Below the pieces are notes generated by a model. The model worked only from the letters and a program-made list of their open reading frames with translations. It was not told the DNA's origin and did no database searches. Shown here piece after piece: positions 1 through 64,000 of a stretch of 64,000 nucleotides of DNA. The position numbers and the translations under genes are program-made. The stretch spans positions 186,001 through 250,000 of the forward strand of contig NZ_AQYH01000005.1 in the NCBI RefSeq assembly GCF_000380505.1, written 5' to 3'. Source of the stretch: Kaistia granuli DSM 23481 (GTDB taxonomy: Bacteria > Pseudomonadota > Alphaproteobacteria > Rhizobiales > Kaistiaceae). Numbering within the stretch: position 1 is the stretch's first letter; every line of letters starts with the position of its first letter.

Positions 1-47
1 GCCGTTCCCGGGGGGTCCCAACCCCTCGGTTCTTTAAGAGAAAGCGT

Positions 48-123
<76 letters not shown>

Positions 124-133
124 ATTCTCCACC

Positions 134-165
134 GAAAGCCGCCCACCGGGCGGCTTTTCGTTTTT
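134..165 (+). terminator. Rho-independent terminator of tRNA-Ala
   Basis: A GC-rich stem (AAGCCGCCC pairing with GGGCGGCTT, 3-nt loop) is followed by a run of five T at 161-165. It lies just after the tRNA-Ala CCA end. Confidence 0.85.
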
Positions 166-350
166 CCGGCCCGCGTGACGGCTGTCTGCGATCGCCGATC
201 GCCAACTCCCTCGCTGTTTCTGACCGGCGCCGGCTTCCGACGCTTCGGCCGGAACCCTTGTTGCCTTCCGCCGTTTGCCGGATCAGGGGGCGATATGCTG
301 ACAAGACACCTCACAAGCCCGAAAGTGCGCCGCGCGGCAGCGTGCCCGGC

Positions 351-1604
351 ATGACATCCTTCGACGGTGACCGGTCCGAACCGGGCGAGGAAGACGATGA
401 GGGCTTGCATCCCGTCCGTTCCGGCGCCGCGCCGTGGCGTCCGCCCGCCGTCGAACTGGCGACGTTGCGCCTCGCCGGCGGCACCGCCTGCGATGTCCTG
501 ATCGTCGGCGGCGGCATCACCGGCGCGATGACCGCCGAGGCGCTGACCCGGCAGGGACTTTCCGTGCTGGTGGTCGATCGCGCGTTCCCCGGTCACGGCA
601 GCACCGCCGCCAGCACCGCCATGCTGCTCTGGGAAATCGATACGCCGCTGGTGGAACTGGCCGACGCCTATGGCTTCGACAAGGCTGTATCGGTCTACAG
701 GCGCTCGCTGGCGGCGGTTCGCGAACTGGGCGCGCTGGTGGCGGGGCTGGGGATTGATTGCCGCCACGCGCCACGCCCGTCGCTCTATCTGGCGGAGGCC
801 GGCGCGTTGCCGGACAGCCTCGCGGCCGAGCATGCTGCGCGGCAGCGGGCCGGACTTCCCGGCGAAGCGCTCGATCGCGGCGCCCTGATGGCGCGGTTCG
901 GCATCGATCGCCCCGCCGCGCTGGTGGCAGAGGGAAGCGCCGAGTCCGATCCGGTGCGGCTGGCGCAGGGCCTGCTGCGGCGCGCCTTCGAGCGCGGTGC
1001 CCGCTTCGTCGCCGACGAGGTGGTTCGCTATGATTCCCTTCCGCATGGCGGCGCGGTGGCGCTCGCCTCGGGCGCCACGATCGAGGCGGGCACCATCGTG
1101 CTGGCGACCGGCTACGATATGCCCGATTTCGTGCCGTCCCGCCTGCACAGGATTGTCTCGACCTGGTGCATCGCGACGCCGCCGCAGGCGGCCGGCAGGC
1201 TCTGGCGCGACAGGGCGCTGATCTGGGAGGCGGCCGATCCCTATCTCTACGCCCGCTTCGACGCGGAAAACCGCCTGCTGGTCGGCGGCGAAGACGAGGA
1301 AATCGTCGACGCGACGGAGCGGGAGGCGCGGATGCCGGCGAAGGCCGCGCGACTGGTCGACCGGATGCGGGGGCTGCAGCCGCAGCTTTCGTTCGAGATC
1401 GAGGCGGCGTGGACGGCCGCCTTCGGCGAGACGGCGGACGGCCTGCCGCTGATCGGGCCGGTTCCAGGCGCACCGAACCTGCTGGCCGCCTATGGCTATG
1501 GCGGCAACGGCATCACCTTCAGCTTCCTGGCCTCGCGCATGATTGCGGCCTGGGTCGCCGGCGAGCCGCGCGCCTGGTTCGAGGACTTCGCGATCGATCG
1601 CTGA
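351..1604 (+). CDS. FAD-dependent oxidoreductase, DAO family
   Basis: A 417-residue flavoprotein of the D-amino-acid oxidase/GlpD-like (DAO) superfamily. The dinucleotide-binding fold is plain: a beta strand followed by GGGITG and an acidic residue (VVD) about 25 residues later. The C-terminal part has the family's closing block (GLPLIGPVPG, then YGYGGNGITFS), which binds FAD. The open frame runs upstream into the tRNA, so I chose the ATG at 351; no strong ribosome-binding site precedes it. It stands alone, convergent with the cytochrome gene. The family oxidises amines, amino acids or polyols, and the sequence does not fix the substrate. There is no signal peptide, so it should be cytoplasmic. 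Confidence 0.85.
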   Translation: MTSFDGDRSEPGEEDDEGLHPVRSGAAPWRPPAVELATLRLAGGTACDVLIVGGGITGAMTAEALTRQGLSVLVVDRAFPGHGSTAASTAMLLWEIDTPLVELADAYGFDKAVSVYRRSLAAVRELGALVAGLGIDCRHAPRPSLYLAEAGALPDSLAAEHAARQRAGLPGEALDRGALMARFGIDRPAALVAEGSAESDPVRLAQGLLRRAFERGARFVADEVVRYDSLPHGGAVALASGATIEAGTIVLATGYDMPDFVPSRLHRIVSTWCIATPPQAAGRLWRDRALIWEAADPYLYARFDAENRLLVGGEDEEIVDATEREARMPAKAARLVDRMRGLQPQLSFEIEAAWTAAFGETADGLPLIGPVPGAPNLLAAYGYGGNGITFSFLASRMIAAWVAGEPRAWFEDFAIDR

Positions 1605-1616
1605 GACGCGGGAGCG

Positions 1617-1931
1617 TCAGCGCTTCTTCAGCGACATCAGGTAGGCGAGGACATCGCGCTTTTCGTCCTCGCGCAGGCGGAAGATCGTCATCGGAAAATG
1701 GTCTTCGTGCAGGAATTTCCGGAAATAGGCCTCGTTGCGGCCGGCGCGGCGGACGATGTCCTCGTAGCGCGGCGCCATCACCGGGTTCGGCTTGTCGTTG
1801 GCGCGCAGATGGCATTCGCGGCACCATTGGTCGACGACCTGCTTGCCGCGCGCCGCCGCGCTCTCGGCGAGTACCGGACCGGCCAGGCAGAGGCTGCCGA
1901 GCGTGATGAAAGCCAAACTTGCCAGACGCAT
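1617..1931 (-). CDS. Small periplasmic cytochrome c
   Basis: A 104-residue protein with an N-terminal signal peptide (hydrophobic core, cleavage near VLAES) and one haem-binding CRECH motif (CxxCH) about a third of the way in. The methionine in the HFPMTIFRL segment is a candidate sixth haem ligand. The length fits a single-haem class I cytochrome c of the periplasm. It ends 12 nt from the oppositely oriented oxidoreductase gene, so the two are convergent and not co-transcribed. The electron partner cannot be told from the sequence. Confidence 0.85.
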   Translation of the reverse strand: MRLASLAFITLGSLCLAGPVLAESAAARGKQVVDQWCRECHLRANDKPNPVMAPRYEDIVRRAGRNEAYFRKFLHEDHFPMTIFRLREDEKRDVLAYLMSLKKR

Positions 1932-2115
1932 CGCAGATCCCCCGATATCGAACCTCCGCCTGCTCTAGCGCACCGCTTCCGGCTTGGCTACCGGCGCCGG
2001 CGAGCGATCGCGAGCAGATCACCTTTCGTTCATCCGGGTTGCTATGGCGGCGCATGGACGCCACGTCTGGCACGGGCTGGCGGGCACTTCGATGACAATC
2101 CGCCGGAGAACAGAA

Positions 2116-2391
2116 ATGAAGAAACTCACCCTGCTCCTGGCCCTATCGGGCCTTGTCCTGACTACCGGCTCGGCTCTCGCCGCAGACGTCTACAATGGTG
2201 TCGTCGCACGTGCCGATCCGATGACGGGTGAAGTGACGTTGCTGGGCGGCTCGACCTTCCAGGTCAGCGAGCCGGTCCTGCTGCACGGCCTGGCGCCGGG
2301 CGAGCACGTCATCGTCACGGTCAATGAGAATAACACCGTCGGAATTCAGGAAGACTCTTCCTATTCCGGCGCTGGTGACGGCGGGTACTAA
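2116..2391 (+). CDS. DUF1344 secreted small protein (copy 1)
   Basis: A 91-residue protein with a clear signal peptide (MKKLTLLLALSG, cleavage after ALA). The mature part is a short beta-rich domain with the DUF1344 pattern: DPMTGEVTLLGG, then VSEPVLLHGLAPGEHVIV, then an acidic/Ser-Gly tail. DUF1344 proteins are periplasmic or exported and of unknown function, common in Rhizobiales. A second copy with the same architecture lies beyond the antiporter gene at 4205. The start is the ATG preceding the signal peptide; longer frames upstream have no coding signature. Confidence 0.8.
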   Translation: MKKLTLLLALSGLVLTTGSALAADVYNGVVARADPMTGEVTLLGGSTFQVSEPVLLHGLAPGEHVIVTVNENNTVGIQEDSSYSGAGDGGY

Positions 2392-2604
2392 TCCTGTCCG
2401 CTCCCTTCATGGCCATCGCCTGTCTTGATAATCCTGGATCTCCCGGGACGGATGGTTCGTCCGCCCCGGGTTCGGTTTCTTTCCCCTCCCAGTAGAATTC
2501 GTTTGAATTCACCATCCAAAGCAGGAATGAGCGGTATTGTGCCGCGCCTGTCCTTGCCTGCCTCTGCGGCAGGGAAACGTCGCGTCCGTTCCGGGGGGAA
2601 TCAC

Positions 2605-4035
2605 ATGGCATCGTCGTCGGCGCAGAAACTGTCCCTGCCCAATCTGAGCGCCATGGTGGTCGGCTCGATGGTGGGTGCGGGCATCTTCTCGCTGCCGCAG
2701 ACCTTCGGCCGCGTCACAGGCGGCTTCGGCGCGCTGATCGCGTGGGCAATCGCCGGCACCGGCATGCTGATGCTGGCGCTGGTGTTCCAGAGCCTGTCGC
2801 GCCGCAAGCCGGATCTCGATGCCGGCGTCTTCGCCTATGCCAAGGCCGGCTTCGGCAACTATCTCGGCTTCGCCTCGGCGCTCGGCTACTGGACCGTCTG
2901 CTGCCTCGGCAACGTCTCCTATTTCGTGCTGATCAAGTCGACGCTGGGCGCGCTGGTGCCGACCTTCGGCGAGGGCAACACGGTGACCGCCATCCTCAGT
3001 TCGTCGCTGATCCTCTGGGGCGTGCACTTCATGATCCTGCGCGGCGTCAAGCAGGCGGCGGGCCTCAACACCATTGTCACCGTCGCCAAGATCATCCCGA
3101 TCCTGATCTTCCTGGTCTTTGTCGGTTTTGGCTTCCAAGCCGACATCTTCGCGCTCAATTTCTGGGGCGGCGAGGCGCCGACCTTTGGCGATCTGTTCAA
3201 CCAGGTGCGCGGCACCATGCTGGTGACGGTGTTCGTCTTCGTCGGCATCGAGGGGGCGAGCGTCTATTCGCGCTATGCCAGGAACCGCGACGATGTCGGT
3301 CTGGCCACCATCCTTGGCTTCGTCGGCGTGCTCTGCCTGCTGGTGCTGGTGACGATGCTGTCCTACGGCGTGCTGCTGCGGCCGGAACTGGCGGCCTTGC
3401 GCAATCCGTCCATGGCCGGCGTCTTGCAGGCGGTGGTCGGGCGCTGGGGCGCCGTCTTCGTCAGCATCGGCCTGATCATCTCGGTGCTCGGCGCCTATCT
3501 GTCCTGGTCGCTGCTCGCCGCCGAGGTGCTCTATTCCGCCGCGCGGATGGAGAGCATGCCGCGCTTCCTGGCGCGCGAGAACCGGAACCAGGTGCCGGCG
3601 GCGGCGCTGTGGCTGACCAGCAGCCTGATCCAGATCTTCCTCGTCTTCACCTTTTTCGCCGAGCAGGCCTTCCTGCTGGCGCTGAAGCTGACCTCGTCGA
3701 TGATCCTGCTGCCCTATCTGCTGGTGGCCGCCTATGCGCTGAAGCTCGCCCTTCGCGGCGAGACCTATGCGGGCGATCCGGCGGCGCGGCGCGGCGATCT
3801 GGTGCGGGCGACGATCGCCACCGCCTATGCCGTCGGCCTGATCTATGCCGGCGGGCTCAAATTCCTGCTGCTTTCGACGGTGATCTACGCGCCCGGCACC
3901 ATTCTGTTCGTCATCGCCCGCCGTGAGCAGGGCAAGCGCGTCTTCACGCCGGCCGAATGGGCTTTGTTCGCCGTCGCGGTCGCCGGCGCGCTCGCCGCGC
4001 TCTACGGCCTCGCCACCGGATTGATCAGCGTCTGA
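2605..4035 (+). CDS. Arginine/ornithine-type APC antiporter
   Basis: A 476-residue inner-membrane transporter of the APC superfamily, basic amino acid/polyamine antiporter branch. TM1 holds the typical substrate-binding stretch GSMVGAGIFSLP, and hydrophobic segments fit 12 or more helices to the C terminus. The best family match I recognise is the ArcD/YdgI arginine:ornithine exchanger type (GIFSLPQTF followed by ARxxPDLDAGVFAYAKxGFG-like sequence). The ATG at 2605 follows a GGGGGGAA purine stretch; the frame extends upstream without coding features. It sits alone between two DUF1344 genes. No arginine deiminase genes are in the window, so the exact substrate is open. Confidence 0.8.
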   Translation: MASSSAQKLSLPNLSAMVVGSMVGAGIFSLPQTFGRVTGGFGALIAWAIAGTGMLMLALVFQSLSRRKPDLDAGVFAYAKAGFGNYLGFASALGYWTVCCLGNVSYFVLIKSTLGALVPTFGEGNTVTAILSSSLILWGVHFMILRGVKQAAGLNTIVTVAKIIPILIFLVFVGFGFQADIFALNFWGGEAPTFGDLFNQVRGTMLVTVFVFVGIEGASVYSRYARNRDDVGLATILGFVGVLCLLVLVTMLSYGVLLRPELAALRNPSMAGVLQAVVGRWGAVFVSIGLIISVLGAYLSWSLLAAEVLYSAARMESMPRFLARENRNQVPAAALWLTSSLIQIFLVFTFFAEQAFLLALKLTSSMILLPYLLVAAYALKLALRGETYAGDPAARRGDLVRATIATAYAVGLIYAGGLKFLLLSTVIYAPGTILFVIARREQGKRVFTPAEWALFAVAVAGALAALYGLATGLISV

Positions 4036-4204
4036 GCGAGTGGCGGCCGAAGTTTGCCGTCCGGACGATGACGCAAGGCATGGCCATCATATGGCTGCCG
4101 GATGAAATTTTGTTCATGTTCGTCCCGACCGATTGCCGCGCCTCGGGCCGGGGCCATCTTTGCAAAAGGGATGGGGAAACCGATCGGATCAAGGAAACGA
4201 AGTC

Positions 4205-4480
4205 ATGAGCAAGCTCGCCTTCATTCTTCCCCTCGCCGGTCTTCTCGTCGGCGGTCCCGCCCTCGCGGCGGAAACAATCGGCGGTGTTGTGAGCCATGCC
4301 GATCCCGCCATGGGCACCATCACGATCGTCGGCAGTGGTACCTATCGGGTCAGCCAACCGCTCTTGCTCCGGAACCTCGCCCCCGGTGAGCATGTCATTA
4401 TCACCAAGAACGACAACGGCACGATCGGCCTTCAGGAAGACAGCAATTTCTCCGACGGCAGCGGCCAGAACGCTTACTAG
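4205..4480 (+). CDS. DUF1344 secreted small protein (copy 2)
   Basis: A 91-residue protein, exactly as long as the copy at 2116 and clearly its paralogue. It has a signal peptide (cleavage after ALA), then ADPAMGTITIVGSG, VSQPLLLRNLAPGEHVII and a QEDSNFSDGSG tail that match copy 1 position by position. It is followed at once by a strong terminator, so it likely forms its own short transcript or ends the antiporter transcript 169 nt upstream. Function is unknown; the family is exported. Confidence 0.82.
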   Translation: MSKLAFILPLAGLLVGGPALAAETIGGVVSHADPAMGTITIVGSGTYRVSQPLLLRNLAPGEHVIITKNDNGTIGLQEDSNFSDGSGQNAY

Positions 4481-4490
4481 GCGACAATCA

Positions 4491-4531
4491 AACGAAGAGG
4501 GCCGCCCAGTGGGGCGGCCCTCTTCGTTTTT
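4491..4531 (+). terminator. Strong rho-independent terminator
   Basis: A perfect 17-bp inverted repeat (4491-4507 with 4512-4528, 4-nt loop) ends in a T run. It closes the DUF1344 copy 2 transcript. The left arm is A-rich at its start, so it may also work in the reverse direction. Confidence 0.92.
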
Positions 4532-4709
4532 GTGCCGCCAGGCCTTGGCGGCCGTCACGGGGTCTTGACGGAACCGGAGTTCAATGCGGAACCTGTCGCC
4601 GCGAAGGGACGGGGGAGATGTCCGGTCGCGCGGCGCCGGCGAGGGTCCGGGGCGCGCGCATCGGTGGCGTTTCCTTTCCGTTCCGAAAAATCACAGGGAA
4701 TGGAACGCC

Positions 4710-5735
4710 ATGGCACTTGAAACACGTCCGCTCGGACGGACGGGGATCCCGGTCACCACGCTCGGCTTCGGCTCCGCGCCGCTCGGCGATCTCTATCACC
4801 GGCTCGACGACAAGGCGGCGCTCGGCGCCGTCGAGGCGGCAGTCGAGGCGGGCGTCACGCTCTACGACACCTCGCCCTTCTACGGCCACGGCCTGGCCGA
4901 GCACCGCATCGGCACCGTGCTGCGCCGTGTGCCGCGCAAATCCTATGTGCTGTCGACCAAGGTCGGCCGCTGGATGGACCCGCTGCATCAGCCGGCCGAC
5001 GGCAACACCCAGCCGCCGAATTTCGCCGGCGGCCTGCCGCATCCGGCCCGCCTCGATTACTCCTATGACGGCGCCATGCGCTCGCTGGAGCAGTCGCTGA
5101 TCCGCCTCGGCACCGACCGGATCGAGATCGTGCTGATCCACGATGTCGACGTCTATACCCATGGCAAGGACAAGGTCGAAGGCCACTTCAAGGCGGCGAT
5201 GGACGGCGTCTACAAGGCTCTGGAGAAGCTCCGCGCCGAGAAGGTGATCGACGCGATCGGCGTCGGCCTGAACGAGGCCGACATGTGCGAGCGCTTTGCC
5301 CGCGCCGGCGATTTCGACGCCATGCTGCTGGCCGGCCGCTATTCGCTTCTGGAGCAGCCGGCGCTCGACAGCTTCCTGCCGCTGGCGGTGGAGAAGGGCA
5401 TCGGCATGATGCTGGGCGGCGTGTTCAATTCCGGCATCCTCGCCACCGGCCCGGTCCCGGGCGCGAAATACAATTATCGGGATGCGCCGCCGGAGATCCT
5501 CGACCGCGTGGCGAAGATCCAGGCCGTCTGCGAAGCGCATGGCGTCTCGCTTGCCGACGCGGCGCTCCGCTTCCCGCTCGGTCATCCCGCCGTCGCCTCG
5601 CTGGTGATGGGCTCGGTCTCGGCTGACGAGACGAAGCGCAACCGCGCCGCCTTCGAGCGTCCGGTGCCGGTCTCGCTCTGGTCCGATCTGAAGACGGCCG
5701 GCCTGCTCCGCCCCGACGCGCCGACGCCGGCCTGA
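4710..5735 (+). CDS. Aldo/keto reductase, D-threo-aldose dehydrogenase type
   Basis: A 341-residue NAD(P)-dependent TIM-barrel oxidoreductase. The AKR landmarks are in order: LGFGSAPLGDL near the N terminus, YDTSPFYGHGLAE with the catalytic Asp and Tyr, STKVGR with the catalytic Lys, and VLIHDVD with the active-site His. The overall pattern is that of the D-threo-aldose 1-dehydrogenase/L-fucose dehydrogenase and pyridoxal dehydrogenase group, which oxidise a sugar or aldehyde in the cytoplasm. I chose the ATG at 4710, after a CAGGGAATGG purine stretch, because the protein then starts with the usual LGRTG motif. It stands alone with a terminator upstream and a GC-rich palindrome downstream. 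Confidence 0.85.
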   Translation: MALETRPLGRTGIPVTTLGFGSAPLGDLYHRLDDKAALGAVEAAVEAGVTLYDTSPFYGHGLAEHRIGTVLRRVPRKSYVLSTKVGRWMDPLHQPADGNTQPPNFAGGLPHPARLDYSYDGAMRSLEQSLIRLGTDRIEIVLIHDVDVYTHGKDKVEGHFKAAMDGVYKALEKLRAEKVIDAIGVGLNEADMCERFARAGDFDAMLLAGRYSLLEQPALDSFLPLAVEKGIGMMLGGVFNSGILATGPVPGAKYNYRDAPPEILDRVAKIQAVCEAHGVSLADAALRFPLGHPAVASLVMGSVSADETKRNRAAFERPVPVSLWSDLKTAGLLRPDAPTPA

Positions 5736-5745
5736 CGAACGACAC

Positions 5746-5771
5746 CCGGCGGTGACCTAGGTCGCCGCCGG
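5746..5771. repeat. GC-rich 26-nt near-perfect palindrome
   Basis: Two 13-nt arms match with one G-T pair, 10 nt after the aldo/keto reductase stop codon. There is no T run, so this is a stem-loop that may protect or end the mRNA, not a canonical terminator. Confidence 0.5.
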
Positions 5772-6267
5772 CCGCTCGATCCCTTGTCCTGGACTTACCG
5801 TCTCCCGCCGGTCTGCCGCGCGAAATCGATGGGATTCGGCTAGGGCTGGATGGCGCAGGCCGGACCGCCTGTTAGGTCAGGCGCCGACCCGTATCCACGG
5901 ATGCCCTACTGCACCAATTGCGATTCTTGTTCGACCTGGCCAGGGAGCGCGCCTATCGCACCGCGCTGCTGAGATCGTCGGTCTTGCAATGGGTGAATCT
6001 CGACCGGTTCCTGTTGGCGGCCCGAATCGATCAACTCGTCTGCGCCGAGACCAGCGGCAGCCGCTGGCCAATGATCTCGGCATTGACGACGCCTTTGCCG
6101 TCGAGCAGTTCGAGGCTCGAGTACTATTGAGCGGCGGCGGGCGCGCATGTCGGAAGGGGGGCGTCCCGAATTCGGTGCTGCCTCACACCTGTCTCCGGAA
6201 CCGGCTGCCCCCGGGCGGGTTGAATCCCAGCAGGCGCGCATGTCGGCTTGCTCAGGGAGGGAATTCC
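5772..6267. other. Intergenic stretch, no recognisable gene
   Basis: About 500 nt without a credible coding region. Several short frames are open on both strands, but none has a ribosome-binding site, a signal peptide or a family motif, and composition is irregular compared with the neighbouring genes. It could hold decayed coding sequence. The last 20 nt contain the ribosome-binding site of the DUF2934 gene. Confidence 0.5.
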
Positions 6268-6468
6268 ATGACCCAGTTCACCGAACAAGAGATCGCGGAC
6301 GAAGCCCACCGGATCTGGCTGGCCGAACGGAAGCCCGAGGGCAGGGCGGAGAGCCACTGGCACCAGGCGATCGAGAACCTGAAGGCGCGCAGCAACCTGC
6401 CGGCCGAGAGCGCCAGCGCCGCCGCCGGCGAGCGCATGCCATCCGAAAAGATCGCGTCGGAACTCTGA
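6268..6468 (+). CDS. DUF2934 family small protein
   Basis: A 66-residue protein matching the DUF2934 pattern: an N-terminal helix with EIADEAHRIWLAE, then HWHQAIENLKA, then a variable tail. The ATG follows a good ribosome-binding site (CAGGGAGGG, 6257-6262 region). It has no signal peptide or membrane segment, so it is cytoplasmic. These small proteins are widespread in Rhizobiales and of unknown function, often as isolated genes as here. The neighbours give no functional clue: both flanks are long non-coding stretches. Confidence 0.78.
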   Translation: MTQFTEQEIADEAHRIWLAERKPEGRAESHWHQAIENLKARSNLPAESASAAAGERMPSEKIASEL

Positions 6469-7116
6469 ACCGCGGCGTCCGTCCCGGGATCGAATCCCAC
6501 TCGGCCTCCGCCGCGCGAGGGAGATCTGTCGCTTTGCCCTCTTCGCCGCCAGCATCGGCTCGATGCTGGGAGCGCTCTTCGGAAGGCGCTCGGGCCGCTG
6601 CGGCCAGATCATCGTCGAGTCCTGGAGCCGAGGCTCCGCCTCGCCGGCCAGGGCTGGCGAAAACGACCGCACAGATCCGTCGTCGGGCGTGGGTCGCGCA
6701 AGAGTCGGCGCAGCGAAGGATGACAGCCGACGCGTCGCGTCAATCCGGCTCGCATGGCGAGGTCCTCGCAAGCGATGATCAGAACGGACCTAACCTATTC
6801 GTCGCTTCCTCGCGCTCAAGGCAATGTCGAGGCTTTTCGCGCGGTGTTGACACCTTCATAGCGCTCGCAGCTTTCGCGCTGCCGCCGAGGCGTGACGACC
6901 AAGACGGCGGGCCTTCCGGCCTTTCCTGTCGTGAGCCGCACCCGGGATGCGGGAGCCGCCACCGATGTCGTCGATCTTTGATGCCGGGCAAGTTGGAACT
7001 GCTTGGCTGAGCGATGTCGGCAAGGTCTTGTCAAGGTTTTCAAACTCCGATAGCAATTTGTTGAGTGCTAAACAACTCGGATAAACCCGAGGGTTTTGAG
7101 CCGCTACGGAGGACCC
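6469..7116. other. Intergenic stretch upstream of the uptake/kinase run
   Basis: About 650 nt with no supportable gene. Open frames exist but are Arg/Ser/Pro-rich, lack ribosome-binding sites and look like chance frames in GC-rich DNA. The last 110 nt are richer in A and T and hold a short CTCGG/CCGAG hairpin (about 7076-7095) before the ribosome-binding site of the next gene. This is the most likely place for the promoter and control sites of the run that starts at 7117. Confidence 0.5.
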
Positions 7117-7632
7117 ATGGCATTGGAAGAAGCGATCGCGCTGTTTCAGCGCGAGTGCGAGGCTATCTGGCTGAAACAGCCTGAAGAGATTCGTATTCTG
7201 TCGCGCGGCGAAGGCGTGCGCGGCGTGGGTTCGCGCGGGCAGTATCTGACCCCGCTGATCTTCGCCGAGGGCACGGCCCGGTCGCTCGCCGACGAGACCA
7301 TGTGGGTGGTTCGCCTGATGTGCGACCGTCCCGAAACCGATCTCGCCACGCTGAAGGTGGTCATTTCGGAGATGGTCGGCCGCAAGGCGGGCTTCTTCGA
7401 ACTGTTCGGTCTCGAACATGCCTCGGGTCTGGTCCGCACCTACATCGCCGAGGCGCAGGCCGTCGACAATCTCGACGATCTGCGGCGTCTGACGGATGCG
7501 GCGCTGGCCTATGCCAACCGCGTGCATGTGTGGCTGGACGCGGCCTTCCCCTGGGGGGTCTGCACCGGATTCATGCGTCCGGGTTACGGCACGCGCAATG
7601 CCGAGGGTCTGGAGCAGGGAGCCCGTTCATGA
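7117..7632 (+). CDS. Cucumopine-synthase-related helical-bundle protein
   Basis: A 171-residue, mostly helical cytoplasmic protein. The ATG follows an excellent ribosome-binding site (ACGGAGGA). I recognise the pattern RGQYLTPLIFAEGTARSL ... LKVVISEMVGRKAGFFELFG ... VHVWLDAAFPWGVC as that of the C-terminal helical bundle of cucumopine/mikimopine synthase, here encoded as a separate protein. The next gene, overlapping by 4 nt, encodes the cyclophilin-like partner domain, so the two together match the two halves of that enzyme. Known cucumopine-type synthases join L-histidine and 2-oxoglutarate. Whether this pair makes or breaks an opine-like bond is inference. It is probably the first gene of a long run leading into an ABC importer and a dihydroxyacetone kinase system. 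Confidence 0.68.
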   Translation: MALEEAIALFQRECEAIWLKQPEEIRILSRGEGVRGVGSRGQYLTPLIFAEGTARSLADETMWVVRLMCDRPETDLATLKVVISEMVGRKAGFFELFGLEHASGLVRTYIAEAQAVDNLDDLRRLTDAALAYANRVHVWLDAAFPWGVCTGFMRPGYGTRNAEGLEQGARS

Positions 7633-8051
7633 AACTGATCCTCAACATGGATGGCCGCGACACCTGCACCATCGAGATCTGGGAAGACCGCTATCCGGCG
7701 GTGGCCGAGGCGCTGCGCAAGGTTCTGCCGGTGACCAGCATCGCCCAGCACGGCAAGATCGTCGGCGATCTCCTGTATTTCTGCCTGCCGGTGCTGATGC
7801 CGAACGAGAAGCCGCTGACGCTGACGGAAATCTGCCGCCAGCGCCGCGCCGAGAAGGGGACCGCCGGCGGTTCCGTCTGCTTCTACGGTCCGCGCCAGCA
7901 GATCTGCATCTACTACGGCGACGATGTCTCGCCCGAGCCGTTCGAGCTGTCCTATTGCGGCGAGATCATCGAGGGCAACACCGAGATGGAACTCGCCGCC
8001 GTGAAGACCTGGACCAGCCCGGGTGTCCCGCTGACCCTGCGACTGGCTTGA
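7629..8051 (+). CDS. DUF3830 cyclophilin-like protein
   Basis: A 140-residue cytoplasmic protein of the DUF3830 family, whose solved member has a cyclophilin-like beta barrel. Visible family features are the start MKLILNMDGRDTCTIEIWED, the central VVG/LLYFCLPVL strand, GSVCFYGPRQQICIYYGDD and the C-terminal EIIEGNTEMEL. The same fold forms the N-terminal half of cucumopine synthase. The start codon overlaps the stop of the preceding helical-bundle gene (ATGA), a sign of coupled translation and of a two-subunit enzyme. A terminator-like hairpin follows, so this pair may be partly uncoupled from the importer genes downstream. The substrate is unknown. Confidence 0.75.
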   Translation: MKLILNMDGRDTCTIEIWEDRYPAVAEALRKVLPVTSIAQHGKIVGDLLYFCLPVLMPNEKPLTLTEICRQRRAEKGTAGGSVCFYGPRQQICIYYGDDVSPEPFELSYCGEIIEGNTEMELAAVKTWTSPGVPLTLRLA

Positions 8052-8058
8052 TCTGATC

Positions 8059-8089
8059 CCCGCGCGTCCGCAAGGCCGCGCGGGTTTTT
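8059..8089 (+). terminator. Rho-independent terminator or attenuating hairpin
   Basis: An 8-bp perfect GC stem (CCCGCGCG with CGCGCGGG) is followed by five T. It lies between the DUF3830 gene and the binding-protein gene on the same strand, so it may separate two transcripts or reduce read-through. Confidence 0.75.
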
Positions 8090-8124
8090 GCATAAGAAAC
8101 CATCCAGAAAAATCGGGAACCATC

Positions 8125-9273
8125 ATGAAACGTCGTATGAACTGGCTGGGTCGTGCCGGTCTCGCTTTGGTCGCCGCCGGCCTGCTGCAGGGCCTCGCCG
8201 CGCCGGCGCCGGCCTTGGCGCAATCGCAGGATTCCGTGACCTTCGGCTTCTTCGCGCCGCTGACCGGCCGCTTCGGCGCCAATGGCGAGCGCTTCAAGGA
8301 AGCCGTCAACCTGTTCGTCGAGCAGACCAACGCCGCCGGCGGCATCGGCGGCAAGCCGCTGGTCGTGCTGACCGAAGACGATCGCGGCGAGCCGATGCAG
8401 GCGACCGCCATCGCGCAGAAATTCTCCGAGAATCCCGCCGTCGTCGCGGCGATCGGCTCGTTCACCAGCGGCAACTCGATCGCCGCCGGCGAGATCTTCG
8501 CCGCCGCCGGCGTGCCGCAGGTCAGCCCGTCGTCGTCGCACCCCGACTACACCAAGATCTCCAAGTACCAGTTCCGTATCCCGAATACCCAGGACACGAT
8601 GTCCCTGAAGTATGTCTCGGCGCTGAAGGACAATGCCCCGCACAAGCGGGTCGCCATCATCTATTTCCAGGATGACTGGGGCATCTTCGTCGGCAACGCT
8701 ACCAAGGCGGCGCTGGAGAAGGACGGCTCGGAAGTGCCGGTGTTCGAGGCGATGCTTCCCGACGCTCGCGATTTCCGGCCGCTGGTGACGAAGCTGCGCC
8801 AGGCCAATGTCGACAGCATCCTGCTCGCCAGCCACTACGGCCCGTCGGCCACCTTCCTGCAGCAGCTGCGGCAGGCGGGCCTGGAGCAGACGGTTGTCGG
8901 CCCCGAGACGCTCTACAATCCCGAGCTGATCACGCTCGCCGGCGATGCCGCGAACGGCGTCATCACCACCACCTATTTCTTCCCGGGTGATCCGACGAAG
9001 GTCGCCTTCGTCGACGCGTACAAGGCCAAGTATGGCCGCGATCCCGACCTCTGGGCGGCCTATGCCTATGACGCGATCGCCATCGCGACCGCCGGAGCCA
9101 AGGCTCTGGCCGACGCCGGCAAGCCGGTCACCCGCGACGCCCTGCGCGACGCGATCGCCGACCTGCCGGCCTATGACGGCGTGACCGGCGTGACGAAGTT
9201 CGTCAACGGCACCCCCGCCAAGGATCTGACGATCCTGAAGATCAAGGACGGCGCCTACACGCTGCTTCAGTGA
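8125..9273 (+). CDS. ABC transporter substrate-binding protein, LivK type
   Basis: A 382-residue periplasmic binding protein of the branched-chain amino acid/amide family (type I fold). It has a Sec signal peptide (cleavage after PALAQ) and the family opening VTFGFFAPLTGRFGANGERFKEAVNLFVEQTNAAGGIGGKPL. The middle has FTSGNSIAAGEIFAAAGVPQVSPSSSHP, a typical ligand-pocket region with several Ser/Thr. No Cys is seen at the cleavage site, so it should be soluble. It supplies substrate to the permease and ATPases that follow. This family also takes up urea, amides, aromatic acids and other ligands, so leucine-type amino acids should not be assumed. Confidence 0.88.
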   Translation: MKRRMNWLGRAGLALVAAGLLQGLAAPAPALAQSQDSVTFGFFAPLTGRFGANGERFKEAVNLFVEQTNAAGGIGGKPLVVLTEDDRGEPMQATAIAQKFSENPAVVAAIGSFTSGNSIAAGEIFAAAGVPQVSPSSSHPDYTKISKYQFRIPNTQDTMSLKYVSALKDNAPHKRVAIIYFQDDWGIFVGNATKAALEKDGSEVPVFEAMLPDARDFRPLVTKLRQANVDSILLASHYGPSATFLQQLRQAGLEQTVVGPETLYNPELITLAGDAANGVITTTYFFPGDPTKVAFVDAYKAKYGRDPDLWAAYAYDAIAIATAGAKALADAGKPVTRDALRDAIADLPAYDGVTGVTKFVNGTPAKDLTILKIKDGAYTLLQ

Positions 9274-9295
9274 CGATCTCCCGGCCATGATTGCG

Positions 9296-9321
9296 CCGAG
9301 GGCCCGATAGCGGGTCCTCGG
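9296..9321 (+). promoter_or_regulatory. mRNA hairpin between binding protein and permease
   Basis: An 11-bp stem (CCGAGGGCCCG against CGGGTCCTCGG, one G-T, 4-nt loop) with no T run lies in the 82-nt gap after the binding-protein gene. Such hairpins often stabilise the upstream message, giving more binding protein than membrane subunits. That role here is inference. Confidence 0.5.
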
Positions 9322-9355
9322 CCGCCAGGCGGCGATCTTTCAAGGCTTACCCGAC

Positions 9356-11236
9356 ATGCTGGAACTCTTCCTGAGTCAGATCCTTAACGGGGTCGTGATC
9401 GGCTTCGTCTATGCCCTCATCGCACTTGGCTTCAGCCTCGTGTTCGGTGTGGCCAACATCATCAACTTCGCCCAGGGCGCGCTGTTGATGCTGGGAGCGT
9501 TCCTGACCTTCACCATGGTCAGGCTAGGTGCGCCCATCGCCGTGGCGATCCCGCTGGCGATTGCCATCACCACGGCCACCGGCATGTTGATCGAACGCCT
9601 GGCGCTGCGGCCGTTGCAGAACGCGCCCTATATCGCGCCGCTGCTGTCGACGCTGGCGATCGCCATCATCTTCGACGCTGCGGCCGAGATGATCTGGACG
9701 GCGGAGATCCAGTCCTTTCCGTCGCCGCTGTCGAAATATGTGGTGTTCGTCGGTTCCGCCTATCTGACCGGCGTCGACTTCCTGATCATCGCCGTGTCGC
9801 TTTCCGTCATGGCGGGACTGATGCTGTTCCTGTCGCGCAGCTGGATGGGCAAGGCCCTCCGCGCCACGGCGCAGGATCCCGAGGCGGCGACGCAGATGGG
9901 CATCAACGTGCCCCTGATGCGGCAGTTCTCGTTCGGACTCGCCGGCGCTCTCGGCGCGCTGGCCGGCGTGCTGATCGGCATGTACTACATGTCCGTCTTT
10001 CCGCAGATGGGCATCCCCTACGGCCTCAAGGGCTTCGCCGCGGCATTGCTGGGCGGCCTGTCGTCGATACCCGGCGCCATCGTCGGCGGCATTCTGCTCG
10101 GCATCTTCGAGAGCCTCGCCTCCGGCTATGTCGGTGAAGGCTGGCGCGACGTCATCGCCTTCAGCGTGCTGCTGCTGGTGCTGATCGTCCGTCCGCACGG
10201 CCTGTTCGGCAACAAGTCGCTCGACGCGCTGGGCGGCGCCTCGGGCGCCACGGGTGGCATTCCGACCACCTCGGTCGTCGCTTCGATGGCAGGCGCCACA
10301 GGGCGCACCAAGCAACGGCTGATCGAGGCGCCGTTGCTGGTCCTGCTCGGCGTCATCGCGCTGTTCGCGCTGCTCCCGGCGCTGGGCGGCTCCAACTATC
10401 TGCTCCAGGTCGGCACGCAGGCGGCGATCTATGCCGTGCTGGCGGTGTCGCTCACCCTGTTGACCGGCTCGGCCGGTATCATCTCGATCGGTCATGCCGC
10501 CTTCTTCGGCGTCGGCGCTTATGCGGCAGCCCTGGCAGGGCGCAACTGGGGGATCCCCGCCGAGGCAGCCTTCCTGCTGGCCGGTGTCGCGGCGGCGGTG
10601 TTCGCGGCGGTGCTCTACTGGCCGACGATCCGCCTGTCCGGCCACACGGTCGGCCTTGCGACGCTCGCCATCGGCCAGATCGTCTATCTCGTCTGCCTGA
10701 ACTGGGTGGATGTCACGCGCGGCCCGATGGGCATTCCCGGCGTGCAGCGGCCCTCGCTGCTGCTCGGCGGCATCGACATGAAGAGCCTGGCGGCGCAGTA
10801 CTGGCAGGCCCTGGTGGTCCTCGCCATCGCGGTCACGATCGCCTTCGCGATGCTCAACTCGCCGATCGGCCGCACCTGGCGCGCCATCCGGGAGGACCGG
10901 CTGGCCGCTCGCGCCTCCGGTGTTCCGGTTTCGCGCTATCTGACGCTGGTGTTCCTGGTGTCGGGCTTCCTGGCCGGACTGGCGGGCGCGCAGTTCGCCT
11001 TCCTGCAGAACTTCGTCAGTCCCGAGAGCTTCATGATCGACACGTCGATCGTGCTGATCTCGATGATCGTGCTGGGTGGTCTCGGCAACATCACCGGCGC
11101 GCTGGTGGGCGGCGTCCTGCTGGCCTTGCTGCCAGAGGTCCTGCGCGAGTTCGCGCAGTATCGAATGCTCGCCTATGGCGCGATTCTTCTCCTTCTTCTG
11201 CGCTTCCGTCCGCAGGGACTGGCAGGGACCCGATGA
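9356..11236 (+). CDS. Fused LivH-LivM ABC permease
   Basis: A 626-residue inner-membrane protein joining both permease subunits of a branched-chain-type importer. Residues 1-290 match LivH (LNGVVIGFVYALIALGFSLVFGVANIINFAQG; the ATPase-contact EAA-like loop near GKALRATAQDPEAATQMGI). A hydrophilic linker follows at about 290-320. Residues 320-626 match LivM (LLTGSAGIISIGHAAFFGVGAYAAAL; contact loop GRTWRAIREDRLAARASGV). About 16-18 membrane helices are expected. It overlaps the first ATPase gene by 4 nt. In most bacteria the two halves are separate genes; the fusion fixes their ratio at one to one. Confidence 0.9.
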   Translation: MLELFLSQILNGVVIGFVYALIALGFSLVFGVANIINFAQGALLMLGAFLTFTMVRLGAPIAVAIPLAIAITTATGMLIERLALRPLQNAPYIAPLLSTLAIAIIFDAAAEMIWTAEIQSFPSPLSKYVVFVGSAYLTGVDFLIIAVSLSVMAGLMLFLSRSWMGKALRATAQDPEAATQMGINVPLMRQFSFGLAGALGALAGVLIGMYYMSVFPQMGIPYGLKGFAAALLGGLSSIPGAIVGGILLGIFESLASGYVGEGWRDVIAFSVLLLVLIVRPHGLFGNKSLDALGGASGATGGIPTTSVVASMAGATGRTKQRLIEAPLLVLLGVIALFALLPALGGSNYLLQVGTQAAIYAVLAVSLTLLTGSAGIISIGHAAFFGVGAYAAALAGRNWGIPAEAAFLLAGVAAAVFAAVLYWPTIRLSGHTVGLATLAIGQIVYLVCLNWVDVTRGPMGIPGVQRPSLLLGGIDMKSLAAQYWQALVVLAIAVTIAFAMLNSPIGRTWRAIREDRLAARASGVPVSRYLTLVFLVSGFLAGLAGAQFAFLQNFVSPESFMIDTSIVLISMIVLGGLGNITGALVGGVLLALLPEVLREFAQYRMLAYGAILLLLLRFRPQGLAGTR

Positions 11237-12099
11237 GCATGAGCACCCCAAACTCCGCCGCGCTCGTCATCGACAAGGTCAATCGTCGCTTCGGCGGTGT
11301 CGTGGCCGCCAATGCGTTGGATTTCACCATTCGCCAGGGCGAATTCCTCGCGGTGGTGGGGCCCAATGGCGCCGGCAAATCCACGCTGTTGCAGATGATC
11401 AGCGGCGTCATCCGCCCGCAGGAAGGCGAAATTCGCCTGGGCGGCCGGCGCATCGACCGGCTGACACCCGAGGCGATCAACGCGCTCGGCATCTCGCGCA
11501 CCTTCCAGACGAGCCGCGTGTTCCCGATGCTGACCATCCGCGACAGCATCCTGGTCGGCACCCAGGTTGGCCTGATCGGAGGCGGGCGCAGCCCGCGCCG
11601 CTACGGACCGGTCGGCGAACTCGTCTCGGCGCTGTTCCGGTTGCCCGGCTATCGCGCCAGCGCTGCCGCGGCCGAAGCCCGCGCGGAAGAGGTGATGAAG
11701 ATGTTCGGCGACCGGCTGTGGCCGCGCCGGAACGACCAGGCATTCTCGCTGTCCTACGCCAACCGGCGCCGGCTCGAGATTGCCCGCGCGCTGGTCCAGG
11801 ATCCCGACATCCTGCTCCTGGACGAGCCCGCCGCCGGCATGAACCCCAGCGAGACCGACGAGCTGACCGAGATCATCGCGGAGCTGCGCCGCAGCCGGCC
11901 GTCGATGACGATCGTCATGGTCGAGCACAAACTGCAGGTCGTTCGCCAACTGGCGGAACGCTGCATCGTCATGTCCCAGGGCACGGTGATCGTCGACGAT
12001 ACGCCGGCCGGAGCTCTGGAGGATCCGCGGGTGATCGAGGCCTATCTGGGCACGAAGCGCTCGGCTGCCGCCTTTGGAAAGGTGAACGACGATGGCTGA
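11233..12099 (+). CDS. ABC transporter ATPase, LivG type
   Basis: A 288-residue ATP-binding subunit. Walker A is GPNGAGKST, the signature region is LSYANRRRLEIARAL (with SYAN in place of the usual SGGQ-type start, common in LivG-like proteins) and Walker B is ILLLDEPAAGMN, followed by the H-loop MVEHKL. The insertion between Walker A and the signature is long, as in LivG. The start overlaps the permease stop (ATGA) and the end overlaps the next ATPase gene by 8 nt, so all subunits are co-translated. It powers uptake from the cytoplasmic side. Confidence 0.9.
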   Translation: MSMSTPNSAALVIDKVNRRFGGVVAANALDFTIRQGEFLAVVGPNGAGKSTLLQMISGVIRPQEGEIRLGGRRIDRLTPEAINALGISRTFQTSRVFPMLTIRDSILVGTQVGLIGGGRSPRRYGPVGELVSALFRLPGYRASAAAAEARAEEVMKMFGDRLWPRRNDQAFSLSYANRRRLEIARALVQDPDILLLDEPAAGMNPSETDELTEIIAELRRSRPSMTIVMVEHKLQVVRQLAERCIVMSQGTVIVDDTPAGALEDPRVIEAYLGTKRSAAAFGKVNDDG

Positions 12100-12829
12100 G
12101 GCACCCAAGTCGGCACCGCTGGTGTCGTTGACGGATATCGATGTGTTCTACGGTCCGGTGCAGGCGCTGTTCGGCGTCAATGTCTCCGTCATGCCCGGCG
12201 AGACGGTCGTCGTTCTCGGCGGCAACGCGTCGGGCAAGTCGACGACGGTCAAGACCGTGCTGGGGCTGGTCAAGGTCGCGCGCGGCGATGTCACCTTCGA
12301 GGGGCAGCGCGTGAACGGCACGCCCGCCTACCAGATGATCGCGCGCGGTCTCGGCTCGATCCCCGAGGGACGGCGGATGTTTTCCGAGATGACCGTCCTG
12401 GATAATCTCAAGCTCGGGGCCTATGTCCGCCGCGGCGAACCCAAGGCCGAGATGGACGCCCAGATCGAAGAGGCGCTGGCCATGTTCCCGAGGCTCGCCG
12501 AGCGACGCAACCAGATATCCGGCACAATGTCCGGCGGTGAGCAGCAGATGCTGGCCATGGCGCGCGCATGGATGCGCAAGCCGAAGCTGCTCTGCATCGA
12601 CGAGCCGTCGATGGGACTGTCGCCGCTTTTCGTCGATCAGGTCTACGACATCCTGGCGAAGTGGAAGGCCCTCGGCCTGACGATCCTGATGGTCGAGCAG
12701 AACGCCAACATGGCGCTGTCGATCGCCGATCGGGGCTATGTGCTCAAGCAGGGCCACGTCTCGGTGACCGGGACGGCTGCCGAGCTTCGGGACAATGACG
12801 ACGTTCGTCGCGCCTATCTTGGAGGATAA
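12092..12829 (+). CDS. ABC transporter ATPase, LivF type
   Basis: A 245-residue ATP-binding subunit, the LivF partner of the preceding LivG. Walker A is GGNASGKST (Ala where most LivF have Gly, still fitting GxxxxGKS), the signature is MSGGEQQMLAMARA and Walker B is LLCIDEPSMGLSP. The LivF-type ending (GYVLKQGHVSVTGTAAEL, then RRAYLGG) is intact. Its last codons form the GGAGG ribosome-binding site of dhaL, which starts 4 nt later. This spacing links the importer and the kinase genes in one transcript. Confidence 0.9.
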   Translation: MAEAPKSAPLVSLTDIDVFYGPVQALFGVNVSVMPGETVVVLGGNASGKSTTVKTVLGLVKVARGDVTFEGQRVNGTPAYQMIARGLGSIPEGRRMFSEMTVLDNLKLGAYVRRGEPKAEMDAQIEEALAMFPRLAERRNQISGTMSGGEQQMLAMARAWMRKPKLLCIDEPSMGLSPLFVDQVYDILAKWKALGLTILMVEQNANMALSIADRGYVLKQGHVSVTGTAAELRDNDDVRRAYLGG

Positions 12830-12833
12830 GGGC

Positions 12834-13445
12834 ATGCAGATCGACTCGGCCTTGCGCCGGCGGTTGATTGAGGAGATGGCCGCCACGGTCGAGGCGCATT
12901 GTCAGGAGCTGACGGAGCTGGACCAGGCCATCGGCGATGGCGACCACGGCACCGGCATGAAGCGCGGCTTCGATGCGGTGCTGGCCCATGCCGACAAGCT
13001 GGCGGACCAGCCGCTGCCGGCGGCCCTGCGCGGTATCGGCCAGACGCTCGTGATGTCGATGGGCGGCGCCTCCGGCCCGCTCTATGGCACCTTCTTCCTG
13101 GAGTTGGGCAAGGCGCTGGACGAGAACCCCGACCGGGCGGCTTTCGCGGCCGGTTTCGCCCGAGCCATGGCCGCGGTCGCCGCGCGCGGCAAGTCCGAGC
13201 CAGGACAGAAGACTCTGCTCGATGTGTTGGCGCCGGTTTCAGCCGCGCTGGCGGAGAATGAGACGCCTGCGGGCATTGCACGCGTCGCCGCCGAGGCTGC
13301 CGAAGCCACTGTGCCGATGCAGGCGCTGCGTGGGCGGGCCGCTTTCCTGGGTGCCCGCTCGGTGGGACATATGGATCCCGGCGCACGCTCGGCCTCGTTG
13401 ATCATCGGTGCCGTCTGTGCCGTGCTGGAAGGAACATCTGGATGA
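12834..13445 (+). CDS. dhaL: Dihydroxyacetone kinase ADP-binding subunit DhaL
   Basis: A 203-residue cytoplasmic subunit that holds ADP and passes phosphate to the ketose bound on DhaK. The nucleotide/Mg site is complete: Asp30, Asp35 and Asp37 in LTELDQAIGDGDHG. Further family blocks are SMGGASGPLYGTFF and GARSVGHMDPGARS. A longer frame begins at 12795 inside livF, but the ATG at 12834 has a perfect GGAGG 8 nt upstream and gives the usual N terminus. It overlaps dhaM by 4 nt. In PTS-type systems the ADP on DhaL is re-phosphorylated by DhaM, which is encoded next. Confidence 0.9.
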   Translation: MQIDSALRRRLIEEMAATVEAHCQELTELDQAIGDGDHGTGMKRGFDAVLAHADKLADQPLPAALRGIGQTLVMSMGGASGPLYGTFFLELGKALDENPDRAAFAAGFARAMAAVAARGKSEPGQKTLLDVLAPVSAALAENETPAGIARVAAEAAEATVPMQALRGRAAFLGARSVGHMDPGARSASLIIGAVCAVLEGTSG

Positions 13446-13828
13446 ACGTCGGAATCGTGATCGTCTCGCATTCGCCCAAGGTGGCGGAGGGCGCCGCCGA
13501 CATGGTGCGCCAGATGGTGGGGGACAGCGTGCCGCTCGCCTATACGGGTGGCGACGAGGCAGGGGGCCTGGGAACCAGCGTGGCGCGCATCCTGGATGCG
13601 ATCAACGCCGCGTGGAGCGAGGCGGGAGTCGCCGTGCTGGTCGATCTCGGCGGCGCCGAGACCAACAGCGAGATGGCCATCGAGATGCTGCCGCCGGAAC
13701 GCCGGGAGCGTGCGGTGATCTGCAACGCGCCCATCGTCGAGGGCGCCGTCATCGCCGCAGCGGAAGCCTCGGGCGGATCGTCGCTGGCGAAGGTTCAGGC
13801 CGTCGCCGACGAGCTGTCGTCGCAATAA
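13442..13828 (+). CDS. dhaM: PTS-dependent dihydroxyacetone kinase phosphotransferase DhaM
   Basis: A 128-residue EIIA domain of the mannose-type fold. His10 in VSHSPKVAEG is the phosphorylation site, followed by GGLGTSVARI and VLVDLGGAETNSEMAIE. It carries phosphate from HPr to the ADP on DhaL. Only the EIIA domain is present; the E. coli protein also carries HPr and Enzyme I-like domains, which here are the two separate genes that follow. The start overlaps the dhaL stop (ATGA). Confidence 0.9.
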   Translation: MNVGIVIVSHSPKVAEGAADMVRQMVGDSVPLAYTGGDEAGGLGTSVARILDAINAAWSEAGVAVLVDLGGAETNSEMAIEMLPPERRERAVICNAPIVEGAVIAAAEASGGSSLAKVQAVADELSSQ

Positions 13829-13838
13829 GGGATTCCCG

Positions 13839-14153
13839 ATGTCGCAGGAACATGTCGTCGCTTCGGCCATCCTCACCAACGAATCGGGCATGCACGCCCG
13901 GCCTTCCGTCAAGCTGACGCAGCTGGCCAAGTCCTTCCCGGCGGCGATCGAGGTTGCGACCGACGAAGCCGGCCCGTGGGTGGACGCCAAGAGCCCGGTG
14001 AAGCTCATGCGATTTCGCGCGCCGCAGGGCACGCGGCTCTGGATGCGCGCCTCCGGCGAGGGGGCGCAGCAGGCGCTCGACGAAATGATGTCGCTGGTCT
14101 CCCGTAACTTCGACGAGGCTGGCCCGGCGCCGGATGGCGGCGGTCATGGCTGA
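13839..14153 (+). CDS. HPr phosphocarrier protein
   Basis: A 104-residue HPr. The phosphorylated His19 lies in ESGMHARPSVKLTQLAKSF, and Ser52 (AKSPVKLM) sits where HPr proteins have the regulatory serine region. The C terminus is about 15 residues longer than a minimal HPr and ends in Gly-rich sequence. It receives phosphate from the Enzyme I encoded next and hands it to DhaM. It lies in the dha run and not beside the nitrogen-PTS gene ptsN at 49267, so it looks dedicated to this kinase. It ends inside the start region of the Enzyme I gene. Confidence 0.9.
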   Translation: MSQEHVVASAILTNESGMHARPSVKLTQLAKSFPAAIEVATDEAGPWVDAKSPVKLMRFRAPQGTRLWMRASGEGAQQALDEMMSLVSRNFDEAGPAPDGGGHG

Positions 14154-15777
14154 GCGGCTGCTCGTCGGGGTCGCGGCGTCGCCGGGACTGGTCTCGGGTC
14201 GCCTGTGGCGCCCCGAGTCCGAGGCCGCCTCGCAGGCCGATCCTGCCGCGTCCACCGGGGATGACGAGGCGGCATTGCATGGCGCCATCGCTTCGGCGGG
14301 GCAGGCGCTGGCGGCGCTGCTGGGGGAACTCGACGGCGACGAGGCCGAGGTGGTCGGCATGCAGATCGCCTTTCTCGAGGATGACGAGCTGGCCCGTCCG
14401 GCCTTTGAGGCGATTGCCGCAGGCCAACCGGCCGGCGCGGCCTGGGCGGCAGCCATGGATGCCGAGATCGCCGCCTATCAGGCCTCGGACGACGAGTATT
14501 TTCGCGCCCGCGCCGTCGATTTCCAGGATATCCGCGATCGTGTCCTGGCGGAGCTGTCCGGCGGGGCGAGCGGGCCGCTGGTGGTGCCCGACCACGCGAT
14601 CCTGCTGGCGGCCGAACTGCGCCCGTCCGAGTTCCTGTCGGCCCGCTGGGGCGCTGGCGCGGGACTTGCGCTGGCGCAGGGCAGCCCGACCAGCCATGTC
14701 GCCATGCTGGCGCGCGGCCGAGGGCTTGCCATGGTGGTCGGACTGGGCCCCGAGGTGCTGGATCTCCACGGCGAGGCGCTTCTCGACGGCGCCGAAGGAA
14801 CGCTGGTTGTCGCGCCGGAGCAAGGTCGATTGGCAGCGGCCGGCGCCCGTATCGCTTCGGAAGAAGCCGGCCGGGCGCAGGCGGCGGTCTATGCCGCGCG
14901 GCCGGCGCTCAGCCGTGACGGTGTGCGGGTCGCCGTGCAGGCGACCATCGCGGATCCGTCAGACCTCGACGGTCTGGATCCGGCCCATTTCGATGGCATC
15001 GGCCTGGTACGGACCGAATTGTTCCTCGATCGCCCGGAGCGGTTGACGGACGAGGAGGGGCAGCTAGCCGCCTATGCGCGGATCCTCGCCTGGGCCGGCG
15101 GGCGGCCGGTGACGGTTCGCACGCTCGATGCCGGCGGCGACAAGCCTATCGCGGGCTACACGCCGGCGCATGAAGCCAATCCGTTTCTGGGCATGCGCGG
15201 GATCCGTCTGTCGCTGCGCCATCCCGACGTGTTCCGCGTCCAGCTGCGCGCGCTGGCCCGCGCCGCGGCGACCGGGCCGCTCAAGGTGATGCTGCCGATG
15301 GTGACGCTGCCGCGCGAACTCGCGGATGCCCGCGCCCTGCTCGAAGCCGAGATCGCGGCATTGGCCGCGGCCGGCGTCGCGCATGGCCGTCCCGCGCTCG
15401 GCATCATGGTTGAGGTTCCGGCCGTCGCCATCACCCCCGAACGGTTCGACGCCGAATTCTTCTCGATCGGATCGAATGATCTGGTGCAGTATACCTGCGC
15501 CGTCAGCCGCGAGGAGGCCGCGTCGGCGGAGCTCGGTTCTGTGGCGGATCCTTCGGTTTTGGCACTGATCGCCCGCGTGGCGGCGCATGGCCGGCAGGTC
15601 GGGCGCGAAGTCAGCCTGTGCGGCGACGCCGGCGGCGATCCGGCCTTGGTGCCGGCGTTGCTGACGGCCGGCCTGCGGTCGCTCTCGGTCCAGCCCGGAT
15701 TGGCCGGTGCGGTCAAGGCGGTGATCGCCGGGCTCGATCTGGCTTCGACCGATGAACCGAGCACCCCGCCGTCATGA
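14146..15777 (+). CDS. PTS Enzyme I (PEP-protein phosphotransferase)
   Basis: A 543-residue Enzyme I that starts the phosphate chain from PEP. It lacks the N-terminal GAF domain of the nitrogen enzyme PtsP. The phospho-His184 lies in GSPTSHVAMLARGRGLAMVVG. The C-terminal PEP-binding barrel shows VRTLDAGGDKP, NPFLGMRGIRLSL, GIMVEVPAVA and FFSIGSNDLVQYT, all intact. Two start codons are possible (14134 and 14146); I prefer the ATG at 14146, which overlaps the HPr stop closely. Its own stop overlaps the next gene by 4 nt. With HPr and DhaM it forms a complete chain to DhaL. Confidence 0.9.
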   Translation: MAERLLVGVAASPGLVSGRLWRPESEAASQADPAASTGDDEAALHGAIASAGQALAALLGELDGDEAEVVGMQIAFLEDDELARPAFEAIAAGQPAGAAWAAAMDAEIAAYQASDDEYFRARAVDFQDIRDRVLAELSGGASGPLVVPDHAILLAAELRPSEFLSARWGAGAGLALAQGSPTSHVAMLARGRGLAMVVGLGPEVLDLHGEALLDGAEGTLVVAPEQGRLAAAGARIASEEAGRAQAAVYAARPALSRDGVRVAVQATIADPSDLDGLDPAHFDGIGLVRTELFLDRPERLTDEEGQLAAYARILAWAGGRPVTVRTLDAGGDKPIAGYTPAHEANPFLGMRGIRLSLRHPDVFRVQLRALARAAATGPLKVMLPMVTLPRELADARALLEAEIAALAAAGVAHGRPALGIMVEVPAVAITPERFDAEFFSIGSNDLVQYTCAVSREEAASAELGSVADPSVLALIARVAAHGRQVGREVSLCGDAGGDPALVPALLTAGLRSLSVQPGLAGAVKAVIAGLDLASTDEPSTPPS

Positions 15778-16181
15778 CGACATCCCGCGTTCCCAAGCCC
15801 GTCCGGAATTACAAGGAGCTGCTGCGCAGCGTCCTGGACAACCGGCCCTCGGGTACGCGGCAAAGGCTGGCGGTGGCGCTGGGCACGAACCGATCCTTCG
15901 TGTCGCAGATCAGCAGTCCCAGCTACCGGGTGGCCATCCCCACCCATCACATCGATACGATCCTCGAAGTCTGCCATTTCTCGCCAGCCGAGAAGGCCGA
16001 GTTCCTGGCCGCCTATGATGTCGCTCATCCCAACCAGCGGCAGCAATCCGACAACAGCCCCGGCCATCGGACGATCCAGATGACCGTGCCGGATCTGGGC
16101 AATGCGAGGGCCAATCGTCTGATGGACGAGGCGCTGCACGACATGGTCCGCAACATCATCCGCATCCTGCAAGAAAAGTGA
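15774..16181 (+). CDS. Small HTH protein within the dha run
   Basis: A 135-residue protein. Residues 12-50 (YKELLRSVLDNRPSGTRQRLAVALGTNRSFVSQISSP) read as a Cro/XRE-like helix-turn-helix, with RLAVALGTNRSFVSQI as the recognition unit. The C-terminal 25 residues (ANRLMDEALHDMVRNIIRIL) form an amphipathic helix. It has no ligand domain that I recognise. It starts in a 4-nt overlap with the Enzyme I gene and precedes dhaK by 24 nt, so it is an integral member of the run and probably its regulator. That role is inferred from position and the HTH only. Confidence 0.7.
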   Translation: MTTSRVPKPVRNYKELLRSVLDNRPSGTRQRLAVALGTNRSFVSQISSPSYRVAIPTHHIDTILEVCHFSPAEKAEFLAAYDVAHPNQRQQSDNSPGHRTIQMTVPDLGNARANRLMDEALHDMVRNIIRILQEK

Positions 16182-16205
16182 CCCGCATTCAGGGGGAGGA
16201 AGTCC

Positions 16206-17189
16206 ATGAAGAAACTGATCAACAGCGTGGCCGATGTGCTGGACGAAAGCCTGGACGGTTTCGCCGCCGCCCATGCCGATCTGATCGAGATGGATGGCGA
16301 GCGACGCTTCCTGCGCCGCCGCGCGGCGGCCTCCGGCAAGGTGGCGCTGATTTCCGGCGGCGGCTCCGGCCACGAGCCCCTGCATGCGGGTTTCGTCGGA
16401 CTGGGCATGCTGGACGCGGCCGTGCCGGGCGCGATCTTCACCTCGCCGACGCCGGACCGCATCCTGGCCGCGATCGAGGCGGTCGGCTCCGATGCCGGCG
16501 CCCTTCTGATCGTCAAGAACTATGAAGGCGACGTGATGAACTTCGAGATGGCGGCGGAGATGGCCTCCGGGCCGGTCGCGCGCGTTCTCGTCAATGACGA
16601 CGTCGCGGTCGACAACTCGGCCTACACCATTGGTCGGCGCGGCGTGGCGGGAACGCTGGTGGTCGAGAAGATCCTCGGCGCCGCCGCCGAGCAGGGGATG
16701 GATCTGGCCGAGCTGGTCGCGCTCGGCGAGCGGGTCAACGCCGCGACGCGCTCCATGGGCGTGGCGCTGAGCTCCTGCACGGTGCCGGCCGCGGGCAAGC
16801 CGACCTTCGAGCTGGCCGAAGACGAGATCGAGATTGGTGTCGGCATCCATGGCGAACCGGGCCGCCGGCGCGCGCCGATGGCGCCGGCCGATGCGATCGT
16901 GAACGAACTGCTGGACGCGATCCTCGCCGATCTGCGCCCGGCCGCCGGATCGCGCTGCCTGCTGTTCGTCAACGGTTTCGGCGGCACGCCGTCGAGCGAA
17001 CTTTACGTCGTGTACAACGCGGCCCAACGCCGTCTTGAGGCCGAGGGGCTGGACGTCGCGCGCAGCCTGGTCGGCACCTATGTGACGTCGCTGGAAATGG
17101 CCGGTTGTTCGCTGACCGTGACCGTTCTGGACGATGATCTGGCGGCGTTGTGGGACGCGCCGGTGCGGACCCCGGCCTTGCGCTGGTAG
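16206..17189 (+). CDS. dhaK: Dihydroxyacetone kinase substrate-binding subunit DhaK
   Basis: A 327-residue subunit that binds the ketose covalently. His215 in EIGVGIHGEPG is the residue that forms a hemiaminal with the substrate carbonyl. Other family blocks are LISGGGSGHEPLHAGFVG, TSPTPDRILAAI, IVKNYEGDVMNFEMAAE and NGFGGTPSSELYVVY. The ribosome-binding site is GGGGGAGGAAG. It completes a DhaKLM kinase using PEP as phosphate donor. Related kinases also act on tetruloses such as erythrulose, so dihydroxyacetone is the likely but not certain substrate. An SDR remnant continues in the same frame after its stop. Confidence 0.9.
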   Translation: MKKLINSVADVLDESLDGFAAAHADLIEMDGERRFLRRRAAASGKVALISGGGSGHEPLHAGFVGLGMLDAAVPGAIFTSPTPDRILAAIEAVGSDAGALLIVKNYEGDVMNFEMAAEMASGPVARVLVNDDVAVDNSAYTIGRRGVAGTLVVEKILGAAAEQGMDLAELVALGERVNAATRSMGVALSSCTVPAAGKPTFELAEDEIEIGVGIHGEPGRRRAPMAPADAIVNELLDAILADLRPAAGSRCLLFVNGFGGTPSSELYVVYNAAQRRLEAEGLDVARSLVGTYVTSLEMAGCSLTVTVLDDDLAALWDAPVRTPALRW

Positions 17190-17210
17190 AGCCACGCGCG
17201 AATATGGCCG

Positions 17211-17414
17211 ATTGCGCAGGAGATCCGCGTCGTCTCGGTCTCGCCGGGGCGGGTCGACACGGAATTCGTCAAGGGGCTCGACCAAGAATGGCGCGATCGG
17301 CAGGCGGCGCAGACGCCACTCGGGCGGGTTTCTGCGCCTGAGGACGTTGCCTCGCTCCTGCCGTTCGCGATCGGATCGGTCATTCCGATCGATTGCGGGA
17401 GGCCTTTGGGCTAG
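17211..17414 (+). pseudogene. 3' remnant of a short-chain dehydrogenase gene
   Basis: The frame following the dhaK stop translates to an SDR C-terminal part: AQEIRVVSVSPGRVDTEFVKG, then WRDRQAAQTPLGRVSAPEDVASLL, then GSVIPIDCGRPLG and a stop. The N-terminal cofactor fold and the catalytic Ser/Tyr/Lys region are absent, and about 15 residues seem lost between EDVASLL and the final strand. There is no start codon or ribosome-binding site. It is a leftover of a once complete dehydrogenase gene, cut off at the end of dhaK. Confidence 0.75.
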
Positions 17415-17577
17415 CGCATGGCCAGGTCGTGGCTGGGATGTTCTCCGGCAGCCTTTCGATCACCACATGGCTCGCTGACCATCGCTGAGCGATTTGGCCG
17501 AGTTACGCCCGGCATGATTGCCATCCGTTCGCAGCCGGTCAGGCTTTGAGCGCGGGGTGCATTCATAGGCCTCGCTA

Positions 17578-18723
17578 TCAAGGCGACTCGAGATTTTTGA
17601 GCAGGCTCTCGAACGTCGTCAGGGGGGCATCCGACGATAGGCTATTCGCATCGGATTGTGCCTCCAGGCGCAGTGGCAGTCGGCGTACGCCGCTGGGGCT
17701 GTAGCCGAATCGCTGTGTGAAGGCGCGGCTGAAATTGGCGGCCGAGTCGAAGCCGAAGGTCTCGGCCACGTCGGCGATCTTCCGTGTTTCCGAGAGGTCC
17801 GCCAGCATGGTGTGTGCGGCGAGCAGGCGCCGCTCCCGTATGTATTTCAGAACGCCGCCGGAACTCTCGAACAACTCATATAGACGCGTGCGTGAAATCG
17901 CCAGTTCCCGGCTGAGGGTGTCCGGAGTCAGATTCTCGGAAGCCAGATGGCTCTGGATGAATCGCCGCGCTCTTGTCATGAGTCCGACATACGAAGCCTG
18001 ATCCGTCTCGCAACCTGTTCCCACCAGATAGGAGACTGTGTCGAAAACCACCTCCAGCAGGCTGCTCCTCACGCTGGAGAGGTCATCATGGGTCAGCCGA
18101 TCGAGGCCTCCCTCGACGCTCGTCACGAAATCCACCAGCAGCCTGGAGTGCTGGCCGCCCAGGACCACGTGATGGCTGGCCTCCGGCAGGCCGCCGCGCG
18201 GCGCGAAGCGGTCGACGGGCGCGATCAGCGTGACCGATTCAGCCGCAGTGGCGCGCCCGCGGAACGGCTGGCCGAGCGATCGGATTTCGACCGTTCCTGG
18301 ACGACCCTCCGCCACGCGATCATCGACGGCGGTCCAGCTTTGACCCGAACGGAGAATGGTGAGTTGCCAATGGTCGATCGGGCTGAACCGGACCTGCTCG
18401 CGCGACCGCTCATAGCTGAACGCCGGAGCGGATTGCTGCACCAGCAGGATGCCACCGAGATTCCAGACGGCCTGACGGACCCGAAAACCTTGCTCGGCGC
18501 CGACGCCGGGCGGTAGGCGCACGTCCAGCAGCGGCGCCAGATATGTCTGCCAGGCACGAAACTGCTGATCCGCCGCGAGATGATCGGTGGCAAAGCGATG
18601 CGGGACGAGAGCAGCCGATTGGCTTGGTTCTTCCCCGAGCGGGATCAGCGGTACGCGCGGCAGGCGTCGGCGCTCGATAAATTCGGTCTGCTGGTCGATA
18701 TCCTTGGAATCGTCGGCCGCCAC
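17578..18723 (-). CDS. AraC-family regulator with N-terminal RxxxR motif (CuxR-like candidate)
   Basis: About 381 residues from a GTG at 18723 (AGGGG upstream); a TTG at 18780 would add 19. The C-terminal 100 residues form the AraC double HTH: LSRELAISRTRLYELFESSGG, then IADVAETFGFDSAANFSRAFTQRFGYSPSGVRR. The middle is a cupin-like AraC ligand-binding domain. Just before it stands IERRRLPRVPL, which holds RxxxR (Arg19 and Arg23 from the GTG). Sinorhizobium meliloti CuxR, an AraC-type activator of a related polysaccharide cluster, binds cyclic di-GMP through an N-terminal RxxxR plus a cupin domain. The gene lies near the end of that kind of cluster here, so a c-di-GMP-responsive activator is a reasonable inference. 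Without alignment it remains a candidate. Confidence 0.75.
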   Translation of the reverse strand: MAADDSKDIDQQTEFIERRRLPRVPLIPLGEEPSQSAALVPHRFATDHLAADQQFRAWQTYLAPLLDVRLPPGVGAEQGFRVRQAVWNLGGILLVQQSAPAFSYERSREQVRFSPIDHWQLTILRSGQSWTAVDDRVAEGRPGTVEIRSLGQPFRGRATAAESVTLIAPVDRFAPRGGLPEASHHVVLGGQHSRLLVDFVTSVEGGLDRLTHDDLSSVRSSLLEVVFDTVSYLVGTGCETDQASYVGLMTRARRFIQSHLASENLTPDTLSRELAISRTRLYELFESSGGVLKYIRERRLLAAHTMLADLSETRKIADVAETFGFDSAANFSRAFTQRFGYSPSGVRRLPLRLEAQSDANSLSSDAPLTTFESLLKNLESP

Positions 18724-19045
18724 CGGGGCACCCCTGTTAAGCCTAGACAATAGGCTAGACGCAAAGGCGGAGCCTATCAAGGTGGGCGAGATTTTCTAGC
18801 ATTTAAATAAGGATAGCTGACTATTCAGTAAGTATAATGGATGCGCTTATAATCTGAATTGTCCACTCAAGTCTGGCGGATCGACAGAAGAAGCGCCCTT
18901 CCGGCCGTGCTAAAGTACAGTCAAGCCGACCATTCCGCTGCGGGGGGATAGTGTCAATTTGAATGAAATTATCGAGGGTTCTCGGCGAAAATGTTAGCGG
19001 GCTGCCGCTAAGACGTCCTCTGGATCACCAGTAGGAGGCAATCCT
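18724..19045. other. AT-rich intergenic region with promoter-like elements
   Basis: About 320 nt between two diverging genes (araC-type on minus, small secreted protein on plus). It is clearly richer in A/T than its surroundings. Two perfect TATAAT hexamers occur at 18833-18838 and 18848-18853, without convincing -35 boxes. Close to the regulator start lies the inverted repeat listed separately. A good AGGAGG site for the plus-strand gene ends the region. Confidence 0.5.
18740..18756. promoter_or_regulatory. Inverted repeat upstream of the AraC-type gene
   Basis: AGCCTA and TAGGCT are perfect 6-bp arms with a 5-nt spacer, 17 bp upstream of the GTG start. A further AGCCTA copy lies at 18771-18776. 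The placement would suit an autoregulatory operator; this is inference. Confidence 0.35.
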
Positions 19046-19360
19046 GTGAGACACAATGAACTGCTTCGGAATACCCGCTGGAAGAGTCTGAATTGCTTGG
19101 CCATCGTCGCTTTCGGATTGGCAACGTGCGTGGCGTTGCCGGTCGGCGCGGAGGCGAAGGAAGCCCGGAAGAAGAAGGACGACACCCGGACCGTCTATCT
19201 CGTCAAATACCAGGTCAATGGCGAGGTCCGCTACAACAAGGTCGGCAAGGGGCAGGTCGTCAAGATTTCCGCCGCCGACAACGCGCGCGCCGGTTCCCTT
19301 GTCTGCACGCCAAGCGGCTTCGGACAGAAGTCACGATGCCATTCGCGCGGCCTCTTCTGA
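19046..19360 (+). CDS. Small secreted basic protein, unknown function
   Basis: A 104-residue protein starting with GTG, supported by a strong AGGAGG site 8 nt upstream. The N terminus is a long signal peptide (positively charged start, hydrophobic LAIVAFGLATCVALPV, likely cleavage after EA). The mature part is Lys-rich (KEARKKKDD), then TVYLVKYQVNGEVRYNKVGKGQVVKI, which looks like a short beta-strand domain. It ends with two Cys that could form a disulfide. I do not recognise a family. It lies between the AraC-type regulator and the end of the polysaccharide operon, on the opposite strand to both, so a cell-surface role is possible. Confidence 0.7.
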   Translation: MRHNELLRNTRWKSLNCLAIVAFGLATCVALPVGAEAKEARKKKDDTRTVYLVKYQVNGEVRYNKVGKGQVVKISAADNARAGSLVCTPSGFGQKSRCHSRGLF

Positions 19361-19490
19361 GGCGCCACACCGGCGCCCGCGTCGCTCCAGTTCCTTCGCC
19401 GTTCGGCCCCGCGCATTCCGAAAGCGTCCGACCGCTTTCGGGATGTCTGCGTTCGTGAGGTTCGGTAGGGCTCGGCTCTGCAGGGGACAG

Positions 19491-20003
19491 TCAGCGCGCG
19501 GCCTCCAGACGAGCCACATTCTTGCCGACGCGGTCGCCGCTGACGAACTTGCGGGCTTCGTCGCCGGGTCGCATGGGATTGTGCCGGAAGACATACCATT
19601 CACCGCCCAAGGCGGGCTTCTGGTAGATCACCCCGTCCTTCTCCCTGTGCAGGAAGCAGGTGCTGTTGTTGCCGTAGCCGGTCTGGTAGTGCCAGACGAC
19701 CTGCATACAGACCTTGCCGCCGAAGCTGGCCTTCCAGCGACCCTTGCCATAGGACCACACATCACCCTTTTCCGACCATCCGGTGAAACGGTGGCGTTCG
19801 GGCGAGAAGTAGCCGCCGCCAGTCTTCCATTTCCACGTTTTGCCGGAATAGAGCGCTTCAAGCGCCTGCACGCTCATCGGCGTGGCGGCGGCGGCCAGTT
19901 TCGCCGTCGCGGCCGCAGATTTCGATTGGGGGGCAGCATGGGCTCCCGCCACGAAGAGAAGGGGCAGAGCCGCGAGGGCGATCGAAAATCGGGTCGGAAA
20001 CAC
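19491..20003 (-). CDS. DUF995 secreted protein (distal copy)
   Basis: A 170-residue exported protein of the DUF995 family. The signal peptide ends after AHA. The family domain follows: MSVQALEALYSGKTWKWKTGGGYF, FTGWSEKGDVWSYGKGRW, VCMQVVWHY with Cys residues, STCFLHREKDGVIYQKP and GEWYVFRHN. It is the last gene of the polysaccharide operon, 122 nt after the GH26-like gene. A second DUF995 gene lies on the other side of that hydrolase at 21090. DUF995 is a rhizobial family of unknown function; the pattern of Trp/Gly strands suggests a small beta domain. Confidence 0.8.
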   Translation of the reverse strand: MFPTRFSIALAALPLLFVAGAHAAPQSKSAAATAKLAAAATPMSVQALEALYSGKTWKWKTGGGYFSPERHRFTGWSEKGDVWSYGKGRWKASFGGKVCMQVVWHYQTGYGNNSTCFLHREKDGVIYQKPALGGEWYVFRHNPMRPGDEARKFVSGDRVGKNVARLEAAR

Positions 20004-20125
20004 TTTGCTTTCCTCTCATGTCCGGGGTGCATCCGCATGGGCAGGTCGCGTGTCGGCGGCGATGCACGTGCAATGCAGAAGCGGGGAGCGGCCCTTGGGC
20101 CATCGACCGGAGCCGCTCCAGCGGA

Positions 20126-21082
20126 TCAGTTCGTTGGCCATTCCAGGGGGTGGTTCGCGACCTGCCAATCGGGGCGGCCCACATCCTTCGGCCAGGGATA
20201 GACTTCCCGGTCGTTGAAGTAGACCACCGAGGTCATGGCCGGGAATTCGGGATGCGGCCGATTGGCCTCCAACGCCCAAGAGCGGACGTAGTCGTCAGAG
20301 CCTTCGTAGCCGAGCTCTGCGATCACGATCGGCTTGCCGAAGCCCTTGACCCGATCATAGCCAGGCTTGGTCCGCTCCAAGAAGCCCACATCCCGGCCGA
20401 CGGTCAGCTTGTCATAGGGCTGGTATCCGAAGACCGACAGGCCGATCGTGTCGACATAGTCGGCGCCGGGGTAGAAGGCTTCGAGGCCCTCGTCGCCCTT
20501 GGGCGACCACATGTACTGGGCGTTGGGCAGGTGCTTGCGGCACACGTCCACCACATGACGGTAGGCCTTGATGTAGTCTTCCGGACGCCAGGAGGACCAG
20601 GTGAACTGGCCGGATTTGTCGTCCATTTCCTGGGCCCATCGGATCGTCACGGGGCTTTTCAGCTTTGCCGCCGTGGAGCAGACGGCGGTCATGTTGGAAT
20701 CGTACCGTCCCTTCAGGATGCCGCTGAGAAGATCCTCGGGCGTGGCGCGCCAGTCGCGGGCCCATGACCAGGGTTCCACGCTGATCAGGAGCGCCCGCCC
20801 GCGCTCGCGGGCATAGGCGTCCGCCATGGCGAGGCTTTCCAGGTCGACATCCTCCCAGGGCAGGAAGAGATGCTCGATCTTGGAGTTGGAGTCGTTGGCG
20901 TAGTCCCCATGCGGATCATAGGCGCCGGCGATCAGGGACTTAGCGGCGATTACCGGCCGCTTGTCCTGGAACTGGCTGCGATTGTCGACATTGGCGCCGG
21001 AAGCGCCACTCGCCGCATAGACAGCGCCAGAGAAGAACGCGCCGCAAAGTAGGGTTGCAGCCACCACATAGCGTGATTTCAT
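20126..21082 (-). CDS. GH26-like secreted glycoside hydrolase
   Basis: A 318-residue exported protein (signal peptide, cleavage near VYAAS) with a TIM-barrel hydrolase pattern of clan GH-A, closest to family 26 (mannanase/endoglycanase). The two expected carboxylates are visible: Glu152 in TIRWAQEMDD as acid/base and Glu256 in PIVIAELGYEG as nucleophile, and LISVEPWSW and YMWSPKGDE match other barrel strands. It lies in a polysaccharide synthesis operon between two DUF995 genes, so it likely trims or releases the polymer made by the GT2 protein in the periplasm or outside. The exact linkage cut cannot be read from sequence. Confidence 0.75.
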   Translation of the reverse strand: MKSRYVVAATLLCGAFFSGAVYAASGASGANVDNRSQFQDKRPVIAAKSLIAGAYDPHGDYANDSNSKIEHLFLPWEDVDLESLAMADAYARERGRALLISVEPWSWARDWRATPEDLLSGILKGRYDSNMTAVCSTAAKLKSPVTIRWAQEMDDKSGQFTWSSWRPEDYIKAYRHVVDVCRKHLPNAQYMWSPKGDEGLEAFYPGADYVDTIGLSVFGYQPYDKLTVGRDVGFLERTKPGYDRVKGFGKPIVIAELGYEGSDDYVRSWALEANRPHPEFPAMTSVVYFNDREVYPWPKDVGRPDWQVANHPLEWPTN

Positions 21083-21089
21083 AGCCGTC

Positions 21090-21668
21090 TCATTTCTTCG
21101 CTTGCTGTTTCATCGCCGGCCGGGCCTTTGGCGGCTGCGCTGGCTTCAGTTCGTCGAACCGGCCGGAGACCAGATCCGCGGAGACGAGCTTGTTCGCCTC
21201 GTCGTCCTCGCGAGCCTCGGCATGGCGGAAGACGTACCATCCGCCGTCCGGTTGCTTCTTCTGGTAGATCGTCCCGTTGCCGATGCGATGTTCGAAGCAA
21301 GTCCTGGCCGGGAAGACCTCCTGGCCGCTGTGCCAGTCCGCCTTGAGGCACATCAGCCCCGAATCCATCACGAGCCAGCGTCCTTCCGCCCAGGACTTGC
21401 CCTTTTCACCGTCGACCCAGGCGGTGAAGCGGCGGTCGGTGCTGTCCAGGCGGCCCGCGCCGTCCGGCCATTGCCAGCTCTTGTCGCCATAGAGCACGTA
21501 GAGTTCGGCGGCCGACATGACGGCGCTTCCCGCCGGCGGTTCACCCGCCGCCACCGGAGCGGTGGAGGCGACGGCCGGACCTGCCAGAAGCGCCGCTCCC
21601 AGGGCTGCAAGGGCGGTTGCCCTCAGCCGGGCCATGGCCCGGGTTGCGTCAGAATTCCGTTCTCTCAT
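21090..21668 (-). CDS. DUF995 secreted protein (proximal copy)
   Basis: A 192-residue exported DUF995 protein. The ATG at 21668 has a GGGAGG site and overlaps the stop of the UDP-glucose dehydrogenase gene by 4 nt; the longer open frame upstream is a shadow of that gene. After the signal peptide come MSAAELYVLYGDKSWQWPDG, RFTAWVDGEKGKSWAEGRW, LMCLKADWH, TCFEHRIGNGTIYQKK and GGWYVFRHAE, matching the distal copy block by block. The Lys-rich C terminus (RPAMKQQAKK) is unique to this copy. Coupled translation ties it to polymer production; function is unknown. Confidence 0.8.
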   Translation of the reverse strand: MRERNSDATRAMARLRATALAALGAALLAGPAVASTAPVAAGEPPAGSAVMSAAELYVLYGDKSWQWPDGAGRLDSTDRRFTAWVDGEKGKSWAEGRWLVMDSGLMCLKADWHSGQEVFPARTCFEHRIGNGTIYQKKQPDGGWYVFRHAEAREDDEANKLVSADLVSGRFDELKPAQPPKARPAMKQQAKK

Positions 21669-23083
21669 TCGAGCCTCCCACCCTTCGCCTGGTTGTCGCC
21701 CCCGCCCAGTCCTGCATGCGAACGGGGATCGCCCGCCTGCAATCCGTATTTGCCGCGTGTCTCCTGCCGCGCCGACGCAGGCCGGCCGATGGCCGAGACG
21801 CGGAAGCCGAGCTCCTCGGCTGCGCCACGTGAAAACGCGTTCCGGAGATCGACCAGAACCGCCTGGCGCATGGCGCGCTTGACGCGACCGAGGTCGAGCC
21901 GGCGGATGCTGTCCCATTCCGTCACGACCACCACCGCGTCGGCGTCGCGGACGCACTCATAGGCGTCGTGGCAGAACTCCACGTCCGACAGGATGCGGCT
22001 CGCATTCTCCGTGCCGATCGGGTCGTAGGCGCGGATATTGGCGCCGAAGCGCTGCAGCGTCTCGATCAGCGGCACGGACGGCGCGTCGCGCATGTCGTCC
22101 GTGTCCGGCTTGAAGGTGAGGCCCAGCACCGCGATCGTGGCGCCTTCGACGTCGCCGTCGAGCGCGTCCATCACCTTCAGCGCCATGCGGCGCTTGCGCG
22201 CCTCGTTGGCGGTGACGGTTTCCTCCACCAGCCGCAGCGCCACGCCATGGTCCTGCGCCGTACGCAGCAGCGCCAGCGTGTCCTTCGGGAAACAGGAACC
22301 GCCATAGCCGGGGCCGGCGTTCAGGAAGCTCGAGCCGATACGCTTGTCGAGACCCATGCCGAGCGCCAGTTCGCCAACGTCGCTACCGACTTCCTCGCAG
22401 AGGTCGGCCAGTTCGTTGATAAAGGTGATCTTGGTCGCGAGGAACGCGTTGGCTGCGTACTTGATCAGTTCCGAGGTGCGGCGGCGCGTGACGACGATGG
22501 GCGTGCCGCGGCTCTCGAGCGGCGGGCCATAGAGCTCCATCAGCGCCTTGCGCGCCCGCTGGTCCTCGACGCCGATCACCACCCGGTCCGGCTCGAGGAA
22601 GTCGCGGATCGCGACGCCCTCGCGCAGGAATTCCGGATTGGACGCAACCGAGAAGGTCCCTGCCGGCCGGATGGAGCCGATGATCTTCTCGACGACGTCG
22701 CCCGTGCCGACCGGAACGGTGGACTTGACGGTGACGACCGCGCCCTTCTCGAGATGGGGCGCGAGTTCGCGCGCGGCCATGTAGACGAAGGAGAGGTCCG
22801 CATCGCCATGGCCGGCGCGGGCCGGCGTGCCGACGGCGATCAGCACGACGGCGGCGCCCTTCAGGGCCTCGGCGAGGTTGCACGTGAACCCGAGCCGTCC
22901 TGCCTTCATGTTTTCCTCGACGAGCTCGTCGAGGCCAGGTTCGTAGATCGGCAGGATCGCTTGCTTCAGTCCGGCGATCTTCTGTGCGTCCTTGTCGACG
23001 CAGACCACCTGGTGCCCCCACGCGGCAAAGCATGTGCCGCTGACCAGTCCGACATATCCTGTCCCAATGACTGCGATCTTCAT
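21665..23083 (-). CDS. ugd: UDP-glucose 6-dehydrogenase
   Basis: A 472-residue cytoplasmic enzyme that oxidises UDP-glucose twice to UDP-glucuronate with NAD+. The N-terminal Rossmann motif is VIGTGYVGLVSG, the catalytic Cys264 lies in NAGPGYGGSCFPKDT, and the substrate Lys is in RRTSELIKYAANAFLATKI. The C-terminal nucleotide domain (VLGLTFKPDTDDMRDAPSVPLI) is complete. The last 40 residues are a polar tail not needed for catalysis. Its product feeds the UDP-glucuronate decarboxylase at the head of the same operon. The start is 18 nt after the GT2 stop. Confidence 0.93.
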   Translation of the reverse strand: MKIAVIGTGYVGLVSGTCFAAWGHQVVCVDKDAQKIAGLKQAILPIYEPGLDELVEENMKAGRLGFTCNLAEALKGAAVVLIAVGTPARAGHGDADLSFVYMAARELAPHLEKGAVVTVKSTVPVGTGDVVEKIIGSIRPAGTFSVASNPEFLREGVAIRDFLEPDRVVIGVEDQRARKALMELYGPPLESRGTPIVVTRRRTSELIKYAANAFLATKITFINELADLCEEVGSDVGELALGMGLDKRIGSSFLNAGPGYGGSCFPKDTLALLRTAQDHGVALRLVEETVTANEARKRRMALKVMDALDGDVEGATIAVLGLTFKPDTDDMRDAPSVPLIETLQRFGANIRAYDPIGTENASRILSDVEFCHDAYECVRDADAVVVVTEWDSIRRLDLGRVKRAMRQAVLVDLRNAFSRGAAEELGFRVSAIGRPASARQETRGKYGLQAGDPRSHAGLGGGDNQAKGGRLE

Positions 23084-23101
23084 TTTGGTTCTGCCTCCCT
23101 G

Positions 23102-24940
23102 TTAGTCTTGGCCACTGGCGGAACTGCCGCGCCAACGCGGATTGAAAACGGTCCTGTGAAGCTGACGTCCGCCGACGCCCGCCCCGGACGCCGAGAAGCG
23201 GTCATCGAAGATCGAGAAGCTCTTGGTCCCCCAGGTCAACGCCACGATGCCGTCCCGGCCGCGCTCGGCCGTGGCGATGCTGACGACTGCGCAGAGGGTT
23301 ACGAGACCGCTCGCCAGAGCTGGCCGGTAGAAGCGGTTGCGCACGCGCACCGCGTTCTCGCGGCCATGCCGCAGCACGATCACGGTCATCAGCAGCAGAT
23401 AGAGGCTGGCGTTGACGATCGCGAAGACATAGAAGCCGCGCGTCTCGTCGGCGTCCGGCACGAGCAGCACCGGCAGGACGGAGATCAGCGCAATGATCGC
23501 ATAGGGCGCGAGCACCCGGAACGGCAGCGGATCGACCTCGGAGGTTCCCTTCGGTGTGACGCGGAAGTCAACGAACGAGCCGGTCAGCCAGTCGCGAACC
23601 GCGGCGATCGTTCCCGCCATGGCCCATGGCCAGCGTGCCAGCAGGAAGAGCGTGGCTTCCCAGCTGAAGATCTTGCCGTCGACGGGACGATAAGTCCGGC
23701 TCGACCGCCACCAGAGCGCCAGCATCACCATGACAATCGACTGCGGCAGGAAATGAAGCAGGAAATCCGGATAGGTGACGTCGACGAAATTCTCGTTGTA
23801 GATCAGCACGACAGGCGGCAGCAGGAACGCAATCGCCATGCAAAGCGCATTGAGCGGGTACCACAGCTGCGAGAAAAGGAACTGGAACTTCAGCCGAGGC
23901 GGAAGCTTTTTCACCAATCCAGGCGAATACTGAAGAAGAAGCATCACCAGGCTGCGCGACCACTGGAATTCCTGCGTCACCAGGTCGGCGAAAGTGCGGG
24001 GTCCGTCGCCATGCGCGATGGCGTCGAGCGCATGCACGCCGCGCCAGCCATGCGCGTTCATGAACAACGTCGTCGAGTGATCCTCGGCGAGTTCGGGCCC
24101 GAGGCCGCCGATTTCCTTCAGAGCGGCCGTGCGCACCGCGTAGTGCGAACCGATGCAGAGAGGGGCGTAGCCGCCGTTGTAGCCGGCCTGCAGCGAACCA
24201 TGCATGCTGGCCTCGACATAGAGGCGCCCGCGGGCCGACCAGCTCTCCGCCGCGTTGCGGTCGCAGATGCTGGGCGCGGAGATATAGCCGACTGCGGGGT
24301 CCGCGAAGGGACGCAGCATGTTGTAGAGATAGCCGGGCTCGGGGACGTGGTCAGCGTCGAGCTGCGCGACGAAGTCGTAACGCTCGTATCCATACATATC
24401 GTAGAAGAAGGCGAGGTTGCCTTCCTTGCAGCGCGTGCGGCGGGGCCAGGTCTTGCGGTGATAGTCGGCGCGGCCCTTGCGGGTCGAGACGAACACGCCC
24501 TGCGCCTCGCACCAGGCGAGCGTCTCGGGCGTCGGGTCCTCGTCCGCGAGCCACGTGTCATGCGGCACGTTCTGCGCCAGCATCGCCAGCAGCGTTTCGG
24601 CCACGATCGGGAAGGGCTCGGACGGCGCCTTGGTGACGACCATCGCGACCCGGCTGCCGGTCGGCAGCCGGAGCGGGCCATGCGGCCGGCGGGCCTTGTA
24701 GAACACCCAGATGAAATAGACCGGCAGGATGGTGATCCAGGCCAGGACGACAGAGATGAGGATCGAGCCGACCAGATGCGTGTGGACCGCGGTGAACAGC
24801 CACCACTGCCAGAAGTAGCCGAGAGCCAGCAGCCAGAGGACCGCGCCGGCGACATATTCGATACGCTTGCGGCCGGTGAAGATCGGCACCAGGAGCGGCT
24901 CGTCCGCTCCGGCCGCCGACGCGACGCGGGGCGTTTTCAT
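23102..24940 (-). CDS. Membrane GT2 processive glycosyltransferase
   Basis: A 612-residue inner-membrane protein with two N-terminal helices (about residues 30-80), a cytosolic GT2 domain (95-335) and several helices in the C-terminal half, the layout of cellulose-synthase-like enzymes. The metal site is LDADH (195-198). The usual TED is AED (285-287), and QxxRW is replaced by QEFQW (323-327). No C-terminal PilZ domain is present, unlike BcsA. It overlaps the epimerase gene by 4 nt. It is the only glycosyltransferase in the operon and thus the presumed polymerase and exporter, using the pentose or hexose nucleotides made by the flanking genes. Donor specificity is inferred. Confidence 0.85.
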   Translation of the reverse strand: MKTPRVASAAGADEPLLVPIFTGRKRIEYVAGAVLWLLALGYFWQWWLFTAVHTHLVGSILISVVLAWITILPVYFIWVFYKARRPHGPLRLPTGSRVAMVVTKAPSEPFPIVAETLLAMLAQNVPHDTWLADEDPTPETLAWCEAQGVFVSTRKGRADYHRKTWPRRTRCKEGNLAFFYDMYGYERYDFVAQLDADHVPEPGYLYNMLRPFADPAVGYISAPSICDRNAAESWSARGRLYVEASMHGSLQAGYNGGYAPLCIGSHYAVRTAALKEIGGLGPELAEDHSTTLFMNAHGWRGVHALDAIAHGDGPRTFADLVTQEFQWSRSLVMLLLQYSPGLVKKLPPRLKFQFLFSQLWYPLNALCMAIAFLLPPVVLIYNENFVDVTYPDFLLHFLPQSIVMVMLALWWRSSRTYRPVDGKIFSWEATLFLLARWPWAMAGTIAAVRDWLTGSFVDFRVTPKGTSEVDPLPFRVLAPYAIIALISVLPVLLVPDADETRGFYVFAIVNASLYLLLMTVIVLRHGRENAVRVRNRFYRPALASGLVTLCAVVSIATAERGRDGIVALTWGTKSFSIFDDRFSASGAGVGGRQLHRTVFNPRWRGSSASGQD

Positions 24941-25926
24941 GGCCGCACCTCGAGCCCGAAGAAAGGCGCCGCCGTGCGGATGATCGTGTCGAGGTCCGAA
25001 TGCAGCGCCCGGAAGCCCAGGGTCGCCGCCGCCAGCGCCGGATCGGCATAGAGGATCGGCGGATCGCCGGCGCGGCGCGCGCGGAGCGTCACCGGTACAT
25101 CACGGCCTGTTACACGCCCGATCGCGTCGAGGATCTCTTTGATCGAGGTGCCACGCCCGGTGCCGAGGTTGACGGCGAGATTGTCGCCGCCGCGGATCAG
25201 GTGCTCGACCGCGAGGACATGGGCCCGCGCCAGGTCCGTGACGTGGATGTAGTCGCGGATGCAGGTGCCGTCTGGCGTCTCGTAATCGTCGCCATAGACC
25301 TCGAGGACTTCGATGGAGCGAGCCGCCGCCAGCATGGCGCGCGGGATGAGATGGGTCTCGGGATCATGCGCCTCCCCGATCTCGCCCTCGAGATCCGCGC
25401 CGCAGGCGTTGAAGTAACGCAGCGCCACGTAGCGGATGCCGTAGGCGGCCGCGTAGTCCGCCAGCATCTGCTCGGCGATCAGCTTCGTCCGGCCATAGGG
25501 ATTGATCGGGTGCTGGACCTCGCCCTCGCGGATGGGCAGATGATCGGGCACGCCATAGGTCGCGCAGCTCGAAGAGAAGATCACATGCCGTCCACCCGTC
25601 AGGCGGCATGCCTCCAGCAGGGACTGCGTACCGCTGACGTTGTTGCGATAGTACTTCGCCGGATTCTCGACAGACTCGCCGACATAGGCGGAGGCGGCGA
25701 AATGGATGACGGCGACGGGGTCGTACGCTTTGATGGTCGCGACCAGCCGCTCCGTGTCGAGAATGTCGCCTTCGACGAGCGCGCCCCAGCGGACCGCCTT
25801 GGCGTCGCCGGTCGAGAGATTGTCATAGACGACCGGGTCATAGCCCTGCCGGGAGAGCAGCTTGGCCGTGTGGCTACCAATGAAGCCCGCGCCGCCGACC
25901 ACGAGGACGGTTTGCCTGGTCATCAC
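24937..25926 (-). CDS. UDP-sugar 4-epimerase (UDP-glucose/UDP-xylose type)
   Basis: A 329-residue extended SDR of the GalE group. NAD is bound by GGAGFIGSH (11-19), and the catalytic set is Ser118-120 region, Tyr144 and Lys148 ([10 protein letters not shown]). It swaps the configuration at C4 of a UDP-sugar: glucose/galactose, or xylose/arabinose. The operon makes UDP-xylose in the preceding step, and the S. meliloti homologue in the matching cluster is reported as a bifunctional UDP-sugar 4-epimerase (Uxe), so UDP-arabinose formation is the likely role here. It overlaps both neighbours by 4 nt. Confidence 0.88.
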
Positions 25927-26948
25927 GACGCCTCGGCGAGTGCCGCGACCGGCCTGGTCAACTGGCCTTCGAAATAGGCGATGGTCGATCTCAGGCCTTC
26001 CGCGAGGGCGATGTTCGGCGACCAGCCGAGCTCGCGCTGGGCGATCGTGATGTCGGGCCGGCGCTGACGCGGGTCGTCCGTCGGCAACGGGTGATGAACG
26101 ATCCTGGACGAGGAGCCCGTCATGCGGATGATCTGCTCGGCAAGCGCGCGGACGGTGAACTCGCCCGGATTGCCGATATTGACCGGCGTCTGGATCGCCG
26201 GCCGGCTATACATGAGCCGGTGGAACCCCTCGATCAGATCGTCGACATAGCAGAAGGAACGCGTCTGCGAGCCATCGCCATAGATGGTAATGTCATGGCC
26301 CTGGAGGGCCTGCACGATGAAGTTGGAGACGACGCGGCCGTCATCGGCGCGCATGCGCGGTCCGTAGGTGTTGAAGATGCGGACGATGCGGATGTCGACG
26401 CCGTAGCGCTGATGGAAGTCGTGGAACAGCGTCTCGGCCGAGCGCTTGCCCTCGTCGTAGCAGGAGCGCGGACCAAAGCAGTTGACGTTGCCCCAATAGC
26501 CTTCCGGTTGCGGGTGCACGTGCGGATCGCCGTAGACCTCGGAGGTCGAGGCCTGGAAGATGCGCGCCCCATTCCGGGCGGCCAATTCCAGCAGGTTGAG
26601 CGAGCCGACGACGTTCGTCTTCATGGTGTGGATCGGGTCGGCCTGGTAATGGGGTGGCGATGCCGGGCAGGCGAGGTTGTAGATCTCGTCCACCGACAGA
26701 CCGATCGGATCCACGATGTCATGCCGGATCACGGTGAAATCGTCGGAGCGGAGCAGGCCGCGGATGTTTTCCATGCGACCCGTCGAGAAATTGTCGACGC
26801 AGACGACAGAATTACCTTCGCGCAGCAGACGTTCGCAAAGATGCGATCCTAAGAATCCGGCGCCGCCTGCAACCAAGATGCGACGCTTCGGAATTATGCC
26901 TGTAAGAAACGTTTCGGCACCCAGCATCTCCCCCAATTCAGCCTCCAT
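25923..26948 (-). CDS. uxs1: UDP-glucuronate decarboxylase (UDP-xylose synthase)
   Basis: A 341-residue extended SDR converting UDP-glucuronate to UDP-xylose and CO2. NAD motif GGAGFLGSH (28-36), the characteristic STSEVYGDP with Thr/Ser/Glu at 135-137, and Tyr164/Lys168 (SCYDEGKR) are all present; [12 protein letters not shown] and [13 protein letters not shown] are further hallmarks of the family. It is the first gene of the seven-gene operon. The ATG at 26948 has no clear ribosome-binding site; an ATG at 26927 inside the gene is an alternative. A paired 9-bp inverted repeat lies about 80-130 nt upstream. Confidence 0.92.
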
Positions 26949-27026
26949 CGGGTCGATTTTATTCGTGCAAGATGAACAAATGTACAGCTTACCCGTGGCT
27001 CAAAGTTGAGATGCGCTCGGGTCGGC

Positions 27027-27077
27027 TATGTATCAATTTGTTGCGCTCAGGCGTTCTCAGCTATTTACTGATACATA
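27027..27077. promoter_or_regulatory. Long-spaced inverted repeat upstream of uxs1
   Basis: TATGTATCA (27027-27035) and TGATACATA (27069-27077) are perfect 9-bp reverse complements, their starts 42 bp apart, close to four helical turns. They lie in an A/T-rich stretch 79-129 bp upstream of the uxs1 start. The arrangement fits a site for a dimeric activator or a looped operator. No other copy was found near the AraC-type gene, so the binding protein is open. Confidence 0.45.
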
Positions 27078-27522
27078 CTGGGGATGGGTTGGTCGTTATC
27101 CCGGCATCCGGAAAGTTGTCTCCGCGTCCATTTGATGATCTCCAACATTCGTGCCGATGATGGATGCCTCGATACAACCGAAGAGGGCTCCTGTTGGACT
27201 TGCCGGGCGATGTCGTCGACCAAAGAGCGCGCCGGAACGTTCGGCGATGTAGTCCTCGGCACGCTGCAGGCGCTTTCGGCACAACGCGTTAGGCATGACC
27301 GTCCCATGAGCCCATCGCCGGCCATGAAGCGCGCTGCCCCGGCGGTGGTGGCCATCCTCCGGCGCAGGCGCACGCATGGGCGCCACGTCCTTCATGCCTC
27401 GAGCATGTCCGAGAGGAAGGGGGCCTGACGTCGGTCAGCGGGCTCGCGAACGAGACGACCGATGTATCGACTCGCGTGGTAATACTCGTCCATGGCAGGA
27501 GAGCGCGAACCGAGCCGAGCGT
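27078..27522. other. Intergenic stretch with possible decayed sequence
   Basis: About 450 nt with no intact gene. On the minus strand at about 27180-27290 a frame reads KRLQRAEDYIAER followed by FGRRHRPASPTG, which recalls the start and end of an AraC-type HTH domain with the middle missing. This is a weak match. The rest shows frames without family features. The region joins the uxs1 upstream area to the recombinase remnant. Confidence 0.35.
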
Positions 27523-27818
27523 CGAAAGAGCCTGGACGAGGCGGGTTTTGCCCTACCGGACGGACTTACGACTGGCTACGGACGCGCCTTCGACAAAGAG
27601 GGCTTTGGCGCACCACAGCCAAGTGTCTTGGCTCGGCGCAGGGTCTGCGGAAAGCCGGCGCCGTGCGTGCAGCCGGGAACGGCGCAACTGTGCCCCAGCC
27701 CGTGGCCATTTTGGGCTGGACAACAGGAAAGATGGCGGCGCTCTGCACGAGGGCCGCTGAGATAAAGCGGCTCGGCATGGAGGGAGCGGCGCTCATGCTC
27801 CGAGATCATTCCCAGAAC
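27523..27818 (+). pseudogene. Decayed tyrosine recombinase (integrase) C-terminal fragment
   Basis: Two reading frames together give an integrase catalytic domain. Frame one (27523-27624) reads KSLDEAGFALPDGLTTGYGRAF then DKEGFG. After a shift, frame two (27633-27798) reads SAQGLRKAGAVRAAGNGAT, then VAILGWTTGKMAALCTRAAEIKRLG. The HxLR histidine is replaced (SAQGLRKAG instead of SAHGLRKAG), and the catalytic tyrosine is a Cys (TGC at 27744-27746, in ALCTRAA where ALYTRAA is usual). Frameshift and both losses make it inactive. It lies 80 nt from the 3' end of tRNA-Leu, the classic integration position. Confidence 0.75.
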
Positions 27819-27853
27819 GAAAAACGCCCGCACCGAAGCTTCGGTGCGGGCGT
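27819..27853 (-). terminator. Terminator of tRNA-Leu
   Basis: A fully palindromic 30-nt sequence (27824-27853, AAGCTT at the centre) is followed on the minus strand by a T run. It lies 44 nt after the tRNA-Leu 3' end. Confidence 0.85.
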
Positions 27854-27896
27854 CAAGCTGAAATCCCGAAATTAATCAGGAACGTAGCCTGGGAAA

Positions 27897-27981
27897 TGGT
27901 GCCCAGAAGAGGACTCGAACCTCCACGACTTTCGTCACACGGACCTGAACCGTGCGCGTCTACCAATTCCGCCATCTGGGC
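27897..27981 (-). tRNA. tRNA-Leu (anticodon CAG)
   Basis: An 85-nt tRNA with long variable arm, as expected for leucine. The acceptor stem GCCCAGA/TCTGGGC is perfect, discriminator A and CCA are encoded, and the anticodon loop TTCAGGT gives CAG. The T arm carries GGTTCGAGTCC. Its 3' end faces the recombinase remnant. Confidence 0.95.
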
Positions 27982-28246
27982 GCGGACGGATGAATAAGGG
28001 GACCCCGTTGCCTTGTCAATCACGAGACGACGCGAACGTCCGGGATAATTCGAGGCTGGGGAAAACTTCCCAGCCGCCTCCGCCGTTCCGCCCCGAGCCG
28101 CGTTCGCCCGCGCCGACGCGTTTCCCCGGCGCGACATCAGAAGAAGCTCGGCGCCGATCCGCGCTTCCTGGAAACAATGAATGGCGCCAAACCCTTGCAG
28201 GACCGTGCCGGCCTGTGGCGGGCTCGGACCTCCAGCTGAGATCCGC

Positions 28247-29248
28247 TCAGATCGTGTAGCCGGACTGGCGCGCCAGGTCGATCAGCGAGGCCGCCGGGCG
28301 CGGCCCCATATGGTTGATCACCTCGCCAGCCGCCAGCGAGCCGAGCGCCGCCGCCGTCCTGAAGTCGAGACCCTTGGCGACCGCATAGAGGAAGCCCGAG
28401 GCGTAGAGATCGCCGGCGCCGGTGGTGTCGACGACCGTCTCGACTGTCGTCGCCGGCACATGCTCGATACGGTCCGGCGTCACCACATAGGAGCCCTCGG
28501 CGCCGACCGTGACGGTGGCGATGCGGCAATCCTTCTGCAGCGCCTTCAGCGCCGTGTTGAAGCTCGCCGTCTCGTAGAAGGACTTCAGCTCGACCTCGTT
28601 GGCGAACAGGATGTCGATCGTGCCGTCCCGCAAAAGGCGCATGAAGTCGCCACGGAAGCGATCGACGCAGAAGGCGTCGGACAGCGTCAGCGATACCTGG
28701 CGGCCTGCCTTGTGGGCGATGTCGGCGGCCTTGAAGAAGGCGTCGCGGGCGCTCGGCGCATCCCAGAGGAAGCCCTCGAAATAGGTGATCCTTGTATCGG
28801 CGAACAGGGCCGGGTCGATGTCGTCGGGCGTTAGCGCATGGCAGGCGCCGAGATAGGTGTTCATCGTCCGCTCGCCGTCCGGCGTGACGAAGATCATGCA
28901 GCGCGCCGTCGGCGCGCCGCCGACCAGCGGCGCGACGTCGAATGTGGCGCCGATCGAGCGCATGTCGTGCCGGTAGACGGCGCCGAGCTCGTCATCGGCG
29001 ACCTTGCCGACAAAGGCCGTGCTGCCGCCGAGCGAGGCGACGCCGGCGACGGTGTTGCCGGCGGAGCCGCCCGAGGCCTCGATCGCCGGGCCCATGGCGC
29101 CGTAGAGCCGCTTCGATTCGTCCATGTCGACGAGCCGCATCGAGCCCTTGACCAACTGCTGGTCGACCAGGAAGTTCTCCTCCGCCCGCGCCAGAATGTC
29201 GACGATCGCGTTACCGATGCCGAGAACGTCGTAGCGGGCTTCCGTCAT
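28247..29248 (-). CDS. Adenosine kinase, PfkB family
   Basis: A 333-residue cytoplasmic ribokinase-fold enzyme. The N-terminal segment YDVLGIGNAIVDILA and GGSAGNTVAGVASLGG bind the nucleoside, and the C-terminal signature VDTTGAGDLYASGFLYAV holds the catalytic base Asp in the anion hole. The pattern (VDMDESKRLYGAMGP near the start) is that of bacterial adenosine kinases in alphaproteobacteria, which make AMP from adenosine and ATP; another PfkB sugar kinase is less likely. The ATG at 29248 was chosen because the frame upstream lacks the family pattern. It is divergent from the gene at 29464. Confidence 0.85.
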   Translation of the reverse strand: MTEARYDVLGIGNAIVDILARAEENFLVDQQLVKGSMRLVDMDESKRLYGAMGPAIEASGGSAGNTVAGVASLGGSTAFVGKVADDELGAVYRHDMRSIGATFDVAPLVGGAPTARCMIFVTPDGERTMNTYLGACHALTPDDIDPALFADTRITYFEGFLWDAPSARDAFFKAADIAHKAGRQVSLTLSDAFCVDRFRGDFMRLLRDGTIDILFANEVELKSFYETASFNTALKALQKDCRIATVTVGAEGSYVVTPDRIEHVPATTVETVVDTTGAGDLYASGFLYAVAKGLDFRTAAALGSLAAGEVINHMGPRPAASLIDLARQSGYTI

Positions 29249-29463
29249 GTTGAGATCCTGATCAGGCGATTTGGCCGGGCGGCCGAAGGAGTGACGGAGC
29301 CGGACTATACCGTCGGGCCCTTGCCGCGCAACAGTTCTGGTGAAACGACGGATCGATCCGCCCGGTGAGGGCGGCGGTGACAGGCCGCTTGCGGCTCCAA
29401 CTGCCTTGCACCGGCCACGCCGCCATCCTATCTCCAACGTCACCTTTTCCGGGGGAATTCCGC

Positions 29464-30141
29464 ATGTTGTCGGCCGCCTGGCTCGCCCTCACCGATATCT
29501 GGACGCCGCCCTTCCGCTCTGTGCTGTGGAAGTCGCTCGCGCTGACCCTGGTGCTTCTGGTCGGCGTCTGGTTCGGCCTGCAATGGCTGGTCGTCACCTT
29601 CGCCGACTGGCCGAGCCAGCCCTGGATCCAGACCTCGGTCGCCATCGTCACCGGCTTCGGACTGGTGATCGGGCTCGGCTTCCTGATCGCGCCGGTCTCG
29701 GCGCTGCTCGCCGGCCTGTTCTCCGACGACATTGCCCAGGTGGTCGAGCAGACGCACTACCCGCAGGATCCGCCCGGGCGCGGCCTCTCTTTCATCGACA
29801 GCATCGTCTCGACGCTCGGCTTCACCGCGACGGTGATCCTGGTCAACCTCGTCTGCCTGATCCTCCTGCTGGTGCCGGGCGTCAATCTCGTCGCCTTCTT
29901 CATCGGCAACGGCTATCTGCTCGGGCGCGAATTCTTCGAGGCGGCGGCCTCGCGCTTCCGCCCTGTCGAGGCGGCGCGGCAGCTCCGGCGGGAAAACGCC
30001 GTCACGGTGTTTCTCGGCGGCTTCGTCATCGCGCTGTTTCTGGCGATTCCGATCCTCAACCTGCTGACGCCCTTGTTCGCCACGGCGTTCATGACGCATC
30101 TGCACAAGCGGGTGACGGGTTCCCGTCCGGTCGAAAACTAG
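29464..30141 (+). CDS. EI24/CysZ-like membrane protein
   Basis: A 225-residue integral membrane protein of the EI24 domain (CysZ-like) family. Hydrophobic helices occur near residues 20-45, 55-80, 110-145 and 185-210, with the typical PGVNLVAFFIGNGYLLGREFFE loop between them. CysZ in E. coli moves sulfate; for the shorter alphaproteobacterial members the substrate is not established. The ATG follows a GGGGGAAT purine stretch. It is 42 nt upstream of the DUF2214 gene on the same strand, so the two probably share a transcript. Confidence 0.8.
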   Translation: MLSAAWLALTDIWTPPFRSVLWKSLALTLVLLVGVWFGLQWLVVTFADWPSQPWIQTSVAIVTGFGLVIGLGFLIAPVSALLAGLFSDDIAQVVEQTHYPQDPPGRGLSFIDSIVSTLGFTATVILVNLVCLILLLVPGVNLVAFFIGNGYLLGREFFEAAASRFRPVEAARQLRRENAVTVFLGGFVIALFLAIPILNLLTPLFATAFMTHLHKRVTGSRPVEN

Positions 30142-30183
30142 GCAAGATCATCGCGATACGGGACCGCGCCACGGGGAACCGCC

Positions 30184-30636
30184 ATGCTCGCCGACCTGCT
30201 GCTCGCCATCGGTCACTTCCTGATCGTCTTCGCCATCGTCACCTTGCTGACGATGGAGCTCATGCTGCTGAAGCCCGGCCTTTCCGGCGCGGCGATCGAG
30301 AAGCTCGGTCGGGTCGACGCGCTCTATGGCGGCGTGGCGATGCTGCTGATCCTGGTCGGTTTCGGCCGCGTTTTCCTCGGCCTGAAGGGCTCGGAGTTCT
30401 ACACCCACAACTGGGTGTTCTGGGGCAAGATCGCCGCCTTCGTCGTGATGGGACTGCTGTCGATCCAGCCGACCCGGCGCATCCTCGGCTGGCGCCGGCA
30501 GGCCAAGGCCGATCCGTCCTTCTCGCCCGGCGCGGCCGAGATCACCGCGACGCGCCGCATGGTCCATAGCGAGACCGCGGCGCTGGTGCTGGTCGTCATC
30601 TTCGCATCGCTGATGGCGCGCGGCATCGGGCTCTGA
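30184..30636 (+). CDS. DUF2214 membrane protein
   Basis: A 150-residue protein with four predicted membrane helices (about 5-28, 48-68, 82-100, 128-146). The motif TMELMLLKPG, followed by RVDALYGGVAMLLILVGFGRVF and KGSEFYTHNWVFWGKIAAF, is that of DUF2214, a family of unknown function. It follows the EI24-like gene closely and converges with nth. The histidine and acidic residues in the helices might bind a cofactor, but nothing in the sequence proves it. Confidence 0.8.
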   Translation: MLADLLLAIGHFLIVFAIVTLLTMELMLLKPGLSGAAIEKLGRVDALYGGVAMLLILVGFGRVFLGLKGSEFYTHNWVFWGKIAAFVVMGLLSIQPTRRILGWRRQAKADPSFSPGAAEITATRRMVHSETAALVLVVIFASLMARGIGL

Positions 30637-30651
30637 GGGCGGGCCGCCCCC

Positions 30652-31356
30652 TCAGGCGATCGTCTTGTCCGGGTAGCGGCAGAGGTCGTTGATGAGGCAG
30701 ATCGCGCAATCGGGCTTGCGCGCCTTGCAGACATAGCGGCCGTGCAGGATCAGCCAGTGATGCGCGTGCAGCATGTATTTCGCCGGGATGATCCGGTTCA
30801 GCTCCTTCTCGACCGCGTCGACCGTCTTGCCGGGGGCGAGGCCGGTACGGTTGCCGATCCGGAAGATATGGGTGTCGACGGCGATGGTCGGGTGGCCGAA
30901 GGCGATGTTGAGCACGACATTCGCCGTCTTGCGGCCGACGCCGGGCAGCGCCTCCAGCGCGGCGCGGTCGTCCGGCACCTCGCCGCCATGCAGCTCGACC
31001 AGCATCCTCGACAGGCCGATGACGTTCTTCGCCTTGGTGCGGAACAGGCCGATCGTCTTGATGTAGTCGCGCACCTGGTCCTCGCCGAGCGCCAGCATCT
31101 TGGCCGGCGTGTCAGCGATGGCGAACAGCGCCCGCGTCGCCTTGTTGACGCCGGCATCGGTCGCCTGCGCCGACAGCACGACCGCGACCAGCAGCGTGAA
31201 GGTGTTGACGCTCTCCAGTTCGCCCTTCGGTTCCGGGTCGCGCGCCTCGAAGCGGGCGAAGACTTCCTCCACCTCGGCCTTGGTGAAGCGCTTCGGCGGG
31301 CGTGCGGCCTTCCGGCGCGGCGGCGGGGCGGGAGGAAGAGGCTGTGCATCGGACAT
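30652..31356 (-). CDS. nth: Endonuclease III
   Basis: A 234-residue DNA glycosylase/AP lyase of base excision repair. The helix-hairpin-helix LPGVGRKTANVVL carries the catalytic Lys, and the catalytic Asp is in IAVDTHIFRIGNR. Four Cys at the C terminus (CKARKPDCAICLINDLC, spacing 6-2-5) hold the 4Fe-4S cluster. The N terminus is longer than in E. coli with a Pro/Arg-rich stretch. The ATG at 31356 is used; it lies 22 nt from the start of the divergent DUF2244 gene. Confidence 0.93.
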   Translation of the reverse strand: MSDAQPLPPAPPPRRKAARPPKRFTKAEVEEVFARFEARDPEPKGELESVNTFTLLVAVVLSAQATDAGVNKATRALFAIADTPAKMLALGEDQVRDYIKTIGLFRTKAKNVIGLSRMLVELHGGEVPDDRAALEALPGVGRKTANVVLNIAFGHPTIAVDTHIFRIGNRTGLAPGKTVDAVEKELNRIIPAKYMLHAHHWLILHGRYVCKARKPDCAICLINDLCRYPDKTIA

Positions 31357-31378
31357 GCATCCTCTATACTGGTCCGCC

Positions 31379-31900
31379 ATGAGCGACCGCAATGTCGACA
31401 TCGCCGCTGAAGACCCCGCCCGGGAAGGTCGTCGCGCGGAACTGCTGTTCCAGGCGACGCTGCGGCCCTATCGCTCGCTGTCGCCGCGCGGCTACGGGGC
31501 GCTGCTGATGTTTGTCGGCGGCACCTGCTTCCTGAGCGGGCTGCTGTTCTGGTCGATGGGCGCTTGGCCGATCGCCGGCTTTTTCGGGCTCGACATCCTC
31601 GTCATCCAGCTCGCCTTCCGCATGAATTATCGCGCCGCCCGCGCCTGCGAGATCGTCGAGATGACGGAAGAGCAGCTGACGGTGCGCCGGATTGCGCCAA
31701 ACGGCCGCGCGCAGGAATATGACTTCAACCCCTATTGGGCCCGGCTCGAGGTCGAGCGGCAGCCGGAATGGGGCATCGTCCGCATGGCGCTGGCCTCGCA
31801 TGGCCGGCGGCTCGCCATCGGGGCCTTTCTCAATCCGGAGGATCGTGAGAGCTTCGCGGCGGCCTTCTCGAAGGCGCTCGCCTCGGTTCGTCACGCCTGA
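31379..31900 (+). CDS. DUF2244 membrane protein
   Basis: A 173-residue protein of DUF2244: a short N-terminal tail, LFQATLRPYRSLSPRGY, two closely spaced membrane helices (about residues 42-85) and a soluble C-terminal domain with VRRIAPNGRAQEYDFNPYWARLEVE and RRLAIGAFLNPEDRESFAAAFSKAL. The family is conserved beside nth in alphaproteobacteria, as seen here with divergent starts 22 nt apart. Its function is unknown. Confidence 0.83.
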   Translation: MSDRNVDIAAEDPAREGRRAELLFQATLRPYRSLSPRGYGALLMFVGGTCFLSGLLFWSMGAWPIAGFFGLDILVIQLAFRMNYRAARACEIVEMTEEQLTVRRIAPNGRAQEYDFNPYWARLEVERQPEWGIVRMALASHGRRLAIGAFLNPEDRESFAAAFSKALASVRHA

Positions 31901-31987
31901 AGCGGTGGCCTGGCTGCGGTCGGGCTTGAACGGCGGCCGCTTTCGGCCATAGATCGCCAAGGTCTTCCATCCAGCCCCGGTGACGGC

Positions 31988-32869
31988 ATGCGCGACAAGC
32001 ACCTTTTCATTTTCGGGCTCGGCTTCTCCGGCCAGGCGCTCGCCCGGCGGGTCAAGGGCGATTACGCCACCATCGGCGGCACGGTGCGCCACCCGGAAAA
32101 GTCGGCGCAATTGCGCGCCGAGGGCATCGACGCGCATGTCTTCGACGGCGAGACCATCAGCGACGAACTCGTCGCGGCGGTGAAGCGGGCGACGCATGTC
32201 ATCCAGTCGATCGCGCCGGGCACGGCCGGCGATCCGGTTCTCGGCCTGCTGCGCGAGGCGCTGGCGGGGGCGCCGGATCTTGCCTGGATCGGCTATCTCT
32301 CCACCGTCGGCGTCTATGGCGATCATGGCGGCGGCTGGGTCGACGAGGCGACCGAGCCCCGGCCGCTGTCGGGCCGTTCGATCGAGCGGGTGCGGGCCGA
32401 GACGGAATGGCGCCTCCTCGCCGATGAACTCGGCGTCCCGATCGGCATCTTCCGGCTCTCCGGCATCTATGGACCCGGCCGCAACGCGCTCGCGCAGATC
32501 GTCGACGGCACGGCGCGCCGGCTGGTAAAGCCCGGCCAGGTGTTCAACCGCATCCATGTCGCCGACATCGCCACGGTGGTCGCCGCCGGCGCGGCGCGCG
32601 AGGCCGCCGGCGTCTTCAACGTCACCGACGACGAGCCGGCGCCGCCGCAGGACGTCGTCGCCTTCGCCGCCGAAACGGCGGGCTATCCGGCGCCGCCGGC
32701 CATTGATTTCGAGACGGCCGACCTGTCGCCGATGGTCCGTTCGTTCTATGGCGAGAACAAGCGTGTCGGCAACAAGCGGCTCGCCGCCGATCTCGGCGTG
32801 CGGCTTGCCTATCCGAGCTATCGCGAGGGCATCGCCGCGCTCTGGAAGGACGGCAGCTGGCGCGGCTGA
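31988..32869 (+). CDS. NAD-dependent epimerase/SDR, YeeZ type
   Basis: A 293-residue atypical extended SDR. The nucleotide motif is FIFGLGFSGQALARRV, and later blocks YLSTVGVYGDHGGGWVDE and IFRLSGIYGPGRNAL resemble the YeeZ-like NAD-dependent epimerase group. The usual Tyr-x-x-x-Lys is not obvious, so the reaction may be unusual. The C terminus (PSYREGIAALWKDG) is typical of this subgroup. It converges with the GT8 gene, the two stop codons being adjacent. The substrate is unknown. Confidence 0.75.
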   Translation: MRDKHLFIFGLGFSGQALARRVKGDYATIGGTVRHPEKSAQLRAEGIDAHVFDGETISDELVAAVKRATHVIQSIAPGTAGDPVLGLLREALAGAPDLAWIGYLSTVGVYGDHGGGWVDEATEPRPLSGRSIERVRAETEWRLLADELGVPIGIFRLSGIYGPGRNALAQIVDGTARRLVKPGQVFNRIHVADIATVVAAGAAREAAGVFNVTDDEPAPPQDVVAFAAETAGYPAPPAIDFETADLSPMVRSFYGENKRVGNKRLAADLGVRLAYPSYREGIAALWKDGSWRG

Positions 32870-33913
32870 TCAGGCTGCCAGCAACCAGACGCCGAACAGG
32901 GCGAGTTGCAGCAGGGCAACGAGCCCGCCCAGTGCCAGACCGTTCCGACACAGGCGCCGGACCTGGTTTCGCTGGCCAATGATCTCCGCCTCGAGCCGTG
33001 CCAGCGCGGCGTTCGTGGCGATCTCCGCGGCCGCCGTCCGGCGCCGCCATTCGCCGACCAGCGCCATCAGCTCGTCGCGGTCGAGATGCTCGGTCCAGGC
33101 GTCGTCGAGCGCGATCAGGGCGCGGTCCCCCTCGGTCTCGGTATCCGGGTGCCAGGGCTTCTTGGCGGTGTAGTGGACGATGCGCGCCGTCCCGGCGGCT
33201 CCGGGCATGGCGTGCTCATAGGTTCGAAGCAGATTGTCACAAGCCGGCAGCCAGTGCGCCGGAGCGCCGATGAAGGTGTTGAGGATGCCCTGGTCGCCGC
33301 CGTCGAACGAGCGCGCTCCTGGCAGGAACTGGAACAGAGCGCGACGCGTGGAGACATCCGGCGACAGCGCGAAGACGCCGGAATTGAACACCGGCCCGGG
33401 CTGGTTGGAGAGCAGGTCGGGCGCGGCCGCGAAACCGTCGCCGTCGAGGAGGTCGTCGATCGGCTGCCGCACCAGGCAGTCGCCGTCGAGAAAGACGAGC
33501 CGGTCGGCCGAGACGAAGCTGAAGGCCCAGAGCTTGGTCAGGGTCCGCCGGAAGCGGGGCGCGCCCCAGGCTTCCAGGTCTCGCTTGACGATCTCGGGCA
33601 CATGGATGACGGCGAGGCGCTCCTCGCGCAGCTGCGGTTTCCAGCCGCCGGCCGCCAGCACGAGGATCGGCAGCGTCGACCGGGCCCGCAGCGACCGGAC
33701 CAGCGCCGCGATGCCGAGCGCATAATCCTCGGTCCCGACCACGAGGTAGAAGACGCGGCGGCCATCGCGCCGCGCGCCGGCGCCGAGCCCGTCGAGCCAC
33801 GCCGTCGCGGTGCGGTCGAGATGCTGGGAGAAGGCGATAAGGTCGTCGGTGGCGCTGGCATCGATTGTATCGGGCATGTCGCCGGCGGTGATGGCGAGCG
33901 GCTCAGCCCCCAT
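32870..33913 (-). CDS. GT8-like glycosyltransferase with C-terminal membrane anchor
   Basis: A 347-residue protein. Residues 50-250 read as a family 8 glycosyltransferase: VFYLVVGTEDYALGIAALVRSL, the metal site FLDGDCLVR (DxD), FNSGVFALSPD and FDGGDQGILNTF, and later IVHYTAKKPW. A coiled stretch (TAAAEIATNAALARLEAEI) leads to one C-terminal membrane helix (LGGLVALLQLALFGVWLL), so it is probably anchored with the enzyme in the cytoplasm. The start overlaps the reductase gene by 11 nt; a Met at residue 13 is an alternative. The acceptor is unknown. Confidence 0.75.
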   Translation of the reverse strand: MGAEPLAITAGDMPDTIDASATDDLIAFSQHLDRTATAWLDGLGAGARRDGRRVFYLVVGTEDYALGIAALVRSLRARSTLPILVLAAGGWKPQLREERLAVIHVPEIVKRDLEAWGAPRFRRTLTKLWAFSFVSADRLVFLDGDCLVRQPIDDLLDGDGFAAAPDLLSNQPGPVFNSGVFALSPDVSTRRALFQFLPGARSFDGGDQGILNTFIGAPAHWLPACDNLLRTYEHAMPGAAGTARIVHYTAKKPWHPDTETEGDRALIALDDAWTEHLDRDELMALVGEWRRRTAAAEIATNAALARLEAEIIGQRNQVRRLCRNGLALGGLVALLQLALFGVWLLAA

Positions 33914-34664
33914 AGCGTTCCGTCCTTATGCGTTCGAAGGGGATGCCGGCGGCAAGCGCCAGATCGGCGGCGGCGTCGACAAAGGGCGTCGCGCCGCAGA
34001 TGAAGATCGTCTTCGGCGGCGCGGGCAGGCGCGCCAGCGCCGAGGCGATCAGCCCGGCATTGACGCGGCCATGATGGATGCCAGGCGTCGCCGGTACGTC
34101 GCGCGTCACCGTCGCGAACAAGTGGAAGCCCGCTTCGTCGCGATCCCGGCTTAGTAGCTCCTCGCGCCAGATCATCTCCCCTTCGCGCCGCGCCGACAGG
34201 ACCAGCGCGGCGGGAATGTCCGGCGCGGCGTCGCTCCGGTAGCGCAGCATCGACATCAGCGGCACCAGGCCGGAACCGCCGGCGACCAGCAGCAGCGGCC
34301 CGCCATCCTCGGCACGCCAGATGAAATGGCCGCCGATCGGGCCGCGCATCTCGATCGTGTCGCCGATCTCGACCACCGCGTGGAAGAAGGGCGACACTTC
34401 GCCGTCGTCGATCAGGTCGATGACGAGGTCGATTTCGCCGCTCCTGTCCGGGGCCGAGCCGATCGAATAGCTGCGCTCGGCCTGGTAGCCGTCCGGCGCC
34501 GTCAGCCGCAGGTCGACATGCTGGCCGGCCGTGAAGCCCTGCCACGCCACCGGCCGCAGCCGGAAGATCTTTACCCGCGGCGTGGCGATCGTGATGGCGA
34601 CGACGGTCGCCTCCTGCCAGACCAGCCGTTTCGGCTGCGGCGCGATCTCGGGATCAATGCTCAA
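33903..34664 (-). CDS. FAD/NAD(P)-binding ferredoxin-reductase-like protein
   Basis: A 253-residue FNR-type reductase. The FAD domain shows AERSYSIGSAPD (RxYS motif) and GDTIEMRGPIGGHF; the NAD(P) domain shows LLLVAGGSGLVPLMSML and TIFICGATPFVDAAADLAL. There is no attached ferredoxin domain. The gene directly upstream encodes a sulfite-oxidase-like molybdoprotein, and the pair is common in alphaproteobacteria, which suggests that electrons pass between the two. It should be cytoplasmic. Confidence 0.85.
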   Translation of the reverse strand: MSIDPEIAPQPKRLVWQEATVVAITIATPRVKIFRLRPVAWQGFTAGQHVDLRLTAPDGYQAERSYSIGSAPDRSGEIDLVIDLIDDGEVSPFFHAVVEIGDTIEMRGPIGGHFIWRAEDGGPLLLVAGGSGLVPLMSMLRYRSDAAPDIPAALVLSARREGEMIWREELLSRDRDEAGFHLFATVTRDVPATPGIHHGRVNAGLIASALARLPAPPKTIFICGATPFVDAAADLALAAGIPFERIRTERYGG

Positions 34665-34673
34665 GGCAGGGCC

Positions 34674-35282
34674 TCAATCTCCGGAAAAACGCTGCTCGCG
34701 CCACGGATCGCCGCGCATGTGATAGCCGCGGAGCTCCCAGAAGCCCGCCTCGTCGCGGCGGGTGAACTGCAGGCCGTTCACCCATTTGGCCGATTTCCAG
34801 AAATAGAGATGCGGCACCAGCAACCGGGCAGGGCCGCCATGCTCGGGAATGATCGGGTTGCCCTCATAGGCGGTGGCGATCATGGCCTTGCCGACGATCA
34901 GGTCCTCGGTCGGCACATTGGTCGAGTAGCCGTCATAGGAATGGGCGAGCACGAAGTCGCTCGGCGCCTCGATGCCGGCCTCGGCCAGGATGTCGTCGAT
35001 CATCACCCCGGACCAGGCGGTGTTGAACTTCGACCATTTCGTCACGCAGTGGATGTCGCGCGTCAGCTTGGTCTTCGGCAGCAAGTTGAAGGCTTCCCAG
35101 TTCCAGCTCGCCACCGGCCGCACGCCGTCCTTGACGGTGAAGCGCCAGTTCTCGAGCGCAACGCGGGGGACCGGCCCGGCCGACAGGATGGGAAAATCCT
35201 CCGTGAGATACTGGCCGGGCGGCAGCCGCTCGCCGACGCCGTCGGCGGGACGCTTGCCGGAGAAACCGCGCGTGGTGGCCAT
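34674..35282 (-). CDS. Sulfite-oxidase-like molybdopterin protein
   Basis: A 202-residue single-domain member of the sulfite oxidase/nitrate reductase molybdopterin fold. The molybdenum-binding Cys is in RDIHCVTKWSKFNTAWSG; other blocks are LLPKTKLTRD, VLAHSYDGYSTNVPTEDL, GGPARLLVPHLYFWKSAKWV and GFWELRGYHMRGDPW. It lacks a signal peptide and the C-terminal dimerisation domain of true sulfite oxidase. Nine nt separate it from the reductase gene. Its substrate is unproven; members of this group are annotated only as sulfite-oxidase-like. Confidence 0.85.
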   Translation of the reverse strand: MATTRGFSGKRPADGVGERLPPGQYLTEDFPILSAGPVPRVALENWRFTVKDGVRPVASWNWEAFNLLPKTKLTRDIHCVTKWSKFNTAWSGVMIDDILAEAGIEAPSDFVLAHSYDGYSTNVPTEDLIVGKAMIATAYEGNPIIPEHGGPARLLVPHLYFWKSAKWVNGLQFTRRDEAGFWELRGYHMRGDPWREQRFSGD

Positions 35283-35344
35283 GCCTTGCTCCGTCCGTGC
35301 CGGGGCGGATGGGAGCCATCCGCCCACAGGAAGTGGAAGCGCCG

Positions 35345-36115
35345 TCAGGCGATCGCCTCGACGGCCTGGATCAGCTTCTTCAGATCCTCCGGCCGCGACA
35401 GGCGATGGCCGGCATCCTTGATCAGCGTCAGCACCACATCGTCCTGCGCCAGCTGCGCGACAAGGTCTATCGCGACCTGCCATGGCACTTCGTCGTCGAG
35501 GACGCCCTGGATGATATGGACCGGCGCGCCGAGCGCAACCGGCCTGTGGCCGAGAAGATGGGCCTCGCCGTCGTCGATCAGCGCCTTGGTGATCAGATAG
35601 GGCTGGTCGGAATAGGCGCTCGGCTGCTTGAGAGCGCCGGTCGTCTCCATCTCGGCCTTCTCCGCCTCGGTCATGCGGGCAAGGATCAGGTCGCGCGTCA
35701 TGTCGACCGCCGGCGCCAGGAGGACGAGGCCGGCGACCCGGCCGGGCTCGGCCTCGCGCAGGGCGAGCGCCAGCAGCAGGGCAATCCAGCCGCCCATCGA
35801 CGAGCCGACGAGGATCTGCGGCCCGCTGGTCGCGCTATCGAGGACGGCGCGGGCTTCCTCCAGCCAGCGCGTGATGGTGCCGTCGGCGAAGTCGCCGCCG
35901 GAGGCGCCATGGCCGGAATAGTCGAAGCGGGTGAGGGCGCGGCCATTGGCTGCCGCCCATTCGTCCAGCGCCTCGGCCTTGGAGCCGCGCATGTCCGACA
36001 TGAAGCCGCCGAGGAACAGGATTCCGGGTCCGGCGCCCGGTCGAGCGAGGATCGCGATGTCGCGGGCATTTGCGCCGGCGCCGACGGCGATCGTTCTGTG
36101 TTCTGACTGCATCAC
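35345..36115 (-). CDS. Alpha/beta hydrolase, ABHD10-like
   Basis: A 256-residue cytoplasmic hydrolase. The nucleophile elbow is LVGSSMGGW (Ser), with oxyanion region FLGGFMSDMRGSKA and FDYSGHGASGG; the catalytic Asp is likely in IQGVLDDEVPW and the His in IKDAGHRLSRPED. The pattern matches the bacterial relatives of ABHD10 thioesterases/carboxylesterases. It starts 230 nt from infC, on the opposite strand, and is the first gene of the minus-strand run ending in the GT8 gene, although a 62-nt gap follows it. Confidence 0.82.
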   Translation of the reverse strand: MMQSEHRTIAVGAGANARDIAILARPGAGPGILFLGGFMSDMRGSKAEALDEWAAANGRALTRFDYSGHGASGGDFADGTITRWLEEARAVLDSATSGPQILVGSSMGGWIALLLALALREAEPGRVAGLVLLAPAVDMTRDLILARMTEAEKAEMETTGALKQPSAYSDQPYLITKALIDDGEAHLLGHRPVALGAPVHIIQGVLDDEVPWQVAIDLVAQLAQDDVVLTLIKDAGHRLSRPEDLKKLIQAVEAIA

Positions 36116-36345
36116 TTCCTCATATGGGACCAGATTCGCGCCCGATCCGGATCGAACCGGAGCGGAACGGCGGCTTTCGGTTGACTTTCCCGCCTGCTTG
36201 GCCGAGTTTCCCCATTCTGTCCGGGAACTTTGACCCCGCGCGCGCCGCCCTTTGCATCGCCCTTGTTATGGCCTAGGCAAAGACGCGGTTCGTACCCATT
36301 TAGTCAATCCGGACCGATTCATTAACGTTAGAGGAGAGTGCCCCC

Positions 36346-36885
36346 ATTCGCCGTCCGTTCAAAGCGCAGGAACCCACTAAGGATGGGCCGCGTATCAACC
36401 GCGAAATTCGTGGTGTCCGTGAAGTTCAGTTGATCGGTGAAGACGGCCAGAATGTTGGCGTCACCCCGATCCAGGATGCGCTGGCCGCTGCCCAGGAGGC
36501 AGGCCTCGATCTCGTCGAGATCTCGCCGAACTCCGAGCCGCCTGTTTGCAAGATCCTCGATTTCGGCCGCTTCAAGTACCAGACCCAGAAGAAGGCCAAC
36601 GAGGCTCGCAAGAACCAGAAGGTCGTCGAGGTCAAAGAGATCAAGATGCGCCCCGCCATCGATGACCACGATTACGAGGTCAAGATGAAGGCCATCAAGC
36701 GCTTCTTTGAAGAGGGCGACAAGGTCAAGCTGACGCTCCGCTTCCGTGGCCGCGAAATGGCCCACCAGCATCTCGGCATGAAGCTTCTCGAGCGCGTGCG
36801 CGACGAGACGGCCGAGATCTCCAAGGTCGAGGCGGAACCGAAGCTCGAAGGCCGCCAGATGATCATGGTGCTGGCACCCCGCTAA
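36346..36885 (+). CDS. infC: Translation initiation factor IF-3 (ATT start)
   Basis: A 179-residue IF-3. Translation begins at ATT (36346), with a GAGGAG site 9 nt upstream; the protein then opens with the expected [20 protein letters not shown]. The first ATG or GTG/TTG in frame lies 28 codons downstream and would cut the N-terminal domain. The rest matches the family ([43 protein letters not shown]). IF-3 rejects rare start codons, so an ATT start lets it limit its own synthesis, as known for infC. It heads the infC-rpmI-rplT-pheS-pheT order. Confidence 0.95.
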
Positions 36886-37162
36886 GGCGGTCGGCAGGCC
36901 AGCGATCGAACGCTGCAAGTTGGCGGACCGGAAACATCGGCCCGCCCCCTCACTTGGGATCTTGCCACCTTCCTCCGCTCCCGCTATAGATCCGCCGTTT
37001 CCGAGCCGCCCGGCGCGAGGAACGTCAATCCGTTGACGATTTTCTCAGGGCATGCCGCGTCGGCTCACGAATGCTTCCATGCCGAAGCGACCATCCAGCC
37101 GCCTGTCGCAAGACGGGCGCAAGGTGGTTCTCATCTCGGCAGCACGATTAAGGATGAGCAAA

Positions 37163-37357
37163 ATGCCCAAGTTGAAGACCAAGAGCGGCGCCAAGAAGCG
37201 CTTCAAGCTCACGGGTACCGGACGCGTCAAGGCAGGCCAGGCCGGCAAGCGGCACGGCATGATCAAGCGCACCGCGAAGTTTGTCCGGAATGCACGTGGC
37301 ACGACCACGCTTTCGGATGCGGATGCGAAGATCGTCAAGCAGTTCCTGAACGGCTGA
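37163..37357 (+). CDS. rpmI: Ribosomal protein bL35
   Basis: A 64-residue basic protein with the family start [19 protein letters not shown] and the [16 protein letters not shown] block. The ATG at 37163 gives the canonical N terminus; an ATG three codons upstream is possible. It follows infC after 277 nt and precedes rplT by 28 nt, the usual order, and is part of the large ribosomal subunit. Confidence 0.95.
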
Positions 37358-37385
37358 ACCGTCCCCTTTACCTGGAGTTTGAACC

Positions 37386-37754
37386 ATGTCGCGAGTTAAG
37401 CGGGGCGTAACGTCTCACGCCAAGCACAAGAAGATCCTGAAGCGCGCTAAGGGCTTCTACGGTCGTCGCAAGAACACGATCCGGACAGCGAAGGCAGCGG
37501 TCGACAAGGCCGCCCAGTATTCGTACCGCGATCGCAAGGCCAAGAAGCGCAATTTCCGCGCTCTCTGGATCCAGCGCATCAACGCGGCAGTCCGCGAAGT
37601 TGCCGAGGGCCTGACCTACAGCCGCTTTATCGATGGCCTCGCAAAGGCCGGGATCGAAGTCGACCGCAAGGTGCTGGCCGAACTGGCAATCAGCCAGCCG
37701 GTAGCCTTCAAGGCGCTGGTCGATCAGGCTCAGGGCGCCCTCAAGGCCGCCTGA
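37386..37754 (+). CDS. rplT: Ribosomal protein bL20
   Basis: A 122-residue protein with the typical opening [22 protein letters not shown] and the conserved [23 protein letters not shown] clear TGGAG site precedes the ATG. bL20 is needed for early large-subunit assembly and in some bacteria represses its own operon. pheS follows after 170 nt. Confidence 0.96.
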
Positions 37755-37924
37755 GTGGGGACGGTCGCCTCCGGGCGGCCTCCCGCCGGACTTTCCGGGG
37801 CCGGAACGCAACCGCGCCGCCGCCGCTTTTCGCGGCTGCGGCGTTTGGCGTGATCCGGCGAGCATTCCTCTTCGGATCGAACTGACGATGATCCGGCGCT
37901 CAACAGGCGCCCATGAGGAATGAC

Positions 37925-39007
37925 ATGTCCGATCTCGAACTTCTCGAACGCGACATCCGCGCGGCCATCGACGGGGCTTCCGACGAAGCCGCCATCGAGG
38001 CGGTCCGCGTCGCTGCCCTTGGCAAGAAGGGCTCCGTCTCCGAACTGCTGAAGGGCCTCGGCGCCATGTCGCCGGACGAGCGCAAGGTCATGGGACCGGC
38101 GCTGAACGGTCTTCGTGACCGTGTTTCCGAAGCGCTTCTCGCCCGCCGCGCCAGCCTCAAGCAAGCCGGCCTCGCCGCGCGCCTCGCTGCCGAGGCGGTC
38201 GATGTTACGCTGCCGCTGCGCGCGAGCCCGCTCGAGCAGGGCCGCATCCATCCGATCTCCCAGGTGATCGACGAGATCACGGCGATCTTCGGCGATCTCG
38301 GCTTCGCCGTCGCCGAGGGGCCGGACATCGAGACCGACCACTACAATTTCACCGCGCTGAATTTCCCCGTCGGCCATCCGGCCCGCGAGATGCACGACAC
38401 CTTCTTCTTCAATCCGGACGAGAAGGGCGAGCGGTTGCTGCTGCGCACGCATACCTCGCCGGTGCAGATGCGCACCATGCAGGCCCAGAAGCCGCCGATC
38501 CGCATCATCGCGCCCGGCCGGACCTATCGCAACGACAGCGACCAGACCCACACGCCGATGTTCCATCAGGTCGAGGGCCTGGTGATCGACACGTCGAGCC
38601 ATATCGGCCATCTGAAGTGGCTGCTCGAAGAGTTCTGCCGCGCCTTCTTCGAGGTCGACAAGGTCGAGATGCGCATGCGTCCGTCCTTCTTCCCGTTCAC
38701 GGAGCCGTCGATGGAAGTTGACATCCGCTGCAAGCGGGTCGGCAACGAAGTGCGCTTCGGCGAGGGCGATGACTGGCTCGAGATCCTCGGCTGCGGCATG
38801 GTTCATCCGAACGTCATCCGCTTCGCCGGCCTCGATCCCGACGTCTACCAGGGCTTCGCCTTCGGCATGGGCATCGACCGCATCGCCATGCTGAAATACG
38901 GCATGCCGGACCTCAGAGCCTTCTTCGACGCCGATCAGCGCTGGCTGAACCATTACGGCTTCCGTCCGCTGGACCTGCCGACCCTCGTCGGCGGCCTGAG
39001 CTCGTAA
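37925..39007 (+). CDS. pheS: Phenylalanine-tRNA ligase alpha subunit
   Basis: A 360-residue class II synthetase subunit. Motif 2 and 3 regions are visible ([37 protein letters not shown] and [17 protein letters not shown]). The ATG at 37925 has GAGGA 8 nt upstream; an ATG four codons earlier is a weaker option because that purine block would overlap it. The N-terminal coiled coil binds tRNA. It pairs with PheT, encoded 10 nt downstream, to attach phenylalanine to tRNA. Confidence 0.95.
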
Positions 39008-39017
39008 GGAAAGATCC

Positions 39018-41435
39018 ATGAAATTCACGCTTTCCTGGCTCAAGGAGCATCTTGAGACCAATGCCACGATCGACGAGATCACCGATGCGCTGACCCGTGT
39101 CGGCCTCGAGGTCGAGGGCGTCGAGGACAAGGCGAAGCGGCTCGCCCCCTTCACCATCGCCTATGTCGTCTCGGCCGTTCAGCATCCGAACGCCGACCGG
39201 CTGCGCGTCTGCATGGTCGATACCGGCTCCGGCGATCCCGTGCAGGTCGTCTGCGGTGCGCCGAACGCCCGCACCGGCATGAAGGGCGTGTTCTCGCCGG
39301 CCGGCACCTACATTCCGGGCAAGGACATCACGCTCGCCGTCGGCACCATCCGCGGCGTCGAGAGCCACGGCATGCTATGCTCGGAAGCCGAGCTGGAGCT
39401 GTCGGAAGATCATGACGGCATCATCGAGCTGCCGGATGATGCGCCGGTGGGCATGGCCTATGCCGAATGGGCCGGCCTCGGTGATCCCGTCATCGACATC
39501 GCCATCACGCCGAACCGCCCGGATTGCCTCGGCATCCACGGCGTCGCACGCGACCTGGCGGCCGCCGGCCTCGGCCAGCTGAAGGATCGCACGGTCGCTC
39601 CGGTCGAGGGCAAATTCCCGTCTCCGGTTGGTGTCACCTTCGATTTCGGCGATACGCCGCCGCTCACCCCCACCTTCGCGCTCCGCATGGTGCGCGGCGT
39701 TAAGAACGGCCCGTCGCCGGAATGGATGCAGCGCCAGCTGCGCGCCATCGGCCTCCGGCCGATCAACGCGCTGGTCGACATCACCAACTACCTGACCTTC
39801 GATCGCGGCCGGCCGCTGCACGTCTTCGATGCCGCCAAGGTCAAGGGCGATCTCGTGGTGCGGCGCGCCGTCGGCGGCGAGACGCTGCTGGCGCTCGACG
39901 GCAAGACCTATACGCTCGACCCGTCGATCTGCGTCATTTCCGATGACAACGGCATCGAATCGCTCGGCGGCATCATGGGCGGCGAGGCGTCAGGCTGCTC
40001 CGACGACACCGTCGACGTGCTGATCGAATCGGCGCTGTGGGAGCCGCTCAACATCGCTCAGACCGGCCGCAAGCTCGGCATCAACTCGGATGCGCGCTAC
40101 CGCTTCGAGCGCGGCGTCGACCCGGCCTTCATGCTGCCGGGCCTCGAGCTCGCCACCCGCCTGGTGCAGGAACTCTGCGGCGGCGAGGCGAGCGACGTGG
40201 TCGTCACCGGCGCGGCGCCCGAGCCGCATCTGTCGCTCGCCTTCCCGATTTCGGAAGTGAAGCGGCTGGCCGGCATCGATCCGACCGAGGACGAGATCCG
40301 CGCCATCTTGACCGCGCTCGGCTTCACCGTCGCCGGCAAGGCGCCCGTGCTGACGGTTGGCGTGCCGTCCTGGCGGCCCGACATCGACGGCAAGGCCGAT
40401 CTGGTCGAGGAAGTGATGCGCATCCGGGGCGTCGACAGCGTGCCGTCGACGCCGCTGCCGAAGTCGGAAAACGTCTCCAAGCCGGTGCTGGCGCTGGCGC
40501 AGACCCGCACCCGTCGATCGAAGCGGGCGCTGGCCTCGCGCGGTCTCGTCGAGGCGGTGACCTGGTCGTTCGTCGCGAAGCCGGTGGCGGAAGCCTTCGG
40601 CGGCGGCAAGCCGGAACTGGCGCTCGCCAATCCGATCTCGACCGACATGTCGGACATGCGGCCGAGCCTGCTGCCCGGCCTGCTGCTGGCAGCCCAGCGC
40701 AATGCCGATCGCGGCATCGCCGATCTCGCTTTGTTCGAAGTCGGCCAGATCTTCCGCGGCATCAAGCCGACGGACCAGCTGACCGCCGCCACCGGCATCC
40801 GCCGCAACACGGCAACCGTGAACGGCGCTGGCCGCCACTGGCAGGGCAAGGCGCCGTCGGTGTCGGTGTTCGACGCCAAGGCCGATGCGCTGGCTCTCCT
40901 GGATGCGCTGGGTGCGCAGGTCGACAAGTTCCAGATCGTCGCGGGTGCGCCGGCCTGGTTCCATCCGGGCCGCTCGGGCACGATCCAGCTCGGGCCGCAG
41001 AACATCATCGGTTGGTTCGGCGAGCTGCACCCGTCCGTGCTGGAGGCCCTCGACGTTTCCGGCCCGCTGGTCGGCTTCGAGATCATCTTGGACGCGATTC
41101 CGGTGCCGCGCGCCCGGCCGACCAAGACCAAGCCGCCGCTCGAGCTGGTGCCCTACCAGCCGGTGACGCGCGACTTCGCCTTCGTGGTGGATCGCAAGGT
41201 GGAAGCGGCGAAGCTGGTCAAGGCGGCGCAGGGCGCCGACAAGGCGCTGATCGCCGGCGTCTCGGTGTTCGACATCTTCGAAGGCGCGTCACTCGGCGCC
41301 GACAAGAAGTCTGTTGCCATCGAGGTGACGCTGCGGCCGACGCAGAAGACGCTGACCGACGAGGAGATCGACGCCGTCTCGGCCAAGATCGTCGCACAGG
41401 TCGGCAAGGCGACGGGGGGCGTCCTGCGCTCCTAA
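39018..41435 (+). CDS. pheT: Phenylalanine-tRNA ligase beta subunit
   Basis: An 805-residue subunit of normal length. Domains in order: an OB-fold tRNA-binding domain ([29 protein letters not shown]), the B3/B4 editing region, B5 domain, the catalytic-like core and the C-terminal ferredoxin-fold anticodon-binding domain ([35 protein letters not shown]). It forms an alpha2-beta2 enzyme with PheS and removes mischarged tyrosine. It closes the operon; a strong hairpin terminator follows. Confidence 0.95.
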
Positions 41436-41449
41436 CGCCTTCTGCTTTC

Positions 41450-41494
41450 GAAAAAAAAAGCCGCCCGGATGCGAGTCCGGGCGGCTCTTTGTTT
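41450..41494. terminator. Bidirectional rho-independent terminator
   Basis: An 11-bp perfect stem (41459-41469 with 41476-41486) has nine A on the left and a T-rich stretch on the right. It can stop pheT transcripts from the left and transcripts of the minus-strand DUF1150/hsp20 genes from the right. Confidence 0.88.
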
Positions 41495-41653
41495 GTGGGG
41501 CGGGCGAGGTGAGGCGCGGGCGGCCCAGCACCGGCGGTAGCTTCAAAAACGCCGAAGGCACCGGATTCCACCCGCGCGCGGGGGAATATCCGATGCCAAA
41601 TCCAGCGATCAGGGATGGAAGGTCGACGCCGCGATGGGGGCGCGGCGGGCGGC

Positions 41654-41902
41654 TTACTGCAAGCTGACCGTCTCGAGGTCGTTCTCGTGCGCATTCATGA
41701 CGACGGCCTCGCGGCTGTCGGAAATCATGAGCGGCGTGCCGCGTGCGTCGAGCAGGGCCCAGAATTTCTGTCCCGGCGCGATTTCGGGCGCATCGGGGAA
41801 CAGTTCCTTGATGTTCTCGGACTGGATCGCCTTCACATAGGCGATCTGGCCATTGCCGAGGCCAGCGAAGGACTCGGGCGTCATATGGAAACGGGTACTC
41901 AT
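41654..41902 (-). CDS. DUF1150 small protein
   Basis: An 82-residue cytoplasmic protein of DUF1150: FAGLGNGQIAYVKAI, then GQKFWALLDARGTPLMISDSREAVVMNA. It lies 38 nt after the hsp20-type gene on the same strand. The same pairing with small heat-shock genes is common in Rhizobiales, so it may be a heat-response protein. No molecular function is known. Confidence 0.85.
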   Translation of the reverse strand: MSTRFHMTPESFAGLGNGQIAYVKAIQSENIKELFPDAPEIAPGQKFWALLDARGTPLMISDSREAVVMNAHENDLETVSLQ

Positions 41903-41940
41903 GACAATCTCCTCATCAACGAGCGAGAGGATCGACGACC

Positions 41941-42369
41941 TTAGTCGCGAACGCCGATCTCGATCTTGCGGACGATCCGTTCCGGCGTCGGCCGGGCCAG
42001 GTCGATGGCAAGCAGTCCATCTTTCAACTCCGCCGAGATGATCTCGATCCCGTCGGCCAGCACGAAGGTCTTCTGGAACTGTCGTGCGGCGATGCCACGG
42101 TGAAGGTAGATCCGCTCGCGTTCGTCAGACTGGCGACCGCGAATGACGAGTTGATTCTCTTCCACGGTCACCTCCAGCGCCTCGCGGCTGAAGCCGGCGA
42201 CGGCAAGCGTGATCCGTAGACATTCATCGCGCATGTCGGTCTTGGTTATCCGCTCGATATTATAGGGCGGATAGCCATCGCCCGACGCTTTCGCGACCCG
42301 ATCGAGAGCTCGTTCGATCTCGTCGAATCCGAGAAGCAACGGACTGGAGAACGCAGAAACGCGCGACAT
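41941..42369 (-). CDS. Small heat-shock protein, Hsp20 family
   Basis: A 142-residue alpha-crystallin-type chaperone. The N terminus (MSRVSAFSSPLLLGFDEIERALDRVAK) and the alpha-crystallin domain (YPPYNIERI through VEENQLVIRGRQ and YLHRGIAARQFQKTFVLADGI) match the IbpA/HspD group of rhizobia. ATG 42369 with AAAGGA upstream is preferred over the TTG two codons earlier. It forms large oligomers that hold unfolding proteins. The upstream region shows no convincing RNA thermometer to me. Confidence 0.9.
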   Translation of the reverse strand: MSRVSAFSSPLLLGFDEIERALDRVAKASGDGYPPYNIERITKTDMRDECLRITLAVAGFSREALEVTVEENQLVIRGRQSDERERIYLHRGIAARQFQKTFVLADGIEIISAELKDGLLAIDLARPTPERIVRKIEIGVRD

Positions 42370-42522
42370 CCACAAAGTCCTTTCACTAAGCGACCTTGTA
42401 ACCGGACCCTCGAAGAGGCATCCGTCGGGACTATTCCCGTGGCCCCAATATGGTTGTCCCCGAAGCCGGCTTCAAGAACAGCGGCGGCGGATCGTCGATG
42501 GACCGATCCGGGACGGCGAAAG

Positions 42523-43542
42523 TCAGGGTTTCTCCCAGTTCCCCGACTGCTCCGAGCGGAACAACGCGTCGAGAACGGCCATGTTGGCGAGCGCGTCGTT
42601 GAGCCCGAACTCCCAGGGGCCCGTCCCGCGCACGGCGCGCGAGAACGCCTCCGCCTGCAGCGCATACTGGTCGACGGGCGGGAAGACGATCGTCTCGACC
42701 GGCTGGCCGGGGCCATGCACGTCGACCGTGATCTTCGATTTCTCGTCGGTCGGGGCGGAGAAGGGTGTCTCCATCTCGATCCGCCCCTCGGTGCCGACGA
42801 TGCCGACGCGCTGATGGCGGAAGGCCTGGGTCGAGAGCTGGGCGCTGAACTGCCGGCCGCCGCCGAAATCGGCTGTTATCGCGGCTGAGCGGTCCGTCCG
42901 CATGGCCGGGTCGCGGTCGACCAGCGCCATCACGCGGACCGGCTCGGCGTCGAAGATCAGCCGCGCCGAGGCGATCGCGTAGCAGCCGATGTCGAGCAGG
43001 GCGCCGCCGCCCGTCTCCGGCCGGTTGCGGATGTTGGCGGGATCGACATTGAGGAAGGAGAAGAAGGTCTGCACCGCGCGCACCGGGCCGATGCGGCCGG
43101 AGGCGACGATCCTCGCCACCTCGTGCCATTGCGGATGGTGGCGGATCATGAAGGCCTCGCCGATCAGCACGCCTGGCGGCGCCGCCTTCAGGCGGAGCGC
43201 GTCGGCGAGATCGAGGCCGATCGGCTTCTCGCAGAGCACATGCTTGCCCTTTTCCGCCGCGGCCAGCGTAGTCTCGACATGCAGATGGTTGGGCAGCGCA
43301 TTGTAGATGGCGTCGATCTCGGGGTCGTCGATCAGTTCCTGGTAGGAGCCATAGGCGCGCGGAATGTCGAATGCGGCGGCGAAATTGCGGGCATTTTCGA
43401 GCGAGCGCGAGGCGACGGCGTCGATCCGGGTCGAGGCGCTCTTCAGCATCGCCGGCACGACGCGCTGGCGCGCGATGCGAGCCGTGCTCAGAATGCCCCA
43501 GCGGACTTTCTCCGTCGCCGGCTCGCCTGCGAGGTGGCTCAT
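42523..43542 (-). CDS. Gfo/Idh/MocA family oxidoreductase
   Basis: A 339-residue NAD(P)-dependent dehydrogenase. The Rossmann part begins VRWGILSTARIARQRVVPAM, and the family signature HVLCEKPIGLDLADAL holds the catalytic Lys (EKP). IGCYAIASARLIF and GRIEMETPFSAPTDE belong to the C-terminal sheet. The ATG at 43542 is preceded by GGAGGGAG. Members act on sugars, inositols or bile-pigment-like substrates; the sequence does not show which. It is divergent from the exonuclease gene. Confidence 0.85.
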   Translation of the reverse strand: MSHLAGEPATEKVRWGILSTARIARQRVVPAMLKSASTRIDAVASRSLENARNFAAAFDIPRAYGSYQELIDDPEIDAIYNALPNHLHVETTLAAAEKGKHVLCEKPIGLDLADALRLKAAPPGVLIGEAFMIRHHPQWHEVARIVASGRIGPVRAVQTFFSFLNVDPANIRNRPETGGGALLDIGCYAIASARLIFDAEPVRVMALVDRDPAMRTDRSAAITADFGGGRQFSAQLSTQAFRHQRVGIVGTEGRIEMETPFSAPTDEKSKITVDVHGPGQPVETIVFPPVDQYALQAEAFSRAVRGTGPWEFGLNDALANMAVLDALFRSEQSGNWEKP

Positions 43543-43668
43543 CGATGTCGTCTCCCTCCGCATCGCCGGACATGCGATCCTGTCGGCTGTGACCTGCGTC
43601 ATTGCAGAAGTCGACATGCTTCGTTAGGAAAACGCAAACGCTTCCGGCATCTGAGGAATTTTTCTGTC

Positions 43669-44283
43669 ATGACGATCCGTCTGCATCGCGGCGACCTGCC
43701 CGATCTCGCCCGCTATGGCGCGTCGGTTGCGATCGACACCGAAACGCTGGGGCTCAATCCGCACCGTGACCGGCTCTGCGTCGTGCAGCTTTCCGCCGGC
43801 GACGGCTCGGCCGACGTCGTGCAGATCGCGCCCGGCCAGAAAGAGGCGCCGAACCTGGTCAGGCTCCTGACCGACCCGGCCGTCACCAAGATCTTTCACT
43901 TCGCCCGTTTCGATGTCGCTGTGCTCGGCAACGCCTTCGGCATCACGGTCGATCCGATCTATTGCACCAAGATCGCCTCGCGCCTGACCCGCACCTATAC
44001 CGACCGGCACGGTCTCAAGGACCTGGTCAAGGAGCTGCTCGACGTCGACCTGTCGAAGCAGCAGCAGAGCTCGGACTGGGCGGCGGAGAAGCTGACCGAG
44101 GCGCAGCTCGCCTACGCGGCGTCCGACGTGCTCTACCTGCACGGCCTCAAGGCCAAGCTGGACGAGCGGCTGGCGCGCGAAAACCGAACCGAGCTGGCGG
44201 AGGCCTGCTTCCGCTTCCTGCCGACCCGCGCGGCACTCGATCTTGCAGGCTGGCCGGAAGAGGATATCTTCGCGCATTCCTGA
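43669..44283 (+). CDS. Ribonuclease D-like 3'-5' exonuclease
   Basis: A 204-residue single-domain DEDDy exonuclease. Exo I is VAIDTETLGL, Exo II is IFHFARFDVAVLG and Exo III is AQLAYAASDVLYLHGLK with the Tyr/Asp pair. Full-length RNase D has two further HRDC domains, which are missing here, as usual for the short alphaproteobacterial form. It processes or degrades structured RNA such as tRNA precursors. A TGAGGA site precedes the ATG. lptC follows after 115 nt on the same strand. Confidence 0.87.
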   Translation: MTIRLHRGDLPDLARYGASVAIDTETLGLNPHRDRLCVVQLSAGDGSADVVQIAPGQKEAPNLVRLLTDPAVTKIFHFARFDVAVLGNAFGITVDPIYCTKIASRLTRTYTDRHGLKDLVKELLDVDLSKQQQSSDWAAEKLTEAQLAYAASDVLYLHGLKAKLDERLARENRTELAEACFRFLPTRAALDLAGWPEEDIFAHS

Positions 44284-44398
44284 GGGGCTTCGGCGCATTT
44301 TGCCGCGCGTCTTGGTTCGCGCCGCGAAATATCCATATAGGTAGCGCCTGTGACGCGGGCCCGAAGTGACGTGTAGTCGACATGAGAGCAGAGACGGC

Positions 44399-45106
44399 AT
44401 GAGAGCGACGACTGACCCCAGCTGGTCAGCCCCTGGCCCCGGACAGTTCGATGACCGTGACGGCGTCGATGCGCGCTACCGCGCGGCCCGGCGCCATAGT
44501 GTTTTCGTCCGTATCCTGAAGATTGCGCTGCCGACGATCAGCCTGGTCGCCGCCGGCGGCTTCTTCCTGTTCACCTATTTCGTGCCGGACCTGCCGGAGG
44601 GCGTCTCCTTCGGTTCCATCGACGTCACCAACAATGCGGTTGTGATGGAGAGCCCGCATGTCTCGGGCTACACCAACAATGGCCGCGCCTACGAGCTGAA
44701 GGCCGACCGGGCCGAGCAGTCGCTGGAAAATACCAAGGTTGTCACGCTGCAGAAGATTGGCGCCACCATAGGCCTCGGCAATGAGGATACCGCGAAGGTC
44801 GACGCCACGACCGGCACCTATTATGCCGACACGCAGCGTCTGTTCCTCGACAAGGCGATCAAGCTGAAGACGTCGACCGGCATCGACGGAACGCTGGAAA
44901 ATGCCGATATCGACATGAAGGCGGGGACGATGCGCTCCGACAAGCCGATCGATTTCAGCGCCCAGGGCAGCCGCATCCAGGCGAACAGCGTCGAAGTACA
45001 GGACCGCGGCAAGCGTGTTATGTTTCGGAATGGGGTAAAGGTGACGTATACAACCCCTGACGACTCGACTTCCCCGCAGCCCGCCGCACCTTCGGTGATC
45101 GAATGA
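44399..45106 (+). CDS. lptC: LPS export protein LptC
   Basis: A 235-residue bitopic inner-membrane protein: an N-terminal cytoplasmic tail, one membrane helix (about 42-62, LKIALPTISLVAAGGFFLF) and a periplasmic beta-jellyroll (YELKADRAEQSLENTKVVTLQKIGA; IDFSAQGSRIQANSVEVQDRGKRVMF). It links the LptBFG transporter to LptA in LPS transport. It overlaps lptA by 4 nt, and the order lptC-lptA-lptB-rpoN is typical. Confidence 0.9.
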   Translation: MRATTDPSWSAPGPGQFDDRDGVDARYRAARRHSVFVRILKIALPTISLVAAGGFFLFTYFVPDLPEGVSFGSIDVTNNAVVMESPHVSGYTNNGRAYELKADRAEQSLENTKVVTLQKIGATIGLGNEDTAKVDATTGTYYADTQRLFLDKAIKLKTSTGIDGTLENADIDMKAGTMRSDKPIDFSAQGSRIQANSVEVQDRGKRVMFRNGVKVTYTTPDDSTSPQPAAPSVIE

Positions 45107-45744
45107 CAAGATTGTCCCACCGCCGTCTTCTCCTTGCCCTGGCGTTCCTGCCGATGGCCTTCGGCGCCGTCGAGGCGCGGGCGCAGTCCTCCGCTGATCT
45201 GTTCAAGGGCTTCCAGACCGGCCAGAAGGGCCCGGTCAATGTCGAGGCGGATTCGCTCGACGTCGTCGAGAAGGACGGCCAGCGGATCTCGACCTTCACC
45301 GGCAACGTCACCGTGACGCGCGGCGACAGCGTGCTGAAGGCCGGCAAGATCTCGATCTACTCCGCCGGCTCCAAGCCGGCCGCCGGCGCCGATGCCAAGG
45401 ATGCGGCCAAGGATGGCGCCAAGCCGGCTGCCGCCAAGGAAGAGCCGTCGGCGCTGGAAGGCACGCTTCCCGGTGCCGGAAGCTTCACCCGCATCGAGGC
45501 GAGCGGCAAGGTCTATGTGAATTCCGGCCAGCAGACCGCGACCGGCGACAATGCCGTCGTCGACATGGTCGGCAAGCTGGTGACGCTCACCGGCAATGTC
45601 GTGCTGAGCCAGGGTCCGAACGTCATCACCGGCAACAAGCTGACCTGGGACATGACGACCGGTCGCGCCCGCGTTGACCAGACGCCGGGTGCCCGCATCC
45701 GCGGCATTTTCACGCCGGGCTCCGCCCCGGGCAAGACGCCCTGA
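45103..45744 (+). CDS. lptA: LPS export protein LptA
   Basis: A 213-residue periplasmic protein with signal peptide (cleavage after ARA). The OstA-like jellyroll blocks are [21 protein letters not shown], then [15 protein letters not shown], and later [28 protein letters not shown] Lys/Ala-rich insertion (about residues 90-115) separates two strands. LptA bridges the periplasm for LPS. It begins in a 4-nt overlap with lptC. Confidence 0.9.
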
Positions 45745-45829
45745 GCGCACTTGCCGTCGAACGGGTCCCGTCCGGGATCAGCCTGAGGACAGGGTCCGGC
45801 CGCGCGCCGGACCATCGCACGGAGCGCCG

Positions 45830-46654
45830 GTGATTTTTTCGCGCCTTTTCAACAGTGGGTCGACGGCTCCGGCCGCAGCGGCACGCGAAGCCGAGCCGCA
45901 GGCGACCCGCTATGTCCAGGATGCCGGAGGGCCGGGCTGGCTCGTCGCGCATGGCCTTGGCAAGAGCTATCGCCGTCGCCGCGTCGTGCATTCGGCCAGC
46001 CTCGCCGTGGCGCGGGGCGAGGCGGTCGGCCTGCTCGGGCCGAACGGCGCCGGCAAGACGACGATCTTCTACATGATCACCGGCCTCGTCGCCGCCGATC
46101 ACGGCCGCATCGAGCTCGACGGCAATGACGTCACGCAGATGCCGATGTATCGGCGCGCCCGGCTTGGCATCGGCTATCTGCCTCAGGAAACCTCGATTTT
46201 CCGTGGCATGACGGTCGAACAGAACATCAAGGCCGTGCTCGAGGTGGTCGAGCCGGACCGCCACAAACGCGAAGAGGAACTCGATTCGCTGCTGGCCGAG
46301 TTCCACATCAGCCATCTGCGCAAATCGCCCGCCATCGCGCTTTCGGGCGGCGAGCGCCGGCGCTGCGAGATCGCCAGGGCATTGGCCAGCCGGCCGGCCT
46401 TCATGCTGCTCGACGAGCCCTTCGCCGGCATCGATCCGATCGCCGTCGGCGACATCCAGACGCTGGTCCGCCACCTGACCCAGCGCGGCATCGGCGTGCT
46501 GATCACCGACCACAATGTGCGCGAGACGCTCGGCCTGATTGACCGTGCCTACATCATCCATGCCGGCGAGGTGTTGATGGAAGGGCGGCCGGAGGACATC
46601 GTCGCCAGCCCCGACGTGCGCCGGCTCTACCTCGGAGAGCAGTTTACGCTTTGA
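45830..46654 (+). CDS. lptB: LPS export ATPase LptB (GTG start)
   Basis: A 274-residue ABC ATPase. Walker A is GPNGAGKTT, signature [15 protein letters not shown], Walker [17 protein letters not shown] and the H-loop [27 protein letters not shown] is the LptB Q-loop. The GTG at 45830 with GGAG upstream adds about 35 residues before the family start, and no closer start with a ribosome-binding site is apparent. It drives LPS extraction with LptFG. rpoN follows after 89 nt. Confidence 0.92.
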
Positions 46655-46743
46655 TGGCGGCCCGCCATGCGATACCAAAAGGCTGAAATAAGCAAGTCTT
46701 GTACCAAGGCTTGCCGCGCCGCATTGGGACCCGCCGCCGAAGC

Positions 46744-48291
46744 ATGGCTCTTTCACAGAAACTCCTGCTGAGGCAGAGCCAGTCGCTGGTGATGACGCCG
46801 CAGCTGATGCAAGCCATCAAGCTGCTCCAGCTCTCCAATCTCGACCTCGTCGCCTATGTCGATGCCGAGCTCGAGCGCAATCCGCTGCTCGAGCGCGACG
46901 AGCGCGACGGCCTGGCCGGCATCGCCCTGCCGTCGGAGAGCGGCGCCGACGCGGCCGAGGACCTCGCCAGCGCCAGGGATGTCGCCGAGGAGCGGCCGGA
47001 CTGGCTGGAGACCCGGCTGGAGGTGTCGCCGGACGCCATCGCCGAGCGTCTCGACACCGATCTCGCCAATGTCTTTCCCGATGATCATGGCGCCGCCGCC
47101 GGCGAGGCCGCGGCCATGCCGCCGGTCGACCCCTGGTCGATGCCGTCGGAGCGCCACGCGGTCAGCAGCGACGACTACAATCTCGAGGCCTTCGTCGCCG
47201 AGCAGCGTTCGCTGGCCGGCCTGCTCGGCGACCAGCTCGGCCTCGCCGTCACCGATCCGATGCGCCGGCTGATCGGCCAGGCGCTGATCGACGAGGTCGA
47301 CGAGGCTGGCTACATGCGCGGCAGCGTCGACGCCATCGCGTCGCGCCTGGGCGCCCCGGTGGCCGAGGTGGAGGCGGTGCTGGCGATCCTGCAGAGCTTC
47401 GAGCCGGCCGGCGTCTGCGGCCGCGATCTGGCCGAGTGCCTGGCGATCCAGCTCCGCGAGCGGGATCGGCTCGATCCGGCCATGGCGACGCTGGTCCGGC
47501 ATCTGGATCTCGTCGCGCGGCGCGATTTCGCCCTGCTGCGGCGGCTCTGCGGCGTCGACGACGAGGATCTCGCCGACATGCTGCGCGAGCTGCGCGCGCT
47601 CGATCCCAAGCCCGGCAGCGCCTTCGGCTCGGCCCCGATCCAGCCGGTGGTGCCGGATGTCGTGGTGCGGGCGGCGCCGGACGGCAGCTGGCGCATCGAC
47701 CTGAACGCCGACACGCTGCCGCGCGTCCTGGTCAACCAGAGCTACTACGCCACCGTGGCACGCCGCTCGAAGGGCGAGGATCGCGCCTATCTGACCGATT
47801 GCCTGCAGACCGCCAACTGGCTGGTGAAGAGCCTCGACCAGCGCGCCAAGACGATCCTGAAGGTGGCGACCGAGATCGTCCGCCAGCAGGACGCCTTCCT
47901 TGCCCATGGCGTCGCACATCTCCGGCCGCTCAACCTGAAGACCGTCGCCGAGGCGATCGCCATGCACGAGTCGACCGTGTCGCGCGTCACCTCGAACAAG
48001 TACATGGCGACGCCGCGCGGCGTGTTCGAACTGAAATATTTCTTCACCGCCTCGATTGCCTCTTCCGAGGGCGGCGAGGCCCATTCCGCCGAGGCGGTGC
48101 GCCACCGCATCAAGGCACTGATCGACGCGGAAGCGGTGGAGGATGTTCTTTCCGACGACGCGCTGGTCAAAATCTTGCGTGATGGCGGCATCGACATTGC
48201 CCGACGCACGGTCGCCAAGTACCGCGAAGCGTTGCGGATTCCGTCTTCGGTGCAAAGACGGCGCGAAAAGCAAGCCCTTCTCGTGACTTAA
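46744..48291 (+). CDS. rpoN: RNA polymerase sigma-54 factor
   Basis: A 515-residue sigma factor. Region I (SQKLLLRQSQSLVMTPQLMQAIKLLQLSNLDL) is rich in Leu/Gln and contacts activators; an acidic region II follows; the core-binding domain and HTH lead to the RpoN box ARRTVAKYREALRIPS near the C terminus. All parts are intact. It directs activator-dependent transcription (nitrogen and other regulons). The position between lptB and hpf is the typical order. Confidence 0.95.
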   Translation: MALSQKLLLRQSQSLVMTPQLMQAIKLLQLSNLDLVAYVDAELERNPLLERDERDGLAGIALPSESGADAAEDLASARDVAEERPDWLETRLEVSPDAIAERLDTDLANVFPDDHGAAAGEAAAMPPVDPWSMPSERHAVSSDDYNLEAFVAEQRSLAGLLGDQLGLAVTDPMRRLIGQALIDEVDEAGYMRGSVDAIASRLGAPVAEVEAVLAILQSFEPAGVCGRDLAECLAIQLRERDRLDPAMATLVRHLDLVARRDFALLRRLCGVDDEDLADMLRELRALDPKPGSAFGSAPIQPVVPDVVVRAAPDGSWRIDLNADTLPRVLVNQSYYATVARRSKGEDRAYLTDCLQTANWLVKSLDQRAKTILKVATEIVRQQDAFLAHGVAHLRPLNLKTVAEAIAMHESTVSRVTSNKYMATPRGVFELKYFFTASIASSEGGEAHSAEAVRHRIKALIDAEAVEDVLSDDALVKILRDGGIDIARRTVAKYREALRIPSSVQRRREKQALLVT

Positions 48292-48565
48292 AGTTTAGGC
48301 GCCTACCCTTGCCTTGGGCTCGACGGATGACCAAGTCCAAGACATGATGGCGCCTGCCGGGAGCGGTTTCTTGACTTCCCGGCACGCTGTCACTAGAAGG
48401 GCGCGGCGCCAATGGCGGCCGGGGCCTCTGAGCCGGAGAAGCCCGGTTCGAAGTCTGGTAGGCCTTGGAAGAGCCGGAACGCGACGTGCCCGACGAGGCC
48501 TGCTCGACGTCTAGGCGGTGGGCGAGCCTCGGATCGCAACGACGACCAAGGGGTACGAGAAGTCC

Positions 48566-49165
48566 ATGTCTCTGCGCATCTCCGGTAAGAATATCGAAAT
48601 CAGCGACGCCTACCGCACGCATGTGGAAGGCCGGCTAGGCGACGCGATTGGGAAATATTTTGTTGGCGGCTATTCGGGGCGCGTGGTCCTCGAGCGCGAT
48701 GGAACGGGCTATCGCGTCGATTGCGCTTTGCATCTCGATAGTGGCGCTGATCTCCACGCCGAAGGACGTGGCCACGAGATTTATCCGACCTTCGAGCAGG
48801 CGGCGGAGCGGATCGAGAAACAGTTGCGGCGCTACAAGCGCAAGCTGAAGGATCATCACTACTACGACCAGCGCAACGGCGCGGCGGATGCGGAGGCGAG
48901 CTATACGGTGCTCGCGGCGACGCCGGACGAGGACGAAGAGCTGGCGGTAGACTACAAGCCCATGGTGATTGCCGAGGAAACCAAGGCCCTGCGGATGATG
49001 TCCGTCTCGGGCGCGGTGATGGCCATGGATCTCGCAGAATCGCAGGTCGTCGTGTTTCGACACGCTGGCCATGGCGGCGTCAACGTCGTCTACCGTCGTC
49101 GTGACGGCAATATTGGGTGGATCGACCCGGCCCAGGCCGGCAAAGGGGATTCCGTCGGTAGTTAA
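48566..49165 (+). CDS. hpf: Ribosome hibernation promoting factor, long form
   Basis: A 199-residue protein. The N-terminal domain (LRISGKNIEISDAYRTHVEGRLGDAI through RIEKQLRRYKRKLKDHH) binds the 30S decoding region, and the C-terminal domain (VVIAEETKALRMMSVSGAVMAMDLAESQVVVFRHA, then VNVVYRRRDGNIGWIDP) drives 100S dimer formation, so this is the long type. The 274-nt leader after rpoN suggests its own promoter. The start chosen matches the family; the longer frame upstream is not conserved in style. Confidence 0.92.
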   Translation: MSLRISGKNIEISDAYRTHVEGRLGDAIGKYFVGGYSGRVVLERDGTGYRVDCALHLDSGADLHAEGRGHEIYPTFEQAAERIEKQLRRYKRKLKDHHYYDQRNGAADAEASYTVLAATPDEDEELAVDYKPMVIAEETKALRMMSVSGAVMAMDLAESQVVVFRHAGHGGVNVVYRRRDGNIGWIDPAQAGKGDSVGS

Positions 49166-49266
49166 TTCCGCGTAAAGTCGGAAAGAGCTTTCGGCGCGCT
49201 CGGGGAGTGCGCCGAAACGACGGGTCTTAGACCAAAGGTTTGAACCGAGGCATTTTGAACCAAGTC

Positions 49267-49740
49267 ATGGACCTCAGTGATCTTATAAGCCTGGACGGCA
49301 TCGTCCCGGCCCTGAAAGCCAATGGCAAGAAGCAGGCGATTCAGGAACTGGCCGAAAAGGCCGCGAAACTGACCGGTCTCGACGAACGGCAGATCTTTGA
49401 CACCCTGCTGCAGCGTGAACGCCTTGGCTCGACCGGTGTCGGTAACGGCATCGCTATCCCGCATGGCAAGCTGGCGGCGCTGACGCGCATTCATGGCATC
49501 TTCGCCCGCCTGCCCAAGCCGATCGATTTCGAATCGCTTGATGACCAGCCGGTCGACCTGATCTTCCTGCTGCTGGCGCCGGAAAACGCCGGCGCGGACC
49601 ACCTGAAGGCGCTCGCCCGCATTGCCCGCCTGCTGCGCGAGCCCGGCCTCGCCAACAAGCTGCGCGCTTCCGGCGACCAGGCGGCCCTCTATGCCGTGCT
49701 GACGGAAAGCTGCACCGCGGCAAATGTCGTGACGGGCTGA
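49267..49740 (+). CDS. ptsN: Nitrogen PTS protein EIIA-Ntr
   Basis: A 157-residue EIIA domain of the fructose type. The phosphorylated His is in GNGIAIPHGKL. Other blocks are DLSDLISLDGIVPALKANGKKQAIQELA and DDQPVDLIFLLLAPENAGADHLKALARIARLL. It regulates potassium transport and metabolism and receives phosphate from PtsP via NPr, neither of which is in this window. It is separate from the dha-linked HPr and Enzyme I. The ATG at 49267 gives the canonical start. Confidence 0.92.
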   Translation: MDLSDLISLDGIVPALKANGKKQAIQELAEKAAKLTGLDERQIFDTLLQRERLGSTGVGNGIAIPHGKLAALTRIHGIFARLPKPIDFESLDDQPVDLIFLLLAPENAGADHLKALARIARLLREPGLANKLRASGDQAALYAVLTESCTAANVVTG

Positions 49741-49765
49741 CGCCACCGCAAAGTCGAGCTAGAGT

Positions 49766-49797
49766 GCCCCCGCGTGACTTTGGCGCGCGCCGGGGGC
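49766..49797 (+). terminator. Terminator-like hairpin after ptsN
   Basis: A GCCCCCG/CGGGGGC stem with a long loop and a short pyrimidine tail lies between ptsN and the DUF3833-like gene. The T run is poor, so termination is probably partial. Confidence 0.35.
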
Positions 49798-49803
49798 CTT
49801 TCC

Positions 49804-50361
49804 ATGAAGATCGTGCATAGTCTCGCCGGCCTGCTGATGCTTCTCGCATGCGATGCGGGCGGATCCGTGGTCGCGGCGGGACAAACGCTGGAAGAAGCGT
49901 TTCGCGGCCAGGCCACCGGCGTTGGCCGTTTCAAGAGCCGCATCGCCGGCGTCGATCGCGGCTTCGTCGTCACCACCAAGGGACGGCGCAGCGGCGAGCA
50001 CTTCATCCTCGACCAGGTCTTCCGCTTCGACAATGGCGCGATCGACCGCCGCACCTGGCGCTTCCGTCGCACTGGCCCCGATACCTATGTCGGCACGCGC
50101 CAGGACGTCGTCGGCGAGGCCGCCGTCCGTGTCGAGGACGACCGCATCCGCATGTCCTACGACCTGATCACGCGGGGCAAGGACGGCGGCAAGCTCCAGC
50201 TGCATTTCGAGGACACGATCCGGCGCACGGGCCGTGACACCATCACCAACAATGGTGTGATCTCGACGCTCGGCATGAAGGTCGGCTCGGTTGACGTCAC
50301 CTTCAAGCGCCAGAAGGTCGACCGCAAGCGCGGCCGCGTCCAGGAGACGGCCCGGCGATAG
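49804..50361 (+). CDS. DUF3833 family exported protein
   Basis: A 185-residue protein with an N-terminal signal (MKIVHSLAGLLMLLAC) that includes a Cys, so a lipoprotein or periplasmic form is possible. The domain GVGRFKSRIAGVDRGFVVTTKGRRSGEHFILDQVFRFDNGAIDRRTWRF, then RVEDDRIRMSYDLI, resembles DUF3833, a beta-rich lipocalin-like family. Its function is unknown. The ATG at 49804 lies 63 nt after ptsN. Confidence 0.72.
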   Translation: MKIVHSLAGLLMLLACDAGGSVVAAGQTLEEAFRGQATGVGRFKSRIAGVDRGFVVTTKGRRSGEHFILDQVFRFDNGAIDRRTWRFRRTGPDTYVGTRQDVVGEAAVRVEDDRIRMSYDLITRGKDGGKLQLHFEDTIRRTGRDTITNNGVISTLGMKVGSVDVTFKRQKVDRKRGRVQETARR

Positions 50362-50439
50362 GGCCGGCCATTCGGCTCCCTGAGGTCCAGGCTCGGTTCA
50401 AGCCTCTCCCTAGGGAAGGGCTTGGCTCCCACCGGGCTC

Positions 50440-50612
50440 CGAGGCGGCATACAGACCTCCGCAACGCGCCCCTCCTTCTGCCTCCCCCTTTTGGCGAGGG
50501 CGGGGTGGGGGTGTCACCTCGGTGCGGAGAACGATCTTCGAACCGTTTCTCTCGGAAGGGGCGGAGTCGGTACCCCCTCCCTAACCCTACCCACAAAGGG
50601 GAGGGGATGCCA
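50440..50612. repeat. Intergenic palindromic repeats near polA
   Basis: Several C-rich and G-rich blocks form inverted repeats; the clearest is CCCCCTCCC (50573-50581) with GGGGAGGGG (50598-50606). The CCCTCCC...GGGGAGGGG type is common as a short interspersed repeat in Rhizobiales genomes. It lies between the stop codons of converging genes and may end both messages. Confidence 0.6.
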
Positions 50613-50619
50613 GGTGGGG

Positions 50620-53568
50620 CTAGTGCGCCTCGTCCCAATTGTCGGCGGCGCGGGCGTCGACGTTGAGCGGTACGCTGAGGGCGACCGCGGGCGAGGGCGC
50701 GTTCTCCATCACGCGGGTGACCAGCGCCAGCGTCGGCTCGACCTCGGCCTCGGGCACTTCGAAGATCAGTTCGTCATGCACCTGCAGCAGCATGCGGGCG
50801 TTGAGGCCCGCGTCCTGCAGTGCCGGCTCGACGCGGATCATGGCGCGGCGGATGATGTCGGCGGCGGTGCCCTGCAGCCGCGCATTGATGGCGGCGCGCT
50901 CGTTGAAGGCGCGGATCGAGGCGTTCTTCGAGGTGATCTCGGGATAGTGGCAGCGGCGACCGAACAGGGTCGTCACATAGCCGACGTCGCGGCAGATCCG
51001 CTTGGTCTCTTCCATGTAGTCGCGGATGCCGGGGAAGCGCTCGAAATAGCGCTTGATATAGGCGCCGGCTTCCTCGCGGGCGATCGACAGCTGGTTGGCC
51101 AGGCCAAAGGCCGAGATGCCGTAGATGATGCCGAAATTGATCGCCTTGGCGCGCCGGCGCACGTCGGCCGGCATGCCCTCGACCGGTACGCCAAACATTT
51201 CCGACGCCGTCAGCGCGTGAATGTCGATGCCCTCGGAAAAGGCGGTTTTCAGCTGCGGGATATCGGCGATTTCGGCCAGCAGCCGCAGCTCGATCTGCGA
51301 ATAGTCGGCCGAGACCAGCTTGTGGCCGGGCTCGGCGATGAAGGCGGCGCGGATCTTGCGCCCCGCCTCGGTGCGGACCGGAATGTTCTGCAGGTTCGGC
51401 TCGGACGAGGACAGGCGGCCTGTCGTCGTCGCCGCCAGCGCGTAGGAGGTGTGAACACGCTTCGTCTCGGCGTTCAGATAGGTCGGCAGCGCGTCGGTAT
51501 AGGTCGAGCGCAGCTTGGTCAGTTGGCGCCAGTCGAGGATTTTCTGCGGCAGCTCGTAGCCCTGCTCGGCCAGGTCCTCCAGGATGCTGGCGCCGGTCGC
51601 CCATGCACCAGTCGCCGTCTTGGTGCCGCCGGGCAGGCCCATCACGCCGAACAGGATGTCGCCGAGCTGCTTCGGCGAGCCGACATTGAAGGGCTGGCCG
51701 GCCAGTTCCTGGATCTCGGCCTCCAGCGCGCCGGCCTTCTGGGCGAATTCGCCGGAGAGCCGTGACAGGATCGACCGGTCGATCGAGATGCCGCGCCGCT
51801 CCATTGAGGCGAGCACCGGCACCATCGGCCGCTCCAGCGTCTCGTAGACGGTCGACATGCCCTCGGCGGCCAGGCGCGGCTTCAGCACCTGCCAGAGGCG
51901 CAGCGTGACGTCGGCATCCTCGCCGGCATAGTCGCTGGCGCGGTCGATCGGCACGCGGTCGAAAGTGATGCGGGCCTTGCCCTTGCCGGTGACGTCGTCG
52001 AAGGAGATCGGCTTGTGGCCGAGCCATTTCTCCGAAAGCGGATCCATGCCATGCGTGCCGCGTCCGGCGTCGAGCACATAGGACATCAGCATGGTGTCGT
52101 CGAAAGGCGCGACGTCGATGCCGTGGCGGGCCAGCACCAGCCAGTCATATTTGAGGTTTTGCGCCACCTTGAGCACGGCGCGGTCTTCCAGAAGCGGCTT
52201 CAGCAGCGCGAGCGCGGTGCGGATCTCGATCTGGCCGGGCAGGAGCCCTTCCGTGAACAGCCCGTCGCCCTCGCCGCGATGTGCGAGCGGGATGTAGCAG
52301 GCCTCGTTCGGCGCGACGGCGAGCGAAACGCCGACCAGCTCGGCCTGCATCGGGTCGAGCGAGGTGGTCTCGGTGTCCACGGCGACGACGCCGAGCTCGG
52401 TGGCGCGCGCGATCCAGGCCCAGAGACGTTCCTCCGAGGTGATGGTCTCGTAGTGCGAATGGTCGAAGGGGATCGCCTTGACGGCGCTGGCGCGGGCGGC
52501 GGCGAGGCCGGCCGGCGTCAGGCCGCCAATATCCTCGATCGCCGGCTGCGGCGTGCCGTCGGGGCCGATCGCCGGGGCCGCCGCCGCTCCCGTGTCGCGT
52601 CCCCTGGCGATCAGCGCGCCATCCGCCTCGACGGCGCCGGATTCGACGCCCGTCGCCGCGGCGACGCGGCCGGTCAGCGTCGTGAATTCCATCGCCTTCA
52701 GGAACGAGATCAGCTGTTCGCCGATGACCGGACGGACGCCGAGCCGGTCGATCGGCTCGTTGACCGGCACGTCGCGGTCGAGGGTGACCAGCTGCATCGA
52801 GATGCGCGCCAGCTCGGCATTGGCGATCAGCGCCTCGCGCCGCTTCGGCTGCTTGATCTCCCCGGCGCGCTGCAGAAGCGTCTCGAGATCGCCATAGGTT
52901 TCGATCAGCTGCGCCGCCGTCTTGATGCCGATGCCGGGGACGCCGGGAATGTTGTCGACGGAGTCGCCGGCCAGCGCCTGCACGTCGACGACCTTCTCCG
53001 GCGGCACGCCGAATTTCTCGATCACCTCGTCGCGGCCGATCGTCTTGCCCTTCATCGTGTCGAGCATCAATACGCCCGGCTCGATCAGCTGCATCAGGTC
53101 CTTGTCGGAGGCGACGATGGTGACGTCGGCGCCGGCGGCGACGGCCTGCTTGGTGTAGGTGGCGATCAGATCGTCGGCCTCGAAGCCTTCCATCTCGATC
53201 GACGGCACGTTGAAGGCGCAGACCGCGTGGCGGATCAGGCCGAATTGCGGCCGCAGGTCCTCTGGCGGCTCGGGCCGCTGCGCCTTGTACTTGTCGTAGA
53301 GCGCATTGCGGAACGTGGTGGAGGAGTGGTCGAAGATGACGGCCAGATGGGTCGGCTTGACGCCCGCCTCGTTCGCTTCCTTGAGCAGCCGCCACAGCAT
53401 GTTGCAGAAGCCGGCGACGGCGCCGACGGGCAGGCCGTCCGACTTGCGCGTCAACGGCGGCAGCGCGTGGTAGGCGCGGAAAATATAGGACGAACCGTCG
53501 ACCAGGAAGACGTGGTCTCCCTTCTGGACGGGACGGGAGACGATGGCGGGAGCGAGCGTGTCTGACAT
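50620..53568 (-). CDS. polA: DNA polymerase I
   Basis: A 982-residue polymerase with three domains: the N-terminal 5'-3' exonuclease (VFLVDGSSYIFRAYHALPP; DVQALAGDSVDNIPGVPGIGIKTAAQLI), an intact 3'-5' proofreading domain (VVAVDTETTSLDPMQAELVG; motif with catalytic DxE) and the polymerase core with motif A (SADYSQIELRLLAEIA), motif B (RRRAKAINFGIIYGIS) and motif C (LLQVHDELIFEVP). It fills gaps in repair and removes RNA primers. ATG 53568 gives the canonical N terminus. Confidence 0.95.
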   Translation of the reverse strand: MSDTLAPAIVSRPVQKGDHVFLVDGSSYIFRAYHALPPLTRKSDGLPVGAVAGFCNMLWRLLKEANEAGVKPTHLAVIFDHSSTTFRNALYDKYKAQRPEPPEDLRPQFGLIRHAVCAFNVPSIEMEGFEADDLIATYTKQAVAAGADVTIVASDKDLMQLIEPGVLMLDTMKGKTIGRDEVIEKFGVPPEKVVDVQALAGDSVDNIPGVPGIGIKTAAQLIETYGDLETLLQRAGEIKQPKRREALIANAELARISMQLVTLDRDVPVNEPIDRLGVRPVIGEQLISFLKAMEFTTLTGRVAAATGVESGAVEADGALIARGRDTGAAAAPAIGPDGTPQPAIEDIGGLTPAGLAAARASAVKAIPFDHSHYETITSEERLWAWIARATELGVVAVDTETTSLDPMQAELVGVSLAVAPNEACYIPLAHRGEGDGLFTEGLLPGQIEIRTALALLKPLLEDRAVLKVAQNLKYDWLVLARHGIDVAPFDDTMLMSYVLDAGRGTHGMDPLSEKWLGHKPISFDDVTGKGKARITFDRVPIDRASDYAGEDADVTLRLWQVLKPRLAAEGMSTVYETLERPMVPVLASMERRGISIDRSILSRLSGEFAQKAGALEAEIQELAGQPFNVGSPKQLGDILFGVMGLPGGTKTATGAWATGASILEDLAEQGYELPQKILDWRQLTKLRSTYTDALPTYLNAETKRVHTSYALAATTTGRLSSSEPNLQNIPVRTEAGRKIRAAFIAEPGHKLVSADYSQIELRLLAEIADIPQLKTAFSEGIDIHALTASEMFGVPVEGMPADVRRRAKAINFGIIYGISAFGLANQLSIAREEAGAYIKRYFERFPGIRDYMEETKRICRDVGYVTTLFGRRCHYPEITSKNASIRAFNERAAINARLQGTAADIIRRAMIRVEPALQDAGLNARMLLQVHDELIFEVPEAEVEPTLALVTRVMENAPSPAVALSVPLNVDARAADNWDEAH

Positions 53569-53665
53569 GCGCGGACTATGCCCGCGAGCATCCGATTTGG
53601 CTACAGCATGCGTGGCGATGGCAGGCGGTTCTGCTGCCATTCCGCTGCCACGCAACGCTGAACAG

Positions 53666-54205
53666 CTAGCGAATGGTGGCCGGAACGGTCGCGACGACGC
53701 TGGCAACGGCCAGGCAGGCGGTGATGCCGCTGAGGGCGAGCACCATCTGCATCAGCGGGCCGGCGGCGAGACCGGCGGCGGCGGCGATGGCGACGATCAG
53801 GCCGAGGCCGAAGGCGCCGCCGAGGCTCGCCAGCCTCTCGCGGGCGAAGGCGGCGACGATGGCGCGCAGGCTCGACGCCGTCAGCAGGCCGAAGATGACG
53901 AAGGCGGCGAACAGCGCCCAATCCTCGGCGGGCGGCAGGATCGGGGCGAACGGCGCCAGGCCTGTCAGAGCCGCGGCGCCGAGGATCGGGCGGCGGGACA
54001 GGGCGGTGACGCTGGTGGCGGCGAGCGCGCCGGTGATGTAGGACAGCGCCAGCAGGGCGATCGGCGTCAGGGTGGCGAGCGCGGTCGCGGAATCGAAGGA
54101 GGTCTTGCCGCCGACGAACAGGACGAGCGTCGTGCTCAGCGCCATCGTCGCGGCGAGCCGGACGGTCTTCCGCTGGGCGTTTTCGGTCTGCGCTGCCTGT
54201 GCCAT
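53666..54205 (-). CDS. Small integral membrane protein, unknown
   Basis: A 179-residue very hydrophobic protein, with about six membrane helices separated by short Arg-containing loops (SRRPILGAA, FARERLASLGGAFGLGL). The layout recalls half of an MFS carrier, but no signature motif is present. It is 97 nt upstream of polA on the same strand. I do not recognise a family with confidence. Confidence 0.6.
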   Translation of the reverse strand: MAQAAQTENAQRKTVRLAATMALSTTLVLFVGGKTSFDSATALATLTPIALLALSYITGALAATSVTALSRRPILGAAALTGLAPFAPILPPAEDWALFAAFVIFGLLTASSLRAIVAAFARERLASLGGAFGLGLIVAIAAAAGLAAGPLMQMVLALSGITACLAVASVVATVPATIR

Positions 54206-54442
54206 TGCCGCCTTCTCCGGATATCTCTCATTTCCGTAACGAAATGTCGCAGCAAAGGGTTCCCGGCGCTGTTAAGCGGATCACACGGATCGCGCGGGTT
54301 GTGGACGAGCCGTCGCCGGCACCGGCGATGGCTCCGAGGGGGCAGGCAATTCCCCTCAAATCGCCGTATTCATCGGGCATTCGGGGCCCAGATCCTGCGC
54401 GATTAGCGCTTTTTTGACCTTTGTGTGGAAGACGAAACCAGT

Positions 54443-57334
54443 ATGGCGAGACCGATTCCGGGGCGAGATCGGATCGAACCGGTGCTCGACAAGCCGCAGG
54501 AGACGGAGTCGAGCGCGTTCGACATCCGGCTCGGCGAGGACGATCGTCCCGCCGGCGGCCGTGGCGAGCAGCGCTTCGGCCGCGAGCGCGCCGAACCGCC
54601 GATCGACCGGCCCAAGGACCGATCAAAGGACAGATCGAAGCGCGGGGAGCGCGCCGCCGAGGAGCGGAGCGAGCCGGGCTTTGGCGACGATGCCATGGGG
54701 CGGGACGAACCCCGCTGGGACGAGCCGGGCCGCGAAGAGCCGCGCTGGAGCGAACCGGCACAGGAAGACGCGACGAACCGCCCGCGCGGCCGGCGCGCGC
54801 CTGAGGCCGCACCCAAGCTGGAAGCGCCCGCCGGTCGTTCGGAGCGCCCGGGGCGCGACCGCCGCGAGCCGGAACTCGGCGCCGCCGAACGGCGTGTCCG
54901 GGCTGCGGAACCGGAGCCTTTCGACGCTGACATAGAGGATGCGGAATTCATCGATCTCGATGAAGATGACCCCATGGCTGATTCCCGCCGATCCAGATCC
55001 CGTCGCGGCAAAGCGCCGACCCGCAAGAAGGGGCGCGCGCGCGGCCGCAAGCGTGCCAGTGGCTCCGGTCTCGGCCGGTTCCTCCGTGGTAGCCTCAAAT
55101 GGGCGCTGATCCTGATGTTCTGGGGCACGGTGGCGGTCGGCGGCACCATCGCCTATTTCGCCACCCAGCTGCCGTCGACGGCCAATTGGGCCGTGCCGAA
55201 GCGGCCGCCCAACATCAAGGTGCTGGCCAATGACGGCTCGCTGATCGCCAATCGCGGCGATACCGGCGGTGAATCGGTCCGGATCGACGAATTGCCGCCC
55301 TATCTGAGCCAGGCGGTCATCGCCATCGAGGACCGCCGCTTCTACAGCCATTTCGGCGTTGACCCGTTCGGCCTTCTGCGCGCGGCCTATGTCAATTTCC
55401 GCTCCGGCGACGTCGTCCAGGGCGGCTCGACGGTGACGCAGCAGCTGGCCAAGAACCTGTTCCTGACGCCGGAACGCAGCCTCGATCGCAAGATCCAGGA
55501 AGCGATCATGGCGCTGTGGCTGGAGAGCAAATACTCCAAGGCGCAGATCATGGAATCCTACCTGAACCGCGTCTATCTCGGCGCCGGCGTCTATGGCGTC
55601 GATGCCGCGTCGCGGCGCTATTTCGGCAAGTCGGCCCGCGATATCTCGCTGAAGGAAGCGGCCATTCTCGCCGGCCTCCTGAAGGCGCCCTCGACCTATG
55701 CGCCGACGCGAAATCCGGCGGCGGCGAATTCCCGCGCCAATGTCGTGCTCGGTGCCATGCGCGAGGCCGGCTTCATCACGACCGCGCAGCAGAAGGAAGC
55801 GGCCGCGATCACCATCAAGGCGAAGCCGGAGGCGGAAGGCGGCGCTGGCCGCTATGTCGCCGACTGGGTCGCCGATCTGGTGCCCGACGTCGTCGGCGCG
55901 CTGGAGCAGGACGTCGTCGTCGAGACGACGATCGATCCGCATCTGGAGGCGGCGGCCGGCCAGGCCCTGACCGAGGCGCTCGACAAGAGCGGCAAGTCGT
56001 TCGGCGTGTCGCAGGGTGCGCTGGTGGCGATCGATGGCACCGGCGCGGTGCGCGCGCTGGTCGGTGGCCGCGATTACCAGAAGAGCCAGTTCAACCGCGC
56101 TGTCGAGGCCAAGCGTCAGCCGGGCTCGGCGTTCAAGCCTTTCGTCTTTCTGACAGCGCTCGAGTACGGCCTGGTGCCGGAATCGATCCGTGTCGACGAA
56201 CCGACCCGGATCGGCAATTGGGAGCCGAAGAACTACAGCAAGCAGTTCAAGGGGCCGGTGACGCTGCAGTCGGCGCTGGCGCTGTCGATCAACACCATCG
56301 CCGTGCAGCTTGCCAACGAAGTCGGTCCCGACCGCGTCATCAAGACGGCTGAGCGGCTCGGCATCACCTCGACGCTGCAGCCGAACCCGTCGCTGGCGCT
56401 TGGCACCTCCGAGGTCAGCCTGCTGGAGCTCACAGACGCCTATGTGCCGTTCGCCAATGGCGGCTATTCGGCGCCGCCGCATGTGATCACCCGGGTCAAG
56501 AACGTCGATGGCAAGACTCTGTACGAGCGGCCGGGCGCGGCGGCGAGCCAGGTGATCGATCCGTTCTATGTCGGCATGATGAACAGCATGCTGACCGACA
56601 CGCTGCAGCGCGGCACCGGCCGCAAGGCGGCGATCGCCGGCTGGCAGGCGGCGGGCAAGACCGGCACCACCAACGATTCCAAGGACGCGCTGTTCGTCGG
56701 CTACACGGCCAACCTCACCACCGGCGTCTGGCTCGGCAATGACGATTCGAAGCCGACCAAGCGCATGACCGGCGGCAGCCTGCCGGCGCAGATCTGGCAG
56801 CGCTTCATGACCGAGGCGCATAAGGGCGTCACCGTCGCGGCCTTGCCGGGCAACTACAATTATCGCGATCCCGACAGCTTCCAGGAGACGCCGACCGAGT
56901 TCGACGGCCAGTCGACCGTACAGGGCGGCCTCGTCGACGAATACGGCCAGGTGGTCGGCGGCGGCGGCCAGCAGCCGCAATACCAGCCGTCGGGCCAGCC
57001 GCAATATCTGCAGCCGCCGGCCGATGGCCGGGCGTTGGGGCAGGGCCAGGCGCAGGGGCGCGATCCGAATCAGGGCGGGCCGCCGGTCGGCCGGGCCGAC
57101 AATGGCGGCCAGTATGGCGGCTACGCCGATCCCGAAACGGGGAATGGCTGGAGCGACGGCGACTATCAGGAGCCGCCGGCTGGCGCCCGCATCTACCGCG
57201 ACGGCGATCCCGACTATGGCGTCGAGCGTGGCGCCCCGATGCCGCCGGCCGGCGTTGGCGAGGACGGCCAGGCCGGGGTCTATCAGGCGCGTCCGCATCG
57301 CCGCAACCTGATCGACCGGCTGTTCGGCGGCTGA
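54443..57334 (+). CDS. Class A penicillin-binding protein (PBP1A type)
   Basis: About 963 residues (a GTG at 54425 would add six). A highly charged, disordered N-terminal tail of about 200 residues (Arg/Glu/Asp/Pro-rich, then an Arg/Lys block) precedes one membrane helix (near 220-240). The glycosyltransferase domain follows with AIEDRRFYSHFGVD (catalytic Glu) and GGSTVTQQLAKNLFLTPERSLDRKIQE. The transpeptidase domain has SAFK (PGSAFKPFVF), SIN (ALSINTIA) and KTG (AGKTGTTND), all intact. A Gln/Gly/Pro-rich C-terminal tail follows. It polymerises and cross-links peptidoglycan in the periplasm. Confidence 0.93.
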   Translation: MARPIPGRDRIEPVLDKPQETESSAFDIRLGEDDRPAGGRGEQRFGRERAEPPIDRPKDRSKDRSKRGERAAEERSEPGFGDDAMGRDEPRWDEPGREEPRWSEPAQEDATNRPRGRRAPEAAPKLEAPAGRSERPGRDRREPELGAAERRVRAAEPEPFDADIEDAEFIDLDEDDPMADSRRSRSRRGKAPTRKKGRARGRKRASGSGLGRFLRGSLKWALILMFWGTVAVGGTIAYFATQLPSTANWAVPKRPPNIKVLANDGSLIANRGDTGGESVRIDELPPYLSQAVIAIEDRRFYSHFGVDPFGLLRAAYVNFRSGDVVQGGSTVTQQLAKNLFLTPERSLDRKIQEAIMALWLESKYSKAQIMESYLNRVYLGAGVYGVDAASRRYFGKSARDISLKEAAILAGLLKAPSTYAPTRNPAAANSRANVVLGAMREAGFITTAQQKEAAAITIKAKPEAEGGAGRYVADWVADLVPDVVGALEQDVVVETTIDPHLEAAAGQALTEALDKSGKSFGVSQGALVAIDGTGAVRALVGGRDYQKSQFNRAVEAKRQPGSAFKPFVFLTALEYGLVPESIRVDEPTRIGNWEPKNYSKQFKGPVTLQSALALSINTIAVQLANEVGPDRVIKTAERLGITSTLQPNPSLALGTSEVSLLELTDAYVPFANGGYSAPPHVITRVKNVDGKTLYERPGAAASQVIDPFYVGMMNSMLTDTLQRGTGRKAAIAGWQAAGKTGTTNDSKDALFVGYTANLTTGVWLGNDDSKPTKRMTGGSLPAQIWQRFMTEAHKGVTVAALPGNYNYRDPDSFQETPTEFDGQSTVQGGLVDEYGQVVGGGGQQPQYQPSGQPQYLQPPADGRALGQGQAQGRDPNQGGPPVGRADNGGQYGGYADPETGNGWSDGDYQEPPAGARIYRDGDPDYGVERGAPMPPAGVGEDGQAGVYQARPHRRNLIDRLFGG

Positions 57335-57379
57335 ACGGCCGCCGAACCGCCTCCCTCCGCATTCCGGCCTGCCGGCGTT

Positions 57380-57400
57380 CGACAATGGTGGACATTGTCG
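57380..57400. promoter_or_regulatory. Perfect inverted repeat before the J-domain gene
   Basis: CGACAATG and CATTGTCG form perfect 8-bp arms with a 5-nt spacer, 106 nt upstream of the J-domain start. There is no T run, so it might be an operator. Unproven. Confidence 0.35.
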
Positions 57401-57505
57401 GCAGGGCGTGGATAGTGACGCCGCCGCGCCTTCGTGGTGCTTCGTTTCGCGGCGTGCATCGTCGCCCGGGGATGCATGCGCACCCTGCCCAGGGAGTTTC
57501 CGGCA

Positions 57506-58180
57506 ATGGCCGACAAGCGCAGTCTCTACAGCGAGCTGGCCATTGAGCCCGGTGCGACGCCGGCCGAGATCGACAAGGCCTATCGCCAGCGCGCCCGTGA
57601 CGCGCATCCGGATGCCGGTGGCACCGCCGCGGCCTTCCACGCGCTGTCGCATGCCTATGCCATCCTGTCGGATCCCGAGCGCCGCAAGGCCTATGACGAG
57701 ACCGGCTATGAGGGCGAGCTCGCCGCCGACGACATCGCCGGCCGTGCCATGGAGCGGATCCAGGCGCTGGTGGTTTCCGTACTGGAGAGCGACCTGCCGT
57801 TCGAGGCGGTCGATCTGATCGCGCCGATCCGCGACACGCTGACCAAGCAGAAGGGCGATATCGGCGCCGGCATCCGCAAGCTCGAGAAGCAGGCGAAGCG
57901 CGCCGAAGCGATGGCTGCCCGCTTCCGTCGCCAGTCCGGCGACAACGTCATCCGCAAGGCGCTGGAGCGCCGCGCCGCCGATACCCGCGAGATGGCGGAA
58001 AAGACCCGGCGCGAGGAAGCGGTGTTCGCCAAGGCGATCGAGCTCTTGGCCGACTACACCTTCGATTTCGAGCCGCCACGGCCCGCCCCGCCGAAGCCGC
58101 CCGAGCCGCCCAAGGCCGCGGAGCCGCCGAAGCCGACCCCGCCGAAGCCGGGAACCAGGACGCTCAACCTCGTCCGCTGA
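57506..58180 (+). CDS. J-domain protein
   Basis: A 224-residue protein. Residues 1-70 form a J domain (SLYSELAIEPGATPAEIDKAYRQRARDAHPDAGG), with HPD intact, so it can stimulate a DnaK-type chaperone. No Gly/Phe or zinc-finger region is present, unlike true DnaJ. The middle is a long helical stretch, and the C terminus is a Pro/Lys repeat (PPKPPEPPKAAEPPK). The ATG at 57506 follows AGGGAG. It lies after the PBP gene and converges with the isomerase gene. Confidence 0.88.
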   Translation: MADKRSLYSELAIEPGATPAEIDKAYRQRARDAHPDAGGTAAAFHALSHAYAILSDPERRKAYDETGYEGELAADDIAGRAMERIQALVVSVLESDLPFEAVDLIAPIRDTLTKQKGDIGAGIRKLEKQAKRAEAMAARFRRQSGDNVIRKALERRAADTREMAEKTRREEAVFAKAIELLADYTFDFEPPRPAPPKPPEPPKAAEPPKPTPPKPGTRTLNLVR

Positions 58181-58186
58181 ACCCGC

Positions 58187-59056
58187 CTATCCGGCGCTGG
58201 CGCGCGCCCGGGCGTAGTACTGGCGGATGAAGTCGCGCTCGACCAGCAGGTTGCGGAATTCGTCCGCGTCGGGGCCGTCATAGATCAGCGTGTACGGGCC
58301 ACGGAAGCCGGCAGCGTCGGCGGCGTCCAGGCAGCGGCGATAGTCCTCGGCCTGCAACACGCCGCCGCTGAAATCTGCCTTGGCGTGGCAGCAGATGGCG
58401 AGGTCGAAGATCGCTTCCAGATCGGCATATTTGCCTTCACCCGACCAATTGCCGAAATCGCCGTTGAGGCCGACCGTTTCGTCGAGGCGATCGAACAGGT
58501 AGCGGACCTCGCGCGGCCCCGGCAGAAGCTCGAACCAGTTCTCGGTCACGACGCGGACGCCGCGCGCCTCGCCATAATGGCCGAGCCGGGTCAGGCCGGC
58601 GATGCTCATGTCGAGCGCCTCGCGGCTTGGCTGGCTGCGCCCGGCAATCACGCGCGCCTGCTCGGCGCCGAACTGGGCGGCCGTGTCGATCCAGCTTTCC
58701 ATCCAGGCGAGATCGCGCTCACGCGTCGCCGGATCGGTGATGTCGCCATATTCGATCAGCAGCGTCTGCAGCGTGACGCCGGCCTCGGCCAGCGCCGCCC
58801 GGAAGGCGGCGGCGTAGCCGGCGTCGCGACGTGGAACATGGAACGAACAGACCTCGATGCGGTCGATGCCGAGGGCGGCCACGGCGCGCGGCATGTCGAG
58901 CAGCGTCAGCCGGCCGGGACCATAGGTCGGCTCGGCGACGGCCTCGACATCATGATCGGGCCGGTTCGGGAAGGTCAGGCCGAGCGCCCGGTGCAGGCTC
59001 CAGCTCGAAATCGCCAGCGCCGGCGACGTCCCGTGGGTCGTGCTGTCTTGTTTCAT
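58187..59056 (-). CDS. Sugar phosphate isomerase/epimerase-like TIM barrel
   Basis: A 289-residue protein of the xylose-isomerase-like/AP endonuclease 2 superfamily. Features are LAISSWSLHRALGLTFPN, GIDRIEVCSFHVPRRD, VVTENWFELLPGPREVRYLFDRLDETVGLNGDFGNW and ICCHAKADFSGG, with the acidic and His residues that bind metal. The family includes inosose dehydratase and hydroxypyruvate isomerase, but the exact reaction is not clear. It stands beside the YgjP-type gene, 64 nt away. Confidence 0.78.
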   Translation of the reverse strand: MKQDSTTHGTSPALAISSWSLHRALGLTFPNRPDHDVEAVAEPTYGPGRLTLLDMPRAVAALGIDRIEVCSFHVPRRDAGYAAAFRAALAEAGVTLQTLLIEYGDITDPATRERDLAWMESWIDTAAQFGAEQARVIAGRSQPSREALDMSIAGLTRLGHYGEARGVRVVTENWFELLPGPREVRYLFDRLDETVGLNGDFGNWSGEGKYADLEAIFDLAICCHAKADFSGGVLQAEDYRRCLDAADAAGFRGPYTLIYDGPDADEFRNLLVERDFIRQYYARARASAG

Positions 59057-59120
59057 CGGTCGGTCCGGTGCCTCTGCTGGAAATCGTGGCGCGGGGAGGT
59101 GGCGCGGTACATGGCGGATA

Positions 59121-59882
59121 TCAGTCGGCGCCGACGGCGTGCAGCGACGCGCCGTGCCGGTTGAGCCAGGCCTTGGCCTCGTCCATGCCGGGGCAGATCG
59201 CGGCGACGTGGCGCCAGAAACGGTCGGAATGGTTCATTTCGCGCAGATGCGCCACCTCATGCGCGGCGAGATAGTCGAGCACGGCGGGCGGCGCCATGAT
59301 CATGCGCCAGGAATAGGCGATCGTTCCGGTCGAGGAGCAGGAGCCCCAGCGGCTGGTCGGATCACCGAGGCGAACCGTCTTGACCTTGACGCCGAGCGTC
59401 GCGGCATGGCGCGCGGTCGCCGCCTCGAGGTCGCGGCGCGCCTCGCGCTTCAGGAAATCGGTCACGCGGCGGGGGAGGTGCTCGACGCTGCCGGTGACGA
59501 GCAGGCGCCGCTCGCCTTCGTGCTGGTCGATCCGCACCAGGCCGCGCCCGGCATGGTGGACGATGCGGTGCGGCTCGCCGCGCAGCGGGATCCAGCCGCC
59601 ATCGACGATCGGCGTCGCCGCCGGCAACGCCGCGAGGCGGGCCCGCAGCCAGCCGCGATGACGCTCGAGAAAGTCGCGCGCCTCCGCCAGCTTGCCGCGC
59701 GCCGGGATGGTGACGACGGGTTCGCGGACCGAGCCGCGCAGGCGCAGCGTGTAGCGCAGCGCCCGGTCGTTCCAGAGCAGCGCCACCCGCACGGGTGCGC
59801 CGTCGATCTCGACATGGCAATGGTCCGGCTTGGCCGGCGCGGCGCGCTTCGAAGCCTGCGTGAGGCGGGAAAGAAAACCCAT
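59121..59882 (-). CDS. YgjP-like metallopeptidase domain protein
   Basis: A 253-residue protein of the YgjP/DUF45 family. The zinc motif HEVAHLREMNH has HExxH and a third ligand downstream; WGSCSSTGTIAYSWRMIMAPPAVLDYLAAHE is a second hallmark. The N-terminal region (VRVALLWNDRALRYTLRLRG) is typical of the family. It is a predicted cytoplasmic metal-dependent hydrolase of unknown target. Confidence 0.87.
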   Translation of the reverse strand: MGFLSRLTQASKRAAPAKPDHCHVEIDGAPVRVALLWNDRALRYTLRLRGSVREPVVTIPARGKLAEARDFLERHRGWLRARLAALPAATPIVDGGWIPLRGEPHRIVHHAGRGLVRIDQHEGERRLLVTGSVEHLPRRVTDFLKREARRDLEAATARHAATLGVKVKTVRLGDPTSRWGSCSSTGTIAYSWRMIMAPPAVLDYLAAHEVAHLREMNHSDRFWRHVAAICPGMDEAKAWLNRHGASLHAVGAD

Positions 59883-59925
59883 GCGTTCAGTCAGTATCGA
59901 GTGATTCGTCGTTCGATCATGGCAC

Positions 59926-59951
59926 GAAAAAGGGCCGCCCTGAGGCGGCCC
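59926..59951 (-). terminator. Terminator of the DUF2852 gene
   Basis: GGGCCGCC pairs with GGCGGCCC over a 4-nt loop, with a T run following on the minus strand. It lies 24 nt after the DUF2852 stop. Confidence 0.85.
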
Positions 59952-59974
59952 CTCCCAATCGATCGTGGCGGAGA

Positions 59975-60451
59975 TCAGAGGTCGATGATCGGACCGCTGT
60001 CGCGCTGGCCAGACGTCGGGCCGGCAGGGTTGGTGTCGCGGCGGGCCGCGTCGCGCTCGGCCTTGAAGCGGTCGAACTCCTCCTGGTCGCGGGCGCGACG
60101 CAGGTTGCGGACGAAATTGTCGAATTCGGCGCGTTCTTCCTCGAGCTTGCGACGCTCCTCGTCGAGCCGCTTCAGTTCGGCCGCGCGATAGTCGTCGAAA
60201 GCGGCATTGCCGCTCTGGCTGTAATAGGTCGAGCGGTTCTCACGCCCGCCCCGCCAGCCGCAACCGGCGAAGGAGCGCTTGAAATCATCGCGCACGCCTT
60301 CCGCGTTGCGGCGGAACTCGGGCAGCCTGTCGCCCCAGATGATGTAGGCGAGCATGGCGAGGCCGAGCGGCCAGAACACGAAGAAGCCGAGGACCATCAA
60401 CGCGATGGTGAGCGGCGTCCATCCCGGACGCAAGGCCTGAGTATGGGACAT
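59975..60451 (-). CDS. DUF2852 membrane protein
   Basis: A 158-residue protein. One membrane helix near residues 13-36 (LTIALMVLGFFVFWPLGLAML) with the family motif GWTPL and YIIWGDRLPEF is followed by a charged coiled coil (AELKRLDEERRKLEEERAEFDNFVRNLRRAR) and a polar tail. DUF2852 is widespread in alphaproteobacteria, of unknown function. ATG 60451 gives the family start. Confidence 0.87.
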   Translation of the reverse strand: MSHTQALRPGWTPLTIALMVLGFFVFWPLGLAMLAYIIWGDRLPEFRRNAEGVRDDFKRSFAGCGWRGGRENRSTYYSQSGNAAFDDYRAAELKRLDEERRKLEEERAEFDNFVRNLRRARDQEEFDRFKAERDAARRDTNPAGPTSGQRDSGPIIDL

Positions 60452-60529
60452 GGAACCTTTCCTCTCTCGCACCCCCAACGCAACGGAAGTGGGAAAGGTC
60501 GGATCGCGATTCAAGAGAAAACCGGAAAC

Positions 60530-62176
60530 CTAGCCCGATGTGATCCTGTCGGAGGCTTCCGTCGCGGCCAGCAGGCGCTTCGCCTGGCCGATCCAGTCGT
60601 CCCGGCCGATGCGGCCCCGCAGCCCGAGCCTGGCGTCTAGCGCGGTCGCCTGCTTGGCCGTCAGCCGGGCCAGCTGCGCCAGGCGGACGATGCCGGCGGC
60701 GTTCAGGCTCGCCTCCAGCTTCGGCCCGATGCCGGCGATGCGTTTCAGGTCGTCGGCCGGCGTGGCCGGCGACGCCTTCTCGGCGGCAACGACTTTCGGC
60801 CGGGCCCTCGCGACAACCGGCTTTGGCGCCGCAATGCCGACCGGGGCCGGTCTGCCCGCTGACTTCGCGACCACCGGCTTCGGCGCCGCCGCCTCGGACG
60901 GCGTCGTCGCCGGCGCGGCGCGGCGCGGCTGGTTGTGGGTCAGCACGAAATCGCTGATGCGCGGCGCGATCTCGGCGCGGAAGCGCGAGCCGTTGAAAAC
61001 GCCGTAGTGGCCGACCTTCGGCTGCACGTAATGCGCCCGCATGTCGGCCGGGATGTTGGTGCACAGATGCTGCGCCGCCTCGGTCTGGCCGACGCCGGAA
61101 ATGTCGTCGTTCTCGCCCTCGACGGTCAGAAGCGCGATGTTGCGGATCGCCGTCAAATCGACCGGCACGCCGCGATGGGTCATCGTGCCCTTCGGCAGCG
61201 CCTGCTGGATGAACACGGTGTCGACGGTCTGCAGATAGAACTCGGCCGTCAGGTCCATCACGGCGAGGTATTCGTCGTAGAAGTCGCGGTGCTTGTCGGC
61301 GCTATCACCGTCGCCCTCGACCAGATGCTTGAACAGGTCCTGATGCGCCGTGACATGGCGGTCGAGGTTCATGCCCATGAAGCCGGAGAGTTGCAGGAAT
61401 CCCGGATAGACGTCGCGCAGCGCGCCGGGGTGCGGGAAGGGCACCTTCATCACGACATTCTCGGCGAACCAGTCGAGGCTCTTGCCGGTGGCGAGTTCGT
61501 TGACGGCGGTCGGATTGATGCGGGTGTCGATCGGCCCGCCCATCAGCGTCATCGAGCGCGGCGCCAAGCGGTCGCCCGCCGCCTCCATCAGGGCGGCGGC
61601 GGCGATCACCGGCACCGCCGGCTGGCAGACGCCAACCACATGCACGTCCTCGCCGAGGAAATGCAGCATCTCGATGAGATAGTCGATGTAGTCGTCGAGA
61701 TCGAACGAGCCATCGGCGAGCGGCACCATGCGCGCATCGACCCAGTCGGTGATGTAGACCTCATGCCGGGGCAGCATCGCCTCGACCGTGCCGCGCAGCA
61801 GCGTCGCATAGTGGCCCGACATCGGCGCGACGATCAGCAGCTTCGGATCCTTGCGCGGCTTTTCCAGCGCGCGCTCGAAATGCAGCAGTTCGCAGAACGG
61901 CTTCCGCCAGACCGTCTTTTCGGTGACCGCGACGCGCGTGCCGCCGACCAGCGTGGTGGCGAGGCCGAAGCTCGGCTTGGCGTAGCGGCGCGTGGTGCGT
62001 TCGAACAGTTCCAGCCCGGCCTGCCAGTTGCGGCCGAGCGGCGTCTGGCTGATCGGGTTCAACGGGCTTTTCAGAAGCAGGCTGAACATGTCGGCGGCCG
62101 CCCGCATGGGCGACATCGCGGCATGGTTCAATTCGTAAAGCTCATAATAAGACAAGGGACCCATTATGCCGTCCAT
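60530..62176 (-). CDS. phaZ: Intracellular PHB depolymerase fused to a helix-hairpin-helix domain
   Basis: A 548-residue protein. Residues 1-410 match intracellular polyhydroxyalkanoate depolymerases: YYELYELNHAAMSPMRAAADM at the start, the catalytic Cys elbow VVGVCQPAVPVI (in place of a Ser lipase box), DTRINPTAVNELA and TVEGENDDISGVGQT, and GVFNGSRFR near the domain end. A Lys/Ala/Pro linker of about 60 residues follows, then a helix-hairpin-helix domain (DLKRIAGIGPKLEASLNAAGIVRLAQLARL, then GRIGRDDWIGQAKRL). The last is the kind found as an extension of alphaproteobacterial L21. It breaks down storage polymer; the role of the added domain is unknown. The ATG follows GGGGAG. Confidence 0.88.
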   Translation of the reverse strand: MDGIMGPLSYYELYELNHAAMSPMRAAADMFSLLLKSPLNPISQTPLGRNWQAGLELFERTTRRYAKPSFGLATTLVGGTRVAVTEKTVWRKPFCELLHFERALEKPRKDPKLLIVAPMSGHYATLLRGTVEAMLPRHEVYITDWVDARMVPLADGSFDLDDYIDYLIEMLHFLGEDVHVVGVCQPAVPVIAAAALMEAAGDRLAPRSMTLMGGPIDTRINPTAVNELATGKSLDWFAENVVMKVPFPHPGALRDVYPGFLQLSGFMGMNLDRHVTAHQDLFKHLVEGDGDSADKHRDFYDEYLAVMDLTAEFYLQTVDTVFIQQALPKGTMTHRGVPVDLTAIRNIALLTVEGENDDISGVGQTEAAQHLCTNIPADMRAHYVQPKVGHYGVFNGSRFRAEIAPRISDFVLTHNQPRRAAPATTPSEAAAPKPVVAKSAGRPAPVGIAAPKPVVARARPKVVAAEKASPATPADDLKRIAGIGPKLEASLNAAGIVRLAQLARLTAKQATALDARLGLRGRIGRDDWIGQAKRLLAATEASDRITSG

Positions 62177-62383
62177 CTGCCGCTCCCCTGGGGATCGGAC
62201 CGGCCGGGTATTCCGTCGGGCAGTAGGGGCGGCGGCCAGCCTTGTGCAATGCAGCATGTAAGGATGATTTTCACCCCGATGCAAGAGTTGGCGGTTCGAT
62301 TTGGCGTCAATTCGCCAGTCCGGGGCCCTGCCATGCTATAAGCCGGCCCAAGAACGACCCATCAGACTGCAGGTGATGTAAGA
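62177..62383. promoter_or_regulatory. Divergent promoter region of phaZ and the RegB-type kinase gene
   Basis: About 200 nt between two diverging genes, moderately A/T-richer than both. It must hold both promoters, but I see no strong consensus hexamers. Confidence 0.4.
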
Positions 62384-63754
62384 ATGCCCGAGCAAGCGCT
62401 TCGATCGCATGACTATGAGGGCAGGCGCCTCAAGCTCGATACGCTGGTGCGGCTCCGGTGGCTGGCGATCGCCGGCCAGACGGCCAGCGTCGTCGCCGTG
62501 CGGTTCTGGCTCGATTTCCCCATGCAGATCGGCCTGTGCCTGGCAGCGATCGCGCTGTCGGCCTGGCTCAATCTCTTCATCAAGATCCGCTATCCGTCCA
62601 GCCTGCGCCTGAAGGGGCGGACGGCGGCGCTGCTGCTCGGCTATGACGTGCTGCAGCTGTCGGTGCTGCTGTTCCTCACCGGCGGCTTGCAGAACCCGTT
62701 CGCGATCCTGATCCTGGTGCCGGTCATGGTGTCGGCGACCACGCTGGCGCCGCGCCTCACCGTGATGCTGGGCGGGCTGGTGATCGTCGCCGTCACGGTG
62801 CTCGGCCTCTGGCACATGCCGCTGCCCTGGGCGGCGGGCGCCTTCATCGCGCTGCCCTTCCTCTACATCCTCGGCGTCTGGGTGGCGCTGACCTGTTCGG
62901 TCGTGTTCATGGGCGTCTACGCGTTTCGCGTGGCGGAGGAGTCGCGCCAACTGGCCGATGCGCTGATGGCAACGGAGCTGGTGTTGGCGCGCGAGCAGCA
63001 TCTCTCCGCCCTCGACGGCCTCGCTGCCGCCGCCGCGCACGAACTCGGCACGCCGCTTGCCACCATCGTCCTGGTCACCAAGGAGCTCGAGCGCGAATTG
63101 CCGCCCGACAGCCCCTATGCCGAGGACATCGCCCTCCTGCGCAGCCAGTCGCAGCGCTGCCGCGACATTCTCGGCAAGCTGACCTCGCTGTCGACCGAGT
63201 CCGACCAGCACATCGACCGCCTGCCGGTCAGCCATTTGCTGTCGGAAGTGGTCGAGCCGCATGCCGAGGCGGGCATCGACATCCGGGTCAAGCTCGAGAG
63301 CGAGAGCGGCAGCGAACCGGTAGGCCGACGTAACCCGGCGATCCTCTACGGCCTCGGCAATCTGGTCGAGAACGCCGTCGATTTCGCCGAGACGACCGTC
63401 GAGATCACGGCGTCCTGGTCGCCCGACAGCGTGACGATTGTGGTCGCCGATGACGGCCCGGGCTTCGCCTCCGAAGTGATCGACCATATCGGCGAGCCCT
63501 ATGTGACGACGCGGGCGCCGACCGCCGAGGCGAGCGAGGATCATGAAGCGGGCGGGCTCGGGCTCGGCTTCTTCATCGCCAAGACGCTGTTGGAGCGGAC
63601 CGGTGCCAAAATCGACCTCTCCAACCGCGAGGCGCCGGCGCATGGCGCCATCGTGCGCATCGTCTGGCCGCGCGACGCGATGGACCGCATCAGCCCCGCC
63701 AGCCAGCCGAGGGCGCTGTTCCAGGATGAGGCGCAGGCGGAAGCGCATGGTTAA
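62384..63754 (+). CDS. actS: Redox-sensing histidine kinase, RegB/ActS/PrrB family
   Basis: A 456-residue sensor. Six membrane helices span roughly residues 25-180, with the quinone-binding motif GGLQNPF at 100-106. The phospho-acceptor His219 is in AAAHELGTPLATI; the redox-active cysteine of the family is present (Cys259 in SQRCRDILGKL). N, G1 and G2 boxes of the ATPase domain (NLVENAVDFAE, DDGPGFA, GLGLGFFIAKTLL) are complete. The pair with the response regulator downstream controls redox-dependent genes such as those of respiration and carbon/nitrogen assimilation. ATG 62384 follows a GTGATGTAAGA stretch. Confidence 0.93.
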   Translation: MPEQALRSHDYEGRRLKLDTLVRLRWLAIAGQTASVVAVRFWLDFPMQIGLCLAAIALSAWLNLFIKIRYPSSLRLKGRTAALLLGYDVLQLSVLLFLTGGLQNPFAILILVPVMVSATTLAPRLTVMLGGLVIVAVTVLGLWHMPLPWAAGAFIALPFLYILGVWVALTCSVVFMGVYAFRVAEESRQLADALMATELVLAREQHLSALDGLAAAAAHELGTPLATIVLVTKELERELPPDSPYAEDIALLRSQSQRCRDILGKLTSLSTESDQHIDRLPVSHLLSEVVEPHAEAGIDIRVKLESESGSEPVGRRNPAILYGLGNLVENAVDFAETTVEITASWSPDSVTIVVADDGPGFASEVIDHIGEPYVTTRAPTAEASEDHEAGGLGLGFFIAKTLLERTGAKIDLSNREAPAHGAIVRIVWPRDAMDRISPASQPRALFQDEAQAEAHG

Positions 63755-63889
63755 TGCGGCAAGAATGGCCAATAGCGCGCGGTTTTGACCATCTTGGTTG
63801 CAGGACGGCCTTGGCGGGGCGGCTTCGGATGCCTATAACCCGCTCTGGAAGGAAAAGAAAAACCTGGGGAGGGGCGGAGTTAAACGTCT

Positions 63890-64000
63890 ATGACAGACTT
63901 AGAAACGGCCGGCCTGTCCGGAACGGACTCCTCGCTCATCATCGTCGATGACGACAAGGCCTTCTTGCAGCGCCTTGCCCGGGCGATGGAAGCTCGCGGC
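63890..64000 (+). CDS. actR: RegA/ActR-type response regulator (5' part)
   Basis: The first 37 codons of a response regulator; the gene runs off the window. SSLIIVDDDKAFLQRLARAMEARG is the start of the receiver domain with the acidic pair that binds Mg. It follows the kinase gene by 135 nt with a GGGGAGGGG purine block upstream. The family pairs with RegB/ActS and carries a Fis-type HTH at its C terminus, outside the window. Confidence 0.9.
   Translation, partial: MTDLETAGLSGTDSSLIIVDDDKAFLQRLARAMEARG

Follow-up and report, generated by a model that had tools for sequence, protein, structure and literature searches.

A split Pictet-Spenglerase-like gene pair with a Liv-type importer and a PEP-driven dihydroxyacetone kinase in Kaistia granuli

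Genes and features of the cassette

In a 64,000-nucleotide stretch of the Kaistia granuli DSM 23481 genome (contig NZ_AQYH01000005.1, positions 186,001 to 250,000; hereafter the window), we found twelve plus-strand genes, and the list of open reading frames bears out the order in which the original prediction had placed them. The first two genes, CucC (7117..7632, 171 aa) and Cyclo (7629..8051, 140 aa), are followed by a terminator-like hairpin (8058..8090) and then by an importer that consists of a LivK-type solute-binding protein (8125..9273; PF13458, Peripla_BP_6, 207.5 bits), a permease (9356..11236; PF02653, 314.8 bits over two stretches) and two ABC ATPases that we named by position and similarity, LivG (11233..12099) and LivF (12092..12829). 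The remaining six genes encode DhaL (12834..13445; TIGR02365, 197.9 bits against a cut-off of 138.3), an EIIA-type DhaM (13442..13828; TIGR02364, 137.4 against 98.25 bits), HPr (13839..14153; TIGR01003, 54.4 against 47.9 bits), Enzyme I (14134..15777; three Pfam domains above cut-off, and TIGR01417 at 316.1 bits against a cut-off of 341.7), a small HTH-like protein of 135 aa (15774..16181), which matched no family in Pfam and NCBIfam scans, and DhaK (16206..17189; TIGR02363, 476 against 406.25 bits), the sole Dak1 protein of the genome. LivH and LivM are a single fused gene of 626 aa. DUF3830, the family proposed for the second protein, scores below its cut-off.

The genes overlap by 4 nt at 7629, 11233, 13442 and 15774, by 8 nt at 12092 and by 20 nt at 14134, and gaps of 73 nt (8052-8124), 82 nt (9274-9355), 10 nt and 24 nt separate others. 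The DhaL reading frame opens at 12795; we set the likely start by inspection at the ATG at 12834, 4 nt past the end of LivF. DhaK, DhaL and DhaM all score above the curated cut-offs of the PTS-dependent DhaKLM system. The motifs that we take to mark phosphotransfer and kinase function (IVSHSP in DhaM, GMHARPS in HPr, GSPTSH in Enzyme I and GIHGEPG in DhaK) are all present in the translations, and the dha-run proteins therefore show no sign of being broken. LivK (NF011933, 141.7 against 477 bits), LivH (194.6 against 379 bits) and LivM (182.9 against 366 bits) fall below the curated NCBIfam cut-offs; by sequence, the importer appears to be of the Liv transporter type, with no branched-chain amino acid substrate assigned by those cut-offs.

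When we compared the first 27 kb of the window with K. adipata DSM 17808 (genome G394) by blastn, we found a single block, from 7004/7019 to 17202, that is 88% identical over 10.2 kb, and outside 7004-17202 there was no match to the K. adipata loci. This comparison involves one genome, from which both loci (L024 and L033, ~20 kb each) were taken. CucC and Cyclo are 96% and 99% identical, respectively, to their K. adipata counterparts. The block begins with an upstream segment (7004..7116, plus strand), presumed to be a promoter/operator with an imperfect palindrome, of which the last ~85 nt are nearly identical in the two species. Because the same block lies amid unrelated flanks in K. adipata, we take this as the best evidence for one unit, and the comparison argues strongly that the cassette (7004-17202) behaves as one. 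The original prediction had allowed that a terminator at 8059 might fully separate the first two genes from the rest. The hairpin there is real and is conserved in K. adipata, where it is stronger (–31.2 kcal/mol), and the pair and the importer have not been separated in evolution. The hairpin carries a T run, which is absent from its counterpart in G505, another genome with this pair. Given a conserved hairpin with a T run between them, the pair and the importer may be expressed at different levels. A plasmid search for near-identical cassette DNA gave 14 records, each covering at most 5% of the cassette, and an Rfam search at the 5' end gave chance-level matches only.

Fold and residues of CucC and Cyclo

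CucC belongs to the Cucumopine_C family (PF18631, 102.8 bits against a cut-off of 27). A profile built from five CucC relatives matches McbB (3x27, E 3.5e-17), 9uwa and KslB (9ns6, 9k0a), and the AlphaFold model of CucC (pLDDT 87.6) has McbB as its top fold match (TMq 0.79); all 17 of its fold matches at E ≤0.001 are either McbB or KslB. For Cyclo, Pfam scores are weak and below cut-off (Cyclophil_like2 21.6, DUF3830 20.3 and Cyclophil_like 18.9 bits), and the cyclophilin-like partner domain is recognised by fold: the AlphaFold model (pLDDT 94.6) matches the atypical cyclophilin TM1367 as well as KslB and McbB at TMq 0.66-0.80. It is also close to AF2241 and 3kop proteins, whose structure titles give no function. 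In an alignment of 48 rows, His41 of Cyclo is present in 48/48 and Glu103 in 46/48, the other two being gapped. Glu103 of the window protein aligns with the McbB glutamate that we take to be the catalytic E97 (numbered via an inferred offset of 21).

McbB and KslB are described in excerpts of two papers as Pictet-Spenglerases, KslB with tryptophan and 2-oxoglutarate as its substrates (PMC12513458) and McbB as joining tryptophan and oxaloacetaldehyde (PMC7024544). The window pair has both of their domains in common by sequence and predicted fold, and the aligned glutamate and histidine are kept; in contrast, McbB and KslB are single-chain enzymes of beta-carboline biosynthesis, and the pair is two genes in a cassette with an importer and a kinase. 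As the two genes overlap rather than forming one chain, we classed the pair as a split relative and not as a single-chain enzyme. The domain order is cyclophilin-helical in McbB and helical-cyclophilin in KslB, and the window genes match the KslB order. Sequence and predicted fold together make it nearly certain that CucC and Cyclo, encoded by separate genes, each supply one half of the McbB/KslB/cucumopine-synthase Pictet-Spenglerase fold. The PF18631 and McbB/KslB fold matches thus uphold the original idea of a split opine-synthase-like pair, although its description of cucumopine synthase as having both N-terminal folds in one chain has to be replaced: enzymes of this type hold both folds, in either order. 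Because the genes overlap and adjoin, and because fused relatives exist, we infer that CucC and Cyclo, which were folded here as single chains, form a complex.

Distribution of the pair and its links to importer and kinase

PF18631 is rare, with matches in 4/385 genomes of the class, two of them above cut-off, and window CucC has a match in 10/199 relatives. A split-family profile matched 10/397 genomes of the order, which include those of loci L034 (G675) and L061 (G765) and two with distant relatives (G713 and G773); among the 397 genomes there was no new split pair with dha genes. Searching GTDB genomes with a Cyclo alignment gave 35 loci in Pseudomonadota and Actinomycetota, which together with the window and G505 make 37 split-pair loci; a search of viral contigs with window CucC gave no match. 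Hut genes (H, U, I, F or G) lie at 7/37 of the loci, DhaK at 5/37, GlnT at 21/37 and GlnT with a Rieske oxygenase at 20/37, the GlnT-bearing clusters being without a kinase or hut link, and oxoprolinase was found at 0/37, window included. These counts are lower bounds, because the bit-score thresholds are our own and several of the loci cover little sequence, the shortest 7.9 kb. In a tree of the pair, the window, K. adipata, G505 and L034 lie on one side of the deepest branch (100/100), where long branches meet, and 33 rows lie on the opposite side; 30 of these 33 have a PAAT-type permease nearby.

To the importer, the pair is linked closely. Among the 199 relatives, nine genomes have a strong LivHM match; the three close ones (the window genome, K. 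adipata and G505) carry the pair, and the six distant ones, at 40-43% identity, have no CucC match. On these sequence comparisons, the link between the pair and the Liv importer is not accidental, in line with the original prediction. G505 has a pair of the window's clade and the window's importer (LivHM 82%) without dha genes, and L034 has a pair of that clade with neither importer nor dha genes on its short contig.

DhaM is present in 53/199 relatives, and from these 53 genomes we chose 20 dha runs to fetch. All 20 have the window's six genes in the window's order, DhaL-DhaM-HPr-EI-HTH-DhaK, with the HTH-like protein in the same place. In 17 of the 20, a sugar-type ABC importer lies upstream on the same strand (with all five importer genes in 16 and cut by a contig end in one), and one or two other genes stand between importer and dha run in three loci. 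In contrast to the window, none of the 20 has the pair. According to the original prediction, the link would be accidental if dha runs usually lacked the first two genes; the 20 fetched runs do lack them, but in the window CucC-Cyclo-LivK-LivHM-LivG-LivF occupies the position before the dha run where the sugar-type importer usually lies. Since 17/20 dha runs follow another ABC importer, an exchange of importers seems a better account of the cassette than chance adjacency.

A kinase is found again in a second clade of pairs, distant from the first: a fused DhaK-DhaL lies beside HutC and a pair that is ~42-47% identical to the window pair in K. defluvii, Devosia sp. 66-14 and a Hyphomicrobiales MAG (bin_288). 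As in the window, these loci combine a split pair, an importer and a dihydroxyacetone kinase; unlike the window, their importer is of the PAAT type, the kinase subunits are fused, and HutC and hut genes are present. The sole Dak1 of the genome sits at the pair in four genomes (the window genome, K. adipata, K. defluvii and Devosia sp. 66-14), and in three other pair-bearing genomes with a single Dak1 (G583, G584 and G587) it lies elsewhere. Among 21 genomes that we chose from the 37 loci and searched for Dak1, it was in the locus in five, as compared to 0.13 expected (Poisson P 3e-7); treating the two Kaistia copies as a single cassette gives 4/20 (P 1e-5). Over all 37 loci the expectation is 0.22 when the 16 unsearched genomes are assigned the mean copy number. 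Counted as two gains, one in each clade, the link has P ~0.008. The DhaK link is thus strong when loci are counted and weak when two gains are counted, and the predicted tie between pair and kinase gains from its recurrence in the second clade and loses from G505.

These data bear on a reading in which there are two independent operons, a pair and Liv importer for an amine compound and a dha run for dihydroxyacetone from another source, which came together accidentally in an ancestor of Kaistia. G505, the 0/20 dha runs and the conserved hairpin behind the pair would all fit such a join; we nevertheless think it rather unlikely, given that the block is whole amid other flanks in K. adipata, that DhaL starts so close to the end of LivF and that a fused DhaK-DhaL lies beside the distant clade of pairs.

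Opine-plasmid relatives and a proposed degradative route

In genomes G493 and G056, we found fused relatives that adjoin HutC and HutH, or HutC and HutG; in the HutC and HutG case, a split pair, HutH, HutU and an oxoprolinase are also nearby. Proteins with 59-69% identity to these fused relatives occur on 13 Agrobacterium/Rhizobium plasmids, among them, according to excerpts of two papers, the cucumopine Ri plasmid pRi2659 (NZ_CP019703; PMC8554961) and pTiAg57, which is of the octopine/cucumopine type (PMC10745273). The 25 kb surrounding the pTiAg57 protein hold hutC, F, I, H, U and G, importers and oxoprolinase-like subunits. The cucumopine region is said to have been assigned by Hooykaas et al. 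in 2022 (Plasmid 121:102629). A split pair also lies with an importer and an oxoprolinase on the mikimopine plasmid pRi1724 and with hutH, an importer and an oxoprolinase on a Sodalis plasmid, and on a Paraburkholderia plasmid hutHUIFG and oxoprolinase-like subunits accompany a fused protein. No hut gene is near the split pair of Sinorhizobium medicae or the fused protein of Rhodococcus (L069 and L071), and plasmid searches with window CucC and with K. defluvii Cyclo gave no match. The pTiAg57, pRi2659 and pRi1724 regions resemble the window in having distant fused or split relatives beside ABC importers; they differ in their oxoprolinase subunits and, on pTiAg57, hut genes, and in the fetched stretches of the cucumopine/mikimopine-type regions we found no DhaK. 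Cucumopine is the Pictet-Spengler product of histidine and 2-oxoglutarate, and it forms a lactam. By analogy, cucumopine breakdown would fit these neighbours if the reverse reaction freed histidine for the Hut route and the oxoprolinase handled the lactam. The count of 0/37 for oxoprolinase at the split-pair loci is what would be expected if the carbonyl half there is not 2-oxoglutarate.

Taken together, these data suggest a route in which LivK-LivHM-LivG-LivF would import a Pictet-Spengler-type adduct in which an arylethylamine-like amine or an amino acid is combined with a short ketose or triose. As one two-subunit enzyme of the McbB/KslB fold, CucC and Cyclo would open the ring in reverse by arene protonation, C-C cleavage to an iminium and hydrolysis. 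The carbonyl half, which may be dihydroxyacetone, glyceraldehyde or a C4 ketulose, would be phosphorylated by DhaKLM, with PEP supplying the phosphate via the Enzyme I and HPr encoded in the cassette. From its context, the pair is likely a degradative, reverse Pictet-Spenglerase, a direction that we infer, and the chance that a ketose or triose half is handed to DhaKLM is about even or a little better, both substrate halves being putative. For the route as a whole, import, reverse cleavage by the pair and capture of the ketose by DhaKLM, we see even chances. In its favour, both proteins are linked to Pictet-Spenglerases by fold and by sequence, with Glu103 so widely kept; fused relatives and split pairs adjoin hut genes and importers, opine plasmids included; the block is kept whole amid different flanks; hut genes and DhaK recur at split-pair loci; and the pair with its Liv importer occupies the usual place of the sugar-type importer. 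It is weakened by G505 and by L034, by the lack of HutH and HutI in the window genome and K. adipata, by the three genomes with Dak1 away from the pair and the two-gain P value, and by the 21 pairs in GlnT-bearing clusters and the relatives that lack a nearby hut gene. Somewhat short of even, in our estimate, is the more specific proposal of a 'sugar opine' catabolism, in which a two-subunit retro-Pictet-Spenglerase would open imported amine-ketose/triose adducts and a PEP-driven kinase with private EI/HPr would trap the C3/C4 ketose, pulling the synthetic reaction backwards.

A pair working forwards, joining an imported amine to a ketose or aldehyde in an adduct for detoxification or signalling while DhaKLM drains excess ketose, would agree with McbB and KslB being synthases in the excerpts cited above (PMC12513458, PMC7024544), but family scans of the cassette found no exporter or tailoring gene, and the importer, the kinase and, elsewhere, the hut neighbours are degradative, which makes this improbable. 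That the pair cuts another bond (e.g. hydantoin, lactam or aminal) with a borrowed fold, the freed carbonyl still going to DhaK, draws on the closeness of Cyclo to TM1367, AF2241 and 3kop proteins and is more doubtful still, given that the two parts of the McbB/KslB fold are present side by side and the aligned glutamate is conserved.

Overall, the original interpretation is partly supported; the statement that no pathway of this composition was described needs a qualifier, as Agrobacterium plasmids carry relatives of the pair in their opine-catabolic regions. The Pictet-Spenglerase fold and opine catabolism would be the foundations of the cassette, in which the kinase takes the place that oxoprolinase and hut genes have in opine loci. 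In the open-access literature, outside which most subscription papers lie, we found nothing on DUF3830 and no instance of a Pictet-Spenglerase and a cyclophilin-like protein together; a retro-Pictet-Spengler reaction with an enzyme appeared only in a chemistry review, and nothing relevant paired dihydroxyacetone kinase, histidine utilization, opine and Pictet-Spengler. If true, the reverse-cleavage reading would assign a function to a so far uncharacterised module of two genes in Pseudomonadota and Actinomycetota, would have the McbB/KslB fold employed for degradation and would suggest that natural amine-sugar adducts form a class worth seeking, and it offers a testable route for the breakdown of cucumopine and mikimopine.

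Histidine was considered as the amine half in the window species; the hut linkage favoured it, and it was then weakened by the missing HutH and HutI in the window genome (G000) and K. adipata. In these two genomes, HutH is represented by a sub-cut-off paralogue only (182.8 and 184.4 against 539 bits), the best HutI scores are 36.4 and 38.1 against 298 bits, and there are no hut genes at the window locus. Without HutH and HutI, histidine is therefore an unlikely amine there, and the amine half in the window species probably does not enter the Hut route. The HutU relative of the window genome scores as a thiourocanate hydratase (1037.9 against 930 bits). In the sister clade with hut genes, histidine is the most likely amine half; in K. 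defluvii, HutC, HutF, HutI, HutH, HutU and HutG all score above the NCBIfam equivalog cut-offs.

Genes around the split pair

A glutamine-synthetase-like gene, GlnT, adjoins the split pair (CucC and Cyclo) in 21 of the 37 split-pair loci (L039, L041, L043, L045, L047–L053, L055, L056, L058–L064 and L066; for example, L051:10459-20372). Most of these 21 loci also carry a Rieske oxygenase, a luciferase-like monooxygenase, an aldo/keto reductase and a short-chain dehydrogenase, together with an FAD protein, an alpha/beta hydrolase, TetR and a PAAT importer. Several hosts of the GlnT-type loci have names that indicate bark-beetle or deadwood isolates. In Rouxiella and Serratia, we found a GlpD-like oxidoreductase, a DeoC-type aldolase and an FGGY sugar kinase 5' of the split pair (L051:5097-9261, L052:5091-9254 and L055:1598-5776); in Sodalis sp. 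(L038), another, different FGGY kinase is found near the split pair.

Additional copies at related loci

In two genomes, an additional DhaK copy sits between the importer and the dha run (L129:10888-12477 and L130:7560-8486), and the L129 copy comes with a DhaL-like stretch. In a Bauldia MAG, a very distant second CucC/Cyclo-like pair adjoins the typical pair on the opposite strand (L057:11216-12338; also L026:9892-11014).

Flank and upstream segment of the cassette

An FAD-dependent DAO oxidoreductase, an amino-acid permease and an aldo/keto reductase lie 5' of the cassette at window 351-5735; these genes are not shared with K. adipata. Within the conserved segment 5' of CucC, there is an imperfect palindrome, TTGTT...AACAA (window 7058-7080), which is a possible operator.

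Thiourocanate hydratase region

Elsewhere in the window genome, on contig C16, we found a thiourocanate hydratase (1037.9 bits against a cut-off of 930 bits; L142:7136-8740) and, about 8 kb from it, a HutH-like lyase that scores far under its cut-off (L142:16878-18326). Together they look like an ergothioneine-type breakdown region.
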